Shown in pieces: positions 1 to 64,000 of a DNA stretch of 64,000 nt. Source of the DNA: a virus; the IMG/VR virus record IMGVR_UViG_3300010151_000010, positions 1-64,000 of that record. One strand, 5' to 3'. How positions within the stretch are numbered: the first letter of the stretch is position 1; each line of letters opens with the position of its first letter. The translations under genes and the position numbers were made by a program. Below the pieces are notes generated by a model. That model made no database searches, was not told the DNA's origin, and was given only the letters and a program-made list of their open reading frames with translations.

Positions 1-1
1 G

Positions 2-94
2 GGCAAAAAAATCAATTGTGAAGATAATTCCCATGAAGAAGGTTGGTCATATTGCGGTAAGAGTGAATGTGTATCATGTGGCGGGGGTTACTGA
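2..94 (+). CDS. Cys-rich protein, C-terminal fragment
   Basis: The frame is open from the window edge and stops with TGA at 92-94. The 30 visible residues contain a zinc-ribbon-like pattern (NCED, then YCGKSECVSCGGGY), which suggests real coding. The start lies outside the window. No function can be given. It runs in the same direction as the virion genes and ends one base before the next small ORF. Confidence 0.45.
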   Translation, partial: GKKINCEDNSHEEGWSYCGKSECVSCGGGY

Positions 95-95
95 A

Positions 96-161
96 ATGAC
101 AGCATTCGACAAGGCTTGGATATACTGTGGGTATAGTGAATTAGCCGAAGAGAACTCGTAA
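96..161 (+). CDS. possible 21-residue small protein
   Basis: A short ORF (MTAFDKAWIYCGYSELAEENS) starts one base after the TGA of the preceding Cys-rich frame and ends 13 bases before the next gene. This fits the tightly packed gene order, but it is too short for any family call. The same frame also stays open upstream to base 3, so part of the signal may be chance. No clear Shine-Dalgarno is visible. Confidence 0.3.
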   Translation: MTAFDKAWIYCGYSELAEENS

Positions 162-174
162 GAGAGAGATTGAA

Positions 175-1743
175 ATGCCACAAGTATTCAGCCCCGGTGA
201 AGGAGAGACAAGACCTCTTGACCCCACAGCAGTCGTCTACACCACAGCACAGAAAGTTGCAGACCTACTCGATATGGGGCCGCAAGATGCTGTCGCAGTC
301 AGTGCTGACTCTGAGTCTGATAGAGTATATGTGACGGGCGCCGATTACAGAAATATCGGATTTTCAGTAGGCGATACAATTCTCATTTACAGCGATGCGC
401 AAGCATTGGGAATAGAGAAGACAATTACATCTATTGCCGAAGGAGGGACCAATGGAGTAGCCCTATACTTTACAGGGTCATTCTCAACTTCGGATTACCA
501 AGCGGTAGACGATACATATGTGCAAAATCTGGCATCATTCACCAATGGAAGAACTCGTGGATTAACTAAGGCTAAGGTTGAGGAAGTCATTCTTCGTATG
601 CAGGACCACATAGACAACAGAACTCACAATGCATGGAGACCGTATCTTGTTAATGCGGAATACATCAACTTCGATACTTACAAGCCATATCGTCGTCGAT
701 ACTATACTGACTACGTCGGCACTTCTCCACTTCTCTTCAGAAACGTTCAGCAGATACTTCGATTGGAGTTGTGGCAAGGAGATGACTACCGAGAGATAGG
801 TGCAGCAGAGGCAAGAATCACACTGCCAGACAATGTGCGAGACCTCTCCGGTTCCATAGTCGTTTCACCCGGCAATGGGAGCGTCGGTGTCCTCTCAATC
901 GGCAGTAGCACTGCGAATTGGCGAGCAGACTTCGATAAGGCAACTTCTGCTCAGAATCTGGCTGACCTAATCAATAAAGAAGACAGAGTAGGAAAGACCG
1001 TAGTGGATTTTGCGCCTACATTTATTCTTGAGGGTAATACGGCTAATGTCGCAGTTCACAATGAGTTTCTTGCTTCGGCTAATTCCGATTATGGGACAGG
1101 CATCGTCAAGATAACCAGCATGAGAGATACAAAGGGAGGAGAGAGTTGCACAATCGTTGCCACTGATAGCGACATAGATATTAGTCAGACCAGCAGTTCA
1201 ACGGCTACATTCAGTAATCTCTCTTCTACAACTATTAACGTAGATACTACAAGTGGATTTGCAGAAACGGGTGTTGTCGTCGATGCGAGCGGTGACGTCT
1301 TTCGTTATACAGGGAAAACTGCTACGGCCTTCACCGGATGTGTAATTGTAGTAGGGTCTGCTCTTTCTGATATAGCGGGGATTCTGACTCAACATCAATT
1401 CCAGATAGACCTTCAAGGTGGAAGCACCAGTGGAGACAAAGGCAGACTGAGAGACTGGTGGCTCGACCACGAGATGGGCATCATATACTTCAACAACTCA
1501 TATCCATTCTTTGAGTGGAATGCAATCAAGACATCTTACATCTATGGTGAGCGCTATGTGGATAAAGGCATAGAGGATATCTGCACTAAGTTGGTAGCAA
1601 TTGATTTACTGATGAATGATGACCGTAGCGTTCTCATACCGGAAGGAACACAGAATGTGGACTTGGCATCTAAGATTCAACTCTATCGAGCAGATGTAGA
1701 CCGGGTCTTCACGCGATACATTGAGGTGGTTGTCTTTGGGTGA
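175..1743 (+). CDS. probable neck / head-tail connector protein
   Basis: The 522-residue protein starts at an ATG preceded by a GAGAGAGAT purine tract. A helical segment around residues 135-165 (VEEVILRMQDHIDNRT) and a helical C-terminus from about residue 465 (GIEDICTKLVAIDLLMNDD) resemble the helices of gp6-like head-tail adaptor proteins. Between them lies a long beta-rich, Thr/Ser-rich insertion. Its position, first of the neck genes and before tail-terminator-like and tail-tube-like genes, supports a connector role. It is much longer than a classic adaptor (about 100-150 residues), so it may carry an added decoration domain. Family assignment is inference from order and weak pattern only. 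Confidence 0.5.
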   Translation: MPQVFSPGEGETRPLDPTAVVYTTAQKVADLLDMGPQDAVAVSADSESDRVYVTGADYRNIGFSVGDTILIYSDAQALGIEKTITSIAEGGTNGVALYFTGSFSTSDYQAVDDTYVQNLASFTNGRTRGLTKAKVEEVILRMQDHIDNRTHNAWRPYLVNAEYINFDTYKPYRRRYYTDYVGTSPLLFRNVQQILRLELWQGDDYREIGAAEARITLPDNVRDLSGSIVVSPGNGSVGVLSIGSSTANWRADFDKATSAQNLADLINKEDRVGKTVVDFAPTFILEGNTANVAVHNEFLASANSDYGTGIVKITSMRDTKGGESCTIVATDSDIDISQTSSSTATFSNLSSTTINVDTTSGFAETGVVVDASGDVFRYTGKTATAFTGCVIVVGSALSDIAGILTQHQFQIDLQGGSTSGDKGRLRDWWLDHEMGIIYFNNSYPFFEWNAIKTSYIYGERYVDKGIEDICTKLVAIDLLMNDDRSVLIPEGTQNVDLASKIQLYRADVDRVFTRYIEVVVFG

Positions 1744-2041
1744 TGATACCGAAAAAATGGTCTACAATGAGTGGAAAGAAGCGATTGAGAAGGAGTTCAC
1801 TCAAGCAGAGACTCAAGCGGAACTACGTAAGGGCGTTATAGAAGGTTCTACGCAGTATCACGATTTAGTGAAGTCTCAAGAGGAGAATCCTGATATTGTG
1901 GATAGGCGTATGCTAACTGAATCGCCCATATTGACTGAGCAGAAACTTAAGTTCAATGGTAATTCAGTATTACCAGATTGGGACGCTCATGATAAAGCAA
2001 GGAGGAAGAAGAAATGGTTGCCACCTTCAAAGAAGGAATAG
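1736..2041 (+). CDS. small hydrophilic neck-region protein
   Basis: About 101 residues, charged and helix-rich, with a basic end (KARRKKK). The likely start is TTG at 1736, which lies about seven bases after GAGGTGG inside the previous gene and overlaps its stop. An ATG at 1757 in the same frame is the alternative and has no good ribosome-binding site. The frame overlaps the next gene by 28 bases, so translation is probably coupled. The position in the connector cluster suggests a head-completion or neck role. No family recognised. Confidence 0.55.
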   Translation: MGDDTEKMVYNEWKEAIEKEFTQAETQAELRKGVIEGSTQYHDLVKSQEENPDIVDRRMLTESPILTEQKLKFNGNSVLPDWDAHDKARRKKKWLPPSKKE

Positions 2042-2463
2042 ATGTCATTTTGGATGTCCTCAAGGACAATTGGAATAGGGCAAATACGAGCAACTACAAG
2101 CCTATTATCATTGATATAGCCGATGTGACGCCTGAGCGAGGTAAGCGTCTTGACCTTGATAGGTCGGACTATATTCTCGTTTTCGAGACGGCACATAACG
2201 AAGAACTACCTGAGATGCTCTACGATTTTGTCACAACCAGAATCAATATCACGGTGGATATGCGGACTACGAGAAATCGTAGGCAACTTAAGGAGATGGA
2301 AAACGAGTTGAGAAGGTGTATTCACTTGAAGAGAAAGGGCGATGGCGTCAATTTCGATAGGTTAGTATACAAAACACGCACGGATTTGTCCGATAGGAGC
2401 AAGAAATTGTTCAGAATGACCTTCCAGATAGAAGTAGTTATCTTTGCAGAGCCAATCCCATGA
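2014..2463 (+). CDS. probable tail terminator / tail completion protein
   Basis: The 149-residue protein has an ATG preceded by AGGAGGAAG. The alternating alpha/beta pattern starts with an amphipathic helix (FKEGIDVILDVLKDNW) and ends in a strand (FQIEVVIFAE). Size and fold pattern fit the tail-terminator/tail-completion proteins that sit just before the tail tube gene in siphovirus-type clusters. The next gene is indeed tube-like. The assignment relies on position and size. Confidence 0.5.
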   Translation: MVATFKEGIDVILDVLKDNWNRANTSNYKPIIIDIADVTPERGKRLDLDRSDYILVFETAHNEELPEMLYDFVTTRINITVDMRTTRNRRQLKEMENELRRCIHLKRKGDGVNFDRLVYKTRTDLSDRSKKLFRMTFQIEVVIFAEPIP

Positions 2464-2477
2464 GGTGAGAGAGAGCC

Positions 2478-4538
2478 ATGCCGTCCACAGTCTACAAGGG
2501 TGATTTAACAGAAGTGACCTTCGGTCACGAGTCTGGCTTGACTTTGAAACATGGTTATGCGGGGTCTAATTTCAAGTTCACAGCATCTTTTGACCCGAAT
2601 GACCCTGCACCCGCTAATGCGCCACATCAGAATCTCACTAAGGATACCAGTGTGATTGTCTTTGATAGCGGTGCGTCGAATACTCCAGTGCATAACGGAA
2701 TCCTTCGTTATCCCAATGGGATGCTTGTGGGTAGTAAAGTGACCTTCTCAATAGCCTCAACCAGTCCTAATTGGAGCACTGATGATGATTATTCTGTAAC
2801 TGGTAGGACATATACCATCATCAAGCAGGAAGTCGCAAATGATACGAACAGCCAAAATAACAACAAGACTGAGATTACAGTCACTCCTGCGTTGAAATCT
2901 GACCATACTACTGCCGACAAAGACTCAAAGACTGGAGATACCATGTATATTCACTCCTTCACTACGCCGACAATAGATGTCAGTATGATTCATAATGATG
3001 CTGCCAATGAATCTGTGGAGCGTGTTCTGACTGACCAATTCGTTGGACTGGTCAGCACCATAGCCCTACCAGAGACTAAAGTTGACCTCAAGCGTTATCA
3101 TGTTGTTGGCCTTGGTCGTGATGTAGCAGTGCAAGTTCCGGGTAGATACCTCAATCAAGGAGGCTCTTTCGAGTGCAACATTCACAATGGTAGATGGTTT
3201 AACTACTGCCTCGGTCAAGAGGTAGTAAAATTACATGCTAACACAAAGGAGACTGGCGGTAACACATACAGTCTTCTTGGTTCAGTTAGTGCAGGCGATA
3301 ATTTCTTGATGTTTGATGGAAACAGTAGTTGGCCTACGATAAATAGCGTGCAACTCGCTCCGGGTGATTACATCATTCTTGACTCTTCGACAGAGATGGT
3401 TGATGTTCAAACATACAGAGATACTGGCGTGGGCACCAGTGTAGACAAGAAAGACGACGCTTGGCCCAATGTAGGAGCCGCACAGATATTCGATAAGGCT
3501 CTCAAAACTGAGGTTAGAAGGATAGCGGCTGTGCAACGAAATGGGGCAGAGTATTCAGTCTGGTTGGACGACTCTCTATTGTATGCCCATGCAAATGATT
3601 TAGTCGTGAAGTTCGCTAAGTATCAAACAGACTCAACTTTCGGCAGTCCTCACAGAGACAGTAGCACTGGCAACCTAACTCAACCCGTCGAGCATCTCTT
3701 CTTCTCTCGAAGCACAATACCATCTTTCTCAATGGAAGTGAGTATCAGAAGGCGCGATGCCGATAGCAATGAGGGAACTACAGATGGTGGAAGTGGCGAT
3801 TCTAAGCAACTTACGCGTGTTTTCCGTGGTTGTAAGGTCAAGGACTTCAGTTTGACCGCTGATACAGATGCTGCTCTAAGACTCACTACAAACTTCGATT
3901 CTGCTCTTTGTTATACCGATACAGGGCGCTTAGAAAGCACAAAAGGAGACAGATACGATACGCACAGGCTCTTTGAGGACACCGCTAATACTGAAGTTGA
4001 ACGGAAGAAGGCAGGTATCGAGAAGGGTACGCAGAAGCCGTTTATGTTCTACAACGGTTCGATAAGCGTAGCAGGAACCACATTAGGGCAGGTAGTATCT
4101 TTCACTTTAAACGGTAAGACTGGAGTTGAGCAATTCTACACTATCAGCGGAGCAAACATAGCAGATGCGGCGACAGACCAAGTGCCTCATGCTGGAACAA
4201 GAAACCCTAAACTCGCTGTGGAAGGTAAGACTGAGTATGACCTTGAGATGGAGATTATCGTGGATGACCCTCTTTTCTACCATAAGGTAAGGAGAGCAGT
4301 AGACCATTTCGACGATACTGATGAGACTGCTCAAACAGATGCAGACATGATACGACTGTCTTTCGTCAAACAGGGCACTGGGGCAGACAGAGAATCTATC
4401 GACATACTAATTGATGACTATTTCATTACGGAGGCACCGCTTCCTATTCCAGAGGATAAGGGGCCAATACGCTCTGCACTCAAGATATTGCCTAAGACCT
4501 TCAAGGTCATTAGCAAGGATACGATACTACACGCGTGA
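2478..4538 (+). CDS. probable major tail tube protein, enlarged
   Basis: This 686-residue beta-rich protein has a strong GAGGTGAGAGAG leader before its ATG. The C-terminal third contains a tube-like segment (GTTLGQVVSFTLNGKTGVEQ, then VEGKTEYDLEMEIIVDDPLF) ending in FKVISKDTILHA. Major tail tube proteins are usually 150-300 residues, so this version probably has insertions or extra surface domains. It lies between the terminator-like gene and the tail chaperone genes, which is where a tube gene is expected. A tube-plus-decoration fusion or a sheath-like protein is also possible. Confidence 0.5.
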   Translation: MPSTVYKGDLTEVTFGHESGLTLKHGYAGSNFKFTASFDPNDPAPANAPHQNLTKDTSVIVFDSGASNTPVHNGILRYPNGMLVGSKVTFSIASTSPNWSTDDDYSVTGRTYTIIKQEVANDTNSQNNNKTEITVTPALKSDHTTADKDSKTGDTMYIHSFTTPTIDVSMIHNDAANESVERVLTDQFVGLVSTIALPETKVDLKRYHVVGLGRDVAVQVPGRYLNQGGSFECNIHNGRWFNYCLGQEVVKLHANTKETGGNTYSLLGSVSAGDNFLMFDGNSSWPTINSVQLAPGDYIILDSSTEMVDVQTYRDTGVGTSVDKKDDAWPNVGAAQIFDKALKTEVRRIAAVQRNGAEYSVWLDDSLLYAHANDLVVKFAKYQTDSTFGSPHRDSSTGNLTQPVEHLFFSRSTIPSFSMEVSIRRRDADSNEGTTDGGSGDSKQLTRVFRGCKVKDFSLTADTDAALRLTTNFDSALCYTDTGRLESTKGDRYDTHRLFEDTANTEVERKKAGIEKGTQKPFMFYNGSISVAGTTLGQVVSFTLNGKTGVEQFYTISGANIADAATDQVPHAGTRNPKLAVEGKTEYDLEMEIIVDDPLFYHKVRRAVDHFDDTDETAQTDADMIRLSFVKQGTGADRESIDILIDDYFITEAPLPIPEDKGPIRSALKILPKTFKVISKDTILHA

Positions 4539-4543
4539 TTACT

Positions 4544-5269
4544 ATGATGCCGTCAGATTTGGAAAGAGTGCAATACTACAATCGTCATACTCATGAGGAG
4601 TATGTCTATTGGCTGCTTGATAGATGTAATGAGCATTTAGAACACTATGGAAAGAAGGTGCCTCTTCAAACTATGATGCTCTTTGTAGGCACGAGAGAAA
4701 GCGTCGATGAGATGGTCTCAAAGAGGCTTGACCGATTTACTCTCGAAGACCCTATCGTGCCTCTCGATACAGAGAAGATTGAGGATTTCAAGCCTAAGCC
4801 TGAGCCAGAAGTGGAGCCTGAGCCTGAAGAGGTCGAAGAGAAGCCTGCATGGGTAGAGGCCGCAGAGGAAGTTCTTGAGGAAGAAGAGGAAGTTCTTGAG
4901 GAAGAAGAGGAAGTTCTTGAGGAAGAAGAGGAAGTTCTTGAGGAAGAGGAAGAGGCTATGATAGTCCCCCCTGAGAGCAACCCATTTGGTGAAGTGGATT
5001 ACCACTCATGGACAGTTCGAGAATTACAGGACGAATGTAGAGAAAGAGGACTTACAATTCGTGGCACCAAGTCAGAAGTCGTTTTGCGTTTGAGGCAACA
5101 CGATGAAGGAATAACAATTACACAGGAAACTGAAAGCGAGACCGAAACCCCCTCGGAAGAGGCTGTTGAGGAAACGTCGGATGCCCCCTCGGAAGAGGCT
5201 GTAACCATGGAAGTGACTGAAAATGACAATAGTGGACAACAAGGAGAATATAGTAGCGAAGAAGAATGA
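4544..5269 (+). CDS. acidic repeat protein with SAP domain
   Basis: About 241 residues. The ATG at 4544 follows GTGATTACT, matching the ribosome-binding style used across the window; a GTG at 4535 is the alternative. The N-terminal ~80 residues are helical and unassigned. A proline/glutamate stretch follows, then four copies of the heptad EEVLEEE. From about residue 150 there is a SAP motif (WTVRELQDECRERGL, then GTKSEVVLRLRQHD), a helix-extended-loop-helix DNA-binding fold. The C-terminus is again acidic with two PSEEAVEE-type repeats. SAP domains bind DNA, so its place among tail genes is odd. It overlaps the chaperone gene by 47 bases. Confidence 0.65.
   Translation: MMPSDLERVQYYNRHTHEEYVYWLLDRCNEHLEHYGKKVPLQTMMLFVGTRESVDEMVSKRLDRFTLEDPIVPLDTEKIEDFKPKPEPEVEPEPEEVEEKPAWVEAAEEVLEEEEEVLEEEEEVLEEEEEVLEEEEEAMIVPPESNPFGEVDYHSWTVRELQDECRERGLTIRGTKSEVVLRLRQHDEGITITQETESETETPSEEAVEETSDAPSEEAVTMEVTENDNSGQQGEYSSEEE
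4865..4948 (+). repeat. 21-bp tandem repeat (4 copies)
   Basis: Four head-to-tail 21-base units (GAGGAAGTTCTTGAGGAAGA plus one base) encode the acidic heptads of the SAP protein. The first three are identical and the fourth differs at its last base. Such repeats can change copy number by slippage without breaking the frame. Confidence 0.9.
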
Positions 5270-5588
5270 ACGAAGACATGAGATTGGCGTAAACCGCGAT
5301 AATCCAGATGAAAAGATGGAGGTGTGGGTGCGCGACATTTCGTTTTTCGACGTTCAAAAAGCCGCCCAGAACCTCTTTCTTGTCGATGGTGACGACGTCA
5401 AACTTGACCTTGAAGGTTATTGGAAATACGCCTTCACCAATTGGATATTGAGAACTAATCCCGAACTCTCACCGGATGACTTAGCCAACGTTAATGCCTA
5501 CGTAGGGCAGCAGTTAGCCGCGCTATTACCAAAGCCAGATGAACTTGCAGAGGTGATGCAGGGGGGTTTTACGAACGCGAACAATTGA
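5223..5588 (+). CDS. tail assembly chaperone (gpG-like), zero-frame product
   Basis: The 121-residue protein has the pattern of siphovirus gpG-type chaperones: a short N-terminus, VWVRDISFFDVQKAAQNLF, a YWKYAFTNWILRTNPELS segment and a C-terminal LLPKPDELAEVMQGG. These chaperones hold the tape measure before tail polymerisation. The frame ends just after a slippery GGGGGGT at 5561-5567, and the gene directly before the tape measure is its -1-frame partner. This is the standard arrangement for G/GT chaperones. Confidence 0.7.
   Translation: MTIVDNKENIVAKKNERRHEIGVNRDNPDEKMEVWVRDISFFDVQKAAQNLFLVDGDDVKLDLEGYWKYAFTNWILRTNPELSPDDLANVNAYVGQQLAALLPKPDELAEVMQGGFTNANN
5561..5567 (+). promoter_or_regulatory. 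probable -1 ribosomal frameshift site GGGGGGT
   Basis: In the zero frame the codons read CAG GGG GGT TTT. The heptamer G GGG GGT allows both tRNAs to slip back one base onto GGG GGG. The -1 frame then continues without a stop into the next ORF (FYEREQLRVQQFLKK). The downstream ORF's only early start is a TTG with no ribosome-binding site, so frameshifting explains its expression better than reinitiation. Conserved frameshifting between tail chaperone genes is well known in long-tailed phages. Confidence 0.7.
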
Positions 5589-5863
5589 GAGTTCAGCAGT
5601 TCCTTAAGAAACGGAAGATAGAATCTATCGAAGATTTTGGACTGCAGGCTCAGTTGTTCGCCTATATCGTGGCGAAACATTACAGCATATCGCTTACAGA
5701 GGTATATCAGATGGATAAGGAGATTTTCACCCAGTCCCTTGCTTGGGCGCTCGCAATCAATGATGAAGAAGACAAGGAAAGGAAAAGACAGCATATGCAA
5801 GACTCTACTGGAAATGAAACCGTGACTCTTGATTATTCATTCTTAGATGGAGAGGATATCTGA
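5567..5863 (+). CDS. tail assembly chaperone frameshift extension (gpT-like part)
   Basis: This is the -1-frame extension of the preceding chaperone. Slippage at 5561-5567 would give a fusion of about 213 residues. The helical, charged extension includes SIEDFGLQAQLFAYIVAKHY and an acidic end (SFLDGEDI). In known systems the longer GT form binds the tape measure and tail tube subunits and is made at a few percent of the short form. A free-standing product from TTG at 5585 (92 residues) is the weaker alternative. It ends overlapping the tape-measure ATG. Confidence 0.65.
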   Translation, partial: FYEREQLRVQQFLKKRKIESIEDFGLQAQLFAYIVAKHYSISLTEVYQMDKEIFTQSLAWALAINDEEDKERKRQHMQDSTGNETVTLDYSFLDGEDI

Positions 5864-6849
5864 TGGCGCTAGGTGCATTACTAAACTCACTTTCTGCAGT
5901 ATCAAGTTCTCTTAGTGGGATAGGCAGTGCTATGAGTGGGCTTGGAGGCATCGCATCGGGTATCGGTGGTGCACTAAAGGGCATCTTCTCTGCTGTAAAA
6001 GGAGTAGCAATCAAGGCATTCACCAAGATTAAGGAGTTTTGGAACGAGCATCTCGCTCCCATTTGGGAGGGATTCAAGAATCTTGTTGCTCCTGTGTTCA
6101 AATTTATTGGGGCTCTTTGGAGAGGACTCGTCAAACTCATGAAAGGGGTTTGGAATGAAATCTTAGTTCCGATATGGGAGATTTTCAAAAATACGTTAGG
6201 GTTCATTTTCAATCTCATAACATTACGGTGGGGGAAAGCCATTGATAATATCAAGAATATCTGGGATATTTTAGTCGGCCGTCTTTCCGCTGTATGGAAC
6301 AAGGTAATCACCCCTATCTGGGGAACTATGAAGAAGGTTGTTGGAGGTGTATTCAACGCTCTTGCTTCTACATGGGGTAAAATCTGGGGAGGTATGAAGA
6401 AGGTTGTCGGAGGTATATTCGACGCTCTTGCTTCTGCATGGGGTAGAGTGATGGGTGTGATGAAGAGCGTTTATGATAAGACGCTTGGTCCGGTATTCTT
6501 GTTCCTCAAAGATGGAGTGGGGGCTATTATTGACGCCTTGATGAACATACTGAAAACGGCTAAGGATATCATAGGTGGCTCATTGGGTAAGGTCTTCAAT
6601 TTTGGTAAATCAATAGTGGGTGGAGGAAAAAATCTCGTTACCGGCGGTGGCGGTGGCGGTGGCGGGAGCACTACAGTAGGTACATCCGTTCAGGGTGGAG
6701 TCACTCAAACATTCAATATGTCAATAGAAATGAGCGGTGTAACAGACCGCTCAGATAAGAGAGCATTGGCTCGTGAAATGAGTGACTTAATTCAAGAGGA
6801 ACTCGCAAGAAACATGGGCGGTGTGACGCAACGTGGTAGGTATGCATAA
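5863..6849 (+). CDS. probable tail tape measure protein, short
   Basis: The 328-residue protein directly follows the tail chaperones and starts at an ATG overlapping their stop (TGATG). It has a hydrophobic, Gly/Ser-rich N-terminus, then Trp-rich amphipathic helical repeats (WNEHLAPIWEGFKNLV, WNKVITPIWGTMKKVVGG), including a 22-residue tandem duplication. An eight-glycine linker comes near residue 264, followed by a hydrophilic end. These are tape-measure features. At about 0.15 nm per residue the tail would be near 50 nm, which is short for a siphovirus. No lytic or peptidase domain is visible. Confidence 0.65.
   Translation: MALGALLNSLSAVSSSLSGIGSAMSGLGGIASGIGGALKGIFSAVKGVAIKAFTKIKEFWNEHLAPIWEGFKNLVAPVFKFIGALWRGLVKLMKGVWNEILVPIWEIFKNTLGFIFNLITLRWGKAIDNIKNIWDILVGRLSAVWNKVITPIWGTMKKVVGGVFNALASTWGKIWGGMKKVVGGIFDALASAWGRVMGVMKSVYDKTLGPVFLFLKDGVGAIIDALMNILKTAKDIIGGSLGKVFNFGKSIVGGGKNLVTGGGGGGGGSTTVGTSVQGGVTQTFNMSIEMSGVTDRSDKRALAREMSDLIQEELARNMGGVTQRGRYA
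6316..6447 (+). repeat. 66-bp tandem duplication in tape measure gene
   Basis: Two adjacent 66-base units (6316-6381 and 6382-6447) are about 90 % identical and encode W-G-x-MKKVVGG-x-F-x-ALAS-x-WG. A partial third copy follows (GVMKSV). Each unit adds 22 residues, or roughly 3 nm of tail under the usual ruler relation. Confidence 0.85.
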
Positions 6850-8024
6850 TGCCTTCTGCTACTCCTATTAGACTCGTGCAAGAGAATGGTAGACTCATTG
6901 AGTTAGATGCTCAAGAGATGGTCCTGACTACAACAAGAAAGGTAGGCGGGTCGCCTATGCCCTTCAGTGGTAGCAAGCGTATAGGATTCGACCTTAACGT
7001 GAACCAAGCGATGATAAACATCAGAGGCATAATAGCCGACGATAGGAGTGCTGGAGCAAGCACGGCAGCATCAGCCGTGATTAACTTCGCAAGAGGCGGT
7101 GGGCTTGGACATAGACACGAAGCATTCGCAACAAGCACTAATCTCACTGCTCTGTTGGGCCAGAAGTTAGAGATAACCGACCTTTCTGGCACCAAGAGAT
7201 ACATCACTTTCACTTCGACGGGTTCTGGTGTCGCAAGGCATAATTCAGGTAATGACGATGTTCTAATCAACCTCTCTGAGGCAGATAGCACCGTTGTCGG
7301 CAATCTCGCCAGTGCTGTTAATACTTGTATCAATGATAGGTTCTCGGCTGCTTTATCGAGCGCAGTTGCACGGACTACAAATCCCGATGGCGATGAAGAT
7401 AATTGGGGCGTTTCCATATCTATGGTAGCGAAAGGAGCAGTTTCCAATAATGGCACGCCGAGATTCATCCCCGATACAGGCGTCACTGGGGGATTCTTTT
7501 CCTCGGAAATCAACCCTTTCTCAGGCGGGTCTACAGGTAAGAAGAAATCGGCAGGCGATAAGGCCATGGACCTCTATGGAATACTCAATAATAGCGTAAC
7601 AAAGGCTGGGAGAGAATTTGTAGGGCTTGCTATGATTATAGGCGGTATTGCTGCTGTTCCAGCCACTGGGGGCTTATCACTTGCTGGCTCACTTGCCGGC
7701 GTAGCAGTTGCGACTACCAAATCCAATGATGAGAACGATTACATCACAGGATTACAGATACCTTACAATTCATCTATCAAAGCGGAGGATGGAGAATTAT
7801 ATACTGCAAGGAACTTTTTCATGCCCACTGGATTATTTGGCGGAGTAAAAGGCTTGGGTAAGACTTCTGAGGGTAACGACTACCCAGCAAGTGTTGCGTT
7901 CGACCAAGGAGATAAGTTCACAGGCATTCAAGGCGCTGTACAAAAATTAGACATTATGTATGATGCCGGAGAGACAGTATACTCGTTCAACATGATATTC
8001 GCCCCAGTGGATAACTTGTTGTGA
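6849..8024 (+). CDS. probable distal tail / baseplate protein
   Basis: The 391-residue protein overlaps the tape-measure stop (TAATG). The N-terminus (PIRLVQENGRLIELD) leads into beta-rich sequence. A glycine/alanine hydrophobic stretch around residues 258-288 (GLAMIIGGIAAVPATGGLSLAGSLAG) could be a membrane-active or buried helix. The C-terminus (LDIMYDAGETVYSFNMIFAPVDN) is strand-rich. The gene right after the tape measure usually encodes the distal tail protein that joins tube and baseplate. No sequence motif proves this. Confidence 0.45.
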   Translation: MPSATPIRLVQENGRLIELDAQEMVLTTTRKVGGSPMPFSGSKRIGFDLNVNQAMINIRGIIADDRSAGASTAASAVINFARGGGLGHRHEAFATSTNLTALLGQKLEITDLSGTKRYITFTSTGSGVARHNSGNDDVLINLSEADSTVVGNLASAVNTCINDRFSAALSSAVARTTNPDGDEDNWGVSISMVAKGAVSNNGTPRFIPDTGVTGGFFSSEINPFSGGSTGKKKSAGDKAMDLYGILNNSVTKAGREFVGLAMIIGGIAAVPATGGLSLAGSLAGVAVATTKSNDENDYITGLQIPYNSSIKAEDGELYTARNFFMPTGLFGGVKGLGKTSEGNDYPASVAFDQGDKFTGIQGAVQKLDIMYDAGETVYSFNMIFAPVDNLL

Positions 8025-8028
8025 TGAT

Positions 8029-11000
8029 ATGACTGTGATAGGCCGCTCCAATCATGCGTTCTTCTTTGATGGCGTGAGCGATAGTATCATTATTCCAGAA
8101 GGGCAGTTTACTGCGCTTGGTCATAAGACGCTTGATGGTGCGAGTGATGTAAGAAATATCCTCGATGAATCGCCGCACGGCCATCGTACACTAACTCCTT
8201 CATCTGGTAAGTTCTCCAATTATCTCGTCATCGAGGCTTGGATAATGCCAGATTGTGGCGGCACTGTGATAGAAAAGGAAGGGCAGTTCAAACTCACTGT
8301 AGGCAATGTAGATACTCCCGGCCCTGCAGTATTTGAGGTCTTTCTCAAGGATGGTGTGAGCACTCAAAGATTTCAACTTAGCACCGCTACTAAGCAGAGC
8401 ACCAGATATGAGGGCACTGTTTATCCATCTTCTTCATATGGTGGGATTCATGATTCATACAACAGATTCACAGGTTTAACCTATGATGATGCTACTGACC
8501 TAAATCGTAACCACAGGCCTCTACTTCACGTAGTTGCAGCAGTTAAATCGACGGCGATAGAGTTGTATGTGAATGGGTCGATTGTAGTCAGTAAAGACAT
8601 TAAGGATACCAATTTTACTTTGGCTAAGTCTAATGCTCATGTGTATGTAGGTGGTAAGGGCGGTCAGTTTAGAGGCGTCATCGAAGCCGTGCATCTGAAT
8701 GGAGGACTGAAAAATACTCATATTACTGGCAATACTCCATTACCAGACGGTAGCACTCAACTTCTCTATCGTTTCGAGGAGCCGATTAGTCCCATTGAGG
8801 GAATATACAACATTACCAATATCGCAACGAATGGCACTCAAGTTGGAGGGCAGTCTGTTACTATCTCGCAAATTACTCTCTCTGATGCAGAAGCGACGGC
8901 GCTTGCGAAGAAATTAACGGGGCTATCTACGGTTAGCGGCAATTATGCTTTCACGTCCTCCCCATATAGCAATGGAGATTATGAGATTACGCAGAGCACT
9001 TCTTCTGGAACAACCATGCGAAAGATTCCTCATGTTCCATACAATATACTCGTTAATCCGGGTAGCATCAATCCGAATACTAAGATACCTAATCAGACTC
9101 CTCCAGAGAGACTCAGACTTCATAATATCAATGTGGACACTAATACTTGTCTTGTTTCCAGTATTCATCTTGACTTTGCCGCAACTCCAACAAGCGGTAT
9201 TAGAGGAATGCTTCATACATCCCGTAGCACCGATGTAGACAATCATTTCGTGGTCATAGGTGCAGACTTACTGATAGATAGTGGGACTGGGAAGCCGTAT
9301 CAACCTCCTCACTTCTCTTCTCAGATAGTGGATAGAACGGGGCAGATGGTGATAGATGAGGGGATATTCGAGTCTCATGGCTTCGTGTATTCGAGTCGAA
9401 TGGCTACTACTACCTCCGACCCCGATAATCCCTATGCAGTTGTATGGCCCACTTCATTAGATGCTGCATTTCAAATCGGACATAGTGGGAGACATACGTT
9501 GAACCATGTTGATGGTCATGAGTTCCTTAGAATACTCCCAAGAGCCAACGATGAGATAATCGACCAACAGATAGATGGCTCGGCAGATATAATCGACATT
9601 ATGTATGATGATGCTCAGAAAGGTGTCGATAAGCAGATATCTGTCAATAGCAGGGTAGATGTATACAGAGAGGCTGGAAACTTCAAGATAAACGATGTAG
9701 TTAATTCGAGCACTGTTACAGCCGCCTTCAATTCGTATCACAATACATCTTCACCTCCTGCTGGAAAGAAGAAACTCATAGCCATCGGCGGTCCTAATTT
9801 TGACTTCACTCCATTCATGCTAAAGGGGCCAGTACCAGCATGGAAAGGCACCTTTAATGACGAAACAAGAAAATTCCATCTTCGACCCTCGAAGGAAAGC
9901 AGAGTAGCATTATTGCATGTTCCGCAATTGAGCAGCACCAATGTCAAGTTCGCTCCATATGTTGAGATTCACTACAACGCAGTAGACCTTACTGGAGCAA
10001 GCATGAGTGGAACAACCCAACCCCTATTGATGGTTGAGAAAACCGTTCCTGCTTCCGATGTGGCTACTGGTGGTGGCTCTTACATCTATGATGCCATAAT
10101 CAATGCCATAGGCTCTGGAAAGACTCTCTATTCGCCGGGCGGTTATATTGACATCGCTGCTATCGCAGAACTCTCATTGAATAGTTTAGCCATGCCTCAT
10201 TCTATGATAGGTGATGTAAGTGAGGGATATTCGGCAGACGATGAGTTAGATGATTCCCTTACTCCTTACAGGTTCACTGATGGTGTAGGTGCAGTAAACT
10301 TCACTCCCAGAGCAGATGCTGACTCGATTCAGAATAGTCCACCGAAAGTGATTGTGGAATCAGTAAGTAGCACTGGAACTCATGAGTCGGTATTCAATAG
10401 GATAGCATTGAACAAAGTGGAGCAGAAAGTAAATCTCACAGACAAAGGGTTGTATTCCAGAGTTGAACCACACACAACGGCAGACAGTCCTTCTGCTGGA
10501 GAGTTCGATACTGCTACCGCATCGTCTTCTACGCCGATTCACGAAGTCTTCGATATCATAGACAATATCGAGATAGTAGATTCGCCCACATCAGACACCA
10601 GAATAATCATTCAACCATCTGATAGAAGGAGAACCAATCAACTGACTAACGTCAAGTCATTAGTCTCCACTTCAGATGATGCGAACACAGCCTCGCTCAT
10701 GTATCTCATGAGTCGCGCTCGTGTGAGAAGCATAGAAGAAACTGAGGGAGAAGGGCAGAACTTCACTACCATACGCTGCATTGGTCTTTCTGAAGCAGCA
10801 ACTTCCCGTTCCATCAATGAGATAGGTAGAGGAAGTCCAGACTCTCATATCGTCAAGGAGATAGAGCCGAACTCACCTGTGGTAACAGTCACGCTTGGAG
10901 GACCGGGGCAGGGAGCGATGGACACAAAGCCTACGAATCAGCCAAGTATTCTCGCTCATGAACCATATTCTTCTCGTCGTGCTTTTGCAGCAATGGCCCA

Positions 11001-14000
11001 TAAGTTGGTGGCTAACTTCAGTAATGGAGCCGATGTGCTTCATGTAAAGGCCATCAATAATGAATCTGCAGATATGCAAAGTTGGGGCACTTACGGATTC
11101 CCACGTTATGGTAGGGTGTATCTTGCAGATGGGAGCAGTGGGAAGTATGATTCCAAGAATGGAACGACCTTCACGTTTTCATTAGGTGCGCTGGGTTCGG
11201 GCGACTTCGTCTCATCGAGCGGTGTCGAATATACCTCGATGGCGAGACTGCTCAATGCTACTGGTTTTCTCAAAGGAGAAACGAGTGGAACCCCGACTCT
11301 GGAAGGTATTTTCACTGTATACAATGAACCAGACTTTGGGGAGCAGTCGAGGATAGAGAATGGTAGCACTGTGAATGACCGTATGTTCCAGAGTATGAGT
11401 GATGTTAGCCACGATTACCAATTAGGCACCCAATACGCCAGCACTCGCGCTTTGGCCGAGATACCTTTCTTCTCTCATCAGTTCTTTGACAGTGGGGTGG
11501 GCCCAGATAATGGATTCAAGATTCACATAGACGCCACTCACACTGCTCACACGTGGAACCCAAGTCCAGTAGGGAGACGGCTCAAGGACGTAATGCCAGC
11601 AGACAGGGAGGCTCAATCTGCGTATTCACACGCTTTGGCTAACAGGGAATATATCAACTCGACATTCATCACAAAATGGGATGCGTCTAACAAACGTCTC
11701 TATGTGAACGACATCAATGTGTTCCCGGATGCTACCACATCGACAGGCACTTACAGAGGAGTAACGACAGCATACAGATACAGAAAGGTCTGGCTCGGTA
11801 ACGGAGAGTGGGCTTGGTATAGTGGAGTGAACACAGGTGACAAGTATCTTACCATCGTTGATGCAGAATACGGCCACACAAGTAATTTTCTTGATGGACT
11901 CGATGTAGGCACTCCCGTTTTTGCTGGCGGAATCGGTTTTGATGATACTCTCTCCCCTCTGGCATCAGACGAGTTTACTCCATCGTCTGACTTTGAAGGC
12001 AGAAGCGAGTATTACTACGACGCAGCCAGTGTAAAGACGCAGGGCGGAAATGTGGATTACGGTCTGCGCCAATATGCGAGCGCAGTGGAGTTCAAGGCTG
12101 GTCCGGAAAGTAATCCCCATGCTGCGCACATGGAGACTAAGCGAGCCACCACTACTGTGCTGAGCGCTACAGAATACAGTCTTGGAACCCTATTGAAAGC
12201 GATAGTGATAACCGTACCTGATGAGGACTTCTCAAAATTCCCAAGCCTCGGTTATGATGAGATGCAGAATATGCCCATTGGCACTGGGACATTGCGATAC
12301 TCAGTTCAGTATGATGATGGCACTAATGTGTTCGATTATCAGTATCATGGGCATTTGAAGAAACTCCCGCTATCACCTACAGTAGATATACCTGAGAATG
12401 GCCTTGTTCTCGTATACCTCCAAACCACACCTCTCTATCCAGCATCGCTCAATGGAAAGAAGATTACGCTCGCTAAGAAGTGCAGGGATGTCATTAGTTC
12501 TAACATGACTACCGCACTCACAACCACAAGTCAGATGCACCCGCTATGGAGCGAACTCAATGACAATCTGATGATTGACACGAACATAGTAATCACTGCA
12601 CAAGCGGCGAATAGCAGCGCTCCCTATACCATTGAGATAACCAATCAGACTGGTAAGAACGTCAACGACCTCCACGGTCTCAATGTCAAGAAAGACGACA
12701 TCCTCTACTACAAGACCACTGCTAACGTCATTCACAAGATAGGGACTGTGACTAAGGTCACAGAAGCGCTTGCTAATGACAAGCAGACGATAACGCTGAG
12801 CGCTGCCACACCGATAATTCCAGCCAATGCCAAATTAGCAGTGCGGATAGGCGATTATGAGGACAAGGACGCCATACTCAATGCCAAGTGGCTCAACCCC
12901 TATGCACCGGGTGGATTGCGAAACGGGGATACGGTATGGGCCAATATGTCTTACAACAACCCCCATGCAGTTGAGGGGCTATTCGCAAAGAGCAGGGGAG
13001 TTCTGAATGAAGCGCAGGTATGGAAGGAGTTTAACGGAGGAAAAGGAGATTTGGATACGACTAATCCAAGAGATAGTATACCGCTTGAAAACTTCCTAAT
13101 TGGAAACACCTGCCTTGAAACTGCGAGGAATTACGTACAACACGTGAATAGGACTGTGGAGGAGAACTACAAGGCGCTGGGTCTCACAGCCGCTCAAGCC
13201 CCCACTGTGGCCTACGTAGACCCATATCTGGCTGAAGATGGACACGCACGCGTGCTTTTGTATGATACTGCGCACGATAGGGAGTTTGTAGCCTTCCAAG
13301 ATATTCACATGCAGGTGCAGTCAAGCGCCCAAGCCGCAGAGATAGGTTGGCCGAAGGAAGTCGTGGAAGATGGTGGCACAAGCAGAAGCAGACTCGACAA
13401 GATTACTGCGACATACAACGGCTCTGGTCCAAGCCCATGGACTACGCAGATAGACGTGGCTAACGGATTCCTTTCACAGAATCCCTACATACGAGGTACT
13501 CAACAGTCTAAGTTCATCGAGAGCGCATACGCTCATGACCTTGCTAACAGGCATACGCTTGATTTGCTTGAAAGTAGCACTTATCGTGACTCTCCAATAG
13601 CATCGGGAGTTCTAATTAACAAACCTCTCAATCCTACATATTATTCGGCAGGATACACAGGGGCTATGGTAGTAGATGGTGTTGATGCCACAACTGTCTA
13701 CTCTGTGGGTGATACACTCTTCAGTTCAGTCGGCGCTATTGCGGGTTTAATCACAGCGATTTCGCCTACATCAATCACAGTTGGTGGAGGTATTGCTGTG
13801 CAGTTGGCTAATAACCAGAATCTACAGTCTAACGTTAATTTGACGCTTCCCGATGATGGTAGGAAGATAGCAGGCGCGAGATTGTATGGTAAGGCTCACG
13901 GTCACCATGTCCATACGGGCTATTCGTTCGGTGGAACAGTATCTGGTCTCAGCGTTGATAATAGTGTGACTTCGAGGACTAATGACTCTGTGGCTCTCTA

Positions 14001-17000
14001 CAAGGTTGCAGATGGTTATCACTCATTTACCAGAATACCAGTTGATTCGTTTGATACCTTTACGAATGAACTGGTGAGACTTAGAAACGGAACGACAAAC
14101 TGTTCCTTCCGTGACCCTTCAACATTCTTTGATACTCCAGATGGGACCAGAGTGATTCCCGCTTTCCTTTGTCTAAAAGGAATACGTAGCACGACACTTG
14201 ACTTGTCATCTCACGAAGAGAGTAGACTCCAACATCTGCCTCAGTGGAAGGACATGGACTTCGTTAGGAGGCTTACGATAGACTGCGGTGAGGTTGCTCA
14301 GAAGGATGGAGTAGTCAATACTGAGGCAGCAGCGCAGGAAATTGTGCGATTAATCAACCAACATGCTGCTCTAAACGCTCGTTATACAGATGGTTCCGCG
14401 CACGACCCTGCACCATTCTGGCATACCGATAACAATGACCGAGGAACTCACATGGGGTATATTCGTGCCCATATCGGCAGAGAAGTTCAGGATTTGAACG
14501 GAGATACAGGTTACACGGTAGTGATTCACAGCACAGTGCCCGGCGCTACTGGCAGGAACTTCTGCACATGGCTCGACAATAGCACAGGACAACACCCCTA
14601 TCAACCGCAGTTCCTCATCGGTCATGGTGGAAGGTGGCGTAACTTCTGGGCATTGCCCGAAGAGGGTGAGGGGGAGAATATGCATCCCGCGCCATTGCCT
14701 CTGAATAAGCATGGAAGACCATTTGCCCCAATCACCACATTACAGCAGTATATCACTGCAGAAGAAAGCGGAGAGGAAGTCAGAAGCGTTGCTGAGTTTG
14801 AGGAAGATAGTGTTCTTAGAGCAGTATCTGATACAGTAAGTGGAAAGAATCACAACACAATAAACAATGAATCTTTCTCGCTCAAGGGTTCATCTTCCAC
14901 ACTTGTGAAAGGTCTCAGAGTTGGCAGTAGAGCAACCTCTCGTATCAATTTCGGAGGACTGGTAGCCAGTGGAGTGCCCGGTTGGGCGCCAGATGCTGGG
15001 ATTTGGGGCTTCGGAAAGATTGGAGATACCAAGTTCAATAAGCGATACGGTTCATCTTCGGTGACATCATACAGCAGTCATGTGCCAACTGTAGATAAGT
15101 TGTCTGACGCAATAGGTAGCGGTCAATTATACGGTTTTAGACTCAAGGACAATGTTGGTTCTGAGTCTGGGCTAAGGTTCGTATATCGGAAGATGGGTGA
15201 TTCTTTCGCCAATGAGAACACCACCTTACCTTCAACAATAGAGGAGGAGGTCTGCGTTTTCTTTGATGATAGAGACGTAGCACAAGGCGGATTTACTGTC
15301 GGTAATCACATGCACGGCACAGGAGACGCTACGGGTAGAATGGATTTTGGTGTATTGTCCATAGAATCGAGTTCGTGGAAAGGAGCAAGATGGAGAGGAG
15401 TTCATGCTCCAAGTATTGCTGCTTACGTCGGCACGGCCGTATCGGGCACTAAAATGACGATAACGTTCCCTGCGCCTTTCGATGCTGCATTTTCTGATGA
15501 TAAATTAGGATATTTGGGCTTCCCAAGAGAAAACGGTCTGATACAGATTTCGGATATTGACGGCGATGGCGACGCTGATGTTGGTCTGACTCTCTCATAC
15601 ACAAGAAGGGATGGTAATGTATTCTACGGTATCACAGGTTTACCAAGTTGGACTGATACGAATTATCTCATCACTCCTGTATTGAATTGGACTACTCTTG
15701 TCACTGACGAACTTATGGCTGCCGTAACTGCCGCCGCAATAAACGCTGGAAGGGAAGTAAATACCGAAGATGGGCATATCTTCGATTGTACTGAGATGTA
15801 TGCGGCAGACGGGCGAACTTTCGGTGAATGGGGCGTCAGCGAAAATGCTGTGCGCATTCGGGCATACAATACTCAGAAGCCGGTAATTCCTCTAAATGAG
15901 GCGTTTTCTGCTACTCTTCATCGTGACTTTGGCATTCAAGCGGCTCATCTTGAGTTCGGAGAGGTCAAAAAGGTTACAAGACCCACAGGTACTGCTGACT
16001 GGGACTTCGATACCGGGTCGAATTATGCCACATCTCGTGCAGTCACAGACGCATTGATAGATGATAGCAGAGGCATAGACTGCGGCTACATCCCCTATAC
16101 CCTCTTGCAGATTCGTTCCTTTGCACGTGGTCCTCATGCTAATACTGCAACACCTAATTTGGTCGATTCTAAGAATACTCCAGTCAATATCAATGAATGG
16201 AGAGAGAATCTCAAGGGTATACGATATACGAGGTCGTCCGGCGACCATATCTTACCGCATATTGATACTCCACATTCTGTGCTAAATATGGGTTGGACTG
16301 CTATTCCTACTACGCCTAATCTGGTAACAGATTACGCTGCTGGATATCCAATAGGTTGGACAGATGCAATAGCGATAGACACAGGAAATTCTGCCAATAT
16401 AGCAGTAGGAGACATAGTCGCTACGAATAATGGTAAGGTGGTAGGAGAGGTCACTGTAGTAAACGGCACTGCTTCATTCACAATAGGTGGAGGAACTCAG
16501 ACGAGTTTGCCTGATGGCAGTATCATAAACAAGAGATTGACTGGTTCTGCTGGTGGAGTAGGTTGGCTTACAAGCGCAACACTCGGCGCTGCCATGTTCC
16601 ACTTTATGATACCCGCTGGAAATGATTCGGGTAATATCCCATCATTCGGAGAGAAAAAGAAAGTATGGTTGAATGAGAAGGATTCTCTTTTCGCTGAGAG
16701 TAAGAGGGGAGCGACCAGTTCAACCGTGCTTTCTTGGGACATCGAAAACGCTGAAGGTAACATAACAAGAGACGCACCATATTGGAATAATCTTCTATCA
16801 CTTAGCAATAACAGAGATTTCGATGGACTGCGCTCCATAGGTAGTGTCTTCTCAGAACCGGTTGTATATTTCAGAGGGGGAAAAAGCAGCAGCGACCACA
16901 GCGTGCCTCTTTACTTCGGAGGCGGATTCAGTGGCGTTACGCTCGATGTGAATGACGGCACTAATAATGACTACTCCACATTCTACACACATCCATACGC

Positions 17001-20000
17001 TAATGGTCCAACGGGAGTGGCTGGTATACAGAACGCTAACGAGATATCTACCAGTTTCGCTATGATGGACTGCAATGCTATGTTTGCCTTCTTCCCCGGT
17101 GCGGCTCTCTGCAACCAACACAGAGGTAGTATCAATCCACCAGCATTCAATCGAGACAACATACTCTCACCAGATTTGGGTAGAGGGGGCTCACTTTACG
17201 CCAGCACAGGGGAGATAAAGGCCAAACCAGTTCCTCTCGTATTACGATTCACTCATCCTACAGCACGTTATGAAGACCATGTTGATGGAGTAGATATCGA
17301 CAACAAGACGACATATATCATCTTTGGACCGGGGCAGGCATTCCCATTCACACAGGAAGTCGCAGATGCTGCTTCGGGCCACAACACACTGGAGCCTTTC
17401 TCTGGTAGAATCATCTATACTGGTAATTCTTGGGCAAGCGTGCCCTCTTTAGGCGGTTCTAACAATAAGTTCCCGAACTCGATAGTCAATGACCAAGGAA
17501 AGTATAGACCGCACTCAAAATCATACTACAATGCTACTGCTGGCTTCCATTGGAAAGCGATGGTGAATTGGGAGACTCCTGCTGGATATTGTTGGAAGAA
17601 CTCGGCTAACAGTGGTAGTGCGGGCCTGTTCCAGAGGCCGGAGCATGGTAGGATGTATGGTCAGTTATTGAATGACGACTCAATACACAATGCAGAGGAT
17701 TTCGAGCAAGTGCATCCTAAAATGCATGTTCCACTTATCGGTTACGGCATTACGATGGGTGCCGATACGGTATTCCATATGGATGGGGGTTTCCACGCAG
17801 GTGGGTCTTGGTTAGATAATCAGTTTACGTTTAATCCAGTTCATCCAAAGAAGAATACTCGGATTACTGGTGGTAATTCATCAAGCACATGGACAAGAGA
17901 TAACCAGATTCATCCTACTGCTTTCAGAGTCGCTGGACCCTTGATGGCTACAATACAGGATTATATCGGTAGTAGCACAGATTTCTCAATTGGAAACACC
18001 AAGAACGAATACATCCTGATAGATGGGACAAGATGTCAGAATGGAGAAGAACTCGCAACTGTAGTAGGAGCAGCCATCAACGCTTTCCCCGGTGCTGGAG
18101 CACTCAAGAGTATGGGAGGCACTCACATGCCTTCTATGGGTAATGCAATGCGACAAGACCGCTATGGATGGGTAGATTTAGGCACTGTTGGCTCTTACAA
18201 TCATAGCACCTATCCGCAATATGTCGAAAGCGCCGTAAATGCCAGCCAAACACTATTGGAACAGATTCCCGCTTCGGGTTGGCTGAGAGTCAATACCGAT
18301 GATGACAGTGAAGGGGATTCTGTGGACCCCGGTTGGGCGGTGTATCACTCTCGTGACGTAATTGCTTCAGGAGGTGATTGGAAAGTAAGATTCCATCTTG
18401 CACCTAATGCGATAAGAGGCCAGACTGTATTTGAGTATGATACTACATGGGCTAATCACAAAGCAAGCAATGCAAATAGCAATCCTACGACTTTGAGTGG
18501 TAATCTGTATGTTTGGAGTAAAGCCGGAATAATGCAATTCAACAACGAAGATGTAAGTGCACGAGACCACATGACGCAAGTTCACTTCTCAGGCATAGTT
18601 GATGCAATAGACAGGACGAGGCCAGTAGGTGTGGCCGGTTGGCATGGAGAGCGGTATTCATATCTCAATAGTCTCAAGATAAGCACCAGCGTAACGAAGA
18701 ATGATTCGACTACTACAGCAACCGGATATGCTGCTGGATTAGGAGCATATCATTCAATGCTGGGATTCTCACCATACGGCTCTGCTGGTTCCGTTATGAG
18801 CACATACGGCACAGTTCCAGTAGTTGCTCCTATGCGACATAGTCCCGAAAGCACTCCTACCATCAATGGCGCAGGAGATAACCTTGATACTTACATCACG
18901 AAGGCAAGTCTGTATACAAATTATACATTAGATGCTAATGGGCGAACACCTGCTAATGGACAAGGCTACTTCAAGGACACAGATACTACGGATAACTCAA
19001 ACCAATGGGCAAAACCCACAAATTACGAGATATCAACCACTTTACCAAAGGAACTCTCATTGCCACAGGGATTGTATAGTAATGCATTCCTTGTAGTCAG
19101 TTACAACTCTGAAAGTTCTTTGATAGCGAAGTTCGATAGAGATGCAATTACGGCCACAGGTGATTGGTTACATGTTAAGGGCGAAGGAACTGACCCCATC
19201 CATTATGCTGGAACTACACTATGGGATGAAAGATTCCACGGTCAAGACCGCTTTATTGCACCTGCAAACGCTGGTCCTAATGTCGAGGCTCTAATTGTAG
19301 ATAACACAACTGTTCCAACGATAGCAAATGCTCTCGCAGACAATTCCTCTGATGCTCCATTTAATGGCGATGTCGGGACATATTTCCACGGTGCAGTATC
19401 AGATGACCTCAATCTCAAGAACGCAACACCCGGACGTGCTAAGACTGGTGATTTACTCTTCGATTTAGACTACTCTGTTGGTTCTGTGCTTCTTGAAAGT
19501 GAAGATGCAGAACGTAATGTATCTGATAACCATCAAGATATGGACGGCACTGGATATTCCTATACTGCAAGCGGGAACTATCCTAACGAGTATTGGATGG
19601 GTGACGTGAATGCATTTGACATGTATAAAAACTCAGCAGCAAAAAACTTCTCAGTCGAACACATAGTTTGGAAAAGAATGGATGGCGGCAATCTCAGTTT
19701 ACCCACTATCAACGCACGAGGCCTTGGTGCAGTGCCGTGGATGACGAGGGTGAAGAATAACACAGCCTACACTACAGGAGAAAAATTGTATGGGAATGTT
19801 AGATTTACTTTCGAGACAACAAATAGCGCTATGTTACCTGTGTTACAAGCGCAGGAACTTGCACACCCTGAGTTGATGAGGAAACACCCATACAAGATGG
19901 GGAATGTGCTTACTATACCGAATGAAGAGATACAATTCCAGAGTATTACTGTAACAGATGATGCGGGGCAAACACACAAGATAGAGGGTGGTAGTCCGCT

Positions 20001-23000
20001 GGGGACTATCATACGTGGCTTCCGCACGCCGGAAAATCGTGGCGTGGAAGGCAACGGACCAGCACTCGCTAACTCTGGAAAGACTCCTAATCTCAAAGTG
20101 CAACTACCGAATCCCGATTCCATACCGGGAAATATCGTAGTGCGCTCAGGATTCGACCCACTGCAAGCCTATCAGAACGAAACTATGGGAACAGGAGGTA
20201 TGATACACCCAGATTTAGGTGCCGACACAATAGGCCATCTTTTCGATAACAGTGTAGTGGGGCCAAGAAAAGGACCGACATACGAAGACCATAATTGGGA
20301 GAGAATAGACCCCATAACATTCGATTCTGAAGTAGGAGCATGGGTAAATAACGAGCCACTACATACGTCCTACGAATTACATGATAGGACTCTATTCTTC
20401 CATGTCTGTAAGATGGGACACAGTCACACTCATCGTTATCCGACTATTTACAGTCATACTAACGGTGTGGTAAACGATAGTGTATCGGTTACACAAACAC
20501 TTGGTGCAAATAATTGGAATGCTGAGACTGGCGTTCTTACAATAGACGGGGCACTGAATACTGAGGTTTTCAATGCAGGATTTGGAACGAAAGAGGCGAA
20601 GGACGGAAGAAAGTTCCTCAGAGTGTATAATCCCATAACGGATGAAGGAGTTGTTTGCTCATATCTTGCTGAAAATGATACAACCATGGAGATTGTAGGA
20701 GATGTTGATTTTACTGCCTTTATGGCGGAAAACACAACTACTGCTCTGAAAGTTGTTCCATCTTACTATATACCCGGTGGAAGCACGCGTTTCTTTGCGT
20801 CAAGACGCTTACGTGACCATGCTGAAGTATCTGGAAATTCCCCAGATATGGCCCATACGCGCTATTTTGCCAGTGATACGATAGCATACAATGCATACAG
20901 TAAACCAAAGATGACGCCTATGCCATATCCCAGAATGGGACATCACTTCATCACGCCCACAATGCCTATGCTGCCCGGACACTGGGCTCATCCTGCATAT
21001 CAGAGTCTGTATAATCGTCATCTTGCTGATTACAACATGAGTGTTGGATTCACAGATTCCGCTCGTTTCGACGAACACACCACTGCAATTAACAAGAAAT
21101 CGGGTATCAACAATTCTATGGTAACGCAATATGGCGGAACAGAAAGCACGTCACTGCAAGACAATACTCATCCAATGGATGCTGAAATCAACTTCAGTGG
21201 CATAAACGCAGCACCTTCTGGCCCAAGCGATATTCATGGTGGAGCATTCACTTTGATGTTTGAAACAGGCTTGAAGTATGACGGTTACGGTGTTTTGGCC
21301 TCTGCTGGTTCATTAGCGGGCGCAGTGAACAAAGCGGGCGGACATAGCATCGTTCTCGAAGCCGCAGCCAACTACACACTCGCAAAGCACTTCCCCGACC
21401 CTGCTGAAGTTGGAGCCTATCAAATCATCATACAACCAAATCTGTTCAATAACCAACTTGTTGGTTTCCACAACAACATCACTACAGAACTTACCAGTCA
21501 GCAAGTAAACACGGTAATAGGCATCAATGAGAGCACTGCAAAAGGCGGGCTAACATTAGTTTTGGCAAAAGCCACACAAGCAGATGTGCGTGGTTGTGAG
21601 GTATTCATCAACGAAGCCATGCTCGATGTTAATCCTGATTTCGGTAGTCAATTCACGAATACGCCTCCACTAATGCTTCATAATGCACATGGAATACAGA
21701 TGACGGAGTCTCCCGCATTTACAAGAAGAGGGTTTCCTTACTCAACTATGTTCTCAGACTCTTCGCCGGGTCACACATTACACATACCATGGTGGAGTAT
21801 ACTTCACAAGAACGGAGTGCCCGCGTCTAACTTCCGAAAACTATCGCAATATGCACCAGATGATTACTTCATGTATTCAAGAAATGGGTTTGGAAGTATA
21901 GGCAATCAACAAACTATCAATGGATATACCTCAACATACCTCGACATATACTCCAAACTACAACAAATTGTCAGTCTCAATCCAAAATGCATTGTTGAAT
22001 CCTTCAATACAGGTGGGACAATTACCGTAGACAATGCAAATCTATTCCCATTAACCTCTCATTACGCTCAGGAGATTGAATACACGGCAAAGAATGGGGA
22101 TATCTATTCTAAACCGTATACAAAGAGAAGCGGTAATGATGCTGCAAATGTGAATGTGCCTAATACCATCTATTTGGCTGCTAAATCAGGTGCAGATAAT
22201 TTCTGGGATAACATATACGATGGTGCAGAACTACGATTGTCGCATTCATACAATACATTATCTGCAAGTAAACTACTTACAGATAGAAAGAAGAGTGTAT
22301 TTGCGAATATACTACCAGATATAGTGAATGGTAATCGTGATACATATTCATCTCATATACCAGATGCTTTCTTATGTATGTGGCATCCTAATTTAGGAAG
22401 GCCAAATACATATTTTTCAGATAGTCGAACTACTTGGGGAAGTGTTGCTGTGGATAAAGCATCATATAATTCAATGCCAGAACACTTTGAGACTATACAT
22501 TATCATGATTTTACACATGCTATGAGTGCTGGACCATTTGACTTCCTAATTATGACACCTAACATATCGAAGACAGGAGAAACAGTTGCTGCTACAACTG
22601 GCACTGACCACCAAGCAGGAGGAACCGATGTAATGTTGAGCGGTTTCTGGCCTTGTGGGAGTCGTGGCGGCCCTCATGTCAGCAAACTTGACCTTTTCAG
22701 TTATGCAAGCGCATCTTGGAATGTGCACAATCACAGCGATGGAAATCCCAATTTCACTTCCAGCGACCTTCGAGAATGGGTAGATAGCGATGATGACGGC
22801 AGTTATTCTGTCTCTTCAGGCATTACAACGGCCGCTATGGGGTCTTCTCGAAGAAAACCGTATGGCTACCGTAACGCTATACGTCAAGCCTGTAACAGGC
22901 CTACATACGGTCTCAGTCCGACCAGAGCAGTCTATGAGGCAAGCCCAACAGGGTCGGGCATTAAAACCCTTGATTATGACGCTGGACCACTGGTTCAGAC

Positions 23001-24867
23001 TGAAACTGCGACATGGACTTATGCAGGCGGTTCGGGACTTTCCAATGCGACTCATCCTACCACATATGTTGGAATTATGGAAAGACAGACCAATTTCACA
23101 GGAATGCTGGCTCAAGACCAAGCGGACTGGCAAGTGCGTTATAGCGACGGTAGAAGGATGACCAGACCCTTTGGGACTCCTGTGAGAACACTAACCAATA
23201 ACGCAGGAACTCAAAGAGACTGGTGGGGAGATGAAGTGGCTATGGACAAAACAAGCCTATCTGAGGCCTCTCAGTATTATCTGGTGGATTGGTGGGGCAA
23301 CGAGCGCGGAGAGGACGTAAGGCGTGCTCCAGTGCGTGGATTCGGCATCAGACCGGCATGGGACTGTGGTGACGCTTATGAGAACGACAGAAGGAATAGC
23401 AGAAGCCCATATCGGAGAATCTGGAATAACGCTAAACCGATTTTCAATATGAAGGGCGTGGCTGACTTATCTAACGGCAATGTGAGCGTGACGACTACGA
23501 TACCGAGATTTGGTGGCACAAACAACGATGTGAATCTACACGCAACTAATACAGGTCATGATTTGGTAGATGTATTTGCGCCAACTCACTCTATGCGTGT
23601 AGGAGATATGGGTAATGGTCGCGGTGTGCGTTATCCAACGCGATTTAATGAGGATGTGCTTACTGAACTTTCGGCTCCTATCCATAAAACGGGTGTAGTC
23701 TTGAGTCATAATACTGCTGAACCTCTCTTCGGAGATGGTTTGCTGAGACCCCGTAACGCTATACTGCAAGCCGATGAAGTCAAGAGGGGGATTAGTGCTA
23801 AATTAGCGATAGACAGTAATGGGTTACTGAAGCCAGAGGCTGTCGCAAGTGATAGAATTGAAGAGTTTGTAGGCGTTTCTCCTCACAAGGATGCAATATC
23901 GAGAACAAGTCCCAGAATTGGAATAGACGCCGAAGTGACTGAAGGAATAGAGCAAAACCACATTGCTATCAATACTGAGGCGCATAGTCTTCATACAGAC
24001 AGAAATGTAGGTCAGCGGGTCATTCTACACGGTGGATTCCAAGTTGGCACTAACACGATAGCCGACGTTGATTATACAGGTGGCGCATTTGGAAGGCAGA
24101 ATAATGGCTCTCCAGTAAGTGCAGTGCATCGCTATTCTCACACTAATGCATTCAGACCCTATGGCGGTTCCTATGTGTTAGATGCAAGTAATTATGCTGG
24201 GTTATTTGATGATACGAATTGGGGAGTGGCTTCATTGACGGGAAGTAATGATACGAGCAATCCATATCAAGATGCAGATGACTACACCTCAAAATCAGTG
24301 AGAAACAACGAAAAAGACAAGAATGTAAAGTTCTTACTTCGACCAATTAGAACCTTAGACTCTAAACATACAGAGGTATATCGCATTCATAATTCAATTG
24401 TTACTGGCACTCCTCAATACGACCAGAATTACCTTTTTGCATCGTCTGGTGGAAAATATGGTCTCTTTACGTATGAAGTTAGTAATGGAAGAGCAGCCAC
24501 TGGGAATCTGGCATCTGGAAGAAGCCTACCGGACGGCAATGGACCCTACTTGCCAGTATTCGTATTCGACCCCACAGGGGCTTTCACGACACCAACGAGT
24601 TTCGGTCCTAAACTACCCGGAACAGAAGTTTCTGGATTCGACAAGGAGAGTCTAAACTCAACAGTGAGTAGATTAGTCATTTCTGATAATACGCTACAAC
24701 ATCATCGTTCCGATGCTCCAAGAAGGCGGCAAGAAGAAGATACAGATGACGAAATGAAGCGAATGGACTTCTCTGTTAAGCCAAGATTTAGTCAAGCGTT
24801 GCATTCTAAGGGGCACAAAGGGGACATTTCATTTAGCATCACGGACCATAGTGGGGATGGAGCATGA
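8029..24867 (+). CDS. giant virion protein (5612 aa), LamG-like N-terminus
   Basis: One uninterrupted frame of 5612 residues (roughly 0.6 MDa), led by GTGATGAT before the ATG. Residues ~1-235 look like a LamG/concanavalin-type beta-sandwich (FDGVSDSIIIPEGQF; LVIEAWIMPDCGGTVIEKEG; IELYVNGSIVVSKD). The rest is beta-rich, Asn/Gly/Ser/His/Trp-rich and unlike any family I recognise. An aspartate-rich calcium-type loop (DIDGDGDAD) is near residue 2510. The C-terminus is charged (RRRQEEDTDDE). It lies between distal-tail-like and hub-like genes and its stop overlaps the next start (ATGA), so it is probably a baseplate, central-fibre or receptor-binding component. No protease, glycosidase or transmembrane segment was recognised. 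Confidence 0.7.
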   Translation: MTVIGRSNHAFFFDGVSDSIIIPEGQFTALGHKTLDGASDVRNILDESPHGHRTLTPSSGKFSNYLVIEAWIMPDCGGTVIEKEGQFKLTVGNVDTPGPAVFEVFLKDGVSTQRFQLSTATKQSTRYEGTVYPSSSYGGIHDSYNRFTGLTYDDATDLNRNHRPLLHVVAAVKSTAIELYVNGSIVVSKDIKDTNFTLAKSNAHVYVGGKGGQFRGVIEAVHLNGGLKNTHITGNTPLPDGSTQLLYRFEEPISPIEGIYNITNIATNGTQVGGQSVTISQITLSDAEATALAKKLTGLSTVSGNYAFTSSPYSNGDYEITQSTSSGTTMRKIPHVPYNILVNPGSINPNTKIPNQTPPERLRLHNINVDTNTCLVSSIHLDFAATPTSGIRGMLHTSRSTDVDNHFVVIGADLLIDSGTGKPYQPPHFSSQIVDRTGQMVIDEGIFESHGFVYSSRMATTTSDPDNPYAVVWPTSLDAAFQIGHSGRHTLNHVDGHEFLRILPRANDEIIDQQIDGSADIIDIMYDDAQKGVDKQISVNSRVDVYREAGNFKINDVVNSSTVTAAFNSYHNTSSPPAGKKKLIAIGGPNFDFTPFMLKGPVPAWKGTFNDETRKFHLRPSKESRVALLHVPQLSSTNVKFAPYVEIHYNAVDLTGASMSGTTQPLLMVEKTVPASDVATGGGSYIYDAIINAIGSGKTLYSPGGYIDIAAIAELSLNSLAMPHSMIGDVSEGYSADDELDDSLTPYRFTDGVGAVNFTPRADADSIQNSPPKVIVESVSSTGTHESVFNRIALNKVEQKVNLTDKGLYSRVEPHTTADSPSAGEFDTATASSSTPIHEVFDIIDNIEIVDSPTSDTRIIIQPSDRRRTNQLTNVKSLVSTSDDANTASLMYLMSRARVRSIEETEGEGQNFTTIRCIGLSEAATSRSINEIGRGSPDSHIVKEIEPNSPVVTVTLGGPGQGAMDTKPTNQPSILAHEPYSSRRAFAAMAHKLVANFSNGADVLHVKAINNESADMQSWGTYGFPRYGRVYLADGSSGKYDSKNGTTFTFSLGALGSGDFVSSSGVEYTSMARLLNATGFLKGETSGTPTLEGIFTVYNEPDFGEQSRIENGSTVNDRMFQSMSDVSHDYQLGTQYASTRALAEIPFFSHQFFDSGVGPDNGFKIHIDATHTAHTWNPSPVGRRLKDVMPADREAQSAYSHALANREYINSTFITKWDASNKRLYVNDINVFPDATTSTGTYRGVTTAYRYRKVWLGNGEWAWYSGVNTGDKYLTIVDAEYGHTSNFLDGLDVGTPVFAGGIGFDDTLSPLASDEFTPSSDFEGRSEYYYDAASVKTQGGNVDYGLRQYASAVEFKAGPESNPHAAHMETKRATTTVLSATEYSLGTLLKAIVITVPDEDFSKFPSLGYDEMQNMPIGTGTLRYSVQYDDGTNVFDYQYHGHLKKLPLSPTVDIPENGLVLVYLQTTPLYPASLNGKKITLAKKCRDVISSNMTTALTTTSQMHPLWSELNDNLMIDTNIVITAQAANSSAPYTIEITNQTGKNVNDLHGLNVKKDDILYYKTTANVIHKIGTVTKVTEALANDKQTITLSAATPIIPANAKLAVRIGDYEDKDAILNAKWLNPYAPGGLRNGDTVWANMSYNNPHAVEGLFAKSRGVLNEAQVWKEFNGGKGDLDTTNPRDSIPLENFLIGNTCLETARNYVQHVNRTVEENYKALGLTAAQAPTVAYVDPYLAEDGHARVLLYDTAHDREFVAFQDIHMQVQSSAQAAEIGWPKEVVEDGGTSRSRLDKITATYNGSGPSPWTTQIDVANGFLSQNPYIRGTQQSKFIESAYAHDLANRHTLDLLESSTYRDSPIASGVLINKPLNPTYYSAGYTGAMVVDGVDATTVYSVGDTLFSSVGAIAGLITAISPTSITVGGGIAVQLANNQNLQSNVNLTLPDDGRKIAGARLYGKAHGHHVHTGYSFGGTVSGLSVDNSVTSRTNDSVALYKVADGYHSFTRIPVDSFDTFTNELVRLRNGTTNCSFRDPSTFFDTPDGTRVIPAFLCLKGIRSTTLDLSSHEESRLQHLPQWKDMDFVRRLTIDCGEVAQKDGVVNTEAAAQEIVRLINQHAALNARYTDGSAHDPAPFWHTDNNDRGTHMGYIRAHIGREVQDLNGDTGYTVVIHSTVPGATGRNFCTWLDNSTGQHPYQPQFLIGHGGRWRNFWALPEEGEGENMHPAPLPLNKHGRPFAPITTLQQYITAEESGEEVRSVAEFEEDSVLRAVSDTVSGKNHNTINNESFSLKGSSSTLVKGLRVGSRATSRINFGGLVASGVPGWAPDAGIWGFGKIGDTKFNKRYGSSSVTSYSSHVPTVDKLSDAIGSGQLYGFRLKDNVGSESGLRFVYRKMGDSFANENTTLPSTIEEEVCVFFDDRDVAQGGFTVGNHMHGTGDATGRMDFGVLSIESSSWKGARWRGVHAPSIAAYVGTAVSGTKMTITFPAPFDAAFSDDKLGYLGFPRENGLIQISDIDGDGDADVGLTLSYTRRDGNVFYGITGLPSWTDTNYLITPVLNWTTLVTDELMAAVTAAAINAGREVNTEDGHIFDCTEMYAADGRTFGEWGVSENAVRIRAYNTQKPVIPLNEAFSATLHRDFGIQAAHLEFGEVKKVTRPTGTADWDFDTGSNYATSRAVTDALIDDSRGIDCGYIPYTLLQIRSFARGPHANTATPNLVDSKNTPVNINEWRENLKGIRYTRSSGDHILPHIDTPHSVLNMGWTAIPTTPNLVTDYAAGYPIGWTDAIAIDTGNSANIAVGDIVATNNGKVVGEVTVVNGTASFTIGGGTQTSLPDGSIINKRLTGSAGGVGWLTSATLGAAMFHFMIPAGNDSGNIPSFGEKKKVWLNEKDSLFAESKRGATSSTVLSWDIENAEGNITRDAPYWNNLLSLSNNRDFDGLRSIGSVFSEPVVYFRGGKSSSDHSVPLYFGGGFSGVTLDVNDGTNNDYSTFYTHPYANGPTGVAGIQNANEISTSFAMMDCNAMFAFFPGAALCNQHRGSINPPAFNRDNILSPDLGRGGSLYASTGEIKAKPVPLVLRFTHPTARYEDHVDGVDIDNKTTYIIFGPGQAFPFTQEVADAASGHNTLEPFSGRIIYTGNSWASVPSLGGSNNKFPNSIVNDQGKYRPHSKSYYNATAGFHWKAMVNWETPAGYCWKNSANSGSAGLFQRPEHGRMYGQLLNDDSIHNAEDFEQVHPKMHVPLIGYGITMGADTVFHMDGGFHAGGSWLDNQFTFNPVHPKKNTRITGGNSSSTWTRDNQIHPTAFRVAGPLMATIQDYIGSSTDFSIGNTKNEYILIDGTRCQNGEELATVVGAAINAFPGAGALKSMGGTHMPSMGNAMRQDRYGWVDLGTVGSYNHSTYPQYVESAVNASQTLLEQIPASGWLRVNTDDDSEGDSVDPGWAVYHSRDVIASGGDWKVRFHLAPNAIRGQTVFEYDTTWANHKASNANSNPTTLSGNLYVWSKAGIMQFNNEDVSARDHMTQVHFSGIVDAIDRTRPVGVAGWHGERYSYLNSLKISTSVTKNDSTTTATGYAAGLGAYHSMLGFSPYGSAGSVMSTYGTVPVVAPMRHSPESTPTINGAGDNLDTYITKASLYTNYTLDANGRTPANGQGYFKDTDTTDNSNQWAKPTNYEISTTLPKELSLPQGLYSNAFLVVSYNSESSLIAKFDRDAITATGDWLHVKGEGTDPIHYAGTTLWDERFHGQDRFIAPANAGPNVEALIVDNTTVPTIANALADNSSDAPFNGDVGTYFHGAVSDDLNLKNATPGRAKTGDLLFDLDYSVGSVLLESEDAERNVSDNHQDMDGTGYSYTASGNYPNEYWMGDVNAFDMYKNSAAKNFSVEHIVWKRMDGGNLSLPTINARGLGAVPWMTRVKNNTAYTTGEKLYGNVRFTFETTNSAMLPVLQAQELAHPELMRKHPYKMGNVLTIPNEEIQFQSITVTDDAGQTHKIEGGSPLGTIIRGFRTPENRGVEGNGPALANSGKTPNLKVQLPNPDSIPGNIVVRSGFDPLQAYQNETMGTGGMIHPDLGADTIGHLFDNSVVGPRKGPTYEDHNWERIDPITFDSEVGAWVNNEPLHTSYELHDRTLFFHVCKMGHSHTHRYPTIYSHTNGVVNDSVSVTQTLGANNWNAETGVLTIDGALNTEVFNAGFGTKEAKDGRKFLRVYNPITDEGVVCSYLAENDTTMEIVGDVDFTAFMAENTTTALKVVPSYYIPGGSTRFFASRRLRDHAEVSGNSPDMAHTRYFASDTIAYNAYSKPKMTPMPYPRMGHHFITPTMPMLPGHWAHPAYQSLYNRHLADYNMSVGFTDSARFDEHTTAINKKSGINNSMVTQYGGTESTSLQDNTHPMDAEINFSGINAAPSGPSDIHGGAFTLMFETGLKYDGYGVLASAGSLAGAVNKAGGHSIVLEAAANYTLAKHFPDPAEVGAYQIIIQPNLFNNQLVGFHNNITTELTSQQVNTVIGINESTAKGGLTLVLAKATQADVRGCEVFINEAMLDVNPDFGSQFTNTPPLMLHNAHGIQMTESPAFTRRGFPYSTMFSDSSPGHTLHIPWWSILHKNGVPASNFRKLSQYAPDDYFMYSRNGFGSIGNQQTINGYTSTYLDIYSKLQQIVSLNPKCIVESFNTGGTITVDNANLFPLTSHYAQEIEYTAKNGDIYSKPYTKRSGNDAANVNVPNTIYLAAKSGADNFWDNIYDGAELRLSHSYNTLSASKLLTDRKKSVFANILPDIVNGNRDTYSSHIPDAFLCMWHPNLGRPNTYFSDSRTTWGSVAVDKASYNSMPEHFETIHYHDFTHAMSAGPFDFLIMTPNISKTGETVAATTGTDHQAGGTDVMLSGFWPCGSRGGPHVSKLDLFSYASASWNVHNHSDGNPNFTSSDLREWVDSDDDGSYSVSSGITTAAMGSSRRKPYGYRNAIRQACNRPTYGLSPTRAVYEASPTGSGIKTLDYDAGPLVQTETATWTYAGGSGLSNATHPTTYVGIMERQTNFTGMLAQDQADWQVRYSDGRRMTRPFGTPVRTLTNNAGTQRDWWGDEVAMDKTSLSEASQYYLVDWWGNERGEDVRRAPVRGFGIRPAWDCGDAYENDRRNSRSPYRRIWNNAKPIFNMKGVADLSNGNVSVTTTIPRFGGTNNDVNLHATNTGHDLVDVFAPTHSMRVGDMGNGRGVRYPTRFNEDVLTELSAPIHKTGVVLSHNTAEPLFGDGLLRPRNAILQADEVKRGISAKLAIDSNGLLKPEAVASDRIEEFVGVSPHKDAISRTSPRIGIDAEVTEGIEQNHIAINTEAHSLHTDRNVGQRVILHGGFQVGTNTIADVDYTGGAFGRQNNGSPVSAVHRYSHTNAFRPYGGSYVLDASNYAGLFDDTNWGVASLTGSNDTSNPYQDADDYTSKSVRNNEKDKNVKFLLRPIRTLDSKHTEVYRIHNSIVTGTPQYDQNYLFASSGGKYGLFTYEVSNGRAATGNLASGRSLPDGNGPYLPVFVFDPTGAFTTPTSFGPKLPGTEVSGFDKESLNSTVSRLVISDNTLQHHRSDAPRRRQEEDTDDEMKRMDFSVKPRFSQALHSKGHKGDISFSITDHSGDGA

Positions 24868-26309
24868 CGCTAATACAATCTTCCGTTGGTCGTTTCGATA
24901 CCACTCTTACTTCAGTAATGAACGATGTTAGACAGCCCGTATTCGTAGATAACGCAGTTCATTATGCTAAGATTCAGCCTCAAAGTAGCAATAAGAGCAA
25001 AATTACAATTGAGACAAGGAATGCTCAGAACTACGATTTAGCGACAGAAAAGACCTACACATTTGTAGAATCAGAATCTGGTATGCATATCACTCATAAC
25101 GAAACAGATGGGCATTCATTGAAAGGCACTATCTGGACAGGAAAAGGGAAAGACACGCCTACATCTCTGATGTATGGTGTGAATAAGCCGTCGAATAGAA
25201 TCATAGGAGGTAGTAATGAAAGTACGACTTCTGGAGTAAGGGTGAATGTAAGGAACCTGAAAGGTAACACATTGAAGGATTTAGGATTCAATGAAGAAAC
25301 ACTGCGCTTTGGTCAAATTATAGATGTGGGGTTGAGAACAACGGATTTGGCAATGAAACTGGGTAATTCTATCACTGGCACCGTCACTGCTGTGACGATA
25401 GGCGATTCGCCTACAATAGCGAACTTGGGTAAAAATAGAAGAAAGGTAAGCAATACGTATCTTGCTGCAGATTTCAATGGTGTTAATCTGCTATCTGCAT
25501 TGAGATTCATCTCTCGTCATGATAACAGGATTTCGATATTCAATCGCTATGGCGCGCTACAATACGTGCCATTCAACTTTTCAAACGGAATTAAACAACT
25601 AAACCCGCAATTTAGAAGTGGAAGTGAAGATAAGAGTCCAGTGGAAAATACAGAGAATCGAATTACTGTTCAAGGCGAGGCCATTGCTCTGAATGAGAAA
25701 TTGATACTCACTATGGACGATGGCGCAAGACAGCAGGGTAAGTTCGATACGGACATTCTCGAAAACACCACACCAATATACGATGCGTCGATAAGCAGTG
25801 TGCAGAGTGCAAAGAAGGTCGCAAGACAGATATTGAAGGCAAACTCAATTATGAGAGGGGCTATTGTAACAAATGGACATCCAGATGCTTGGGATTTGAG
25901 ACCGGGTAGTGTAGTTGAATACGGCAACAATATGTATGTAGTAATGGAATCAAAGCATAAGTTGAGCGATAGGATGAGTGATTTCACATTCTTAACATTA
26001 GATACTGGCATAGAGGGCGTATTGCAGAGTATCACGAAAGGCAGCATCTCAAGAGGCTCAATTGAGAATCCAGATAAGAGTAGTCAGATTGTGGATGAGA
26101 ATCTTTCCTTCTTTGATTCATTGGATGTTTTCATAACGCCGATAATCACATTAAGACAAGTGTCGTCTTCTGGCCTCATAATTGGAAAAAATGCAAATAG
26201 AAGAGGGGTTGGAGGCGCAAACACCATCAATGATGGCATTACAACATATACCATCAAGCCTACAGGCTTGAACAAGAGTGCCGTAGTAATCATGCGAGGT
26301 GAAAGTTAA
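24864..26309 (+). CDS. probable baseplate hub / tail-associated protein
   Basis: The 481-residue protein starts in an ATGA overlap with the giant gene. The C-terminal half contains a hub-like segment: an A-x-x-IL-type helix (SAKKVARQILKANSIM) followed by GHPDAWDLRPGSVVEYGNNMY, resembling the carbohydrate-module-like domains of phage hub proteins (gp27 or gpJ type). The middle has NGVNLLSALRFISRHDN and a beta-rich region. The order giant protein, hub, small protein, fibres is reasonable for a baseplate. The assignment rests on pattern and position. Confidence 0.5.
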   Translation: MTLIQSSVGRFDTTLTSVMNDVRQPVFVDNAVHYAKIQPQSSNKSKITIETRNAQNYDLATEKTYTFVESESGMHITHNETDGHSLKGTIWTGKGKDTPTSLMYGVNKPSNRIIGGSNESTTSGVRVNVRNLKGNTLKDLGFNEETLRFGQIIDVGLRTTDLAMKLGNSITGTVTAVTIGDSPTIANLGKNRRKVSNTYLAADFNGVNLLSALRFISRHDNRISIFNRYGALQYVPFNFSNGIKQLNPQFRSGSEDKSPVENTENRITVQGEAIALNEKLILTMDDGARQQGKFDTDILENTTPIYDASISSVQSAKKVARQILKANSIMRGAIVTNGHPDAWDLRPGSVVEYGNNMYVVMESKHKLSDRMSDFTFLTLDTGIEGVLQSITKGSISRGSIENPDKSSQIVDENLSFFDSLDVFITPIITLRQVSSSGLIIGKNANRRGVGGANTINDGITTYTIKPTGLNKSAVVIMRGES

Positions 26310-26653
26310 TGCCAGCGAACGACCATTTGAAGAGATTGATGATTGATACGATTGCATCGAACATCAATGAGATGGTAATAGGATTCGATGGTACTCCGGC
26401 AACATCCAGTGATGGCTCTGCAGGTCGTCCTGCCGTTACCATCATTCCAACGGTAAAAGTGATTGATAATGCGACGCTTCTTGTCGAAGGAACACTCAGC
26501 ACAGCCGATACATTCGATGAGACTTTGAAGGAAGTCTATGTCCAGTTACGCGGAGCGAGCGGTTTCACACCCATCACAAGGCATGTTTTCAGGCCAATAG
26601 TGAAAAGTGCAAATAACGAAATGAAGATTCAATTAGTAGTAGAGGTGAAGTGA
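26309..26653 (+). CDS. small baseplate/fibre-linked protein
   Basis: The 114-residue protein starts in TAATG overlap with the hub-like gene. An N-terminal helix (HLKRLMIDTIASNINEMVIG) is followed by beta strands (VTIIPTVKVIDNATLLVEG) and a strand-rich end (NEMKIQLVVEVK). It is probably a small baseplate or fibre-connector subunit given its neighbours. No family recognised. Confidence 0.5.
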   Translation: MPANDHLKRLMIDTIASNINEMVIGFDGTPATSSDGSAGRPAVTIIPTVKVIDNATLLVEGTLSTADTFDETLKEVYVQLRGASGFTPITRHVFRPIVKSANNEMKIQLVVEVK

Positions 26654-26657
26654 GTAA

Positions 26658-29093
26658 ATGGGCGATAATGCGAAATCTGGACATACAACGGGTCTAACAG
26701 ATGGAGACTACATACTCTCTCCATCTTTTACTAATCTCTATGAGGGGCTTCATGGTAATGGAATCTTAGCATTAGAAGACGGGGCAGTAGGAGACGGTGA
26801 TAGAAATACACCTGCGGATATGCCCGGCGCTATTTCTGCTTCAACCAATGTATTGACGATTAAGGGTGGGTATGCTGTCATTGATGGCATCGTAGTAGCA
26901 TTCGGAGGAGGGTACGATAGCAATGCACCCGATGATTATACAGTAACGCTTGAAGATAGTCGTATAGAGGGGAACCAATCTGCCTTAACAACTGGTCAGT
27001 CTGTCCTTTTGGTAGTCTATGTCTGCTCTGATGGAGGTAGTACGAAGAAGAACATCTATGTAGAAATGGGCACTCCTGTGTCAAGCGGTTATCCTGTAAC
27101 TCCAGAAGGATTCCTTTCCGACCCCAATAGTTCACTCGTGTCTAAGCAAACTACGGTTCTTGGGATAGTGAAATGTGTTTATTCCAGTGGCACAGGCGAT
27201 TTGGATATGACTACAGCCGGAGGAGAGATACTCGATAGGCGAACATTCCTTCGTCCATCGCCAATTTACATGACTCCCGTAAGCACAGGCGCAGTAGGAG
27301 CCACTGTTACGGATTCAAATCGCGTTGATATGCATACTGACTTAGATGGTATTCACGGAGGTGGAGATGAAAATGGCGCACTGACTAACAGCGAGTTAGG
27401 CGCTCTATGGATGTCTTACAGTAATGCTGGGGATAACGTGCTTTACTTCAGCGGTAAGCAGGGCGGTGCACGAAGGTCATACAGACTCGGTCCAGACAAA
27501 CTCAGCACGAGCAATGCTTCGCAGACTTTCAGATTCGATGGGCCAAACTTCTTTCATGCTACGCCTACTGGTAACATCACACTAACGCCAAGTGGCACAT
27601 TTCCTCCAAGTCATACGGTGACAGTAAACAACGCTGCTTCTGCTACTCACAATATAGCATTCGACCCGTCTGGTATCAATTCCACCGTTGGTCCTGCGTC
27701 AGCAGCAGTATTTGCATACAACGGCAGCGCATGGGTCAAGATATTCGCATCAAGTAGTAGTTCGAGCGCTTCGGGTGGCTCTACTGGTGATGTTCAATAT
27801 AATGATGGGTCAAGCGGATTCTCTGGCGAAGGGGTATTCACCTACAATGCTGGAACGAACACTCTTACTGTAGGCGTAGTATCAACAGCAGGCCTCATTA
27901 GTGCGCCTACGGGTGTGCAATTTGGCACTGGCACGGCTACTAATCCGGGTTCAGCAACTACGCTATGGCGCGATTCCGATGATTCAAGATTATACTTCAA
28001 TACCTCAAAGGTGCTTCTTGATGGGGATTCCATAGCCACCAATTTGAATGCTCTTTCTGCTGCTGCTGTGGATGTCGCCGCCGATTCGATTGGATTCATT
28101 GACGCTAACGACTCAAATAATTCCAAGAAAGAATCTATCGCTGATTTGGCTACTGCTATGGCTGGCACAGGCATTTCAGCATCCAGTGGTGTTTTGAATC
28201 TCGATGCCGCCCAAACGGGCATTACGTCAATAGGTCCAGCGAGTGGAACGCTTACTGTAAGCGACGACCTCACAGTCACTGGTGATTTAATTGTCAGTGG
28301 AGCGACTACTACATTGAACGTGGCTACGATAGACGTGGCGGATAAAAACATCAATCTCGGTAGTGGCTTAGGAAACGACGCTGCCGTAGATGGAGGAGGT
28401 ATCACTCTTGAATCATCGAGTGGCACTGGGGATAAGACGATAGCATGGGTTGATGCCAATGATGCTTGGACATTCAATCAGCATATTTACCCAAGTGCAG
28501 ATAGTGCGCTGAACTTAGGTTCTAACACCATCAGATTCGCCACTGGGTATCTCGATGCACTTACTACTGGCACCATCACTGGAAGCGGAGATGTTACAAT
28601 CGACACGAATGTGCTCAAAGTAGATACTGCCGGAGATAAAGTCGGTATACTCCAAGCCTCCCCAGAGGCCACATTCCAAGTAAAGGAGACTGGTTTTGGA
28701 TACGGTAGTGGGACTCTTGCAGCAGGTTCTAACAATGGCTCCACAGTAGTCAATGATGGGACTTCATCTACTGGAATCGTACTCTTTCATAGTCAGAAGT
28801 TCAGAGCAGGAAAACTGCTTGTCGAAGTGGCTAATGAGGGAGATGACCCTGATTTCTCTACTGGTAGAATATACGAAACTGCAGAAATGGTCATCACACA
28901 CAATGGGCGGTCAAATGCGGCTGCTACAGAAGCATATCTCACTACATATGGCGTAGTTACAAGCGGCGGAGGCACACTCCAAGGCGCATATAACGTCGCT
29001 ATCGTGAGTGGAAATGTTGAATTACAGGTTACACCTACGGTGAGCAGCGATGACATCACCGTGCGCGTCTCTTGGCAAGCAATGACAATATGA
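26658..29093 (+). CDS. fibre-like virion protein with baseplate-type N-terminus
   Basis: The 811-residue protein starts at ATG 26658 after GTGAGTAA. Residues 1-200 (GDYILSPSFTNLYEGLHGNG; GGYAVIDGIVVAFGG) resemble a baseplate-attachment domain. Around residues 360-400 a Ser/Gly-rich linker leads into repeated beta modules. One module (TIDVADKNINLGSGLGNDAA, then VDGGGITLES) occurs again, about two-thirds identical, in the next gene. The C-terminal ~150 residues form a separate beta domain. Probable receptor-binding fibre or its baseplate-proximal part. Confidence 0.55.
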   Translation: MGDNAKSGHTTGLTDGDYILSPSFTNLYEGLHGNGILALEDGAVGDGDRNTPADMPGAISASTNVLTIKGGYAVIDGIVVAFGGGYDSNAPDDYTVTLEDSRIEGNQSALTTGQSVLLVVYVCSDGGSTKKNIYVEMGTPVSSGYPVTPEGFLSDPNSSLVSKQTTVLGIVKCVYSSGTGDLDMTTAGGEILDRRTFLRPSPIYMTPVSTGAVGATVTDSNRVDMHTDLDGIHGGGDENGALTNSELGALWMSYSNAGDNVLYFSGKQGGARRSYRLGPDKLSTSNASQTFRFDGPNFFHATPTGNITLTPSGTFPPSHTVTVNNAASATHNIAFDPSGINSTVGPASAAVFAYNGSAWVKIFASSSSSSASGGSTGDVQYNDGSSGFSGEGVFTYNAGTNTLTVGVVSTAGLISAPTGVQFGTGTATNPGSATTLWRDSDDSRLYFNTSKVLLDGDSIATNLNALSAAAVDVAADSIGFIDANDSNNSKKESIADLATAMAGTGISASSGVLNLDAAQTGITSIGPASGTLTVSDDLTVTGDLIVSGATTTLNVATIDVADKNINLGSGLGNDAAVDGGGITLESSSGTGDKTIAWVDANDAWTFNQHIYPSADSALNLGSNTIRFATGYLDALTTGTITGSGDVTIDTNVLKVDTAGDKVGILQASPEATFQVKETGFGYGSGTLAAGSNNGSTVVNDGTSSTGIVLFHSQKFRAGKLLVEVANEGDDPDFSTGRIYETAEMVITHNGRSNAAATEAYLTTYGVVTSGGGTLQGAYNVAIVSGNVELQVTPTVSSDDITVRVSWQAMTI

Positions 29094-29105
29094 GAGGGAT
29101 AGAAA

Positions 29106-32100
29106 ATGGGCACGATAAAAGATTTCAGAGTAAAGCAAGGATTGGTAGTAGAAGACGGGGATGTGACGCTTGCGAGCGACCATACTGTAAAAGCGGGGAT
29201 ATTCGATACGAATGTCGCTGCAGCCGGTGTTACGCTTACAGGCACGACACTTGCAGCAGATGGCTCAAATACCAATATCGACATCAATATCACCCCGAAA
29301 GGGTCTGGAGAAGTGAATATCACTAAGGTAGACATTGACGCTGGCACGATAGATGGTGCGACGATAGCCACATCGGATGTTACAGTTGGCTCTGGAAAAA
29401 CGCTCGATGTTTCCGGCGGAACTCTTACTCTGGCTAATAATCAGATTAGTGGTGATAAAGTCGAAGGAGGAACAATCGCTGCTACTACAATTACTGCACT
29501 TACAACTGCTGGGATTACAGCGACTTCTAACATAGATATCGGCGCTTACAATTTCAGAGCAGCGAGTATTACTGCAGATGGATTGACTTCTGGTCGAGTT
29601 CCATTTGCTTCCACTAATGGTTTATTGACTGATGATGCCGATTTCGCTTTCGCTACTGATACGCTAACAGTCACTAAACTCGGCGCTTACGAACAAGCGG
29701 GTGCAGTTGATTTCTCCGATGAAGCAATGACTAATGTGAACATCGACAGCGGTGCGATAGATGGCACGGCTATCGGTGCAAATAGTGCTTCTACGGCGGT
29801 ATTCTCTTCAGTTGATATCAACGCTGGCACGATAGATGACACAGATATTGGGCAGTCGACTGCAAGGTCAGGAGCATTCACGACACTCAGTGCGACCGGC
29901 GCTGTTACTACTGGCACTGCTGGCAGTGGCGTAGACGTCACATTCCATTCAGCCACTTCTGGCGACCACATGTTGTGGGATGCTAGTGAAGAGCAATTGA
30001 AAATTATCGGTACTTCAGGTCAAGTTGCACTGGATATTGATACAGGTAACTTCACAGTTGGTGCTTACGGATTAACTGATGGTGGTGCAGCAACTATCGC
30101 CTCAATGGCTGGTAATTGGACTAATGCAGGTAGAACTGTGGCCGATGCGGGCACTCTTACAACCGTAGATATCAATGGGGGCTCGATTGATAATACGTCA
30201 ATTGGCACTTCTACAAGGGCTTCGGGTAAGTTTACTTCACTCCTTGCCACCAGCACTGCAAAGTTTACTGCGAGTCAATCAATTACAACAACCGGAAAAG
30301 TCTCAGTTAAAAATGCTGATGAGGATAACCCCGCAATAGAAACCAACACTCAATTTCAAGTCAATGGGCCTGCTTTATCTGGTTCCGATGCTACTACCAG
30401 CATGAATTATGCGGAAGCCCGTATTCATACAGATATTGGTAACGACGATGTTGCTGGAACTACTTACAACGGAATAGGTAATGCCTTGCTCTTAGACCAA
30501 GCAGAAAATATCCATGTTGGTCAAGGAATAGTATACACCCAAGGTCGAAGCGGCACAGGAAACTCTTGGGCTGTGGGAAGACAAGCCAACAGAGCGGGTG
30601 GAAATAGCGAAATTCAAACCAATGTATTCCATATCGGATATAAGGCTAAGGATTATGATAACGTCGCAAGCAGCACCGACAATCCTCTCAATGTTGGAAA
30701 TTATCTAATGACTCTGGACACTAGCGGCACGGCTAAGTTCAAAGGAGATATTATTCTTGATGATGGTGGTAGTCTCAAAGAACGGAGCGGAACTGCGGCT
30801 CTTACTTTTGATGCTTCGGGGAATATAACCAAGATAGGTCAAGACTCTCCGAGCGATACCCATGTCTTGACTTGGGACAACAGCGCTGGATATGCTGTTT
30901 GGTCTGCTTCTGCTTCAGGCGCAGACGGAATGGGTAGCGGATTTGTCTTAGAAGATGGGGACGGCACAGAAGTCACAATTGATGAAGACAAAGAAGTGAA
31001 GTTCATTGATGGTAATGGATTAAAAATCAATTGGACTGATACATCAACAGGCTCTGACGGAGACCCATACGACCTAACTTTCTCTTTGGACATTGACGGA
31101 ATGACCGACATCGGTGCAGGACTTGCGAGTGGTGATTTATTCATAGTCGATGATGGCGCAGGTGGAACCAACCGAAAGACAACAGTGGACAGGATTGCTA
31201 CGCTATTCGCTGGCGATGGTATTACTGCTTCCAGTGGCGTGATAAGCGTAGATGCCGCACAAACAAAGGCTACCAGTAGTATGACCAGTAGCACTTCACG
31301 CACAATTACGACTCCTTTACTGAGTATTGAGAGTAGCACGAGCACTAAACCTGTGGTTCAAATTAAGAATACTACTAACGACCAAGATGGTCCTTCTGAA
31401 CTGCGCTTTGTAAAGGATAAGGGAGCAGCAGGTGCCGCAGGAGATGTAGCAGGTGCAATTACCTTTTACTCCGACGATGCTGCACAAAATAACCAAGCCT
31501 TTGGAAAGATACAGACAAAGACGACAGCAGCAACTGCTGGTTCAGAAACCGGCGAGATAGGTCTCAGTGTAGCGACATCCACAAGTGGCGCTCTCGCTGA
31601 AGTGCTTGTAGTCACAGGTGGCGCAACTGCCGCAACATCGACTGTTGATGTGAAGGGTCATCTCATCGTGCGCGGGACAACGACCACGGTGAACAGCACT
31701 ACGATTGACGTAGCCGATACTAACATTACTCTTGGAAACGGTGTCGGAAATGATGCGGCAATAGATGGTGGTGGAATTACTCTTGAATCAAGCGGAGATG
31801 ATAAGACATTCATCTGGGTGGATGGAACCGACTCATGGACTTCTAACAATCACATGAACTTGACTTCCATCACCACTCCTGCATACAAGATTGCTGGCAC
31901 ATCAGTTCTCAACGCTACCACACTTGGCATAAATGTAGTTAATTCGACTCTTACCAAAGTGGCCGCACTTAATGAAGGTAGCATCACATCGGGCTTCGGC
32001 ACAATTAACACAGGCTCGTCTAATATCACAACTTCGGGCACTCTTGCTGGAGGGGCAATTACAGGAACCAGTCTGGCGGTTTCGGGCACAATTACTGGAG

Positions 32101-32615
32101 ATACTTCGCTTACTCTCGATTCTACTACACTCACAACCGCCGAGTTAGGAGTCTTAGATGGTCTTACAGTAGGGACTGTGGCAGCGAGTAAGGCTCTAAC
32201 TGTAGACGCCAGCAGAGATGTAGCCACAATTAGAAATCTAACTTCCGATGGACAAGTGCAAGGTGCCACACTCAGCGCCGATGCAGTAGCCATCATTGAT
32301 ACAGCAAGAGGTAGTGGAGCATCAATTTCTGGCGAAACATCTCTCATGAACATCGCCAAGGCAACATACCGAGCGGCTAAAGTCTTGTATCATATTAAGA
32401 AGGACGATAGTGCAGATACAGATGCGGGTGAGATACTCATCACATACAACGGCACAGATGCCTTCCTAACTCACTATGCGGAAATCAGCACAGGTTCTGC
32501 AGTAATCGGAACTTGGGATGCTACAGTCAATAGTGCTAATATCGAAGTGAGATTTACTCCTACTGCAGACGGGGCGCATACATACAGTCTCTGCACAACA
32601 CAACTCATAACCTGA
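29106..32615 (+). CDS. tail fibre protein, long repetitive
   Basis: The 1169-residue protein has an N-terminal anchor, MGTIKDFRVKQGLVVEDGDV, shared with the next fibre gene. Its body is made of low-complexity beta repeats (DINAGTIDDTDIGQSTA; DIDAGTIDGATIA; DINGGSIDNTSIGTST), typical of trimeric fibre shafts. A second copy of the TIDVADTNITLGNGVGNDAA module of the previous gene lies near residues 863-890. The C-terminal ~120 residues form a beta domain (VLYHIKKDDSADTDAGEILI). Likely role: host-surface binding. Confidence 0.65.
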   Translation: MGTIKDFRVKQGLVVEDGDVTLASDHTVKAGIFDTNVAAAGVTLTGTTLAADGSNTNIDINITPKGSGEVNITKVDIDAGTIDGATIATSDVTVGSGKTLDVSGGTLTLANNQISGDKVEGGTIAATTITALTTAGITATSNIDIGAYNFRAASITADGLTSGRVPFASTNGLLTDDADFAFATDTLTVTKLGAYEQAGAVDFSDEAMTNVNIDSGAIDGTAIGANSASTAVFSSVDINAGTIDDTDIGQSTARSGAFTTLSATGAVTTGTAGSGVDVTFHSATSGDHMLWDASEEQLKIIGTSGQVALDIDTGNFTVGAYGLTDGGAATIASMAGNWTNAGRTVADAGTLTTVDINGGSIDNTSIGTSTRASGKFTSLLATSTAKFTASQSITTTGKVSVKNADEDNPAIETNTQFQVNGPALSGSDATTSMNYAEARIHTDIGNDDVAGTTYNGIGNALLLDQAENIHVGQGIVYTQGRSGTGNSWAVGRQANRAGGNSEIQTNVFHIGYKAKDYDNVASSTDNPLNVGNYLMTLDTSGTAKFKGDIILDDGGSLKERSGTAALTFDASGNITKIGQDSPSDTHVLTWDNSAGYAVWSASASGADGMGSGFVLEDGDGTEVTIDEDKEVKFIDGNGLKINWTDTSTGSDGDPYDLTFSLDIDGMTDIGAGLASGDLFIVDDGAGGTNRKTTVDRIATLFAGDGITASSGVISVDAAQTKATSSMTSSTSRTITTPLLSIESSTSTKPVVQIKNTTNDQDGPSELRFVKDKGAAGAAGDVAGAITFYSDDAAQNNQAFGKIQTKTTAATAGSETGEIGLSVATSTSGALAEVLVVTGGATAATSTVDVKGHLIVRGTTTTVNSTTIDVADTNITLGNGVGNDAAIDGGGITLESSGDDKTFIWVDGTDSWTSNNHMNLTSITTPAYKIAGTSVLNATTLGINVVNSTLTKVAALNEGSITSGFGTINTGSSNITTSGTLAGGAITGTSLAVSGTITGDTSLTLDSTTLTTAELGVLDGLTVGTVAASKALTVDASRDVATIRNLTSDGQVQGATLSADAVAIIDTARGSGASISGETSLMNIAKATYRAAKVLYHIKKDDSADTDAGEILITYNGTDAFLTHYAEISTGSAVIGTWDATVNSANIEVRFTPTADGAHTYSLCTTQLIT

Positions 32616-32640
32616 TGGACAGTGAAATTATGGTGATAAC

Positions 32641-35382
32641 TTGGGAACGAATAAGGATTTTGTAGTAAAGAAAGGATTAGTAGTAACCGAAGACATTGAA
32701 CTCGGTCATGCTACTGATACCACGATAGCGCGCTCCAGTGCTGGAGCAATAACCATTGAAGGGGTAGCAGTCCCCACTGTATCATCCACTTCCACACTCA
32801 CGAACAAGACACTTACAGCGCCCGTCATCAACATAGGTTCTGATGCAGAAGGGGACATTTACTACCGTACTTCTGGTGGCGCATTTACTCGTTTGGCAAG
32901 AGGGTCTGATAATCAGACTCTAATGATGAATGGTAATGTCCCTAATTGGGAAACAGTAAGTGGCGGTGGTAGTGGCGATGTAGAGAAGGTAGGAACACCA
33001 GTAAATAACCAAGTTGGAGTTTGGACTGGTGATGGGACTATTGAAGGAGATGCCAAATTAACATGGGATGGAACAGAACAACTTGAACTAACTGATTCTG
33101 ATGCAGGTTCAGGATGGGGGCCAATTCTCAGTCTTTACCACGATTCAGCATCACCACTTGCTAATGACGGGCTTGGAAACATAAGATTCTATGGTAAGGA
33201 CAGCGTAGGGAATAAAGAAGAATATGCTCGTATTCGGGCTAAGATAGCAGATGAATCATCGGGTACAGAAGATGTACAGTTGAAGTTTGGAACAGTTAAT
33301 GCGGGTACTTTCGATGAAGATATGCTTGTTCTTTCTGAGGGTGGAGTTTCAGGAACAGTAATCAAAGATGAAGACAATTTGGCTTCCAATTCTGCTACTC
33401 ATCTTGCTACTCAACAATCAATCAAAGCGTATGTTGATGCTAACGCAGGTGGCGGTGGTGCTTCTGCTCTTGATGGCCTGTCCGATGTGGCGGATAGTAC
33501 CGATGCAAACTTAACAGAGAGCATAGTAGTGGGGAACGCTGTTGGTTCTGTTGCGAGTGGGACATGGGATAGGGTCTATTACCTGACCGCACTTGGTTCA
33601 GGCGCGGCGGCGAATATCACCACAGGCGACGGTATAACAGCCATCGGAAGGAACGCAGGGAGAGCCATAACAACCGGCTCCGATTCTGTATTCATTGGCT
33701 CAGGGGCTGGGTCTAATTCGGATGGTACATCGGGTGTTACTACAGCAACTCACAATTATATTATCGGGAACGCAGGTTCAGGACCAATGACCGGCAGTAA
33801 GAATGTAATCATGGGTGCAACCGCAGGTTATGACCTAACCTCGGGTCATTCAAATGTGATGTTAGGATATAGAGCCGCCGCTAATCAGACAACGGGCAAC
33901 TCTATGGTGGCTATCGGCCATGATGCACTTTACACAGGAACAGGTCAGAACTTTATGACCGCAGTAGGTCATAGTGCTGGATATAGCCATACAGGAACAG
34001 AAGGTGTCTTGATTGGTTCAGATGCAGGGAGAGAGTCAGGTAGTGGAAATGGTGCTGTTCATATCGGCAGACAAGCGGGCTACTACGCTACAGGAAACGA
34101 CAATGTGTCGGTTGGCCGCACCGCTATGTTTGGGACAAATGGTTCGGCAACAGGGACTAACAATGTGGCGATGGGAAGAGGCGCACTTTACACCTACACT
34201 TCGGCATCAGGCTCAACAGCAATAGGACATAATACTCTGTATAACCTCACCTCGGGAGGATATAACGTCGCTGTAGGTTATCAGACCATGTATAATGCTT
34301 CGGATGGGGAGAAGAACACCTGCGTTGGGTATCAGGCCATGTATAATCACGGAGGAAACTATAACGTCGCACTTGGCTACAGGACGTTATACGGAGCCAG
34401 CGAAGCATCATCCACAGGTGGCTACAATGTCGCCATAGGCGAGGAAGCCATGAAGAACAACACATCAGGAGGGGCAAGTGTCTGCATCGGTTGGGAGGCT
34501 GGTAAGGCTATAACAAGCGGTGGCTCCAACATCGCAATAGGTCGTGCGGCAGGTTGGAGCATGACTGACCCAAACTACAACATCTTCATTGGCGAGTTCG
34601 CAGGTAAGTTGGTGACTACCAATAATTACTGCGTCGCGGTGGGTCACTTCTCACAAGACGGTATGACAGGTAGTAACAATGTGAGTATGGGAGTTAATAC
34701 TCTTGGTGGTACTGGGGCTGGAGAACACAACACAGCAATTGGAAATCACGCTGGTCATGCAACGTCGAGTGGGACAAGAAATATCTTCCTCGGACAGTAT
34801 GCCGGGAGTGGAGTCACTTCGGGTGATAACAATGTGGTTATAGGTAAAGCAGATGTGACGGCAGATGCAGACGACCAACTCTCAATTTCTTCGGGTGATG
34901 GTAGCCCTATTTGGATTACAGGTGACTCAGCAGGTAAAGTCACAATGAATGATGTATCGCCAGCAGAATACAATACTTGGGCGCAATTCTTCTATCAACG
35001 AGATGATGTAGGAACAGGCACAGTCAATATAACTTTACCTACTCAATCAGGGGCTGATTCAACTGCGGCGGGTTATCCAATGCCGGTAGCAGGGGTAGTT
35101 AAAGCAATATCATTTCAGTCTTCGGGTGTTTCTCTTAGTGGTTCAGATGCACAAACATGGAGAGTTAGAGTAAATGGTTCAAGTAGTGCGGGTGATTATG
35201 AAGATTTTACTTTTTCTCCGGCAGACATGGCTAATCCAAGCGGGACTAATTTTGTTTATACTAAGACAAGATTAGAATTAAGTGTGGATGCAAACGACTT
35301 ATTACAAATTAGAAGACAGGCTGTTGCTGGTTCCGTATCATACGGAGATGTGAACTGTATAGTATATGTTGATTTTAGTTGA
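32641..35382 (+). CDS. tail fibre with YadA-like head repeats
   Basis: The 913-residue protein starts with TTG (32641) after GGTGATAAC. The start is supported because the N-terminus (GTNKDFVVKKGLVVTED) matches the anchor of the preceding fibre. Residues ~330-740 hold about twenty short repeats with the core N-x-A-[IV]-G-x-x-A, like the beta-roll head of YadA/Hia trimeric adhesins. A C-terminal ~150-residue beta domain (YNTWAQFFYQRDDVGTGT onward) is probably the tip. The GC-poor C-terminal part differs in base use from the repeats, which hints at domain exchange. Confidence 0.65.
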   Translation: MGTNKDFVVKKGLVVTEDIELGHATDTTIARSSAGAITIEGVAVPTVSSTSTLTNKTLTAPVINIGSDAEGDIYYRTSGGAFTRLARGSDNQTLMMNGNVPNWETVSGGGSGDVEKVGTPVNNQVGVWTGDGTIEGDAKLTWDGTEQLELTDSDAGSGWGPILSLYHDSASPLANDGLGNIRFYGKDSVGNKEEYARIRAKIADESSGTEDVQLKFGTVNAGTFDEDMLVLSEGGVSGTVIKDEDNLASNSATHLATQQSIKAYVDANAGGGGASALDGLSDVADSTDANLTESIVVGNAVGSVASGTWDRVYYLTALGSGAAANITTGDGITAIGRNAGRAITTGSDSVFIGSGAGSNSDGTSGVTTATHNYIIGNAGSGPMTGSKNVIMGATAGYDLTSGHSNVMLGYRAAANQTTGNSMVAIGHDALYTGTGQNFMTAVGHSAGYSHTGTEGVLIGSDAGRESGSGNGAVHIGRQAGYYATGNDNVSVGRTAMFGTNGSATGTNNVAMGRGALYTYTSASGSTAIGHNTLYNLTSGGYNVAVGYQTMYNASDGEKNTCVGYQAMYNHGGNYNVALGYRTLYGASEASSTGGYNVAIGEEAMKNNTSGGASVCIGWEAGKAITSGGSNIAIGRAAGWSMTDPNYNIFIGEFAGKLVTTNNYCVAVGHFSQDGMTGSNNVSMGVNTLGGTGAGEHNTAIGNHAGHATSSGTRNIFLGQYAGSGVTSGDNNVVIGKADVTADADDQLSISSGDGSPIWITGDSAGKVTMNDVSPAEYNTWAQFFYQRDDVGTGTVNITLPTQSGADSTAAGYPMPVAGVVKAISFQSSGVSLSGSDAQTWRVRVNGSSSAGDYEDFTFSPADMANPSGTNFVYTKTRLELSVDANDLLQIRRQAVAGSVSYGDVNCIVYVDFS
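33628..34854 (+). repeat. beta-roll coding repeats (YadA-head-like)
   Basis: Degenerate repeats of about 18-28 codons encode motifs such as NVAVGYQTMYNAS, NVALGYRTLYGAS, NIAIGRAAGWSMT and NTAIGNHAGHATS. The unit is defined at protein level; bases are diverged, so this is an old repeat rather than a recent expansion. Confidence 0.8.
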
Positions 35383-35392
35383 AGGTGATTAA

Positions 35393-35602
35393 ATGGAATG
35401 GGATGAATTAAGAGATATTAGAACACAAAAACTGTTGCGTATGGACAGGTATCAATTATCAATACGATACGATGCGCTTACAGACGCACAGAAAACAGAA
35501 CTACAACAATATAGAACAGACCTTCTTACATTACCACAAAATTATAACACACCTCAAGAGGCGTATGATAACATTCCCACCAAACCCACTTGGTTTGATT
35601 AA
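35393..35602 (+). CDS. probable tail fibre assembly chaperone-like protein
   Basis: The 69-residue protein lies just after the last fibre, with GGTGATTAA before the ATG. The pattern W-x-x-[IL]R, then LTDAQKTELQQYRTDLLTLP and a tryptophan near the end (PTKPTWFD) fits the small phage tail-fibre assembly chaperone family common next to fibres in marine viruses (Phage_TAC/DUF4376 type). It would help fold or trimerise the fibre. The match is judged by eye. Confidence 0.55.
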   Translation: MEWDELRDIRTQKLLRMDRYQLSIRYDALTDAQKTELQQYRTDLLTLPQNYNTPQEAYDNIPTKPTWFD

Positions 35603-35614
35603 GGAGGAAAAGAA

Positions 35615-35941
35615 ATGGCACTAAGAATAGAATACGAAACAGCATACGGAATAACTTGTGAATACGCGCATTGTGTGGTAATTGACGCTAGATGTAATAG
35701 AGATACAAAACGCTCTATTGTTGACGGCGAAGATGTTGAGATAAAGACATTCCCAATAAATTACAGTGGAAAAATATACGCGAGTGAATCTGCGTATGGT
35801 GATGGGGCTTCACCCATTGGCGGATTTAATGGTCGCTTTGAATTAGATGCTACTGGTGCTAAGACACAATACAACATAGTAAAACAATGCTACAATCACT
35901 TGAAGACCAAAGATGGTTTTACTGACGGTGTGGATTGCTGA
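35615..35941 (+). CDS. small protein after fibre cluster
   Basis: The 108-residue protein has a strong AAGGAGGAAAAGAA ribosome-binding site. The sequence is beta-rich with a few cysteines and no known motif (RIEYETAYGITCEYAHCVV; FPINYSGKIYASESAYG). As the last plus-strand gene it may be a small virion or fibre-associated protein. Its stop at 35939-35941 directly abuts the stop of the convergent minus-strand gene. Confidence 0.5.
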   Translation: MALRIEYETAYGITCEYAHCVVIDARCNRDTKRSIVDGEDVEIKTFPINYSGKIYASESAYGDGASPIGGFNGRFELDATGAKTQYNIVKQCYNHLKTKDGFTDGVDC

Positions 35942-36208
35942 TTACTCATCCATCAATTCGCGGGCTTTCTGCACGCTGAACCGAATCTTCTGCGTGCTTG
36001 GTAAATACCAAAATGTCTCCTTTTCTAAGCCGAAGGTTTCTTCCACTCTTTGACATAGTTCGTAGCGCGAGTTTACACGCAAGTCATCGTCTATCTCAAG
36101 ACCGAGAACGGTGCCTGTTTCCTCGTCTGTATATTGGATTTTCTTATCCAGCCAAACATAGACATTACCCATTAACGAGATAAGGCGGCGAGCCAACCAC
36201 TGAAACAC
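35942..36208 (-). CDS. hypothetical protein, last gene of minus arm
   Basis: The 88-residue protein has an N-terminal hydrophobic/basic stretch (MFQWLARRLISLMGNVYVWL) that may be amphipathic or membrane-associated, then an acidic region (LGLEIDDDLRV) and helix. No family recognised. Its 3' end meets the plus-strand gene with no spacer. The 26 bases upstream separate it from a zinc-ribbon gene of the same strand. Confidence 0.5.
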   Translation of the reverse strand: MFQWLARRLISLMGNVYVWLDKKIQYTDEETGTVLGLEIDDDLRVNSRYELCQRVEETFGLEKETFWYLPSTQKIRFSVQKARELMDE

Positions 36209-36234
36209 GGTGTGAAAAATACACCGCTTCTATA

Positions 36235-36417
36235 CTAACTTTTCTTCTTAAATGCAGTGTCTTGCCAAATATGACCGCATTCTTTGCACTGCCACAATTG
36301 GATTTGTTTTGCCCTACCTGTGGCTTGAGTATTGGAATAGCCCGAATATCGAGCCATGAGAGAGTGGGGGATATGCTTGTGTTCGCAATTGCGACAGTGG
36401 ACTTTCAGTCTATCCAT
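36235..36417 (-). CDS. zinc-ribbon protein
   Basis: About 60 residues. Start ATG at 36417 overlaps the TAA of the preceding gene (TAATG); an upstream GTG is less likely. Two pairs, CRNCEH and CKECGHIWQ, form a zinc ribbon ending in a basic tail (FKKKS). The C-terminal CxxCGHxW resembles small ribbons of transcription or nucleic-acid-binding proteins. Specific role unknown. Confidence 0.6.
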   Translation of the reverse strand: MDRLKVHCRNCEHKHIPHSLMARYSGYSNTQATGRAKQIQLWQCKECGHIWQDTAFKKKS

Positions 36418-36548
36418 TAAACGGCCCAATCGTGCCACGCCCTAATTACTTCATGTGTAGGAATCCATTTTTTACATTTCATACATCTTGAGTAATGAAA
36501 ATCATCTATTCCCCAATCTTTCTTTATGCAATCACAATAATCACTCAT
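36417..36548 (-). CDS. 43-residue Cys-rich microprotein
   Basis: The ORF MSDYCDCIKKDW...RCMKCKKW...AWHDWAV has two CxC/CxxC knuckles, suggesting one zinc site. It overlaps the stop of the upstream membrane microprotein by eight bases and its own stop overlaps the next ATG. This tight coupling and the Cys pattern support real coding despite its size. GGGAGTGGGATTACA precedes the start. Confidence 0.5.
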   Translation of the reverse strand: MSDYCDCIKKDWGIDDFHYSRCMKCKKWIPTHEVIRAWHDWAV

Positions 36549-36690
36549 TGTAATCCCACTCCCAATCTCTCATTCCATATGCATAAGAAAATATCTTATC
36601 CATTGCGAGTCCTACATACCACATTCCGTAAACTAAGGCGAAAGATAACACTCCCAACAACGCAAGTTCTGTTATCCAATATAGCAACAT
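36541..36690 (-). CDS. 49-residue single-span membrane microprotein
   Basis: The ATG comes immediately after the TGA of the upstream gene. Residues 1-30 form one hydrophobic helix (LLYWITELALLGVLSFALVY), followed by a short polar, aromatic tail (MRDWEWDYNE). It is probably an inner-membrane protein with the tail in the cytoplasm. Function unknown; small viral membrane proteins of this kind can act in lysis, exclusion or egress. Confidence 0.5.
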   Translation of the reverse strand: MLLYWITELALLGVLSFALVYGMWYVGLAMDKIFSYAYGMRDWEWDYNE

Positions 36691-36939
36691 TCACTCACTT
36701 TCCTTCAATTTTAGTAGCAATTTACGGGTTTCTTTCATGTATATTCTCGCTCTCTCGGTTATGACTCGGCGGGTGATGTTATTCCACAAAGCACCACATT
36801 CATTACAACTAATAACTGTTGATTTGTATTCTTCTATATCTGAATCTTCAACAAGATATTCTTTAACCATTTCAGAAGCACAATTGAAACAATTATCCAT
36901 GCCCTCATCAATGTTATTCTCAACATACAGATATTTCAT
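36691..36939 (-). CDS. zinc-ribbon protein with shared N-terminal module
   Basis: The 82-residue protein contains CFNCAS and SCNECGALW, making one zinc ribbon, and a basic helical C-terminus (ARIYMKETRKLLLKLKE). Its first 13 residues, MKYLYVENNIDEG, are encoded by a 47-base stretch identical to the start of the 32-residue ORF at 37193-37291. Only the 5' end is shared; the remaining protein differs. An internal ATG at codon 14 (MDNCFNC) is another possible start. Confidence 0.6.
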   Translation of the reverse strand: MKYLYVENNIDEGMDNCFNCASEMVKEYLVEDSDIEEYKSTVISCNECGALWNNITRRVITERARIYMKETRKLLLKLKESE

Positions 36940-36948
36940 TCACTCACC
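36902..36948 (-). repeat. 47-bp direct repeat, copy 1
   Basis: This copy covers the ribosome-binding site and first codons of the 36691-36939 gene. It is identical over 47 bases to 37254-37300. Confidence 0.9.
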
Positions 36949-37196
36949 TCCACGTATTCAGGTGGCTTTACACTCTTACCAAAGCACCAACAGTTGTGTT
37001 TTTCGGTGTGGTCATCGTTATTGTCTTCCATCCAATGAGTTATCCCCATGAATTGATATGGTGCATTGAGATTATGACCACAAGCAGGGCAAGGATGATA
37101 ATTATGCAAAACCCAATGGCTTGTGGTAGGCTCGGTTACATGGCCGCACATACAACCATATACGATTATGTTGCTTCTTTCTTCTTCATCACTCAT
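36936..37196 (-). CDS. Cys/His-rich zinc protein
   Basis: About 86 residues. The ATG at 37196 overlaps the TGA of the preceding small ORF; an upstream TTG is less likely. Cys/His positions CMCGH, HPCPACGH and HNCWCFG suggest one or two zinc sites. No family recognised. It lies in a run of five small Cys-rich or membrane genes downstream of the chaperonin. Confidence 0.55.
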   Translation of the reverse strand: MSDEEERSNIIVYGCMCGHVTEPTTSHWVLHNYHPCPACGHNLNAPYQFMGITHWMEDNNDDHTEKHNCWCFGKSVKPPEYVEVSE

Positions 37197-37291
37197 GCAT
37201 ACCAACCTTCCTTAAATCTATTCAATTCCTTTAGCGAAGTGAAGGTTCGTATCCCCTCATCAATGTTATTCTCAACATACAGATATTTCAT
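37193..37291 (-). CDS. 32-residue ORF with duplicated 5' module
   Basis: Starts one base after the chaperonin stop (TGA ATG) and reads MKYLYVENNIDEG, then a short unique tail (IRTFTSLKELNRFKEGWYA). The 5' half is the second copy of the 47-base repeat. It could be a real microprotein or a decayed duplicate of the 36691-36939 gene start. Confidence 0.4.
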   Translation of the reverse strand: MKYLYVENNIDEGIRTFTSLKELNRFKEGWYA

Positions 37292-37300
37292 TCACTCACC
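37254..37300 (-). repeat. 47-bp direct repeat, copy 2
   Basis: Identical to 36902-36948. It spans the chaperonin stop region, a ribosome-binding site and the first codons of the 32-residue ORF. Confidence 0.9.
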
Positions 37301-38824
37301 CCTCTTGGCAATCATGTCGTCAATCTTGAGGATTGAGGTTGTGACTTCGGTTGCGCTCAGAACTGCTTGTCTAACCAACGATACAGGCTCCATCACGTTA
37401 TTGTCTAACATCGAGACGATGCCCTCATGCTCTAAATCCGGCCCCATATCAGTCACCCCGTCTTGTATAGAGTGTCTGAGTGCAAGGATGCAGTCGAGGG
37501 GGTCTTGGCCCCCATTCTCCGCTATCGTGGCTGGAATTATCTCCAACGAGTCAGCAAATGCTTCTATCGCCATCTGCGCTCTTCCCGACACTGAAGCGGC
37601 TTCGGAACGAAGATGGGATGCCATAGCCGCGTATGTGCTACCGCCTCCCGGCACTACACTGTCGCCATTCTTCACCAATGATACTACACCGAGCGCATCA
37701 TCAAATCCTCGCTCTATCTCATCGAGTGTAGTGGTGGTTGCACCTCGCAATACAAGCGTGGATTGGTCTGAATCAACCACTCCTTGCACGAAAATGTAAT
37801 TCACATCATAATGTCGCTCTTTGTGGACCTTTGCCTGTGCGGCGCATTCTATGTCCGAAGGGGTCTGAGCCACTGAAAGGCCAAGAGTCGCTGAGAGCGC
37901 ACGCATTGTGCTTTGTGGGAGGTTTCTGATAGTATGGACATTGTTCTTTCGCAGATAGTTTACTACGCTGTCTAACGCACCGTCTCTTACAAAGACCAAA
38001 CCTCCTTCCGGTAAGTGTTCGCTTATCTGTTTCGCTTGCTCCAACACTCCTTCATTGGTGGATGATTTGAATTGTGTATATCCCTGCATATCTAATTGGA
38101 CAGTCACATTGTCTTCTGTCTTCTGTGGCTCAAGCCCTCCATTCAAAAGGACAATGTGTAAATCTCCATTTATCTCGTCTTCAATGACCAAATCTTTATT
38201 GATGATTGCTCCATTGAAGAGATACGAGTCTTTCAGGCTCCCGCCCGGAAGACATAGGACTCTTACTTTCTCGGCATCTCCTGCCTTCTCCACCGCCGAG
38301 ACGCACAGATGCGCTACGGTATCGAGCGCTGCATCAACAGTCTTTCCGGTTATCGCCGTCTTTGCGACTGCGTATTCGGCATGGCTGTTTGTTTCTAAGT
38401 GACTATCACTCACATACGAGTGTTCTGTATTCTTCAAAGCAATTTCATTCATTAGGTAATCCACTGCCATAGTAGCAGCATCGTTGTAGCCTTTACATAC
38501 AACATTAGGGTGAAGCCCTTTATTCAGAAGCGCCGCACTGTTAGTCAACAATTCACCAGCAAGCACAACGGCTGTGGTAGTGCCGTCGTAGCACAGGCTT
38601 TCCTGTGTTTGCGAACACTCGATTATCATCTTCCCAGCGGGATGACTTACGTCGAGTTCACGGAGAATTGTTGCTCCGTCGTTGGTCACGATGGTGTTCC
38701 CACCATCGTCAACCAGCAATTTGTCGCGCCCAAGCGGCCCAAGCGTGGTCTTCACCGTTTTCACAATCGTCTTTACTGCCTCTATGTTGCTTCTTAATGT
38801 CGTTTCACTATCTCCTTCTGTCAT
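37292..38824 (-). CDS. group II chaperonin (thermosome/CCT-like)
   Basis: The 510-residue protein has the group II chaperonin signature: TVKTTLGPLGRDKLLVD near the N-terminus, NTIVTNDGATIL, DGTTTAVVLAGELL, and in the C-terminal equatorial part FDDALGVVSLV, VVPGGGSTYAAMA and ILKIDDMIAKRGE. The nucleotide-binding aspartates of NDGA, DGTTT and DDAL are kept, so ATPase activity is likely. The usual GDGTTT is YDGTTT here. The length is slightly below the archaeal ~545. It would form a double-ring folding machine, probably for virion or replication proteins. Thermosome-like chaperonins are a known feature of magroviruses. A GGGGGAAGAAAA ribosome-binding site precedes the ATG, which overlaps the upstream stop. 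Confidence 0.93.
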   Translation of the reverse strand: MTEGDSETTLRSNIEAVKTIVKTVKTTLGPLGRDKLLVDDGGNTIVTNDGATILRELDVSHPAGKMIIECSQTQESLCYDGTTTAVVLAGELLTNSAALLNKGLHPNVVCKGYNDAATMAVDYLMNEIALKNTEHSYVSDSHLETNSHAEYAVAKTAITGKTVDAALDTVAHLCVSAVEKAGDAEKVRVLCLPGGSLKDSYLFNGAIINKDLVIEDEINGDLHIVLLNGGLEPQKTEDNVTVQLDMQGYTQFKSSTNEGVLEQAKQISEHLPEGGLVFVRDGALDSVVNYLRKNNVHTIRNLPQSTMRALSATLGLSVAQTPSDIECAAQAKVHKERHYDVNYIFVQGVVDSDQSTLVLRGATTTTLDEIERGFDDALGVVSLVKNGDSVVPGGGSTYAAMASHLRSEAASVSGRAQMAIEAFADSLEIIPATIAENGGQDPLDCILALRHSIQDGVTDMGPDLEHEGIVSMLDNNVMEPVSLVRQAVLSATEVTTSILKIDDMIAKRGE

Positions 38825-38994
38825 TTTTCTTCCCCCTGTAATCTTTCTAAGTCCTCTTCAAAGCACTCTTGAGTGCAATATCCTACTGTAAATCCAATCT
38901 CACTATTTGATGGCTTGTCGCAAACCCAACAGAAAAACAATATGTTGGCTCCTTCGGGAATAACTTCGTGTAGTAGGAATCCTTCATCATCCAT
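38821..38994 (-). CDS. 57-residue Cys-rich microprotein
   Basis: The ORF MDDEGFLLHEV...FFCWVCDKP...GYCTQECFEEDL contains CxxC and CxxxC knuckles, consistent with a treble-clef or ribbon zinc site. The start lies at the stop of the upstream gene and its stop overlaps the chaperonin ATG (ATGA), so the three are probably translated in a coupled way. It might be a chaperonin cofactor, but only position suggests that. Confidence 0.6.
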   Translation of the reverse strand: MDDEGFLLHEVIPEGANILFFCWVCDKPSNSEIGFTVGYCTQECFEEDLERLQGEEK

Positions 38995-39272
38995 TATTCC
39001 TCTTCCTCCGATGGGTAGTCTTTTTTGATGGGGTTGGCATCTTCCGCTTCGGCTAATATCTCATATGTCTCCTTCAATGTAGCCGGTTTTCGCAAATACG
39101 GATAGCCTACTTCTTCTGCAAGTTTAGATGCTACCCTACTTATGTCGTATAGATTTCTTCCACCCTGTATCATGCTGAACAATATGTCTAATGCTCGCTT
39201 GAGTTTGTAGTTCTCGTCGTCTGTCGTATCGTCTATTTCGGGCAATTCGCCTCTTGGTTTGTATTCTACCAT
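38994..39272 (-). CDS. hypothetical helical protein
   Basis: The 92-residue acidic protein is largely helical (YKLKRALDILFSMIQGGRNL; TLKETYEILAEAED) and ends YPSEEEE. No family recognised. It overlaps the exonuclease gene by seven bases upstream and touches the Cys-rich microprotein downstream. Confidence 0.6.
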   Translation of the reverse strand: MVEYKPRGELPEIDDTTDDENYKLKRALDILFSMIQGGRNLYDISRVASKLAEEVGYPYLRKPATLKETYEILAEAEDANPIKKDYPSEEEE

Positions 39273-39874
39273 CCTATCTCAACCTCCACTATGTCTCCGG
39301 TCTCAAATGACCTTGACTTCAATACACCATTGTCTTTCCCATACTTGTATAGGTCATACGTTAGTTTGGCGTCTTTGAGGCAGTAATCACATACTTCCTC
39401 ATATTTTCCTTCTCTCCAGCCTATGGGCGCATCAACGCTTTTCATGCTCTTGCTTTCTCCCAAATTGTGAGTGGAGAGTGATTGAAGAGATGACTCAAGT
39501 TTACCGTATGATAACGACGCCTTCTGAAAGAGTAGTTTAGTATCAATCACATTCTCAGATTTCTGCATTACATCTCCTATCGCCCAGCAGTCGAGTGACT
39601 GCTTGAGGACAGGAAAGTCGAATCCGATAATGTTGTGACCGAGCATTTTTCCGCCTTTCGTGACGTGGTCGCTTATGTGGTCGCCAAGAACCCTTGGATG
39701 AAGGTCATGTGTTTCACACCCGTCGAGAGTCACGTCTGCTTTCGTGAAGATGTGTCCTTCCGTTCCATTCCATGTGGCTACGACTGATGTGTCGAAGAGG
39801 GCTTTGTTATCCCAACCGCCAATCTCCCATGAGTAATTGCTCGTCTCTATGTCTAATGCCATTATGTCCGTCAT
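39266..39874 (-). CDS. DEDDy 3'-5' exonuclease (DnaQ-like)
   Basis: The ~202-residue protein starts at the ATG at 39874, which overlaps the stop of the 44-residue ORF; the longer frame beginning MYVCSIPK reads through that ORF and is unlikely. The three exonuclease motifs are visible: ExoI ALDIETS, ExoII GHNIIGFDFPVL and ExoIII YCLKDAKLTYDLY (DEDDy type). It is a stand-alone RNase H-fold exonuclease, probably for proofreading or RNA/DNA end trimming. The virus polymerase has its own ExoI-III motifs, so this is a second exonuclease. Confidence 0.82.
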   Translation of the reverse strand: MTDIMALDIETSNYSWEIGGWDNKALFDTSVVATWNGTEGHIFTKADVTLDGCETHDLHPRVLGDHISDHVTKGGKMLGHNIIGFDFPVLKQSLDCWAIGDVMQKSENVIDTKLLFQKASLSYGKLESSLQSLSTHNLGESKSMKSVDAPIGWREGKYEEVCDYCLKDAKLTYDLYKYGKDNGVLKSRSFETGDIVEVEIGW

Positions 39875-40005
39875 TCCTGCATCATCTCCCTTGGGTATGC
39901 TGCACACATACATAGTTCGAGTTCATACTCTCCATCAACATTTTGGTAGCATACTACACCGCGCCCTTTGCATTCGACGCACTTCTTATGCTTTCTTACT
40001 GACAT
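39871..40005 (-). CDS. 44-residue zinc-ribbon microprotein
   Basis: The ORF MSVRKHKKCVECKGRGVVCYQ...LCMCAAYPREMMQE has a CxxCxGxG motif (DnaJ-like zinc knuckle half) and a distal CxC. Start overlaps the end of the ATPase gene by 20 bases; stop overlaps the exonuclease ATG. Function unknown. Confidence 0.55.
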   Translation of the reverse strand: MSVRKHKKCVECKGRGVVCYQNVDGEYELELCMCAAYPREMMQE

Positions 40006-41398
40006 TCTTGAACTCCTCCTTCAGTCGCACATACCCTGTAGTGCCATCTTTAGCATTATCATACAATTTCACTGCCCATTTCGCATAGTGAGCGTAGCCT
40101 GTGCCACGAGTGACTCCTGTTTGTGATAGGTAAGCGCCAATTACTCCGTTCTTTTTGCGCCATCCGTCGCCCTTGTTCCCAAGTTCCACAGACTCGGTGG
40201 CTTGGTAAGCCACTATCCACTTGTTCCTTTGTGTTGCTCTTTCAGCCACTTTCGGTCCAATCTCGACTTCACCTTCAAGCCACTGTATGAGATTCTTGAA
40301 TAGGTCATACAGAATCTCCGTTGCCATATCCACGTGGTCGCCCGTCACAATCCATTCATTATCCAGCATAGCCATGTGCGTCGATAGGATAGCCGTGTAG
40401 TTCTCCATAGCGGGTATGAAGGATGCCACTACATCGCTGATGCCCGGTCCTAATCCATCCATCAATTCGTAGTAGTCGTCTATCGAACCAGCAAGTGCGG
40501 CATAGAATGTTCCCTCATCTGCACTGAACATCTCAGTCATACAATCCTGTAATATGGTTTCTTGCTCCGCTCTCGACATGGCATCCCATTCAACGAAGGA
40601 GGTTTCCGTGAGTTCAAGCACCTTGTCTCTTAATCTCTTTTCCAATGAGACGAAGTATTCCACTATCTCATCGTAAGACACTTTCATTTTAGGCACGCTT
40701 TTGTAGCACTTTTCCGCTCTCATTTGACTGACGTTTTTCCTTCTATCCATGCTCCAATTCGACCAATATAGCAGAACTCGTTGGAAGATTCCTTTCGTCA
40801 ACACATATTCCTTGACGCCAGCAGGTGGATATGTGGTAATCCACAGTGATACCAGCGATTCAGTTTCGATTCGTCCTTGTTTAGTATGCTTGACGAGGAC
40901 GTTATTGTTGCTTCCAACCGGATTACACGCCGATTGAAGATACAGAACCGTCTCTTGGCTATGCTTGTTTGGATTGAGGATGATTGAACCCTCATCGAAG
41001 TTCAACGCCTTTCGTCCGTTCAAGAAGCCTTCTTTTAATTCGACTTCCTTGTTTCCATCCACCAATGTTTCCTCGAACCCGCCTATCAATCCTGCGTCAG
41101 TTCCTGTGGTATAGAGGTCGGTGGGAATCCCCACGTCCTTCAATACGTCACCTACAAACTCCCATGCGATTGACTTACCCGTTCTGCTTGACTGAATCCA
41201 AAACGAATGCACACGTGGGTCCAAGTGGGTTGCCCCCCAAGGTATACGCACGTATGGCACTGCTAATTGGCCCTGCACAAAGAAGAACGATAGCATCGCT
41301 GGTATATCGTTGTCCATTGATATGTTCCCAAAGTGCTTGACGTAGCCGTCAAACACGGAGAACTTCTTCACTGCTTCATATTCACTTGCTTTCTTCAT
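39986..41398 (-). CDS. P-loop ATPase, candidate replicative helicase
   Basis: The 470-residue protein has a Walker A (HSFWIQSSRTGKS, ~residues 65-77), a Walker B-like ALNFDEGSIIL (~131-141) and a possible arginine finger (GIFQRVLLYW, ~205-214). The organisation resembles DUF3987-type helicase domains linked to AEP primases. The C-terminus (GVIGAYLSQTGVTRGTGYAHYAK) looks like a winged helix. No MCM or DnaB gene is visible, so this is the best helicase candidate in the replication arm. A GGGGAGAG ribosome-binding site precedes the ATG. The gene is led by a ~120-base untranslated region with a promoter motif and an 11-codon ORF. Confidence 0.55.
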   Translation of the reverse strand: MKKASEYEAVKKFSVFDGYVKHFGNISMDNDIPAMLSFFFVQGQLAVPYVRIPWGATHLDPRVHSFWIQSSRTGKSIAWEFVGDVLKDVGIPTDLYTTGTDAGLIGGFEETLVDGNKEVELKEGFLNGRKALNFDEGSIILNPNKHSQETVLYLQSACNPVGSNNNVLVKHTKQGRIETESLVSLWITTYPPAGVKEYVLTKGIFQRVLLYWSNWSMDRRKNVSQMRAEKCYKSVPKMKVSYDEIVEYFVSLEKRLRDKVLELTETSFVEWDAMSRAEQETILQDCMTEMFSADEGTFYAALAGSIDDYYELMDGLGPGISDVVASFIPAMENYTAILSTHMAMLDNEWIVTGDHVDMATEILYDLFKNLIQWLEGEVEIGPKVAERATQRNKWIVAYQATESVELGNKGDGWRKKNGVIGAYLSQTGVTRGTGYAHYAKWAVKLYDNAKDGTTGYVRLKEEFKNVSKKA

Positions 41399-41446
41399 TT
41401 TCTTTTCTCTCCCCTTTTCTCCTGTCCGAGTATTCCTTCGTCCCGT

Positions 41447-41482
41447 CTATACACTCGTATTTAATTCTCCCTGTTTAGACAT
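41447..41482 (-). CDS. possible 11-residue leader ORF
   Basis: The ORF MSKQGELNTSV lies between the promoter motif at 41504-41525 and the helicase-like gene. It begins about 35 bases after the TTTAAA core. It is the only reading frame in this leader. No obvious ribosome-binding site is seen, so it may be leaderless or not translated at all. Confidence 0.2.
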   Translation of the reverse strand: MSKQGELNTSV

Positions 41483-41503
41483 TACTTCGGAATAATCGTA
41501 TTT

Positions 41504-41525
41504 ACTATCTTCGTTTAAATACCAA
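41504..41525 (-). promoter_or_regulatory. promoter motif copy 1 (TTGGTATTTAAACGAAG)
   Basis: On the minus strand this 22-base motif begins TTGGTATTTAAACGAAG. TTTAAA fits an archaeal TATA box and the bases before it could be the BRE. It sits just after the ERCC4 gene stop and ~116 bases before the helicase-like gene start. The same motif occurs at three other operon starts. Confidence 0.75.
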
Positions 41526-41526
41526 A

Positions 41527-42207
41527 TCAATTGAACACCTTCCTTTCGACGTGAACAGGAGATTCGCTAGTTAATGCCTTGATGATTTTCTTTGCTGACT
41601 TGTCGCCCAACCCTTTCACCTTCTTGAGTGAGTCTAAGAAAAGCATCTCTTCAATAGAGCCACATTCCTTGAGTAATCTATCAGCCATGACTGAACCTAT
41701 GCCGGGTATGCACAGAAGTATGTCCTTCCGCACATCGTTTGTGCTGACCCTACGTATTCCCTGTGCGCCATGTTGAGACGCTGGCTTGTGGAGTTTGTTG
41801 TGTAGTTTCACCACGAATGAGGCGGCTTCACTGACGTTTGGAGTAAACAAGACTTGGCAGTCAAAATCTGCCATAGTGCGCGCTATGAGTCCTACCATCT
41901 TACTTTGGATGCGGCTGTATGAATGCTTCTTGTTCATTTTGACGTAGGCTGATATACTGCCGTGTATCAATAAGAAGAAGCGTTCGTAATTAGCATCCAT
42001 GTTATCCAATTGCTTCCACAGGTGTCCGGTGTCGCAAGAATGGAGGAAGTCGCTAACCGATTTGGCTTCGATGCACGCCGCACCTAACAGGTAGTCGCCA
42101 ACCACAAGCGTCTTTCTTTCAACACACAAGCCTGCATTTTCGGCCTTGCGTATCACGGATTCGCATAATTTGCCTCTCTCGTTGGTGTCTATGAATAAGT
42201 CAGTCAT
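41527..42207 (-). CDS. ERCC4/XPF-type nuclease with HhH domain
   Basis: About 226 residues. The ATG at 42207 follows AGGAGGTGAACGG. N-terminal residues ~1-130 form an ERCC4 nuclease fold: DLFIDTNERG, VGDYLLGAACIEAKSVSDFL. The canonical ERKxxxD reads EAKSVSD, so the first Arg is replaced by Ala. The C-terminal ~60 residues contain tandem helix-hairpin-helix motifs (CIPGIGSVMADRLLKE; VKGLGDKSAKKIIKAL). XPF/Mus81/Hef-family nucleases cut branched DNA at forks and flaps, and magroviruses are known to carry one. Confidence 0.85.
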   Translation of the reverse strand: MTDLFIDTNERGKLCESVIRKAENAGLCVERKTLVVGDYLLGAACIEAKSVSDFLHSCDTGHLWKQLDNMDANYERFFLLIHGSISAYVKMNKKHSYSRIQSKMVGLIARTMADFDCQVLFTPNVSEAASFVVKLHNKLHKPASQHGAQGIRRVSTNDVRKDILLCIPGIGSVMADRLLKECGSIEEMLFLDSLKKVKGLGDKSAKKIIKALTSESPVHVERKVFN

Positions 42208-42211
42208 CCGT

Positions 42212-42427
42212 TCACCTCCTGTGCATCGCACACATATTCTTTTTTGATTCGGGAAGACGTCTAAGTTTGCACCTCTTCCCTTTCGCAGTTAAGGCGATGC
42301 AACGGTCTTCATCCTTTGGATAATTGAAACAAGGCTGACATAATTTTCTGAATGAGTATTTTCCATTCACTTTTCTTTGGGGGTTCCTATGGCTTAACTT
42401 GGCGCCACATTCACTACACTCTCTCAT
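42212..42427 (-). CDS. double zinc-knuckle protein
   Basis: About 71 residues. ATG at 42427 overlaps the primase stop (ATGA). N-terminal half: CSECG and CQPCF. C-terminal half: RCIALTAKGKRCKLR...MCAMHR, the Cx(9)C...CxxH motif of small DUF5763-like zinc proteins. Two zinc sites are likely and the basic content suggests nucleic-acid binding. Confidence 0.6.
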   Translation of the reverse strand: MRECSECGAKLSHRNPQRKVNGKYSFRKLCQPCFNYPKDEDRCIALTAKGKRCKLRRLPESKKNMCAMHRR

Positions 42428-43527
42428 AGCAAATCCTCCGCAGTTCCATCGTAATACTTGCATTTACCTGCACACAGGCCTTCTTGCATCAAAGTTTCAC
42501 AACGTGCGTGAGCATAACCCTTGAACACTATGCTCTCGACTTGGGTTCTCGTTATGTTTTCGTTCCAATCGACCCATCCTTGCTCCGAGCATATCTGCAC
42601 AATCTGCTCAACGTGCTTCGGCAAGTCTTCTTTCGGCACATTATCAATCGGAAAGAACCAACGAAGCCTGTCTGCGAGATAGGACGCGAGATGGTATCTC
42701 GCTCTATGTGTTGGATTACCGGCTCCAAGAGCCGCTTGGACTATACAAGGCAGAACTTTGATTGAGCCTAACGAGACTGTGGGTAAATCAGATACATTCT
42801 TTCGCTCTTTCTTGCTAAAGGCATTATTCTTCTTAGGCAGAATGAGTTTGAGTGGTTTGCTTCCTTGAGCGATGTAGCCACGTCTGTAATCCTGTGCTAT
42901 TTCGTAAATAGTCTCGAAATCTAAGGACATGAGTTCATCACTTTCAATCGGTATAACCCAACACCCTCTCTTTGCGTTGTAGGAGTTAGGGATGCGTATC
43001 ATTCCCGCAAGGTCGAATGCAACAGTAGGGTCGTTGCATGAGAGGTTGAGGTTATCATGCCAGCGCTTCATTAGCCTCCTTCCGGCACTTTTGATTCTCG
43101 TCACCTCCAATCCGTCTATTGGTAGGAATGTTTCAGATAAAGGAATATAGATGTGAAATCCACCTCCTGTGAAGAAGATGTAGTGTTGGTAGCCATTGTC
43201 CAACAGATGTTTGTGAAGCCGTTGCACTTGTTCCTGCATGAAGGAGAAATCAACATCAACACCTCCATTCTTGAAGTCCTTGCAGTCGAAGTCCATTACA
43301 AAGTGTCTGACTATTGCAGTATTGTATTCGACTCTATGGTGCTTGGGTGCTTGGGTGCTTCGATACCCATATGCGGTATGATACGCATTACCAGACCCGT
43401 TCTTTCCTTTCCAATACTTCTCCAACGCTTCCCAATCGCGGACGATATAACGCCCACCATGCTTACCGCTCGAACTCACTTCGAGGACTTCTCTTGGGAA
43501 GTCGCGTATCAATGACGCAAACGCCAT
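42424..43527 (-). CDS. archaeo-eukaryotic primase (AEP, PriS-like)
   Basis: The 367-residue protein has AEP catalytic motifs: motif I RHFVMDFDCKDF (metal-binding DxD) near residues 70-80, motif II FFTGGGFHIYIP near residues 120-131, and a likely motif III region in VAFDLAGMIRIPNS. The C-terminus has Cys-rich RCETLMQEGLCAGKCKYY, which may bind a metal or Fe-S cluster. It would make primers in the viral replisome together with PolB, clamp and loader in the same arm. Its stop overlaps the next ATG. Confidence 0.85.
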   Translation of the reverse strand: MAFASLIRDFPREVLEVSSSGKHGGRYIVRDWEALEKYWKGKNGSGNAYHTAYGYRSTQAPKHHRVEYNTAIVRHFVMDFDCKDFKNGGVDVDFSFMQEQVQRLHKHLLDNGYQHYIFFTGGGFHIYIPLSETFLPIDGLEVTRIKSAGRRLMKRWHDNLNLSCNDPTVAFDLAGMIRIPNSYNAKRGCWVIPIESDELMSLDFETIYEIAQDYRRGYIAQGSKPLKLILPKKNNAFSKKERKNVSDLPTVSLGSIKVLPCIVQAALGAGNPTHRARYHLASYLADRLRWFFPIDNVPKEDLPKHVEQIVQICSEQGWVDWNENITRTQVESIVFKGYAHARCETLMQEGLCAGKCKYYDGTAEDLL

Positions 43528-43528
43528 A

Positions 43529-43852
43529 TTACTCAGCCATATCCTTGTATCTTCGATGGATTTTTACTGCTAAGGACGCTGGCCCTTCGGGAAACAAGTT
43601 CTTCTCAGTATACGTAAATGCGCGCTTGTCTATCACAACGTCAAGAACGTGAAAATACGGAACTTCTGCGTTCTCTTCGGTGTAATAATCAAGCGTCATC
43701 TGCTTGGTTAATTGGGCCTTGAAATCTCCCGTTCCCAACATACCGTAAGTTACATTCACTTCCATATTCTTATCCTCTCCCTTCAACATCTCAGACAAAA
43801 TGTTTGCCGTTCTATTTACTTTTTCTTTCAGTTCACTCTTCTTCATTCTCAT
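43529..43852 (-). CDS. hypothetical protein near primase
   Basis: About 107 residues. The ATG at 43852 follows AAGGAGGAAACGAAT, an ideal ribosome-binding site inside the end of the upstream nuclease gene. A basic N-terminal helix (MKKSELKEKVNRTANILSEML) is followed by beta strands (MEVNVTYGMLGTGDF; YFHVLDVVIDKRAF). No family recognised. Confidence 0.55.
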   Translation of the reverse strand: MRMKKSELKEKVNRTANILSEMLKGEDKNMEVNVTYGMLGTGDFKAQLTKQMTLDYYTEENAEVPYFHVLDVVIDKRAFTYTEKNLFPEGPASLAVKIHRRYKDMAE

Positions 43853-44939
43853 ATTCGTTTCCTCCTTCATTCATTCCCCAAGCCGGACACAGTTCCATAA
43901 ACGAACAGTAAGAGCAATTTGTCATTGTCTCTCCATTAGGTGTTCTCCATTCTCGTATTTTAGGTTCAAATGAATCATATAGGTGCCCTTTCACAAGGTT
44001 CTGTATTTTTCTCATCGCAGTTCGAGGGGCGAATTGTGTCTTTCGTGTTCCGGTTTCTTCTAATTCCCATTCTGCTCTATCGCCTCCGTTCACATATCCT
44101 CTTGGGAACTCCCAAGCCCAATGTGTGATAGGAAGGAAATCACTGTATTCTCCTTCTTCAAGCATCATTCTGTAAATCTGCATTTCCACTCTCATCTTAG
44201 TGGCAGTCTTCTTCTCTCGCCATTTACCTGTCTTAAGTTCCATCAGTATGAATCCGCCCTCTCCATCCGAGAAGATGGTATCAATGAATCCTCGGAGATG
44301 GACAGGATATTTTTCGCCATCCACTTCCACCATAACGACGCCGTGCGCTGATACTTCGTTTCCTACAGGCATCCAATCCATCATATCCATATCAGGAGTG
44401 GAGCAGACGAGAAATCTATCCCACTGCCAATCAAACCATTTTCGTATGACTACTTCTTCTCCAAATTGATATGGGAGTGGAGGTGTAGGTATCACTTGCC
44501 ACAGAATATCCTTCGCAAGCATTTTCTTCCCTTCTTTTAGCAAGGCGCTGGCGACCTCAAGCGGAGTGCTATCGTCCGTTTTCTGATTCTGCGGACACGT
44601 CTCGTCGTAGCGATTGTGGTTCAGATTGTTGCAGATACATTCTGGCTCATGGGGAGGCTCATCCACGTTATCCCAGAAATACTCGACTATGCTATGCACG
44701 TTCGTTCCACGAATCATATCGTCGTTTTCTGGCTCGGAGAGGCGATAGATGTGCTTGAGTTTGTATTGATGAGGACACCAATCATAGTCGTTGATAGACG
44801 ATTTACTTGCCCTCAGTATCATATCCTTCATGTCGGGTGTCCAATTATAGCACGACCTGTTGTATGATTCAAGCAGTTTCGGCGTATGCGCTTCAGTGCG
44901 CCGCTCGAAGAAAGCCTCTTCATTCGGATTAAACTTCAT
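43833..44939 (-). CDS. Cas4/RecB-like PD-(D/E)XK nuclease
   Basis: The 368-residue protein starts SSINDYDWCPHQYKLKHI, the Cas4/AddB-type N-terminal helix with cysteine, then RGTNVHSIVEYF. The nuclease core is HLRGFIDTIF, FILMELKTGKWR and QIYRMMLEE. The C-terminus has CSYCSFMELCPAWG, which with the N-terminal cysteine fits a Cas4-like Fe-S cluster. A further CICNNLNHNRYDETC cluster is inserted near residue 100. No other cas genes or CRISPR arrays are present, so a DNA end-processing role in replication or recombination is more likely. Such nucleases are known in magroviruses. Confidence 0.82.
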   Translation of the reverse strand: MKFNPNEEAFFERRTEAHTPKLLESYNRSCYNWTPDMKDMILRASKSSINDYDWCPHQYKLKHIYRLSEPENDDMIRGTNVHSIVEYFWDNVDEPPHEPECICNNLNHNRYDETCPQNQKTDDSTPLEVASALLKEGKKMLAKDILWQVIPTPPLPYQFGEEVVIRKWFDWQWDRFLVCSTPDMDMMDWMPVGNEVSAHGVVMVEVDGEKYPVHLRGFIDTIFSDGEGGFILMELKTGKWREKKTATKMRVEMQIYRMMLEEGEYSDFLPITHWAWEFPRGYVNGGDRAEWELEETGTRKTQFAPRTAMRKIQNLVKGHLYDSFEPKIREWRTPNGETMTNCSYCSFMELCPAWGMNEGGNEYENEEE

Positions 44940-45061
44940 TCAGAACACCCCTCACATCTCATATTGGTGAATGGTTTTCGACAGTTTGGACAAGTAGGCG
45001 CTCCATTTACCATATAGGTCGTAGTAAACCCATGCCATCCACATACACATTGCGATAACAT
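44936..45061 (-). CDS. 41-residue zinc-ribbon microprotein
   Basis: The ORF begins MLSQCVCGWHGF and contains CPNCRKPF and RCEGC. The ATG at 45061 follows GGTGATTGAA, which also holds the polymerase stop. Three Cys pairs suggest one or two zinc sites. Its stop overlaps the nuclease ATG. Function unknown. Confidence 0.5.
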   Translation of the reverse strand: MLSQCVCGWHGFTTTYMVNGAPTCPNCRKPFTNMRCEGCSE

Positions 45062-45066
45062 TTCAA

Positions 45067-47460
45067 TCACCAATGGGTCTTGGGTTTTTGTCTCCCAATT
45101 GCCTCTCCAATATCCCAATCCAAAACCCGATATATGTTCTCAATTTTCTTTTCGATGAACTTCTGAACACACACGGCATAATCAATTTGGAAATCCTTGA
45201 CTTCATCTGCATCCCTAAATCCAACGACAAGAGTCGGAGGCATATCTTTGGGAGTTTGTAATACGTAGCACCACTGTGGGCTTTCTCCGACCCTAAAGGG
45301 ATTTTTAGGGTTGATGTGGTCATTGTAGTAATATGCCCCTCTTACAGCCATAGGCGGCGTTCTCTTGTATTCTGCCTTGCCTATTTTTCCATACGGTGAA
45401 AGCGCATCCCACGTCCAATTTCCTGCAAGAACGTCAAGTGATATTTCTCTAATCATCTTCGTGACTTCTTCTTCGTCTGCTCCTGTTCCGACTAAATCGA
45501 ATATCTTTCCTTGTATCGTCTTTGTGAGTGGAGATACGCTGGACGCTTTGTATGAGAATCCTGTCACCTTCAATTGCCCTTTCTTTTCGGGAGGCCAAAT
45601 CATAAATCCGAAGTTTTGATTTTTCACATCAGCGGTTAGCCAATAGTCGAAGTAGGCTTCTAACTCAATTTCCATCATGGGAAGTTCGTATCGAGTCCTA
45701 ATGATTTTGTTGAGGTTCTTGAGGTGAGCGTCTATCTCATCGAATGGAATCTGAATATAACCGGAATCGGTGTGGCCTGCGAGAGCCGCATAACCAGCCT
45801 TCTCGCTTTCCAGCAGAAGGGTGTTGATACACTCTCTTCCGTAGTAGGTAATAGTGCGACCCACATCGGGGTCTATCCATCCACCACTCACTTTCTTCTG
45901 AGACATATAGCCATAGATTGCGTTGGTTGCGACTTTGACAGCAGTCTGCAATAAATCCCATTTGAGTTTCTCGTCTTCGCTCTTTGCCGCCTTCATCTTC
46001 TTCTTGTAGTCTTGTCGTAATTCAAGCATACCCCAAATGATTGCAGGAATGACGCCTATGCCCGATGCCTCCTTTCTCCAATGCGTTCCGTTTCCAACGC
46101 TTCGGATTCCGTCGCCACCATTTTTCTGCTTTGTTGTCGGGCATAGATTCGCGTTATACGCTATTAGCGGGTACATGGACTTGAAGTCAATACAAGCGAC
46201 TCCTTCGTGTCGTCCACCAACGGTTTCCGGCACGTCTGCACCATCATATTGGTCGCGTTGGTGGTAGTGAGTGGTGAGAGCCTTTATGTCGGTATGGCGA
46301 GAGATACGCCCTCTTACAAAACGAGATACGTTACAGGTACTTTTGAAGACGACTCCACATTCTTTCTGCATAGCCAAATGGTAAGGTATCGCATTCACCT
46401 TTTCAGCACAATGCCTCAATAGTGTAGTGTCGCGCACACAGTAATCAACGAACTCATCGAAGTTCTCAACCCACCATGTAAATACATCAGCATCCATTTT
46501 CTTTCCCTGCTCACCTAACTCTTTGGCTAACTCTAAATCTTCTGCGATGGTTGCGAGTTTCTTGTTTCTGAATGTTCCACGTCCATTCTTCTGCCAAACT
46601 GCCTCCAATCCGCTTCCTGTATTCCACGCGAGCGCAGTGTCGTAAACGAGCCTTCCCAAAATTGGTTGAGCATTATCGTGGTAGCCATCCTTTTTACGCG
46701 GTCTTACTGTCTGCCCCAATGGACTGAGTTTGTCTGCTTTATTTCCTAAGCGTTCAACGAGTTTAGGCAAGTCGGCCCAATAGATGGCGTGGGCGATGAG
46801 AATGTCAGGGTTGCACTTATTCAAGTGCTTAAGAAAAGCGTCGAGCATTTTCTGTTCGCTTCCATAGAGGTATCTATCATACCCTCCTTCTCTTTCGATG
46901 TAGTCTATGGTGCAACCTTTCTCTCCTTCTTTCCAAGCGAATATCAATGGGCGGTTTCCCATAGTGTCGTCAATCGCAATCATGGTGATTGCCCCTTCAT
47001 GTTGACACCCTTCGGGTTGCCATTCCATATCGAAATACCAAATCCTCGGATGAAAGTCCGGTATGTCTTTGTTATCGGGGTAAGCATGAATCATCAATTG
47101 GTCTGCGTAAGGCATATCTGCCTCATAAGTCTGAATCTCACTCTTAATGTCGTAAAGGTGTATGGGATTAGGCACGTCGAGACGTATCAATGATGCTTTA
47201 TCTATCCCTTTCGCCTTAATGTCCGAGCGTACCCTAACGCCCGGATAGCGTGCAGTCAAACGAGACAATTTCTTCGGATGGGTGTTCTCCGCCACCCAAC
47301 AATGTGGGGGAATCCAAAGCGGGTTGTCAATGTCGGAGTTTTCGTTGGGATTTATCGCGTGTTCGATTACTTCCCCATCTGCTCTTCTATATCGGTAGTA
47401 AACGTGTGGATAACCAACGCCTTCCCACTCGTCATCGGGATAATAATAGTCGATTATCAT
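45067..47460 (-). CDS. family B DNA polymerase
   Basis: About 797 residues from ATG 47460 (an upstream in-frame GTG is less likely). Exonuclease motifs: ExoI WYFDMEWQ (~145), ExoII LIAHAIYWADLPKL and ExoIII YCVRDTTLL. Polymerase motif A is IDFKSMYPLIAYNA (~425), motif B KVATNAIYGYM (~508), and motif C AGHTDSGYI (~563). Motif C has His where the first Asp of DTD is usual; the second Asp is kept. The protein should be the replicative, proofreading polymerase. Preceded by a 32-residue zinc ribbon in ATGA overlap. Confidence 0.95.
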   Translation of the reverse strand: MIIDYYYPDDEWEGVGYPHVYYRYRRADGEVIEHAINPNENSDIDNPLWIPPHCWVAENTHPKKLSRLTARYPGVRVRSDIKAKGIDKASLIRLDVPNPIHLYDIKSEIQTYEADMPYADQLMIHAYPDNKDIPDFHPRIWYFDMEWQPEGCQHEGAITMIAIDDTMGNRPLIFAWKEGEKGCTIDYIEREGGYDRYLYGSEQKMLDAFLKHLNKCNPDILIAHAIYWADLPKLVERLGNKADKLSPLGQTVRPRKKDGYHDNAQPILGRLVYDTALAWNTGSGLEAVWQKNGRGTFRNKKLATIAEDLELAKELGEQGKKMDADVFTWWVENFDEFVDYCVRDTTLLRHCAEKVNAIPYHLAMQKECGVVFKSTCNVSRFVRGRISRHTDIKALTTHYHQRDQYDGADVPETVGGRHEGVACIDFKSMYPLIAYNANLCPTTKQKNGGDGIRSVGNGTHWRKEASGIGVIPAIIWGMLELRQDYKKKMKAAKSEDEKLKWDLLQTAVKVATNAIYGYMSQKKVSGGWIDPDVGRTITYYGRECINTLLLESEKAGYAALAGHTDSGYIQIPFDEIDAHLKNLNKIIRTRYELPMMEIELEAYFDYWLTADVKNQNFGFMIWPPEKKGQLKVTGFSYKASSVSPLTKTIQGKIFDLVGTGADEEEVTKMIREISLDVLAGNWTWDALSPYGKIGKAEYKRTPPMAVRGAYYYNDHINPKNPFRVGESPQWCYVLQTPKDMPPTLVVGFRDADEVKDFQIDYAVCVQKFIEKKIENIYRVLDWDIGEAIGRQKPKTHW

Positions 47461-47555
47461 TGAGCACACTTCCTACACAATAGTATCTGATTTTTGTTAG
47501 ACCACAAAGGCCCAAACTTGTGGCACTTACCACAACGTCCGATTTCCTTACTCAT
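47457..47555 (-). CDS. 32-residue zinc-ribbon microprotein
   Basis: The ORF MSKEIGRCGKCHKFG...LLCRKCAQ has two CxxC knuckles, enough for one zinc site. GGAGTGAGCCAGC precedes the ATG, and the TGA overlaps the polymerase ATG. The placement between clamp and polymerase genes suggests translational coupling with the replisome. Confidence 0.5.
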   Translation of the reverse strand: MSKEIGRCGKCHKFGPLWSNKNQILLCRKCAQ

Positions 47556-47561
47556 GCTGGC

Positions 47562-48341
47562 TCACTCCTGCTGGTCTATGATTATCAGTAATCTCTTCAA
47601 GTTTGTTTCGGTCTGCTCTATCACAAGCCCACTCGCATCACCGAAGTGAAAACGACACGTAGTGCCGCCATCCACTAAGCCAAGGCAAGGGAGCAACCAT
47701 GGACCGAAGTTAGACTTCACAGTCTTGATACCTTTCTTCTCAAGAGTCACATCAGTGACTGTGCTTGACGCGAATATCTTAGCATCATGAGTCTTACCCG
47801 CAGACGCAGAAATCTCTTCGTTCTCAACGTCCATTGTGACACTATAATCGGCCCCATATTTCGTCACGATGTTCTTCAATGAAGCGAGTTTGAGTATCTC
47901 GCTCATCTTCGTTCTCCCATGCACCGTGTAGGTATCAGCGCCAAACGTCTTCCACTTATTCCCCTTAGCCTCCTTCACGAGTTTGGCGTAGGTCTTGACC
48001 AATTGTTGGCTTTTGCTATCCGTCACAGGAAGCGACAGTTTGAATGAGCCGCTCGCCAAATATAGCGTGCTTCCGTTCTTCACTTGTTTTATCGTCACAT
48101 CTCCACTGCACTTCTTCAAGAATGCACAGGCTTTAGTGAGGTCTGAGAAAGTAAGTGGGCCTGCCTTTGCTTTAGCGTCAGGGTAGGCGCGAGATACATT
48201 GAGGAAGAAGGTCTGATAGCCTGCGCTATAACCGATAGCGTTTGGCGTCTCAAAGACGTTGATTACTAAATCACTAATCACGTCACTGAACTGCCCTACG
48301 TGGGCAAGCCACTCCTTGCTATCAAGCGTTATCTGCGCCAT
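47562..48341 (-). CDS. probable PCNA-like sliding clamp
   Basis: The 259-residue protein has the size of archaeal PCNA (~245-250) and a matching two-domain strand/helix pattern. The N-terminal domain starts MAQITLDSKEWLAHVGQFSDVIS; the C-terminal domain holds RTKMSEILKLASLKNIVTKYG, and the end reads FHFGDASGLVIEQTETNLKRLLIII. No PIP-type or other single motif is decisive and the sequence is divergent. Its place directly upstream of the DNA polymerase, with an RFC gene in the same arm, makes a clamp the best reading. GGGGTGAACGCAG precedes the ATG. Confidence 0.6.
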   Translation of the reverse strand: MAQITLDSKEWLAHVGQFSDVISDLVINVFETPNAIGYSAGYQTFFLNVSRAYPDAKAKAGPLTFSDLTKACAFLKKCSGDVTIKQVKNGSTLYLASGSFKLSLPVTDSKSQQLVKTYAKLVKEAKGNKWKTFGADTYTVHGRTKMSEILKLASLKNIVTKYGADYSVTMDVENEEISASAGKTHDAKIFASSTVTDVTLEKKGIKTVKSNFGPWLLPCLGLVDGGTTCRFHFGDASGLVIEQTETNLKRLLIIIDQQE

Positions 48342-48642
48342 CTGCGTTCACCCCATGATATTCTTCAAGAAGCGCATCGAGTTTAGGAGTAGTGCTACCC
48401 GACCTCGTCAGTCGTCTTCCACTACAATACTCAGACAGTTTTGATGCGAGCGTTTGCTCTCTCGTTCGTAGTCGCTGAATATAGATGACCGCATCCATGA
48501 GTTCGTGTTGCAGATGCTCCAACCACTCATCATGCGTGAGGTCATCACGCTCCATTGTGAGGCCACCGTATTTGTCGGTGGCTTGCACCTTCTTCGCTCT
48601 TGCTTGTATGATTGCGCACACTTCGTCTTCCACTTTGCTCAT
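48322..48642 (-). CDS. MazG-like NTP pyrophosphohydrolase-type protein
   Basis: About 106 residues. ATG at 48642 follows GGTTGGTGAACGA. The helical core DEWLEHLQHELMDAVIYIQRL matches the all-alpha NTP pyrophosphohydrolase pattern in which ELMDA supplies the ExxD metal ligands. Such viral enzymes adjust nucleotide pools. The N-terminal helix (EVCAIIQARAKK) and the KYGG sequence also fit phage MazG-like proteins. It overlaps the clamp gene by 20 bases. Confidence 0.5.
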   Translation of the reverse strand: MSKVEDEVCAIIQARAKKVQATDKYGGLTMERDDLTHDEWLEHLQHELMDAVIYIQRLRTREQTLASKLSEYCSGRRLTRSGSTTPKLDALLEEYHGVNADGADNA

Positions 48643-48658
48643 TCGTTCACCAACCAAT

Positions 48659-49375
48659 TCACAGCCGCTCAAGTTCCGGCAGACCCATGAAGTTAGGCTC
48701 CTCGCCCTGTCTCGTTGTTAGGATAGTTCTCCGTTGCCCTTGTAGCGTGGCGTCAGTCTTGCTCTTCTCAAAGGCGGCTGTGAATGTTTCGCCTACAACC
48801 TTCCCGTCCTCAACCTCGTCCTTGCGACGACAGTGAACAATTTGGAACATATATCCAGCACTGCTCTTCTCCCATGCAGGCGCGCCATCGCTCTCAACTA
48901 TCTTACCGCCTTTACCGTATACGTCCTTCATGTGTGTCTCCCAAAAGACTCTCACGCCTCTCTTCACCAAAGCACGACAGACGGCAGTTAATTGGTGGAA
49001 TCGGGTGACTCTAATCGCCCAATCCCATTGTTGTTGCACTCTTTCGTTAGAGCCTGCACCACGATTGTCTGCGGCCTCTATACCATCCTTAGAGAGTCCT
49101 AAGTCCTGTATTCTCATACAGTTAGTTGCTACGCTATCCCATAGGTCTATGCCGGTAATTAGAACGCCCCACAAATCCTCGTGCTTCTCCATAGCGAACT
49201 GCATGATTTTCATCGTTCGGTCATGGGTAGCAGGGTAGTCGTAGGCAGTCCTCTCTCCCTTGAGATATACCCAAGGTTCCCAACACTTGATGCCCTCATT
49301 GTTTGGATAGTATGCTGACTTGGTAGCGGAGCCACCATTGTCGAAATCAACCACCCAAAACTGCTTCGCGCTCAT
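48659..49375 (-). CDS. RecA/RadA-like ATPase, C-terminal part (Walker B)
   Basis: The 238-residue protein begins MSAKQFWVVDFDNGGSATK, which looks like the second core strand of a RecA-type ATPase, and has a Walker B strand WGVLITGIDLWDS (~residue 70). It lacks a Walker A; that motif is in the adjacent upstream ORF. C-terminal strands (VRVFWETHMKDVYG; GYMFQIVHCRRKD) fit AAA_24/Sak4-like recombination ATPases. GAGGTGAAGGC precedes the ATG, so it can be translated separately. Magroviruses carry RadA-like genes. See the split-gene finding. Confidence 0.6.
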   Translation of the reverse strand: MSAKQFWVVDFDNGGSATKSAYYPNNEGIKCWEPWVYLKGERTAYDYPATHDRTMKIMQFAMEKHEDLWGVLITGIDLWDSVATNCMRIQDLGLSKDGIEAADNRGAGSNERVQQQWDWAIRVTRFHQLTAVCRALVKRGVRVFWETHMKDVYGKGGKIVESDGAPAWEKSSAGYMFQIVHCRRKDEVEDGKVVGETFTAAFEKSKTDATLQGQRRTILTTRQGEEPNFMGLPELERL

Positions 49376-49644
49376 GCCTTCACCTCATCAAACTCGACAA
49401 GAGTAGTTTGTCTGCCCTTCCCCTTATGCTTGTCGCAGTATCGCTGATAGAAGTCGAATATGATGGCACTCTTGCCCGTATTCTCCTTCCCCACTAACGC
49501 CATGAAGATGTGAGTCTTCGGTTTGTTAGCATTCACGTCTGCGAGTTCTGCACGTAGTTCCGCAAATGGGTCGGTGTTAGCAGCCTTGCTTGCCGACTTC
49601 TTCTCTTCCTGTGCTGCCTTTGTCTGTCCGAATCCCGCCATCAT
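49372..49644 (-). CDS. RecA/RadA-like ATPase, N-terminal part (Walker A)
   Basis: The 90-residue protein ends in the first half of a RecA-type core: THIFMALVGKENTGKSAII is a clear Walker A (~residues 45-63), followed by a helix and TTLVEFDEVKA. A disordered Lys/Ala/Glu-rich N-terminus precedes it. Its TGA overlaps the ATG of the Walker B half (ATGA). Neither half alone is a complete ATPase, so the two products probably assemble, unless a frameshift or assembly error split one gene. Confidence 0.6.
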   Translation of the reverse strand: MMAGFGQTKAAQEEKKSASKAANTDPFAELRAELADVNANKPKTHIFMALVGKENTGKSAIIFDFYQRYCDKHKGKGRQTTLVEFDEVKA

Positions 49645-49919
49645 TCACCACCATCCGTATCGTCTTCGACCGTTGAGAACATTCGATTCAGTTCTCCTAT
49701 GTCTCCCTTTAATTGGGTCATTGTTTGGTCAATCGTGTTAGCGAATCGCTCAAACGAGCGTAGGTAAGCCAACCTACGAGAATGCTCTTTCTCCATTAGG
49801 GTGGCTCGCGCAAATAGTTCATCATACCGAGCGATGGTGTCATTTAACTCCATCTTAAACTTGGTCAATTCTTCCTTCAATTCATCCTTAGTCATGTCTT
49901 TTTCTTTTTTCGTTGTCAT
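49641..49919 (-). CDS. coiled-coil protein
   Basis: About 92 residues from ATG 49919, which follows GGAGAGAAAAAA. Nearly the whole chain is predicted helix with heptad-like spacing (MTKDELKEELTKFKMELNDTIARY; RSFERFANTIDQTMTQLKGDI) and an acidic end (VEDDTDGGE). It sits between the RPA-like gene and the split ATPase, so it may be a recombination or replication accessory factor. No family recognised. Confidence 0.55.
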   Translation of the reverse strand: MTTKKEKDMTKDELKEELTKFKMELNDTIARYDELFARATLMEKEHSRRLAYLRSFERFANTIDQTMTQLKGDIGELNRMFSTVEDDTDGGE

Positions 49920-49933
49920 TTTTTTCTCTCCAT

Positions 49934-51277
49934 TCAATCGAATTGCGTTAAGTCGGTGTCTCCACCGCCCACTCGTCTTGTGGACCTTCTGTTGTCTGCA
50001 TAGACGCCCCATACTGTAATTTGTGGGAGTCTATTGCCGTCTTGCACCCTCATCTTTAATCTTCCATGAATGAGAACTGTGCTTTTCTCCGCGAAGCCCC
50101 ATAGTTCATCGTCCACGTCTATGAAGTGGAAGGGATGCGTTAAGTCGTGGCACGCGCCGCTTACCCAACATGGAATCTCGCCTCTATTCTTCGTTCCATA
50201 GGTGTCTTCGAGCGACCGTGATGTAATGGAGAGGCTAAAGTTCCTCCCCGTCTCATCCCACTCGGATTCCCTGCCCTCAGTGGACATTCTCGTGACTCTT
50301 CCCTTCACGATTATGTCTGGACCGATTGTGCCGTCGTTTCCATCTCGCCCTTTGAAGTGCCTCTTTCGTGAATCGAAGGCTTCTTCAAGTTCATGTAGCG
50401 GAACATACAAGTCATCTATTAGTTCCTCATCTGTCCATAATTTGAATGGGTTGAGAAGGCTTCTTTCGCTTTCTGGACACCACTCGTTTGTGTATGTCAT
50501 AGTTTCCGAGAAATTGAAGTTCGTTCCAAGCACGTCTTGGAATGCCTCGTTCTTCGATGTAGGTAGTCTCACCTGTATCTCCACAGGCACGCCAACGTGT
50601 ATTGGTAAGTGTGCGTTAGTGCCGGTCAAGTCCACTCGCCAAGGCTTTATCTCGCCTTGATTCAAGAATGCTCCCTTCTCGTTGCCCAAGAAGCGGTAAT
50701 ATCGCCCCATTCTTACACATGGATATGGTCGTCCTGCCTTCGATAATAGACATAGCCACTCATCTCCGACCTTGAAGCCCATAGTAGGCTCTTCCTCAGA
50801 AGTTTCCTCAGTCACTATCTGCTTGAGATTCGTGCTGATACACCATACGTCTCCTTCGACGTAGTAATGCCCCACGAGGCCAGACGAAAGTGCTTCGTTA
50901 GCGTCATCTGTCCATCTTTGTGTAGCGTTCCTAACTGCCCATCCGTTCCTGTCGTTCATCTTGTCTTCAACACCGAGCCATTCACCAACGAAGGTAAGCG
51001 TCTCTCCGCCTCCGCCGCTCACATTGGACTTTCGGTCCTCCATGAACATCATCTCGCTCCAATCAATCAGAAGGTCTGTGTCCTCTTTTTGCCAATCGTC
51101 GCAACCGTATGTTGTGGCTATGTGCTTAGTGTAGGCCGCTACGACCTTCTCGACGCTCTCGCCGGTCCTTTCGGCCTGCATTTTGAAGCGTTCCATGACC
51201 TCGGAAGGCCACTCCTTCTGTTCCTTCTCCGTTTTACTAAACGGATTCTTGCTATCTGTCTTCTTTTCTTCATTCAT
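49934..51277 (-). CDS. RPA-like single-stranded DNA-binding protein
   Basis: The 447-residue protein has an acidic/basic N-terminus with a helix (SEVMERFKMQAERTGESVEKVV) and at least two OB-fold-like strand sets: residues ~225-260 and ~320-425 (IIVKGRVTRMSTEGR; FSLSITSRSLEDT; TVLIHGRLKMRVQDGNRLPQ). It ends GGGDTDLTQFD, an acidic tail like those SSBs use to recruit partners. Being next to the clamp loader and recombination ATPase supports an RPA/SSB role, though no zinc finger is visible. Translation is coupled to the RFC gene by an eight-base overlap. Confidence 0.55.
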   Translation of the reverse strand: MNEEKKTDSKNPFSKTEKEQKEWPSEVMERFKMQAERTGESVEKVVAAYTKHIATTYGCDDWQKEDTDLLIDWSEMMFMEDRKSNVSGGGGETLTFVGEWLGVEDKMNDRNGWAVRNATQRWTDDANEALSSGLVGHYYVEGDVWCISTNLKQIVTEETSEEEPTMGFKVGDEWLCLLSKAGRPYPCVRMGRYYRFLGNEKGAFLNQGEIKPWRVDLTGTNAHLPIHVGVPVEIQVRLPTSKNEAFQDVLGTNFNFSETMTYTNEWCPESERSLLNPFKLWTDEELIDDLYVPLHELEEAFDSRKRHFKGRDGNDGTIGPDIIVKGRVTRMSTEGRESEWDETGRNFSLSITSRSLEDTYGTKNRGEIPCWVSGACHDLTHPFHFIDVDDELWGFAEKSTVLIHGRLKMRVQDGNRLPQITVWGVYADNRRSTRRVGGGDTDLTQFD

Positions 51278-52250
51278 TTTTCTTCACCTTTTCTCTCATT
51301 TTAGCCACCGCATAATCGCAGTAGGAGTAGTCATCGCCGGGCCATGTGTATCTATGCGTCATCACGTCGCCGTATGCCGCCATTATATCCCATATAGAAT
51401 CGAGGTTATCCTCTTCATCAAAGTAATCGTATATGTTCAGATAGAAGTTCCTCATTACTTGATGTAAGGAACGCCCGTTCTTGAGCATCTCATGGAAGTT
51501 ATTGCGCACTTTCCACCACTCGTCTCCTATGGCGTGGGCAATCGCATCCTCACCCATTGTTTCCTCTAAGCGCGATAGTCTCTCTCCTAATTGCTCTATA
51601 TCAATTGAATCGAGGAACATGATAGATGCACGCATATCACCGTTCATGAGTTCAATCAGATTCTGAAGTTTCTCGACTAATTTCCTTCTTTCATCTGTCG
51701 AATACTCAGCACGAATCTCAAGCAGACATTCATGGGGTAGCACTGAGAGTAGTCTCATCGCTCCCGGTCCTGCTGGCACAGGCGTAAACGCATACGCTTT
51801 GCATCGTGAGCGTATGGCTGGGCGTATCTTCTCTAATTCGTTGCACGTCATTATGACCATCGCATTGTGACTATACTTCTCTATCAATTGTCTCATAGCG
51901 TCTTGCGCGCTTGGTGTGAGGCCGTCTGCCTCATCGAGTAGGATGATTTTTCTCGGCGTTCCGAGAGGTTTGCTACGCATCGCAGACTTGAGTTCGTTGC
52001 GAATGAAGTCTATGCCCCTATCGTCGCTGGCGTTGCTCTCGATGAAGTTCATATCATTAAACCAATCATCGAGCAGTGTTCGCGCTATGACATGAGCCGA
52101 ACTCGTCTTACCCGTTCCCGGAGGCCCATAGAAGAGAAGGGCTTGAGGCCAATCATATGTATCGGCCCACCCATTTACGTCTGCAACGAGTTCGTCCAAC
52201 CCAACCAATTCGGTCAGGGTTTTCGGTATCGCCATTTCTGCGAGGTCCAT
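51270..52250 (-). CDS. clamp loader, RFC small subunit
   Basis: The 326-residue AAA+ protein begins MAIPKTLTELVGLDELVADV. It has Walker A LLFYGPPGTGKTSSAH (~40-55), Walker B RKIILLDEADGL (~105-116), sensor 1 MVIMTCNELEKI and the RFC-box SRC (IRSRCKAYAF), followed by an alpha-helical lid and collar. Length and motifs match archaeal RfcS. It would load the clamp onto primer-template DNA. No RFC large subunit is seen, so it may form a homo-pentamer or borrow the host's. A promoter motif lies ~24 bases upstream of the ATG with no ribosome-binding site, so its mRNA is probably leaderless. Confidence 0.95.
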   Translation of the reverse strand: MDLAEMAIPKTLTELVGLDELVADVNGWADTYDWPQALLFYGPPGTGKTSSAHVIARTLLDDWFNDMNFIESNASDDRGIDFIRNELKSAMRSKPLGTPRKIILLDEADGLTPSAQDAMRQLIEKYSHNAMVIMTCNELEKIRPAIRSRCKAYAFTPVPAGPGAMRLLSVLPHECLLEIRAEYSTDERRKLVEKLQNLIELMNGDMRASIMFLDSIDIEQLGERLSRLEETMGEDAIAHAIGDEWWKVRNNFHEMLKNGRSLHQVMRNFYLNIYDYFDEEDNLDSIWDIMAAYGDVMTHRYTWPGDDYSYCDYAVAKMREKVKKNE

Positions 52251-52260
52251 GATTCTCTAT

Positions 52261-52282
52261 ACTATCTTCGTTTAAATACCAA
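52261..52282 (-). promoter_or_regulatory. promoter motif copy 2, upstream of RFC
   Basis: Same 22-base motif (TTGGTATTTAAACGAAG...). The TTTAAA centre is about 24 bases before the RFC ATG, which puts the expected archaeal start site at or next to the ATG. The TAA inside TTTAAA is also the stop codon of the upstream gene (52272-52700). Confidence 0.8.
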
Positions 52283-52700
52283 AGGCATTTTCAAGCATCT
52301 CTTTTTCATTATCGAATGACTCAATCCAATTAAGGAAATCCGCGTCATTTGCAGATTTGCGCGGAATGGGATTTGCAGTGACCCATTCCATCATATTCAA
52401 TCCCGCCCTATCTGTTATCGCTTCGCTCCATTGGCGATTCAAGAGATGAAACCACTTCTCTATCTCTTCGCGCTCTTCGTATTTCTCCTTGAGTTCAATA
52501 CCGAAAGGTGCGAGAAATATCTCCACACATTGTAATTGACTGCCCGTTCCCGTTTTGAATAAAGAGCGCCAGCATATCCTTCTTCTCACACGATAACCCC
52601 ATCGAGCGTCAGCCCTCTTTTCGACCCACGTTCTAAAGCGTATCTCCGTTAGGATGATGCCCAACCCCATCCATTCCTCGCGTCTGTCGTTAGTTTGCAT
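52272..52700 (-). CDS. hypothetical protein upstream of RFC
   Basis: The 142-residue protein is preceded by GGTGGGCATAG. The N-terminus is Arg/Trp-rich and strand-like (TEIRFRTWVEKRADARWGYRVRR at high basic content), the C-terminus helical and acidic (YEEREEIEKWFHLLNRQW). No family recognised. Its last codons and stop are part of promoter copy 2. Confidence 0.6.
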   Translation of the reverse strand: MQTNDRREEWMGLGIILTEIRFRTWVEKRADARWGYRVRRRICWRSLFKTGTGSQLQCVEIFLAPFGIELKEKYEEREEIEKWFHLLNRQWSEAITDRAGLNMMEWVTANPIPRKSANDADFLNWIESFDNEKEMLENAFGI

Positions 52701-53949
52701 CTATGCCCACCAAATCCACATACTGCGTCAAGTCAGATATACCCATATCACTCATCACCTCAACGAGAGATGGCTCGCTCAGTGTGTTTGTCCTCCTATC
52801 CACAAAAGGAGAACTCACGCCTAAGACGATGCAAACATCATCGGAGATTTCTCGCCACGACTTTGCTTCTTCTGTATTAGAGCCAATCATTCTTTCTATG
52901 TTGAATATCACTGCCGCTCGTTCTGAGGGTATTTGAACCGTGAGTAGTCCAACATCAATGTATTCGTCTCCATCAAGTGCGTGTAATTTCACGTATAGCG
53001 CATCGCCAGATTTGTATGATGCTATGCGTAGTTTACTGATATGTGATTGCCTTACGAGAATATACCCTCCATATTCCGTTGGAGAGAATGCTCCTGTATT
53101 TGGAAACCTTATCGTGCCTTCTCGCTTGACTATGCTTTCCCAAGAGGGTATCATCTCAGGCCACGCTATGTCTGCATCTTCATGTGAGTCAGCATATTTG
53201 ACGAGTCGCTCTTTGAGAGGAAGGGTTGGGTATTCGGGATATGCTATATCGGTAATTGTCTTTCCTACTTTTTCTATAATTATGTTTTTATCTTCGTCGT
53301 ATTCGACTGTGACTGTGCCGCTCGGTATCGCTTGAAATGTATCTAAGGCAACCGTTGTATATTCATTCCAAGCCTTCCATTTACGCTTACGTAATCCAGC
53401 AGTCGGCTTCTCATACCACCGTTTAGGGTCGAGAAGGGCATCTGTATTCCCATATAAGGAGGTGATTATTTCAGAATCTGTGAGGAAAGACCGGCTGTTA
53501 GTTATCGTTTCGTGCGGCACTTTGGGATTGAGAGACTTGAGAAAACGCAAGGAAGAGATAGGCATTCGTTTGCCTAAGACGCTATCCCAAAATAGGTGCG
53601 CATCTATTCCATCCATCTGCTTGCTTAGGGAAAGGAACGAGAATGAGGTTGTGGTGGTCGCATTCCTAACGCGGAGTGCTTCTTCTAACGACCACTCGCT
53701 TGAATTAGAGGCACTGCTTTCAGACGCAAGTAAAATCGGTATACTGCTCGCCTCTAAGGACATAAGGACTTCGTATGGAACGCCTAATTCGTTAGCCACT
53801 TTGAAAACTAATTGTCTTTCGGTCAAGGTTTTATCGGGAAACAAAAGAGCATATGCTTGTCTTGCTTCAGCCTCGTTCAGCGTTAGCGTTAGTTTGGAAT
53901 CGCCTAAGCGTATGCGTTCGCATACAATTGCTAACTCACTGAAGCGCAT
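52690..53949 (-). CDS. unidentified protein, ligase-like N-terminus
   Basis: The 419-residue N-terminus (MRFSELAIVCERIRLGDSKLTL, then ARQAYALLFPDKTLTERQLVFKVANELGV) resembles the DNA-binding domain of archaeal ATP-dependent DNA ligases. I cannot find the nucleotidyltransferase motif KxDG; the nearest string is KLHALDG near residue 327. The central and C-terminal parts have strands (GTVTVEYDEDKNIIIEKVG; GLLTVQIPSERAAVIFNIERM). Magroviruses are reported to encode a ligase, so this could be a divergent or inactive one, but the evidence is weak. Confidence 0.3.
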   Translation of the reverse strand: MRFSELAIVCERIRLGDSKLTLTLNEAEARQAYALLFPDKTLTERQLVFKVANELGVPYEVLMSLEASSIPILLASESSASNSSEWSLEEALRVRNATTTTSFSFLSLSKQMDGIDAHLFWDSVLGKRMPISSLRFLKSLNPKVPHETITNSRSFLTDSEIITSLYGNTDALLDPKRWYEKPTAGLRKRKWKAWNEYTTVALDTFQAIPSGTVTVEYDEDKNIIIEKVGKTITDIAYPEYPTLPLKERLVKYADSHEDADIAWPEMIPSWESIVKREGTIRFPNTGAFSPTEYGGYILVRQSHISKLRIASYKSGDALYVKLHALDGDEYIDVGLLTVQIPSERAAVIFNIERMIGSNTEEAKSWREISDDVCIVLGVSSPFVDRRTNTLSEPSLVEVMSDMGISDLTQYVDLVGIDAN

Positions 53950-54256
53950 CGTCTATCAAATGCGGAACGGAAGACGCCCACTTATTGGGGTTTGGCTTTG
54001 TTTTTTCCCCGAATATCCTCATGGTTGCTTTCTCCACGTCCTTGATGCTTACCTTCGTGTTATGTTGCTTGCGCGTCATTAGGAATATACAATCAATTAA
54101 CAGGCATTTGTTTGTTCTCCTATTGGAGTAGTGAGAGTTATTTCGCACTTGGTTATACAATGTATACGCCGCATTGACTTGAGAAGGCTTCAAGCCCAAT
54201 TCCATACCTAACGAGTAAATCGAGGCTTCCATAAACTTAGACTCATGGATTTCCAT
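53936..54256 (-). CDS. TFB-like cyclin-fold protein (single repeat)
   Basis: The 106-residue protein has GGTGATTAA before the ATG. The sequence ELGLKPSQVNAAYTLYNQV, then NRRTNKCLLIDCIFLMTRKQ and KVSIKDVEKA follows the archaeal TFB/TFIIB cyclin-repeat pattern (L-x-L-x(3)-V-x(3)-A-x-x-LY ... R-x(3)-x(2)-L ... R ... S-x-x-[ED]-[IV]). Only one repeat is present and the usual N-terminal zinc ribbon is missing. It could redirect host RNA polymerase to viral promoters or compete with TFB. The match is by eye, not by search. Confidence 0.45.
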   Translation of the reverse strand: MEIHESKFMEASIYSLGMELGLKPSQVNAAYTLYNQVRNNSHYSNRRTNKCLLIDCIFLMTRKQHNTKVSIKDVEKATMRIFGEKTKPNPNKWASSVPHLIDDALQ

Positions 54257-54260
54257 TTAA

Positions 54261-54575
54261 TCACCTATCGTTGATGAAGGTGTATGCTACGAGACTCCAC
54301 ATTTCGTTGTATAGTGCTTTCAATTGCTTATCCTTAACTGAGTTTTTGAAATTGGTATAACCTGTTTCTTTCAATCTATTCTTCACTGCTTCTCCGACTT
54401 CTTCTCTCGGTATGTATGCCCTATATGGGTAATCTGCTAAGGAGTCCTTGAAGTAGTCGCATTTTGGAAATACGTTAGTAAGGTGAGTTAATTTTCTTGC
54501 TCTCACTAACAGTGTTTCATCATCATTGTAGTTCTTCACTATACTCAACCAACCATCATTCAATCCTATCCACAT
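54261..54575 (-). CDS. small conserved-looking viral protein
   Basis: The 104-residue protein starts MWIGLNDGWLSIV, then LLVRARKLTHLTNVFPKCDYF and YPYRAYIPREEVGEAV. I recall this MWI...GW.S.V...LLVRAR...L...DYPYR pattern from small hypothetical proteins in phages and bacteria; no function is assigned. It is the first gene after promoter copy 3 and has GGAGATAGAGAAGA as its ribosome-binding site. Confidence 0.6.
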   Translation of the reverse strand: MWIGLNDGWLSIVKNYNDDETLLVRARKLTHLTNVFPKCDYFKDSLADYPYRAYIPREEVGEAVKNRLKETGYTNFKNSVKDKQLKALYNEMWSLVAYTFINDR

Positions 54576-54601
54576 TCTTCTCTATCTCCTATACCCTCTA
54601 T

Positions 54602-54623
54602 ACTATCTTCGTTTAAATACCAA
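54602..54623 (-). promoter_or_regulatory. promoter motif copy 3
   Basis: Same 22-base motif, placed in the 72-base spacer between the kinase-like gene stop (54648) and the start of the next gene (54575). TTTAAA is about 40 bases before that ATG, so this transcript would have a short leader with a ribosome-binding site, unlike copy 2. Confidence 0.75.
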
Positions 54624-54647
54624 ACATCTGAGCGGCGGCGAAGCCAA

Positions 54648-55325
54648 TCAATCTAAGCGACGGTGGAGCGAGTCAATTCGACGACCCATCACATCTCTTG
54701 TCTGTTTATCTCTCAAAACTGAAAGGGCTTGTTCCATAGCATCTGAGCCACCGTAAGCATCGTAAGACTGTCCAAGTTCTTTATCACCCATACTTCCAAA
54801 CACGTCTTCTGTAAATGGTGGCTTCCAACGCATAGTGTCTAACTCACCTACTGTGTCTCCCCATGCTTGCCCCTTTTCGCCTCCCTGCGCTCTATATGGG
54901 CCAGAACCGCCCACGTCCACATAGGTAGGAGTACCATCGGGTCGCATTAACACATTATCCATATTCGCCCCTAATACGTCCCAATTTGCTATGAGGGCTT
55001 GAGGAACAAAACCTTCCTGTAATACTCCAATATCCTTCCTGTTAGAGAGCGAGGGCTGTCTTGCCCCACTCTCAAACTCAGTGAGCATTAACGGCATTCC
55101 TCTCTCATCTCTTTGCAGCGATGCTTTAGGTACACCCACTCCCAATTCGTGGAGATACCTATTGAAATCGAACTCGTTATCAATGTGTTTAGCGTGAGCG
55201 CCGCGCTTCACAACCACTTTCTCCCCCGAAGGGAGGGTCATTTGCACTGCTCCTGTGGAGCCGCCTAAGTATCGAGGGTCACTTGCTTGAAGATGTTCCC
55301 ATGCCTTCGCTAAAGGGTCCATCAT
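54648..55325 (-). CDS. kinase-like fold protein
   Basis: The 225-residue protein has the order of protein-kinase-like folds: a nucleotide loop LGGSTGAVQMTL (~20-31), lysine in KVVVKRG (~40), helix C glutamate in NEFDFNRYLHELG (~51), hinge LMLTEFE, catalytic loop ALIANWDVLGANMDNVLM and a metal site TYVDVGGSGPYRAQG in place of DFG. Similar WDVxG..xDN...D.GG..RAQG proteins occur in phages. The lysine, Asp/Asn and the second Asp are present, so catalysis is possible. Substrate unknown; host translation or transcription proteins are possible targets. GGTGCATAA precedes the ATG. Confidence 0.6.
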   Translation of the reverse strand: MMDPLAKAWEHLQASDPRYLGGSTGAVQMTLPSGEKVVVKRGAHAKHIDNEFDFNRYLHELGVGVPKASLQRDERGMPLMLTEFESGARQPSLSNRKDIGVLQEGFVPQALIANWDVLGANMDNVLMRPDGTPTYVDVGGSGPYRAQGGEKGQAWGDTVGELDTMRWKPPFTEDVFGSMGDKELGQSYDAYGGSDAMEQALSVLRDKQTRDVMGRRIDSLHRRLD

Positions 55326-56083
55326 TTATGCACCGTTGGGTTAATCGGAGTCTCGCCGTCATTATAGATATACTTGTCCTTAACTTCCGGCTTTTCCTCG
55401 CTGAATAATACATATTGATGCTCTCTTCTTCCTTTCTTACAATGGAAAGAAATTGCCGCTTTTTTGATGATTTTGAGTTCTTCACCCAACAACAACAATC
55501 TGCCAGCAGAACCTCTTGGCACGTCTTGCCATGCCCATTCGAGGATTTGTGCCTTAGTCGTCGGGGTTCCCCTCATCTCTAAGAACTTCGTGAGAGTTTT
55601 GAATCTCTTTTCCTGCATCGGCGTTAGAGGTTTTTTCGGCGTTTCGTCTATTAGACTTGAACTTGGTATAGGTATGTCTGCATTCTCGAATGCCTTGCTG
55701 ATTCGAGAGTTCACGATAGCGAGTTTTTCTGAGAACTTCTTTTCCATGCTATCCACGAGAGCGATTTTCTCATCAAAAATCTGCTCCACCTTTTTCTCGA
55801 CTGCTTCCGTAAGTAAATTAAGCGCGTGAGTTTCTATGTCTCTCACTATCGTATTTTGCTCTCCCTGTTGGATTTCAACATTAAGTTCAATCGCTCCTAT
55901 TTTGTCTTCTATTTCTCTCAATCTCTTGTATGCGTCTTTGCTCATATCATCACTTCTTTTCTTTATTTGTCTGTGTAGGTTCTTTACTCTCGGACTGCAC
56001 TCATCGCACGTCCAGCGTTGAGACGTAAATGATATAGCACGAAATGGTTTCTCGCATTTTCGACACGTTCTTATATATGACAT
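55322..56083 (-). CDS. zinc-finger, coiled-coil, winged-helix-like protein
   Basis: The 253-residue protein has three parts: a zinc finger CRKC...CDEC (residues 8-29), a long charged helix/coiled coil (~45-145, including RLREIEDKIGAIELNVEIQQ), and a C-terminal domain with LTPMQEKRFKTLTKFLEMRG and TTKAQILEWAWQDV, like a winged helix. The architecture suggests DNA binding, perhaps regulation. Its stop overlaps the kinase-like gene start by four bases. Confidence 0.6.
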   Translation of the reverse strand: MSYIRTCRKCEKPFRAISFTSQRWTCDECSPRVKNLHRQIKKRSDDMSKDAYKRLREIEDKIGAIELNVEIQQGEQNTIVRDIETHALNLLTEAVEKKVEQIFDEKIALVDSMEKKFSEKLAIVNSRISKAFENADIPIPSSSLIDETPKKPLTPMQEKRFKTLTKFLEMRGTPTTKAQILEWAWQDVPRGSAGRLLLLGEELKIIKKAAISFHCKKGRREHQYVLFSEEKPEVKDKYIYNDGETPINPTVHK

Positions 56084-56104
56084 ATATCCACCAACCTATT
56101 TTAA

Positions 56105-56821
56105 CTAATCATTCATAGAATCGAGTATTCCACTCCACATAGTATATCCAACGTCGTCATATTCGTCTTCCGCCTTCTGTATCATAGATTCGACTTTCTC
56201 AATCTGTTTTACTTGCTTCTTCTCAAGTAAAGACTCTAATTCATTCTTCGCATCTTTCTTCACCTTCTTGTTATTCATGCAATCAGGGCAGGTCATGCGC
56301 AGTTTACCTCGTCCTTTCTGCTCTTTCTCTTGCTTACACTTCTTACAGGTATAAGCCCGTATAACAGGGTCGTAGTTCTTCAACGCCGAGACTCTTGCGA
56401 TTTCGTTGCGTTGCTTCAATTGGCATACAGGGCATCTCGTAGCAAGTTTACCTCGTCCTTTCTTAGTTCCTAAAGCGGTTTCGCAATCAATGCAAGTGCC
56501 TTGTTCACGAATAATCGGTCTGAATGTCTTGACTCGATATTCAGCATTTTGCTTCTTCTTGAGTTTGGTCCGGCATTCTTCACACCGCTTGATTGTGCGC
56601 CCTTTTCCTTTCTGTGTAATTTCAGTATCGCAGTCTTCGTTCTCACAAATGCGCTTTCGCACTACGCGAGGTTTAGGCTTCCTCATTTGCTTCCTGTATT
56701 TCTTCAAGCATGATTCTTTGGCGCACATACTCGGTGCGCGTCCACGTTTCACTTCGTAAGTGAAGGATTCGTCGCAGATTTTGCATGATAAACTCAACCC
56801 CCATACTGATTCCTTATCCAT
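56105..56821 (-). CDS. protein with four tandem zinc ribbons
   Basis: The 238-residue basic protein consists of four zinc ribbons of ~45-50 residues: CKICDESF...CAKESC, CENEDCDTEI...CEECRTK, CIDCETAL...CPVCQLK and CKKCKQEK...CPDCMNN. Three of them contain the loop KGRGK or KKGRGK before the second Cys pair, suggesting internal duplication. A helical acidic C-terminus follows (VESMIQKAEDEYDD). It is probably a nucleic-acid-binding protein. Starts after GGTGAGTGT. Confidence 0.7.
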   Translation of the reverse strand: MDKESVWGLSLSCKICDESFTYEVKRGRAPSMCAKESCLKKYRKQMRKPKPRVVRKRICENEDCDTEITQKGKGRTIKRCEECRTKLKKKQNAEYRVKTFRPIIREQGTCIDCETALGTKKGRGKLATRCPVCQLKQRNEIARVSALKNYDPVIRAYTCKKCKQEKEQKGRGKLRMTCPDCMNNKKVKKDAKNELESLLEKKQVKQIEKVESMIQKAEDEYDDVGYTMWSGILDSMND

Positions 56822-56825
56822 ACAC

Positions 56826-57074
56826 TCACCGCCTCCGCTTTCTTATGTCGTCTATATATTCGAGTATCGCAGCCACTCCAGCAAAGCACCAAAACCAATC
56901 GCTATCAATATCTGAATAGCCTGTCACATTCGACAGGCTTCCAATTACTATGACTAAACCTGCTACGAGCATTCCTTCGTGTCGTATGATTCTCGGCGCT
57001 AACGCCTGTATATCTTCAACCGTTAATTCGCCATCATCATTAAAGTCGAGAAGGGCCGTAATTTTCTTTTTCAT
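56826..57074 (-). CDS. EF-hand membrane protein
   Basis: About 82 residues from ATG 57074, which follows GGAGGAAGAGTAAT. The N-terminus has a canonical calcium loop DFNDDGELTVED (D-x-N-x-D-G-x-L-x-x-x-D) flanked by helices. Two hydrophobic segments follow, GMLVAGLVIVIGSL and WFWCFAGVAAILEYI, then a basic tail DIRKRRR. This predicts a two-span membrane protein with a single EF-hand. Role unknown; possibly calcium sensing at the membrane or lysis/egress. Confidence 0.6.
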   Translation of the reverse strand: MKKKITALLDFNDDGELTVEDIQALAPRIIRHEGMLVAGLVIVIGSLSNVTGYSDIDSDWFWCFAGVAAILEYIDDIRKRRR

Positions 57075-57075
57075 A

Positions 57076-57237
57076 TTACTCTTCCTCCCCACAACTACAT
57101 ACAGCAATTTCATATTCACTATACCGATGACCTTCATCTATTATATCTCCACACTTATCACACTCTTCTGTACGAAAAACCCAATCAGGTAAATCATCTT
57201 CAGGATGCCATGTGCTTCTATCAGGAACTGAACGCAT
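57076..57237 (-). CDS. small zinc-binding protein
   Basis: About 53 residues from ATG 57237; the longer frame would overlap the upstream gene. ECDKCGDIIDEGH and AVCSCGEEE give Cys pairs for one zinc site. The N-terminal half is Trp/Asp-rich (STWHPEDDLPDWVF). Function unknown. Confidence 0.5.
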   Translation of the reverse strand: MRSVPDRSTWHPEDDLPDWVFRTEECDKCGDIIDEGHRYSEYEIAVCSCGEEE

Positions 57238-57242
57238 TATAC

Positions 57243-57536
57243 TCACTCCAACATTTCCATCAAGTCCTCGATATTGGACTTCTGCCAACCTAATGTTCCA
57301 CCTTCTGTTATGCACTCAGCACTACATCGGGTGCAAAGGAGGTGGACATTCCCAATCTCCCACATATCTGAGTTCACTGTCGTTAGAGTCCATACGTGAC
57401 CCTCGTCTCGACAGACTTCCAGATACTTCTGTATGTCTCTTTGCTTCATGAGGTCGCTTAATTTACTCGCAAGTGCTTGTCGTTCATCTGTTAGTTTTGC
57501 TATTTCTTCATCGTATTTTTTTGCCATGTTTCTCAT
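57243..57536 (-). CDS. coiled-coil plus zinc-knuckle protein
   Basis: The 97-residue protein has an N-terminal coiled coil (KKYDEEIAKLTDERQALASKLSDLM) and then Cys/His positions CRDEGH, CTRCSAEC. The start is ATG 57536, or ATG 57527 three codons later. It is the first gene after promoter copy 4, whose TTTAAA is about 22 bases upstream, so transcription may begin at or near the first ATG. Confidence 0.6.
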   Translation of the reverse strand: MRNMAKKYDEEIAKLTDERQALASKLSDLMKQRDIQKYLEVCRDEGHVWTLTTVNSDMWEIGNVHLLCTRCSAECITEGGTLGWQKSNIEDLMEMLE

Positions 57537-57545
57537 TCTCCTATT

Positions 57546-57567
57546 ACTATCTTCGTTTAAATACCAA
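57546..57567 (-). promoter_or_regulatory. promoter motif copy 4
   Basis: Same 22-base motif. As in copy 2, the TAA within TTTAAA is the stop codon of the upstream gene (57557-57904), whose last residues are LGI. The spacing to the next ATG is nearly the same as at the RFC gene. Confidence 0.8.
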
Positions 57568-57904
57568 GATTGAGATATGTTCTCAAATAGAGAGGACTAT
57601 CATCACGTGCGCGAACGGGCGTGCGTTTTGTATAGATGCCGAGTTTCTTTGGTTTCGCTTTAACCTCGCTCGCTTTATCCACGTTCTTATCAACATACCA
57701 CTGCTCTCGCAGTTTATTTCTTCGCTCAAGTTCAGATGTGCAGTCCTCACATCTCGGTAATTTCTGATACAGACCTTGGGATTCACTCATGTAAGCGTCA
57801 CTCCAGCCTGCTTCTTTCTTTGCATTTTTACATAGGCTGCCGCCTTCCCATAGAGGATGAAAACCCCCCATGTATATGTGAATACGAGTCGGTGTCTTAG
57901 CCAT
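57557..57904 (-). CDS. hypothetical basic protein
   Basis: About 115 residues from ATG 57904, which follows GGTGAGCAT. It contains HIYMGGFHPLWEGGSLCKNAKKEAGW, a CEDC pair and a Lys-rich central region, then DSPLYLRTYLNLGI. Cys positions (LCKN, RCEDC) could hold a zinc ion. Its 3' end is embedded in promoter copy 4. No family recognised. Confidence 0.55.
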   Translation of the reverse strand: MAKTPTRIHIYMGGFHPLWEGGSLCKNAKKEAGWSDAYMSESQGLYQKLPRCEDCTSELERRNKLREQWYVDKNVDKASEVKAKPKKLGIYTKRTPVRARDDSPLYLRTYLNLGI

Positions 57905-57914
57905 ATGCTCACCC

Positions 57915-58601
57915 TTAATCGTTTCCGCCACCATCTATTGTCTCATTTTCATCCTCAAACACTTCTTCATCGGCCAAGTCACTCTTTGAGAGGAACTGAT
58001 TGTGGTTATACTTGTAGCCATACTTGTAGCCACGCTTGTTATTTGATTCATCTAAGACAGGCATATCATCCTCTTCTATTGGTGAGGGTTCGACAAGCGT
58101 TGAATTGATTGGCTCAAACGTTCTGTTAATATGCGATTCTCCCGTTTCAAGTTCGCGTTCTATTCTTTCGAGGTAGTCTGATGGGGTGTGTTGTCCTTCA
58201 CCGTTAGGCCATCGCTTTAGCACGAGCGAAAGAATGAAGACATTATTTTCCGACTTAGTCCTCCTGTTATTCCTCTCAAAGGTAGTAACTCTTCTTTCCG
58301 TTTTGTAATTATAACCCCACATATAGTTGCGGCTAACGTATACGTTGCCTTTTTGTTCCAAACGAAGACATATATGGAGTGATTTAGGATGCGTAGGTAT
58401 CACGGGATGGCGTGGCAATTTCTTTCCATTGAGTGCGTTATTCACTTTGTGTATGTGTGATTCCTCATTCCCGAAGGCGGTCTGTTTTTGCGCCATAAGC
58501 CCTATGAACTCAGCGATTTCTTCTCGCGTTCCGCCAATACGAACTGAGTTGTGCATCTGCGGGTAGGCTATATGAGGAATGAAGTGATTATAGTGTTTCA
58601 T
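57915..58601 (-). CDS. hypothetical protein
   Basis: The 228-residue protein is led by GGAGAAGAGCAA. The N-terminal ~130 residues are alpha/beta (GGTREEIAEFIGLMAQKQTA; HPKSLHICLRLEQKGNVYV; NNVFILSLVLKRWP), and the C-terminal ~80 are low-complexity, Asn/Tyr/Asp/Glu-rich (KRGYKYGYKYNHNQ; EEVFEDENETIDGGGN). No known family. The long acidic tail suggests a protein-binding role. Confidence 0.55.
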   Translation of the reverse strand: MKHYNHFIPHIAYPQMHNSVRIGGTREEIAEFIGLMAQKQTAFGNEESHIHKVNNALNGKKLPRHPVIPTHPKSLHICLRLEQKGNVYVSRNYMWGYNYKTERRVTTFERNNRRTKSENNVFILSLVLKRWPNGEGQHTPSDYLERIERELETGESHINRTFEPINSTLVEPSPIEEDDMPVLDESNNKRGYKYGYKYNHNQFLSKSDLADEEVFEDENETIDGGGND

Positions 58602-58828
58602 TTGCTCTTCTCCTTGTAATCAACGTGGTCTTTTGGTAATTTATGCGCTCTTCTATCCATCATGTTCTGTATCAATACTGATACGGACTTAACCGCCTTA
58701 TCAAATCTCTCGCTTGATACCTTGTCTGGACACATGGAAGAGTGTAGTTTCCGAAGGTTTATCTCGTCCGTTAAGACGCGCAAGATTTCATACTCTGCAT
58801 GACTAACGCTCGCCGCTCTTCCTCTCAT
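58598..58828 (-). CDS. hypothetical helical protein
   Basis: About 76 residues from ATG 58828, which follows GGGAGAAGG within the previous gene. It is basic and helical (HAEYEILRVLTDEINLRKLH; RFDKAVKSVSVLIQNMMDRR). It overlaps both neighbours slightly. No family recognised. Confidence 0.5.
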   Translation of the reverse strand: MRGRAASVSHAEYEILRVLTDEINLRKLHSSMCPDKVSSERFDKAVKSVSVLIQNMMDRRAHKLPKDHVDYKEKSK

Positions 58829-59075
58829 CCTTCTCCCTCTTCTCTTGCATGGCCTCAATCATCTCCTTCAATACCACAATCATCTCCTTTGTTTGCGGTA
58901 GTGTGAGTCTAACTCCGTGTCGAGTGAAATGAGGTGGAGTCTTGGACATATTCATGATGCGCATATCTATCCAATCCTTGCCGTAGTATTCGATGGAGCG
59001 CAGGTGAATAACTCCCTTGTTGTCCTTCCACTTACCTTCCATGCTCGGACTCTTCCACGCTATCTCGTCACTCAT
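58803..59075 (-). CDS. PC4-like ssDNA-binding/transcription cofactor candidate
   Basis: About 90 residues from ATG 59075 (GGAGTGAGAAAC upstream). The segment IHLRSIEYYGKDWIDMRIM...PPHFTRHGVRLTLPQTKEMIVVLKEMI follows the PC4 fold pattern: strand, Y-x-GK-x-x-IDxR, gap, [KR]-x-G-[IV]-x-L, helix. PC4-type proteins bind single-stranded DNA or assist transcription and occur in phages. Together with the TFB-like gene this hints at viral control of transcription. The call is by eye. Confidence 0.45.
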   Translation of the reverse strand: MSDEIAWKSPSMEGKWKDNKGVIHLRSIEYYGKDWIDMRIMNMSKTPPHFTRHGVRLTLPQTKEMIVVLKEMIEAMQEKREKDERKSGER

Positions 59076-59181
59076 GTTTCTCACTCCAAGTTACTCTCGT
59101 CACGTATACGCCTGTATCAATCTCAATCATATCTTCATGATACCACGCCTTTGCTTTCCAGCAGTATTTCCGTTCACTCAT
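59068..59181 (-). CDS. 37-residue microprotein
   Basis: The ORF begins MSERKYCWKAKAWYHEDMIE and is strand-rich, with no metal motif. Its stop overlaps the next ATG by three bases and its start overlaps the previous stop by four, fitting the chained gene order. Function unknown. Confidence 0.45.
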   Translation of the reverse strand: MSERKYCWKAKAWYHEDMIEIDTGVYVTRVTWSEKHE

Positions 59182-59360
59182 CCCAACTTCCTCCAATCCG
59201 CTAGGTAGCAACTGCGCTTACAGTATTGATAGGTTTGGGGAATCGTGGGTGGAATCAGCCCCTTGTCGTGTAGCATAAGGGTAACGGATGAGTCATCAAC
59301 AATCCTGTACCAAGCGGTGCTTTCATAGCCGCAGTGAGAACACTTTACATCGTCACTCAT
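59178..59360 (-). CDS. zinc-binding small protein
   Basis: About 60 residues from ATG 59360, which follows GGCGGAGATAAA. KCSHCGYEST and YCKRSCYLADW give CxxC and CxxxC pairs around a beta-rich centre. Function unknown. Confidence 0.55.
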   Translation of the reverse strand: MSDDVKCSHCGYESTAWYRIVDDSSVTLMLHDKGLIPPTIPQTYQYCKRSCYLADWRKLG

Positions 59361-59387
59361 TTTATCTCCGCCTTCTTTATTAGTCAT

Positions 59388-59690
59388 TCACATTTCCTCC
59401 CCTTTCAATAAACAAGCGATATATGATAATGCCTCATCCATTTCGATTGGCTCATGGTTACACCATTGGGCTTTATCCCATACCGTACACATGAGTTTAC
59501 GCAATCGTTTGATTTCTGCTAAGAGAAGTGGTGCGTCTGCTATGAGTCGTGCGTCTGCACCAAACTTCAACTCAAGGTCAAGTCCTTGCTCTCCGAATCT
59601 CACCGCATGGTGTGGATTATCTGCACCCATCTTGTAAGTAGTCCACTGGTCGGCAGGTGTGTGTCCTGTATATTTGTCTGTATCAATCAT
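59388..59690 (-). CDS. Ead/Ea22-like family protein, paralogue 1
   Basis: The 100-residue protein starts MIDTDKYTGHTPADQW and has the signature ARLIADAPLLLAEIKRLRKLM, shared with the genes at 62236 and 62922. The layout, an N-terminal GHT(x)PW-type module, a variable centre and a conserved DAPLLLAEIKRLR helix, is like Ead/Ea22 proteins of phages, whose function is unknown. GAGGTGAAGAGGA precedes the ATG. Confidence 0.6.
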   Translation of the reverse strand: MIDTDKYTGHTPADQWTTYKMGADNPHHAVRFGEQGLDLELKFGADARLIADAPLLLAEIKRLRKLMCTVWDKAQWCNHEPIEMDEALSYIACLLKGEEM

Positions 59691-59851
59691 TCCTCTTCAC
59701 CTCCTTGACATTCTTCGCACAAGCCTTGCTTGTTCATGTCCTCCAATGGGTAAGCGAGGGAACACCCTAAGCAATAGCCCATGAGTATTCCTTTCTTTAC
59801 TCCCTCGATGTAGTCTTCGTCGTGTCCTTCGTATTTGTCTAAGTCAATCAT
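59687..59851 (-). CDS. module hybrid: MIDLDKY N-terminus plus zinc ribbon
   Basis: This 54-residue ORF begins MIDLDKYEGHDEDYIEG, the same N-terminus as the Ead/Ea22-like paralogues, but continues into a zinc ribbon (YCLGCSLAYP...LCEECQGG) instead of the DAPLLLAEIKRLR domain. Its TGA overlaps the next ATG. It looks like a fusion or a swap of gene 5' ends. Confidence 0.6.
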   Translation of the reverse strand: MIDLDKYEGHDEDYIEGVKKGILMGYCLGCSLAYPLEDMNKQGLCEECQGGEEE

Positions 59852-59853
59852 TC

Positions 59854-60171
59854 TCAACACCAACCCTCTTTTTCTAATCTATCTATGTCAAGCACTTCGG
59901 ATTTCTCTTCGCACTCCATACAACAGTCTGTTCCACCATAACCAGTGCGAGTGTGTTTAGGCTTCGCTCCATTCATTATGGCTTGTTCTCTGTTACATAT
60001 ATCTCTAGGAGTAAAGAACCTACCCACATAGCCACCACAACCGCAAAAATATGGTTTCTCACAAAAGGGACACGATGACATTTCTTCATCACATTTTATG
60101 CACCAATAGACTTTCTTAGGTTCTTCTTTAGGTTCTTCTTTAGGTTCTTCTTTCTTCTTCCAAAATCTCAT
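59854..60171 (-). CDS. Cys-rich zinc protein with EEPK repeats
   Basis: The 105-residue protein is led by GGTGATTGA. The N-terminus carries a basic start and a KEEPKEEPKEEPKK repeat, then CIKCDEEMSSCPFCEKPYFCGCGG and DCCMECEEK. At least ten cysteines suggest two or three zinc sites. Function unknown. Confidence 0.6.
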   Translation of the reverse strand: MRFWKKKEEPKEEPKEEPKKVYWCIKCDEEMSSCPFCEKPYFCGCGGYVGRFFTPRDICNREQAIMNGAKPKHTRTGYGGTDCCMECEEKSEVLDIDRLEKEGWC

Positions 60172-60175
60172 TCAA

Positions 60176-60448
60176 TCACCATTCCTCGCATAGAATTGTT
60201 GCCGAATCCTCGCCACCCTCGTTCTCATATATGAAATAGCGACCATATTCGTCACACCAATCATACCCAGCAGCACGAAGGACATGCCCACTCACAATAG
60301 TGACCCCTAACACATCAGCAATTTCTTGACATATTTTGTATTCTTTCTTAACCGACACCTCACCTAATTTGTCATCGCATCTAACCTCGTTGAGATATGA
60401 TTGCGCGGTTATCTTCAACAACCGTATCAATTCACCCTTTGTCGCCAT
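60176..60448 (-). CDS. hypothetical protein
   Basis: The 90-residue protein has CGGTGATTGA upstream. Two helices come first (KGELIRLLKITAQSYLNEV; KICQEIADVLGVTIVSGHVL), then an aromatic end (DWCDEYGRYFIYEN). The helical part could be a helix-turn-helix but is not clearly one. No family recognised. Confidence 0.5.
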   Translation of the reverse strand: MATKGELIRLLKITAQSYLNEVRCDDKLGEVSVKKEYKICQEIADVLGVTIVSGHVLRAAGYDWCDEYGRYFIYENEGGEDSATILCEEW

Positions 60449-60452
60449 TCAA

Positions 60453-60767
60453 TCACCGTTCCTCAGTTGTCTTTTGTTGTTGAGGGCAACACTCATGATT
60501 ACCACAACCACAACACTCATCCAAACAGCATTCGCGTTGTTTGCGTTCTTCTTCATCTCCTAGCATCTCTCTTATTTTCTCGATTACTTTGGTCAGGTAG
60601 TAAATCTGAACATACACTTTCTCATCTTGAAGTTGCCATAATGGGGTGTCTAACTCAGCGAGCAATTCCTCATAACCCTCATCGGTGAGAAGGTACTCTA
60701 TGACTTGATTATCTTCAAAGCGGAAGCGTCTTGACCGACCGAACGAAGTTTCATCAGCCCTACTCAT
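60453..60767 (-). CDS. helical protein with cysteine cluster
   Basis: The 104-residue protein is mostly helical and acidic (VIEYLLTDEGYEELLAELD; YYLTKVIEKIREML) with a cluster of eight cysteines near the end (CCLDECCGCGNHECC), a metallothionein-like or zinc/Fe-S-binding pattern. The N-terminus is Arg-rich (GRSRRFRF). The first half might be a winged-helix DNA-binding region. Starts after GGGGGAAGAGGA. Confidence 0.55.
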   Translation of the reverse strand: MSRADETSFGRSRRFRFEDNQVIEYLLTDEGYEELLAELDTPLWQLQDEKVYVQIYYLTKVIEKIREMLGDEEERKQRECCLDECCGCGNHECCPQQQKTTEER

Positions 60768-62209
60768 TCCTCTTCCCCCTTCATCACAGCGTAGTCGAAC
60801 GGAGCAAGGAGCGAGATAATCTCGTCCAATACTTCATCTCGTCTATCGTCGTTCAATAATTCCCCACCATCATCCCTATGTGTTAAGGCCACTATATCAC
60901 TCATTACCTTATGATAGGTTTCTAACTCAGTGAAAATCTTGGGGAGATTTCTCAACACGTGCCACGCTTGCGGCTCGGTATTTTCTTTGTGATACAACCT
61001 CACCTCCACTTCTGGTTTTGGGAACCACCTATGCAAATCTTGATGGTAATCATGGCCGACGCTGAACGCTCCGCTATCGTATGTGTCTAAGGATGGTAAA
61101 TCGAAGGAAAATCCATCAGCATTTTTCTCTATATCTAACTGACGCGAGTTAGATGATGATGAAAACCACACCTCTATGATTAGAGAGTCGAGCAAATCAC
61201 CAAATCCTTCATAATTGAGGTAGGCAATTGCTTCTGATTGGATTCGCTCGTATTCCCTCTTATACTCCTTGAACATTGGTGTCTTTCGATAGAGATTGTA
61301 AATCTGAGTGTGATTCATTTGGTCGATGCCGTATTTCTTCTTAACAGAATACATGGGATGGAGGTCGTTCCACCACGCTTGAAATATCCTATCCGGTGAG
61401 GTGTAATAATTTTGGAACTTCGTTTTGAATAAGACTGTTGTAATGTGTCTATCTTTCTTACTTTCACTTTCGTTAATTTGAATTAACACGTTCCTTAAGT
61501 CATCGTGAGCCTTCACGACAAAATCAGAAGCGATAGTGTCTGCAATCATTTCTATTAGACCTACTACGCCGTCATTCAAATTATCCGCCGCCCATTGTTC
61601 GGCAGTAAAGAGGCCCGTCAGTAAATGCCCCGTATCTTCTGATGTTATGTTCTCATATCCACTTGCTCCAAGAGAGATTGCCGCAGTATAGTGTGGGGAA
61701 TTAACTTCTATTCCTACTTCTTCCAATTTACTAAGGGATATCTGCCTTCTTTTAGGGCGCACTATGTGGAGTTTATTGTCTTCTATGAATTGATTACTTG
61801 CGTTTAGTATTTCCAATGCACTGTATCTCCCTGTTCCTACATTCCCAAACGATAGGGCAGACGGGCATGTTACCTCATCCATGTGAAGATTATTATGTGC
61901 AGATGGCAACAGGCTTACACCCTTCTCTCCATCCCATAGTCTCTCTTGCGTTTGATGCACGGCGTTGAACTTCTCCGCCAATATAGGAATCATATCAATG
62001 AACTTATTGAATCCACCTTCGCTATCGAAGTATAGACCAGCACGCCTGCCGGTAATTAGATTAAGTGGATGCAAAACTACATCGTTGCATAAAGCCTTAT
62101 TTCGAGGCTTAGAGCATGACTTATCGGTAAATGCTAATCCACTTGGAGCCACTGAAAGGAAGGCTCGTATGGCTTCCCATTCGTCATCGCTAAGAGTATT
62201 CATTTTCAT
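60764..62209 (-). CDS. large hypothetical protein
   Basis: The 481-residue protein begins MKMNTLSDDEWEAIRAFLSV (start ATG 62209, or ATG 62203 two codons later). No recognised motif. It is mixed alpha/beta with conserved-looking aromatic stretches (RIFQAWWNDLHPMYSVKKKYG; HDYHQDLHRWFPKPEVEVRL). The size and placement among small accessory genes suggest a host-takeover role, but nothing in the sequence shows one. Confidence 0.6.
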   Translation of the reverse strand: MKMNTLSDDEWEAIRAFLSVAPSGLAFTDKSCSKPRNKALCNDVVLHPLNLITGRRAGLYFDSEGGFNKFIDMIPILAEKFNAVHQTQERLWDGEKGVSLLPSAHNNLHMDEVTCPSALSFGNVGTGRYSALEILNASNQFIEDNKLHIVRPKRRQISLSKLEEVGIEVNSPHYTAAISLGASGYENITSEDTGHLLTGLFTAEQWAADNLNDGVVGLIEMIADTIASDFVVKAHDDLRNVLIQINESESKKDRHITTVLFKTKFQNYYTSPDRIFQAWWNDLHPMYSVKKKYGIDQMNHTQIYNLYRKTPMFKEYKREYERIQSEAIAYLNYEGFGDLLDSLIIEVWFSSSSNSRQLDIEKNADGFSFDLPSLDTYDSGAFSVGHDYHQDLHRWFPKPEVEVRLYHKENTEPQAWHVLRNLPKIFTELETYHKVMSDIVALTHRDDGGELLNDDRRDEVLDEIISLLAPFDYAVMKGEEE

Positions 62210-62235
62210 TCCTCTTCATCTCCTTTATCCCTTCT

Positions 62236-62661
62236 TCATATCCGCGGACTGTAACCTAACACTTCTTCAATCAATTCTTCGTGAGTTAAGTTAATACATC
62301 TGTCAATAATTTGCTCACCCGTTGCAGGTGCAATTGATTGTCCTACAATCGCTTCCTTGAGTTCCATGTATTTCTCACGGAACTCGGTCAGTTGCTTGAC
62401 TTCTGCGTGTAGGTCTAAGCATTTACAATCTTCAAAAGCATACTCCAAGACTGAAAAAGTATTCTCCAAGACTGAACGCAACCGCTTCACTTCTTCAAGG
62501 AGAAGTGGTGAGTCTGCTATGAGGGAAGAGTCATTACCGGAAATGTTGGTAGCCACGATTGTTTTACCCACTACAACATCAGTCGTGCGATAATCATTCG
62601 CTTTTGCTACAACCCTCCACGGCCCTTCCGTGTGTCCTTTGTATTTGTCTAAGTCAATCAT
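62236..62661 (-). CDS. Ead/Ea22-like family protein, paralogue 2
   Basis: About 141 residues from ATG 62661, which follows GGAGGTGACGGG. It starts MIDLDKYKGHTEGPW and has SLIADSPLLLEEVKRLRSVLEN, then a coiled C-terminal part (DLHAEVKQLTEFREKYMELKEA) unique to this copy. The first 45 coding bases are identical to those of paralogue 3. Confidence 0.6.
   Translation of the reverse strand: MIDLDKYKGHTEGPWRVVAKANDYRTTDVVVGKTIVATNISGNDSSLIADSPLLLEEVKRLRSVLENTFSVLEYAFEDCKCLDLHAEVKQLTEFREKYMELKEAIVGQSIAPATGEQIIDRCINLTHEELIEEVLGYSPRI
62617..62661 (-). repeat. 45-bp identical 5' coding module, copy A
   Basis: Starts at the ATG of paralogue 2 and encodes MIDLDKYKGHTEGPW. Identical over 45 bases to 63243-63287, while the sequence after it differs. 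Confidence 0.9.
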
Positions 62662-62921
62662 CCCGTCACCTCCACGCCATTGACGCTGAAACATTCCGTA
62701 ATCTGCTCAATGGTTGGTAGGTCGTCGTCGTCGTCGCTAGAAGACCAACGTATAGCATGAATGTCCTCAATAAGTATATCAATATCCCCACTCTCTTGCG
62801 AACCTAACTCCCTGTAATTTGCACTAAACCAACCTATACGGCCATCACTCATAGTGAACTTGTATTGCCTGAAATATGTGATGTCAATTATCTCATTGTA
62901 CAAATCGTATTCTATTTTCAT
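62658..62921 (-). CDS. hypothetical protein
   Basis: The 87-residue protein has GATGGTGATTGA upstream. Beta-rich N-terminus (YNEIIDITYFRQYKFTMSDG) and an acidic loop SSSDDDDDLPTIEQ. No family recognised. Its stop overlaps the ATG of paralogue 2. Confidence 0.55.
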   Translation of the reverse strand: MKIEYDLYNEIIDITYFRQYKFTMSDGRIGWFSANYRELGSQESGDIDILIEDIHAIRWSSSDDDDDLPTIEQITECFSVNGVEVTG

Positions 62922-63287
62922 TCAATCACCATCTCCGTATTTGTATGGTTCATCTTCCCACCCAATATCTTCATCAATTGCTTCATACATTTCTTTGTCA
63001 TAGTGGGAAATGTAATCACCCAACCTGCACCAATCATCTTCCCACTTCTTGATTGCTTTACGCAATCGCTTGATTTCTGCAAGGAGAAGTGGTGCGTCTG
63101 CTATGAGTTTGAGGTCAGGGTTCATTGTGAGGTTAGGGTCGCCATTCGGCCTAGTTATTAACACTATGAACTCATCTCGGTCAGGGTCGTTCCGTTCATG
63201 GATAGCCGCAAGTGTCCAACCATCATCATCGGTATTGTATTCCCACGGCCCTTCCGTGTGTCCTTTGTATTTGTCTAAGTCAATCAT
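62922..63287 (-). CDS. Ead/Ea22-like family protein, paralogue 3
   Basis: About 121 residues from ATG 63287 (an in-frame ATG two codons upstream is possible). MIDLDKYKGHTEGPW is followed by a variable centre, then KLIADAPLLLAEIKRLRKAIKKW and an acidic end. The DAPLLLAEIKRLR part is also nearly identical in bases to paralogue 1. Confidence 0.6.
   Translation of the reverse strand: MIDLDKYKGHTEGPWEYNTDDDGWTLAAIHERNDPDRDEFIVLITRPNGDPNLTMNPDLKLIADAPLLLAEIKRLRKAIKKWEDDWCRLGDYISHYDKEMYEAIDEDIGWEDEPYKYGDGD
63243..63287 (-). repeat. 45-bp identical 5' coding module, copy B
   Basis: Second copy of the 62617-62661 module, at the start of paralogue 3. Shorter, diverged versions are at the starts of the genes at 59851 and 59690. 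Confidence 0.9.
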
Positions 63288-63289
63288 TT

Positions 63290-63994
63290 TCATTCCTCTT
63301 CATCTCTTGACTCTTCGCAGTAAGTTCCCCATAACCAAGGCGGAACTCTTACTTCATTGATTGAAGAGCCTACACCTACGCCTATTTTGCCCGCATCCAA
63401 ATATGCTACCATCTCTTCTCGGCTCAAGGCAATATAGCACCTTTCTTTGGCCCTAAACCGCATGAAGTATCTATCTCCCATCAGTAAGTGGTAGTCGTCG
63501 GGGTCAATCACTATCTGCTCGCCTGTGTTTGGGTTGAGTGCTTTGTAGCCCCATATTTCGATGGACTTAGTCTCGCCATCATCGAGAAGAATCTCCCTAT
63601 TTTCGATATATTCCGGCCACAGATTTTCCAGCCCCATATCCATAAGCAAAGTTCCATCCTTGTCGGCCCATCCTTTAGCGACCTCTCTCTTCATTGTGAC
63701 CTCTTGGAGGTAAGCCTCTTCTGCCGTTTCCGGTAGCGGTAGTATAGCCACATCGTCATCCAATACGGTGACTCCCGCATCCCACATCAACGTCTTCATT
63801 CTATCGTGATTCTCTCTCACTTCATCGCTCTCTATCATGGATTGTAGTCGCCACTTGTTTTCTGTTTCCTTGATATATGTCAGCCCACTTCCTTCGGGCA
63901 TCCATAGACCGCCTACACTCATTTGTGCAAAGTGTTCCTTCGCCCATTCTATCAGTTCTTTCGTTGGTTTCCATTGTTCATTCATTTCATTCAT
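63290..63994 (-). CDS. hypothetical protein at window edge
   Basis: The 234-residue protein starts at ATG 63994, or ATG 63985 (MNEQWKPTKEL), whose distance from GGAG is better. No family recognised; alpha/beta with EIWGYKALNPNTGEQIVIDP and CYIALSREEMVAYLDAG. It is the first minus-strand gene visible; any promoter lies beyond the window. Confidence 0.55.
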   Translation of the reverse strand: MNEMNEQWKPTKELIEWAKEHFAQMSVGGLWMPEGSGLTYIKETENKWRLQSMIESDEVRENHDRMKTLMWDAGVTVLDDDVAILPLPETAEEAYLQEVTMKREVAKGWADKDGTLLMDMGLENLWPEYIENREILLDDGETKSIEIWGYKALNPNTGEQIVIDPDDYHLLMGDRYFMRFRAKERCYIALSREEMVAYLDAGKIGVGVGSSINEVRVPPWLWGTYCEESRDEEE

Positions 63995-64000
63995 CTCCTT

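Follow-up and report, generated by a model that had tools for sequence, protein, structure and literature searches.

Previously, replication enzymes made as two polypeptides have been described in phages. NrdA of Aeromonas phage Aeh1 is split and still functions, and the two parts of the split gp43 in Aeromonas phage 25 purify together and are active (PMC2988022). Fission of the mitochondrial cox2 gene constitutes another case (PMC5374615). Among the ATPases with a RecA core, Sak4 of phage HK620 (HkaL), an ssDNA-annealing protein, needs its cognate SSB (PMC5928155). The locus described here lies in the window (the whole 64,000-nucleotide stretch of viral DNA that was analysed). It resembles the two Aeromonas systems in that a probable replication enzyme is encoded in two polypeptides, with an extra gene between the halves in some relatives. 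However, the insert in those phages is a homing endonuclease or an untranslated spacer, whereas here the halves mostly meet in a bare ATGA overlap or are parted by a DUF3846 gene, and the cut crosses the NTP site. Split enzymes as such are already known in phages; for a split across the P-loop site, a limited literature search yielded no report, be it of a split RecA or of a gene cut between Walker A and Walker B.

The present analysis suggests, with a probability of roughly three in four, that the two genes (ORF1 and ORF2) encode one RecA-fold P-loop ATPase, which gene fission has cut at the surface linker joining helix 1 to strand 2 and which would be an obligate two-chain enzyme, reassembled non-covalently. 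Walker A and Walker B would then stand on different polypeptides, which is rare among P-loop ATPases, and the enzyme could serve to examine whether two chains can build an NTP site. Furthermore, this one viral gene offers a natural series of states: fused, recently split by a 49-nt insertion, split at an ATGA, split by a foreign gene, and probably re-fused. Thus, both fission and fusion of a gene can be traced and tested step by step.

Layout of the divided gene and its relatives

The sequence-only reading had placed Walker A in a 90-residue frame and Walker B in a 238-residue frame joined to it by an ATGA, with a GAGGTGA ribosome-binding site ahead of the second frame. All of these elements were found (Table 1). 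ORF1 comprises, in order, a conserved MAGFG motif, a low-confidence and variable linker, strand 1, the P-loop, helix 1 and a new C-terminal tail. It thus holds the P-loop strand and helix and no Walker B, and ORF2 holds the remainder and no P-loop. Purine-rich sites similar to the GAGGTGA element precede ORF2 in most split relatives. Because ATGA overlaps are usual in this operon, where the start of ORF1 overlaps the upstream gene likewise, the overlap by itself is not special. As read from the sequences, the noteworthy point is that one conserved domain is divided between two genes.

Table 1. Features of the locus and of its neighbourhood (positions in the window)
Feature	Position	Strand	Remarks
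Family B DNA polymerase (PolB)	45067..47469	(-)	
259-aa protein, putative sliding clamp (PCNA)	47562..48341	(-)	named from position only
ORF2, C-terminal chain, 238 aa	48659..49375	(-)	strand 2 with DFD, Walker B, ETH motif, KSK motif
KSK, ORF2 residues 204-206	48758..48766	(-)	counterpart of RecA K248-N-K250 by a sub-threshold but collinear alignment
Walker B strand WGVLITGID, ORF2 residues 69-77	49145..49171	(-)	Asp invariant; alignments
ORF1, N-terminal chain, 90 aa	49372..49644	(-)	homologous to residues 1-75 of fused relatives; purifying selection
ATGA stop-start overlap of ORF1 and ORF2	49372..49375	(-)	fission point
GAGGTGA, Shine-Dalgarno-like site for ORF2	49380..49386	(-)	within ORF1 coding sequence, 4 nt before ORF2 ATG
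PIP-box-like peptide QTTLVEF, ORF1 residues 79-85	49390..49410	(-)	unproven lead
Walker A GKENTGKS, ORF1 residues 52-59	49468..49491	(-)	sequence and family alignments
ORF1 N-terminus, MAGFG[KQ][AT]-type	49627..49644	(-)	conserved in most relatives; precedes the low-confidence linker
Small coiled-coil-like gene upstream of ORF1	49641..49919	(-)	
447-aa conserved neighbour	49934..51277	(-)	synteny; weak OB-fold Teb1 profile match, E 0.07
RFC small-subunit clamp loader	51270..52250	(-)	

The N-terminal motif of ORF1 may be taken as a lead towards a docking peptide, which it resembles. Its likeness to the RAD51 FxxA polymerisation motif is partial, position 4 being mostly Thr, and a RAD51-like role in polymerisation is likewise only a lead.

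A scan of IMG/VR with ORF2 returned 7 loci, and scans with alignments returned many more; split or fused architecture was assigned by tblastn and reading frames. After dereplication there were 86 distinct protein rows, 74 of them fused and 12 split (nine with adjoining genes and three with a gene between the halves). Two neighbouring genes thus match consecutive parts of one continuous homologue, as in naturally split phage enzymes. In fused relatives, the linker that leads from the helix behind Walker A to the following strand varies in length. The model of one such relative, L005, has this helix at residues 57-74, the linker at 75-84 and strand 2 at 85-90. The cut falls within this variable linker in all 12 split rows, in agreement with the earlier placement of the split in a linker after the first helix. 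The splits recur in independent contigs at 70-98% identity, and since these come from different samples, a local error is not the cause. ORF2 finds a single match in the 78,777-base viral record; therefore, no second intact copy exists there.

Both halves are conserved. In either half, dN lies far below dS for most of the split and of the fused pairs; between the window and L001, for instance, dN and dS are 0.014 and 0.096 in the N half and 0.007 and 0.182 in the C half. Across the clade, synonymous sites have reached saturation. The short N half of the split L084 compared with the fused L043 is less clear (0.033/0.060). Judged by these rates, both chains look needed.

These observations allow a mechanism to be proposed. 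One operon would give both chains. ORF2 would be initiated at its own Shine-Dalgarno site, probably in coupling with termination of ORF1 at the ATGA, and reinitiation there, aided by the local ribosome-binding site, should bring the chains to near-equal amounts. Walker A, helix 1 and the central strand of the P-loop would come from ORF1; everything else, the DFD carboxylate, Walker B and KSK among it, would come from ORF2, and the two chains would co-fold without a covalent bond. The P-loop strand is central in the RecA fold, and ORF1 and ORF2 should therefore co-fold. It is unlikely that each ORF has a complete fold of its own, given that ORF1 provides no more of the single domain than its P-loop strand and helix. 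The assembled enzyme would probably be a RecA/UvsX-like ssDNA-dependent ATPase working alongside the polymerase, clamp and clamp loader of the virus.

Identity of the protein and its gene neighbourhood

The AF2 model of the fused L005 had a pLDDT of 81.3 and a pTM of 0.79. In a Foldseek search of the PDB, its top matches were all RecA/RAD51 (E 5e-8, prob 1.00, TM about 0.4), so that model and structure search together predict a RecA-fold ATPase core of the RecA/RAD51 family. A comparison with viral models ranked two unnamed proteins first (TM 0.69, 20% identity) and phage AAA-ATPases and recombinases after them. An hhalign comparison with a RecA alignment was collinear over 200 columns, pairing Walker A, DAE with DFD, NQ with ETH and K248-N-K250 with KSK, at a Prob of 6% and P of 0.006, which is below threshold. 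The Walker A Lys and the Walker B Asp are invariant in the family alignment, and the Walker A form GHENTGKS resembles GPESSGKT of RecA.

The protein is therefore like the RecA/RAD51/UvsX core in its predicted fold, in its best PDB matches and in its collinear motifs, including KxK. In contrast to that core, it has no significant sequence membership, a C-terminal RecA domain is not evident, and the core is here in two chains. Sequence and profile comparisons gave no significant similarity to RecA/RAD51 and no Pfam or NCBIfam RecA match. None of the curated families (Pfam, PHROG, NCBIfam) was convincingly matched, the family profile found chance matches only among PDB sequences, and the fused protein had no match in the phages collection. 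We consider the protein, on the strength of its modelled fold, to be a RecA-fold ATPase, probably RecA/UvsX-like, with family membership unproven. The earlier label "RecA-type" accordingly holds for the fold, as seen in the structure search, and in sequence goes as far as a collinear alignment below threshold.

That reading had also called the protein Sak4-like. Both are stand-alone viral RecA-core ATPases, and a possible SSB, as HK620 Sak4 has in its cognate partner, would here be the conserved 447-aa neighbour. However, the protein is larger than Sak4, has other motifs after the P-loop, and matches the Sak4 profiles (PHROG 124/PF13479) by hhalign over 16 columns at Walker A only. Sak4 membership was rejected on the profile comparison, and the sequence lends the earlier name no support. 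Only 1 of 46 members weakly matches phrog_124 (E 0.07).

In most relatives the gene order is RFC clamp loader, 447-aa protein, ATPase, 259-aa protein and PolB. The 447-aa protein is possibly an OB-fold ssDNA-binding protein, as its profile match hints; for the 259-aa neighbour, sequence searches gave no PCNA match. Taken together, fold and gene neighbourhood make a recombinase function plausible.

The gene set includes PolB, RFC, a thermosome, an ERCC4 nuclease and a PD-(D/E)XK nuclease, and the genes for PolB, clamp loader and archaeal chaperonin lie in one 78,777-base virus record. Like magroviruses (Magrovirales; Aoguangviridae profile, PMC10768690), the window has PolB, clamp loader, primase-like and chaperonin genes. 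The record fits the magroviruses, an assignment made by gene content only (PMC10768690), and the viruses with the split ATPase resemble viruses of marine archaea. The genome map in the Aoguangviridae profile labels PolB-NTD/CTD, and no mention of a split RecA-fold ATPase was found in that profile (PMC10768690). In the phages collection only distant PolB matches were obtained, haloviruses being the best.

Two further observations concern the viruses themselves. The structural module of the window contains a single unusually long ORF of 5612 aa (8029-24867, plus strand), probably a tail or adsorption protein. A fused copy of the ATPase, with about 49% identity to the query, lies on a bacterial MAG contig labelled Maricaulis (L100, NZMJ01000138.1), which is probably a viral contig wrongly binned.

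Fission, probable re-fusion and the inserted gene

On the trees (one with 63 rows, the other with 86), no fewer than four changes of state between split and fused are needed. They fall on the window clade, the split pair L063/L098 (sister to the fused L040), L084 (nested among the fused L043, L044 and L093) and, within the window clade, the pair L005/L006, which is fused. As reconstructed, this requires at least three independent fissions, all at the same linker. A single split origin was rejected, both for the window clade with L063/L098 (AU p 6e-6) and for all split rows (AU p 2e-6). A clade of the nine window-clade split rows without L005/L006 was rejected as well (AU p 0.008). L005/L006 carry a Met (DGMEPKKFWVIDFD) at the site where ORF2 starts in split relatives, in the same GGCATG context as in the window. 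Since the pair is nested in the split clade and has Met at the old ORF2 start, re-fusion is the simplest reading; it was probably re-fused, the alternative being extra independent splits. The split of L084 is recent. Compared with L043, its linker has gained 49 inserted nt, and these supply the new tail and the stop of the first frame as well as a GGAGTGA site and the new ATG for the second.

In L003, L004 and L018 the halves are separated by a DUF3846 gene (Pfam PF12957, E 6e-11 to 2e-6). In L018 (3640-4020), an 11-base direct repeat, AATGAGCGATA, occurs at the start of the DUF3846 gene and at the start of ORF2. Deletion between the two copies would yield exactly the junction of the near relative L013, and the repeat thus offers a ready route for clean excision. 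Because the other DUF3846 copies are 52-56% identical to that of L003, one old insertion followed by several losses is possible.

The claim that the gene is naturally split is borne out by conservation across lineages, selection on both halves, the lack of a second intact copy and the gene inserted in three contigs. The alignment of homologues proposed along with it showed the split to be conserved in independent contigs. Relatives with a continuous frame, named beforehand as evidence against it, do exist (L005/L006; L043 next to L084), but they represent fission and fusion events and are no proof of error.

How the fission arose is a question of origin, and the answer that we moderately favour is compatible with the two-chain ATPase. 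According to it, fission was neutral in origin (constructive neutral evolution): insertions split a tolerant linker, reinitiation balances the parts, and re-fusion or gene insertion follows at the same place. Three independent splits with a likely re-fusion, the variable linker lengths, the insertion of an unrelated gene and the lack of any common sequence among the tails of independent splits are all consistent with such a course. Less easily accommodated is the retention of the split through large divergence in the window clade, part of which has a conserved tail.

Alternative readings

The conserved tail raises the question whether the fission itself is functional, the freed C-terminus of ORF1 tying the ATPase to the viral sliding clamp through the PIP-box-like QTTLVEF. 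The pattern QT[TNK]LxxF is kept in the window, L001, L003, L012 and L015 across saturated synonymous sites. When the final 20 residues of 32 window genes were compared, no gene end but this one had a motif of the kind (P about 0.012; about 1% expected by chance per gene end), and the putative clamp gene lies two genes downstream. However, the pattern is missing in L004, L007, L063 and L084, and is therefore not required for the split; it is also missing in the fused linkers that were compared. Moreover, position 8 lacks a hydrophobic residue, the codons at the end of the tail have to specify the ribosome-binding site as well, and the identity of the clamp is putative. Given the partial absence of the motif, its non-hydrophobic position 8 and the double duty of its codons, we regard the clamp tether as a doubtful proposal.

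Even more doubtful is an extension of it, an obligate two-chain RecA-like recombinase with an ATP site shared between the chains. One chain would then bear Walker A and the other Walker B together with the catalytic carboxylate, the freed C-terminus would have become a clamp-binding peptide, and nucleotide binding could be gated by assembly or by clamp docking.

Programmed ribosomal frameshifting could in principle join both frames into one chain in vivo, as the frames overlap and adjoin in the window. It is very improbable. In L003, L004 and L018 a whole DUF3846 gene parts the halves, which excludes it there. In several members, including the window, a stop codon situated 0-4 codons ahead of the ATG closes the frame of ORF2. 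ORF2 has its own start codon and ribosome-binding site, and no conserved slippery site was seen when looked for by eye.

Sequencing error, assembly error or a decaying pseudogene is scarcely credible: although a nonsense codon at ORF2 codon 7 of L016 indicates that some copies may be damaged, the same split occurs in contigs of different samples at 70-98% identity, both halves are under strong purifying selection, and the overlap and ribosome-binding site recur.

A split intein was also considered and rejected, the tails being under about 20 residues and no intein sequence being seen. The codon change in L016 (IMGVR_UViG_3300010148_000052) is a C to T that turns CAA into TAA, on a contig otherwise near-identical to L012, and reflects either a damaged copy or a sequence error. 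Outside this family, the RecA of Enterococcus phage phi EF7H (LC596377.1, 73319-74487) matches E. coli RecA in two pieces, which may perhaps be due to an intron or to another split recA.
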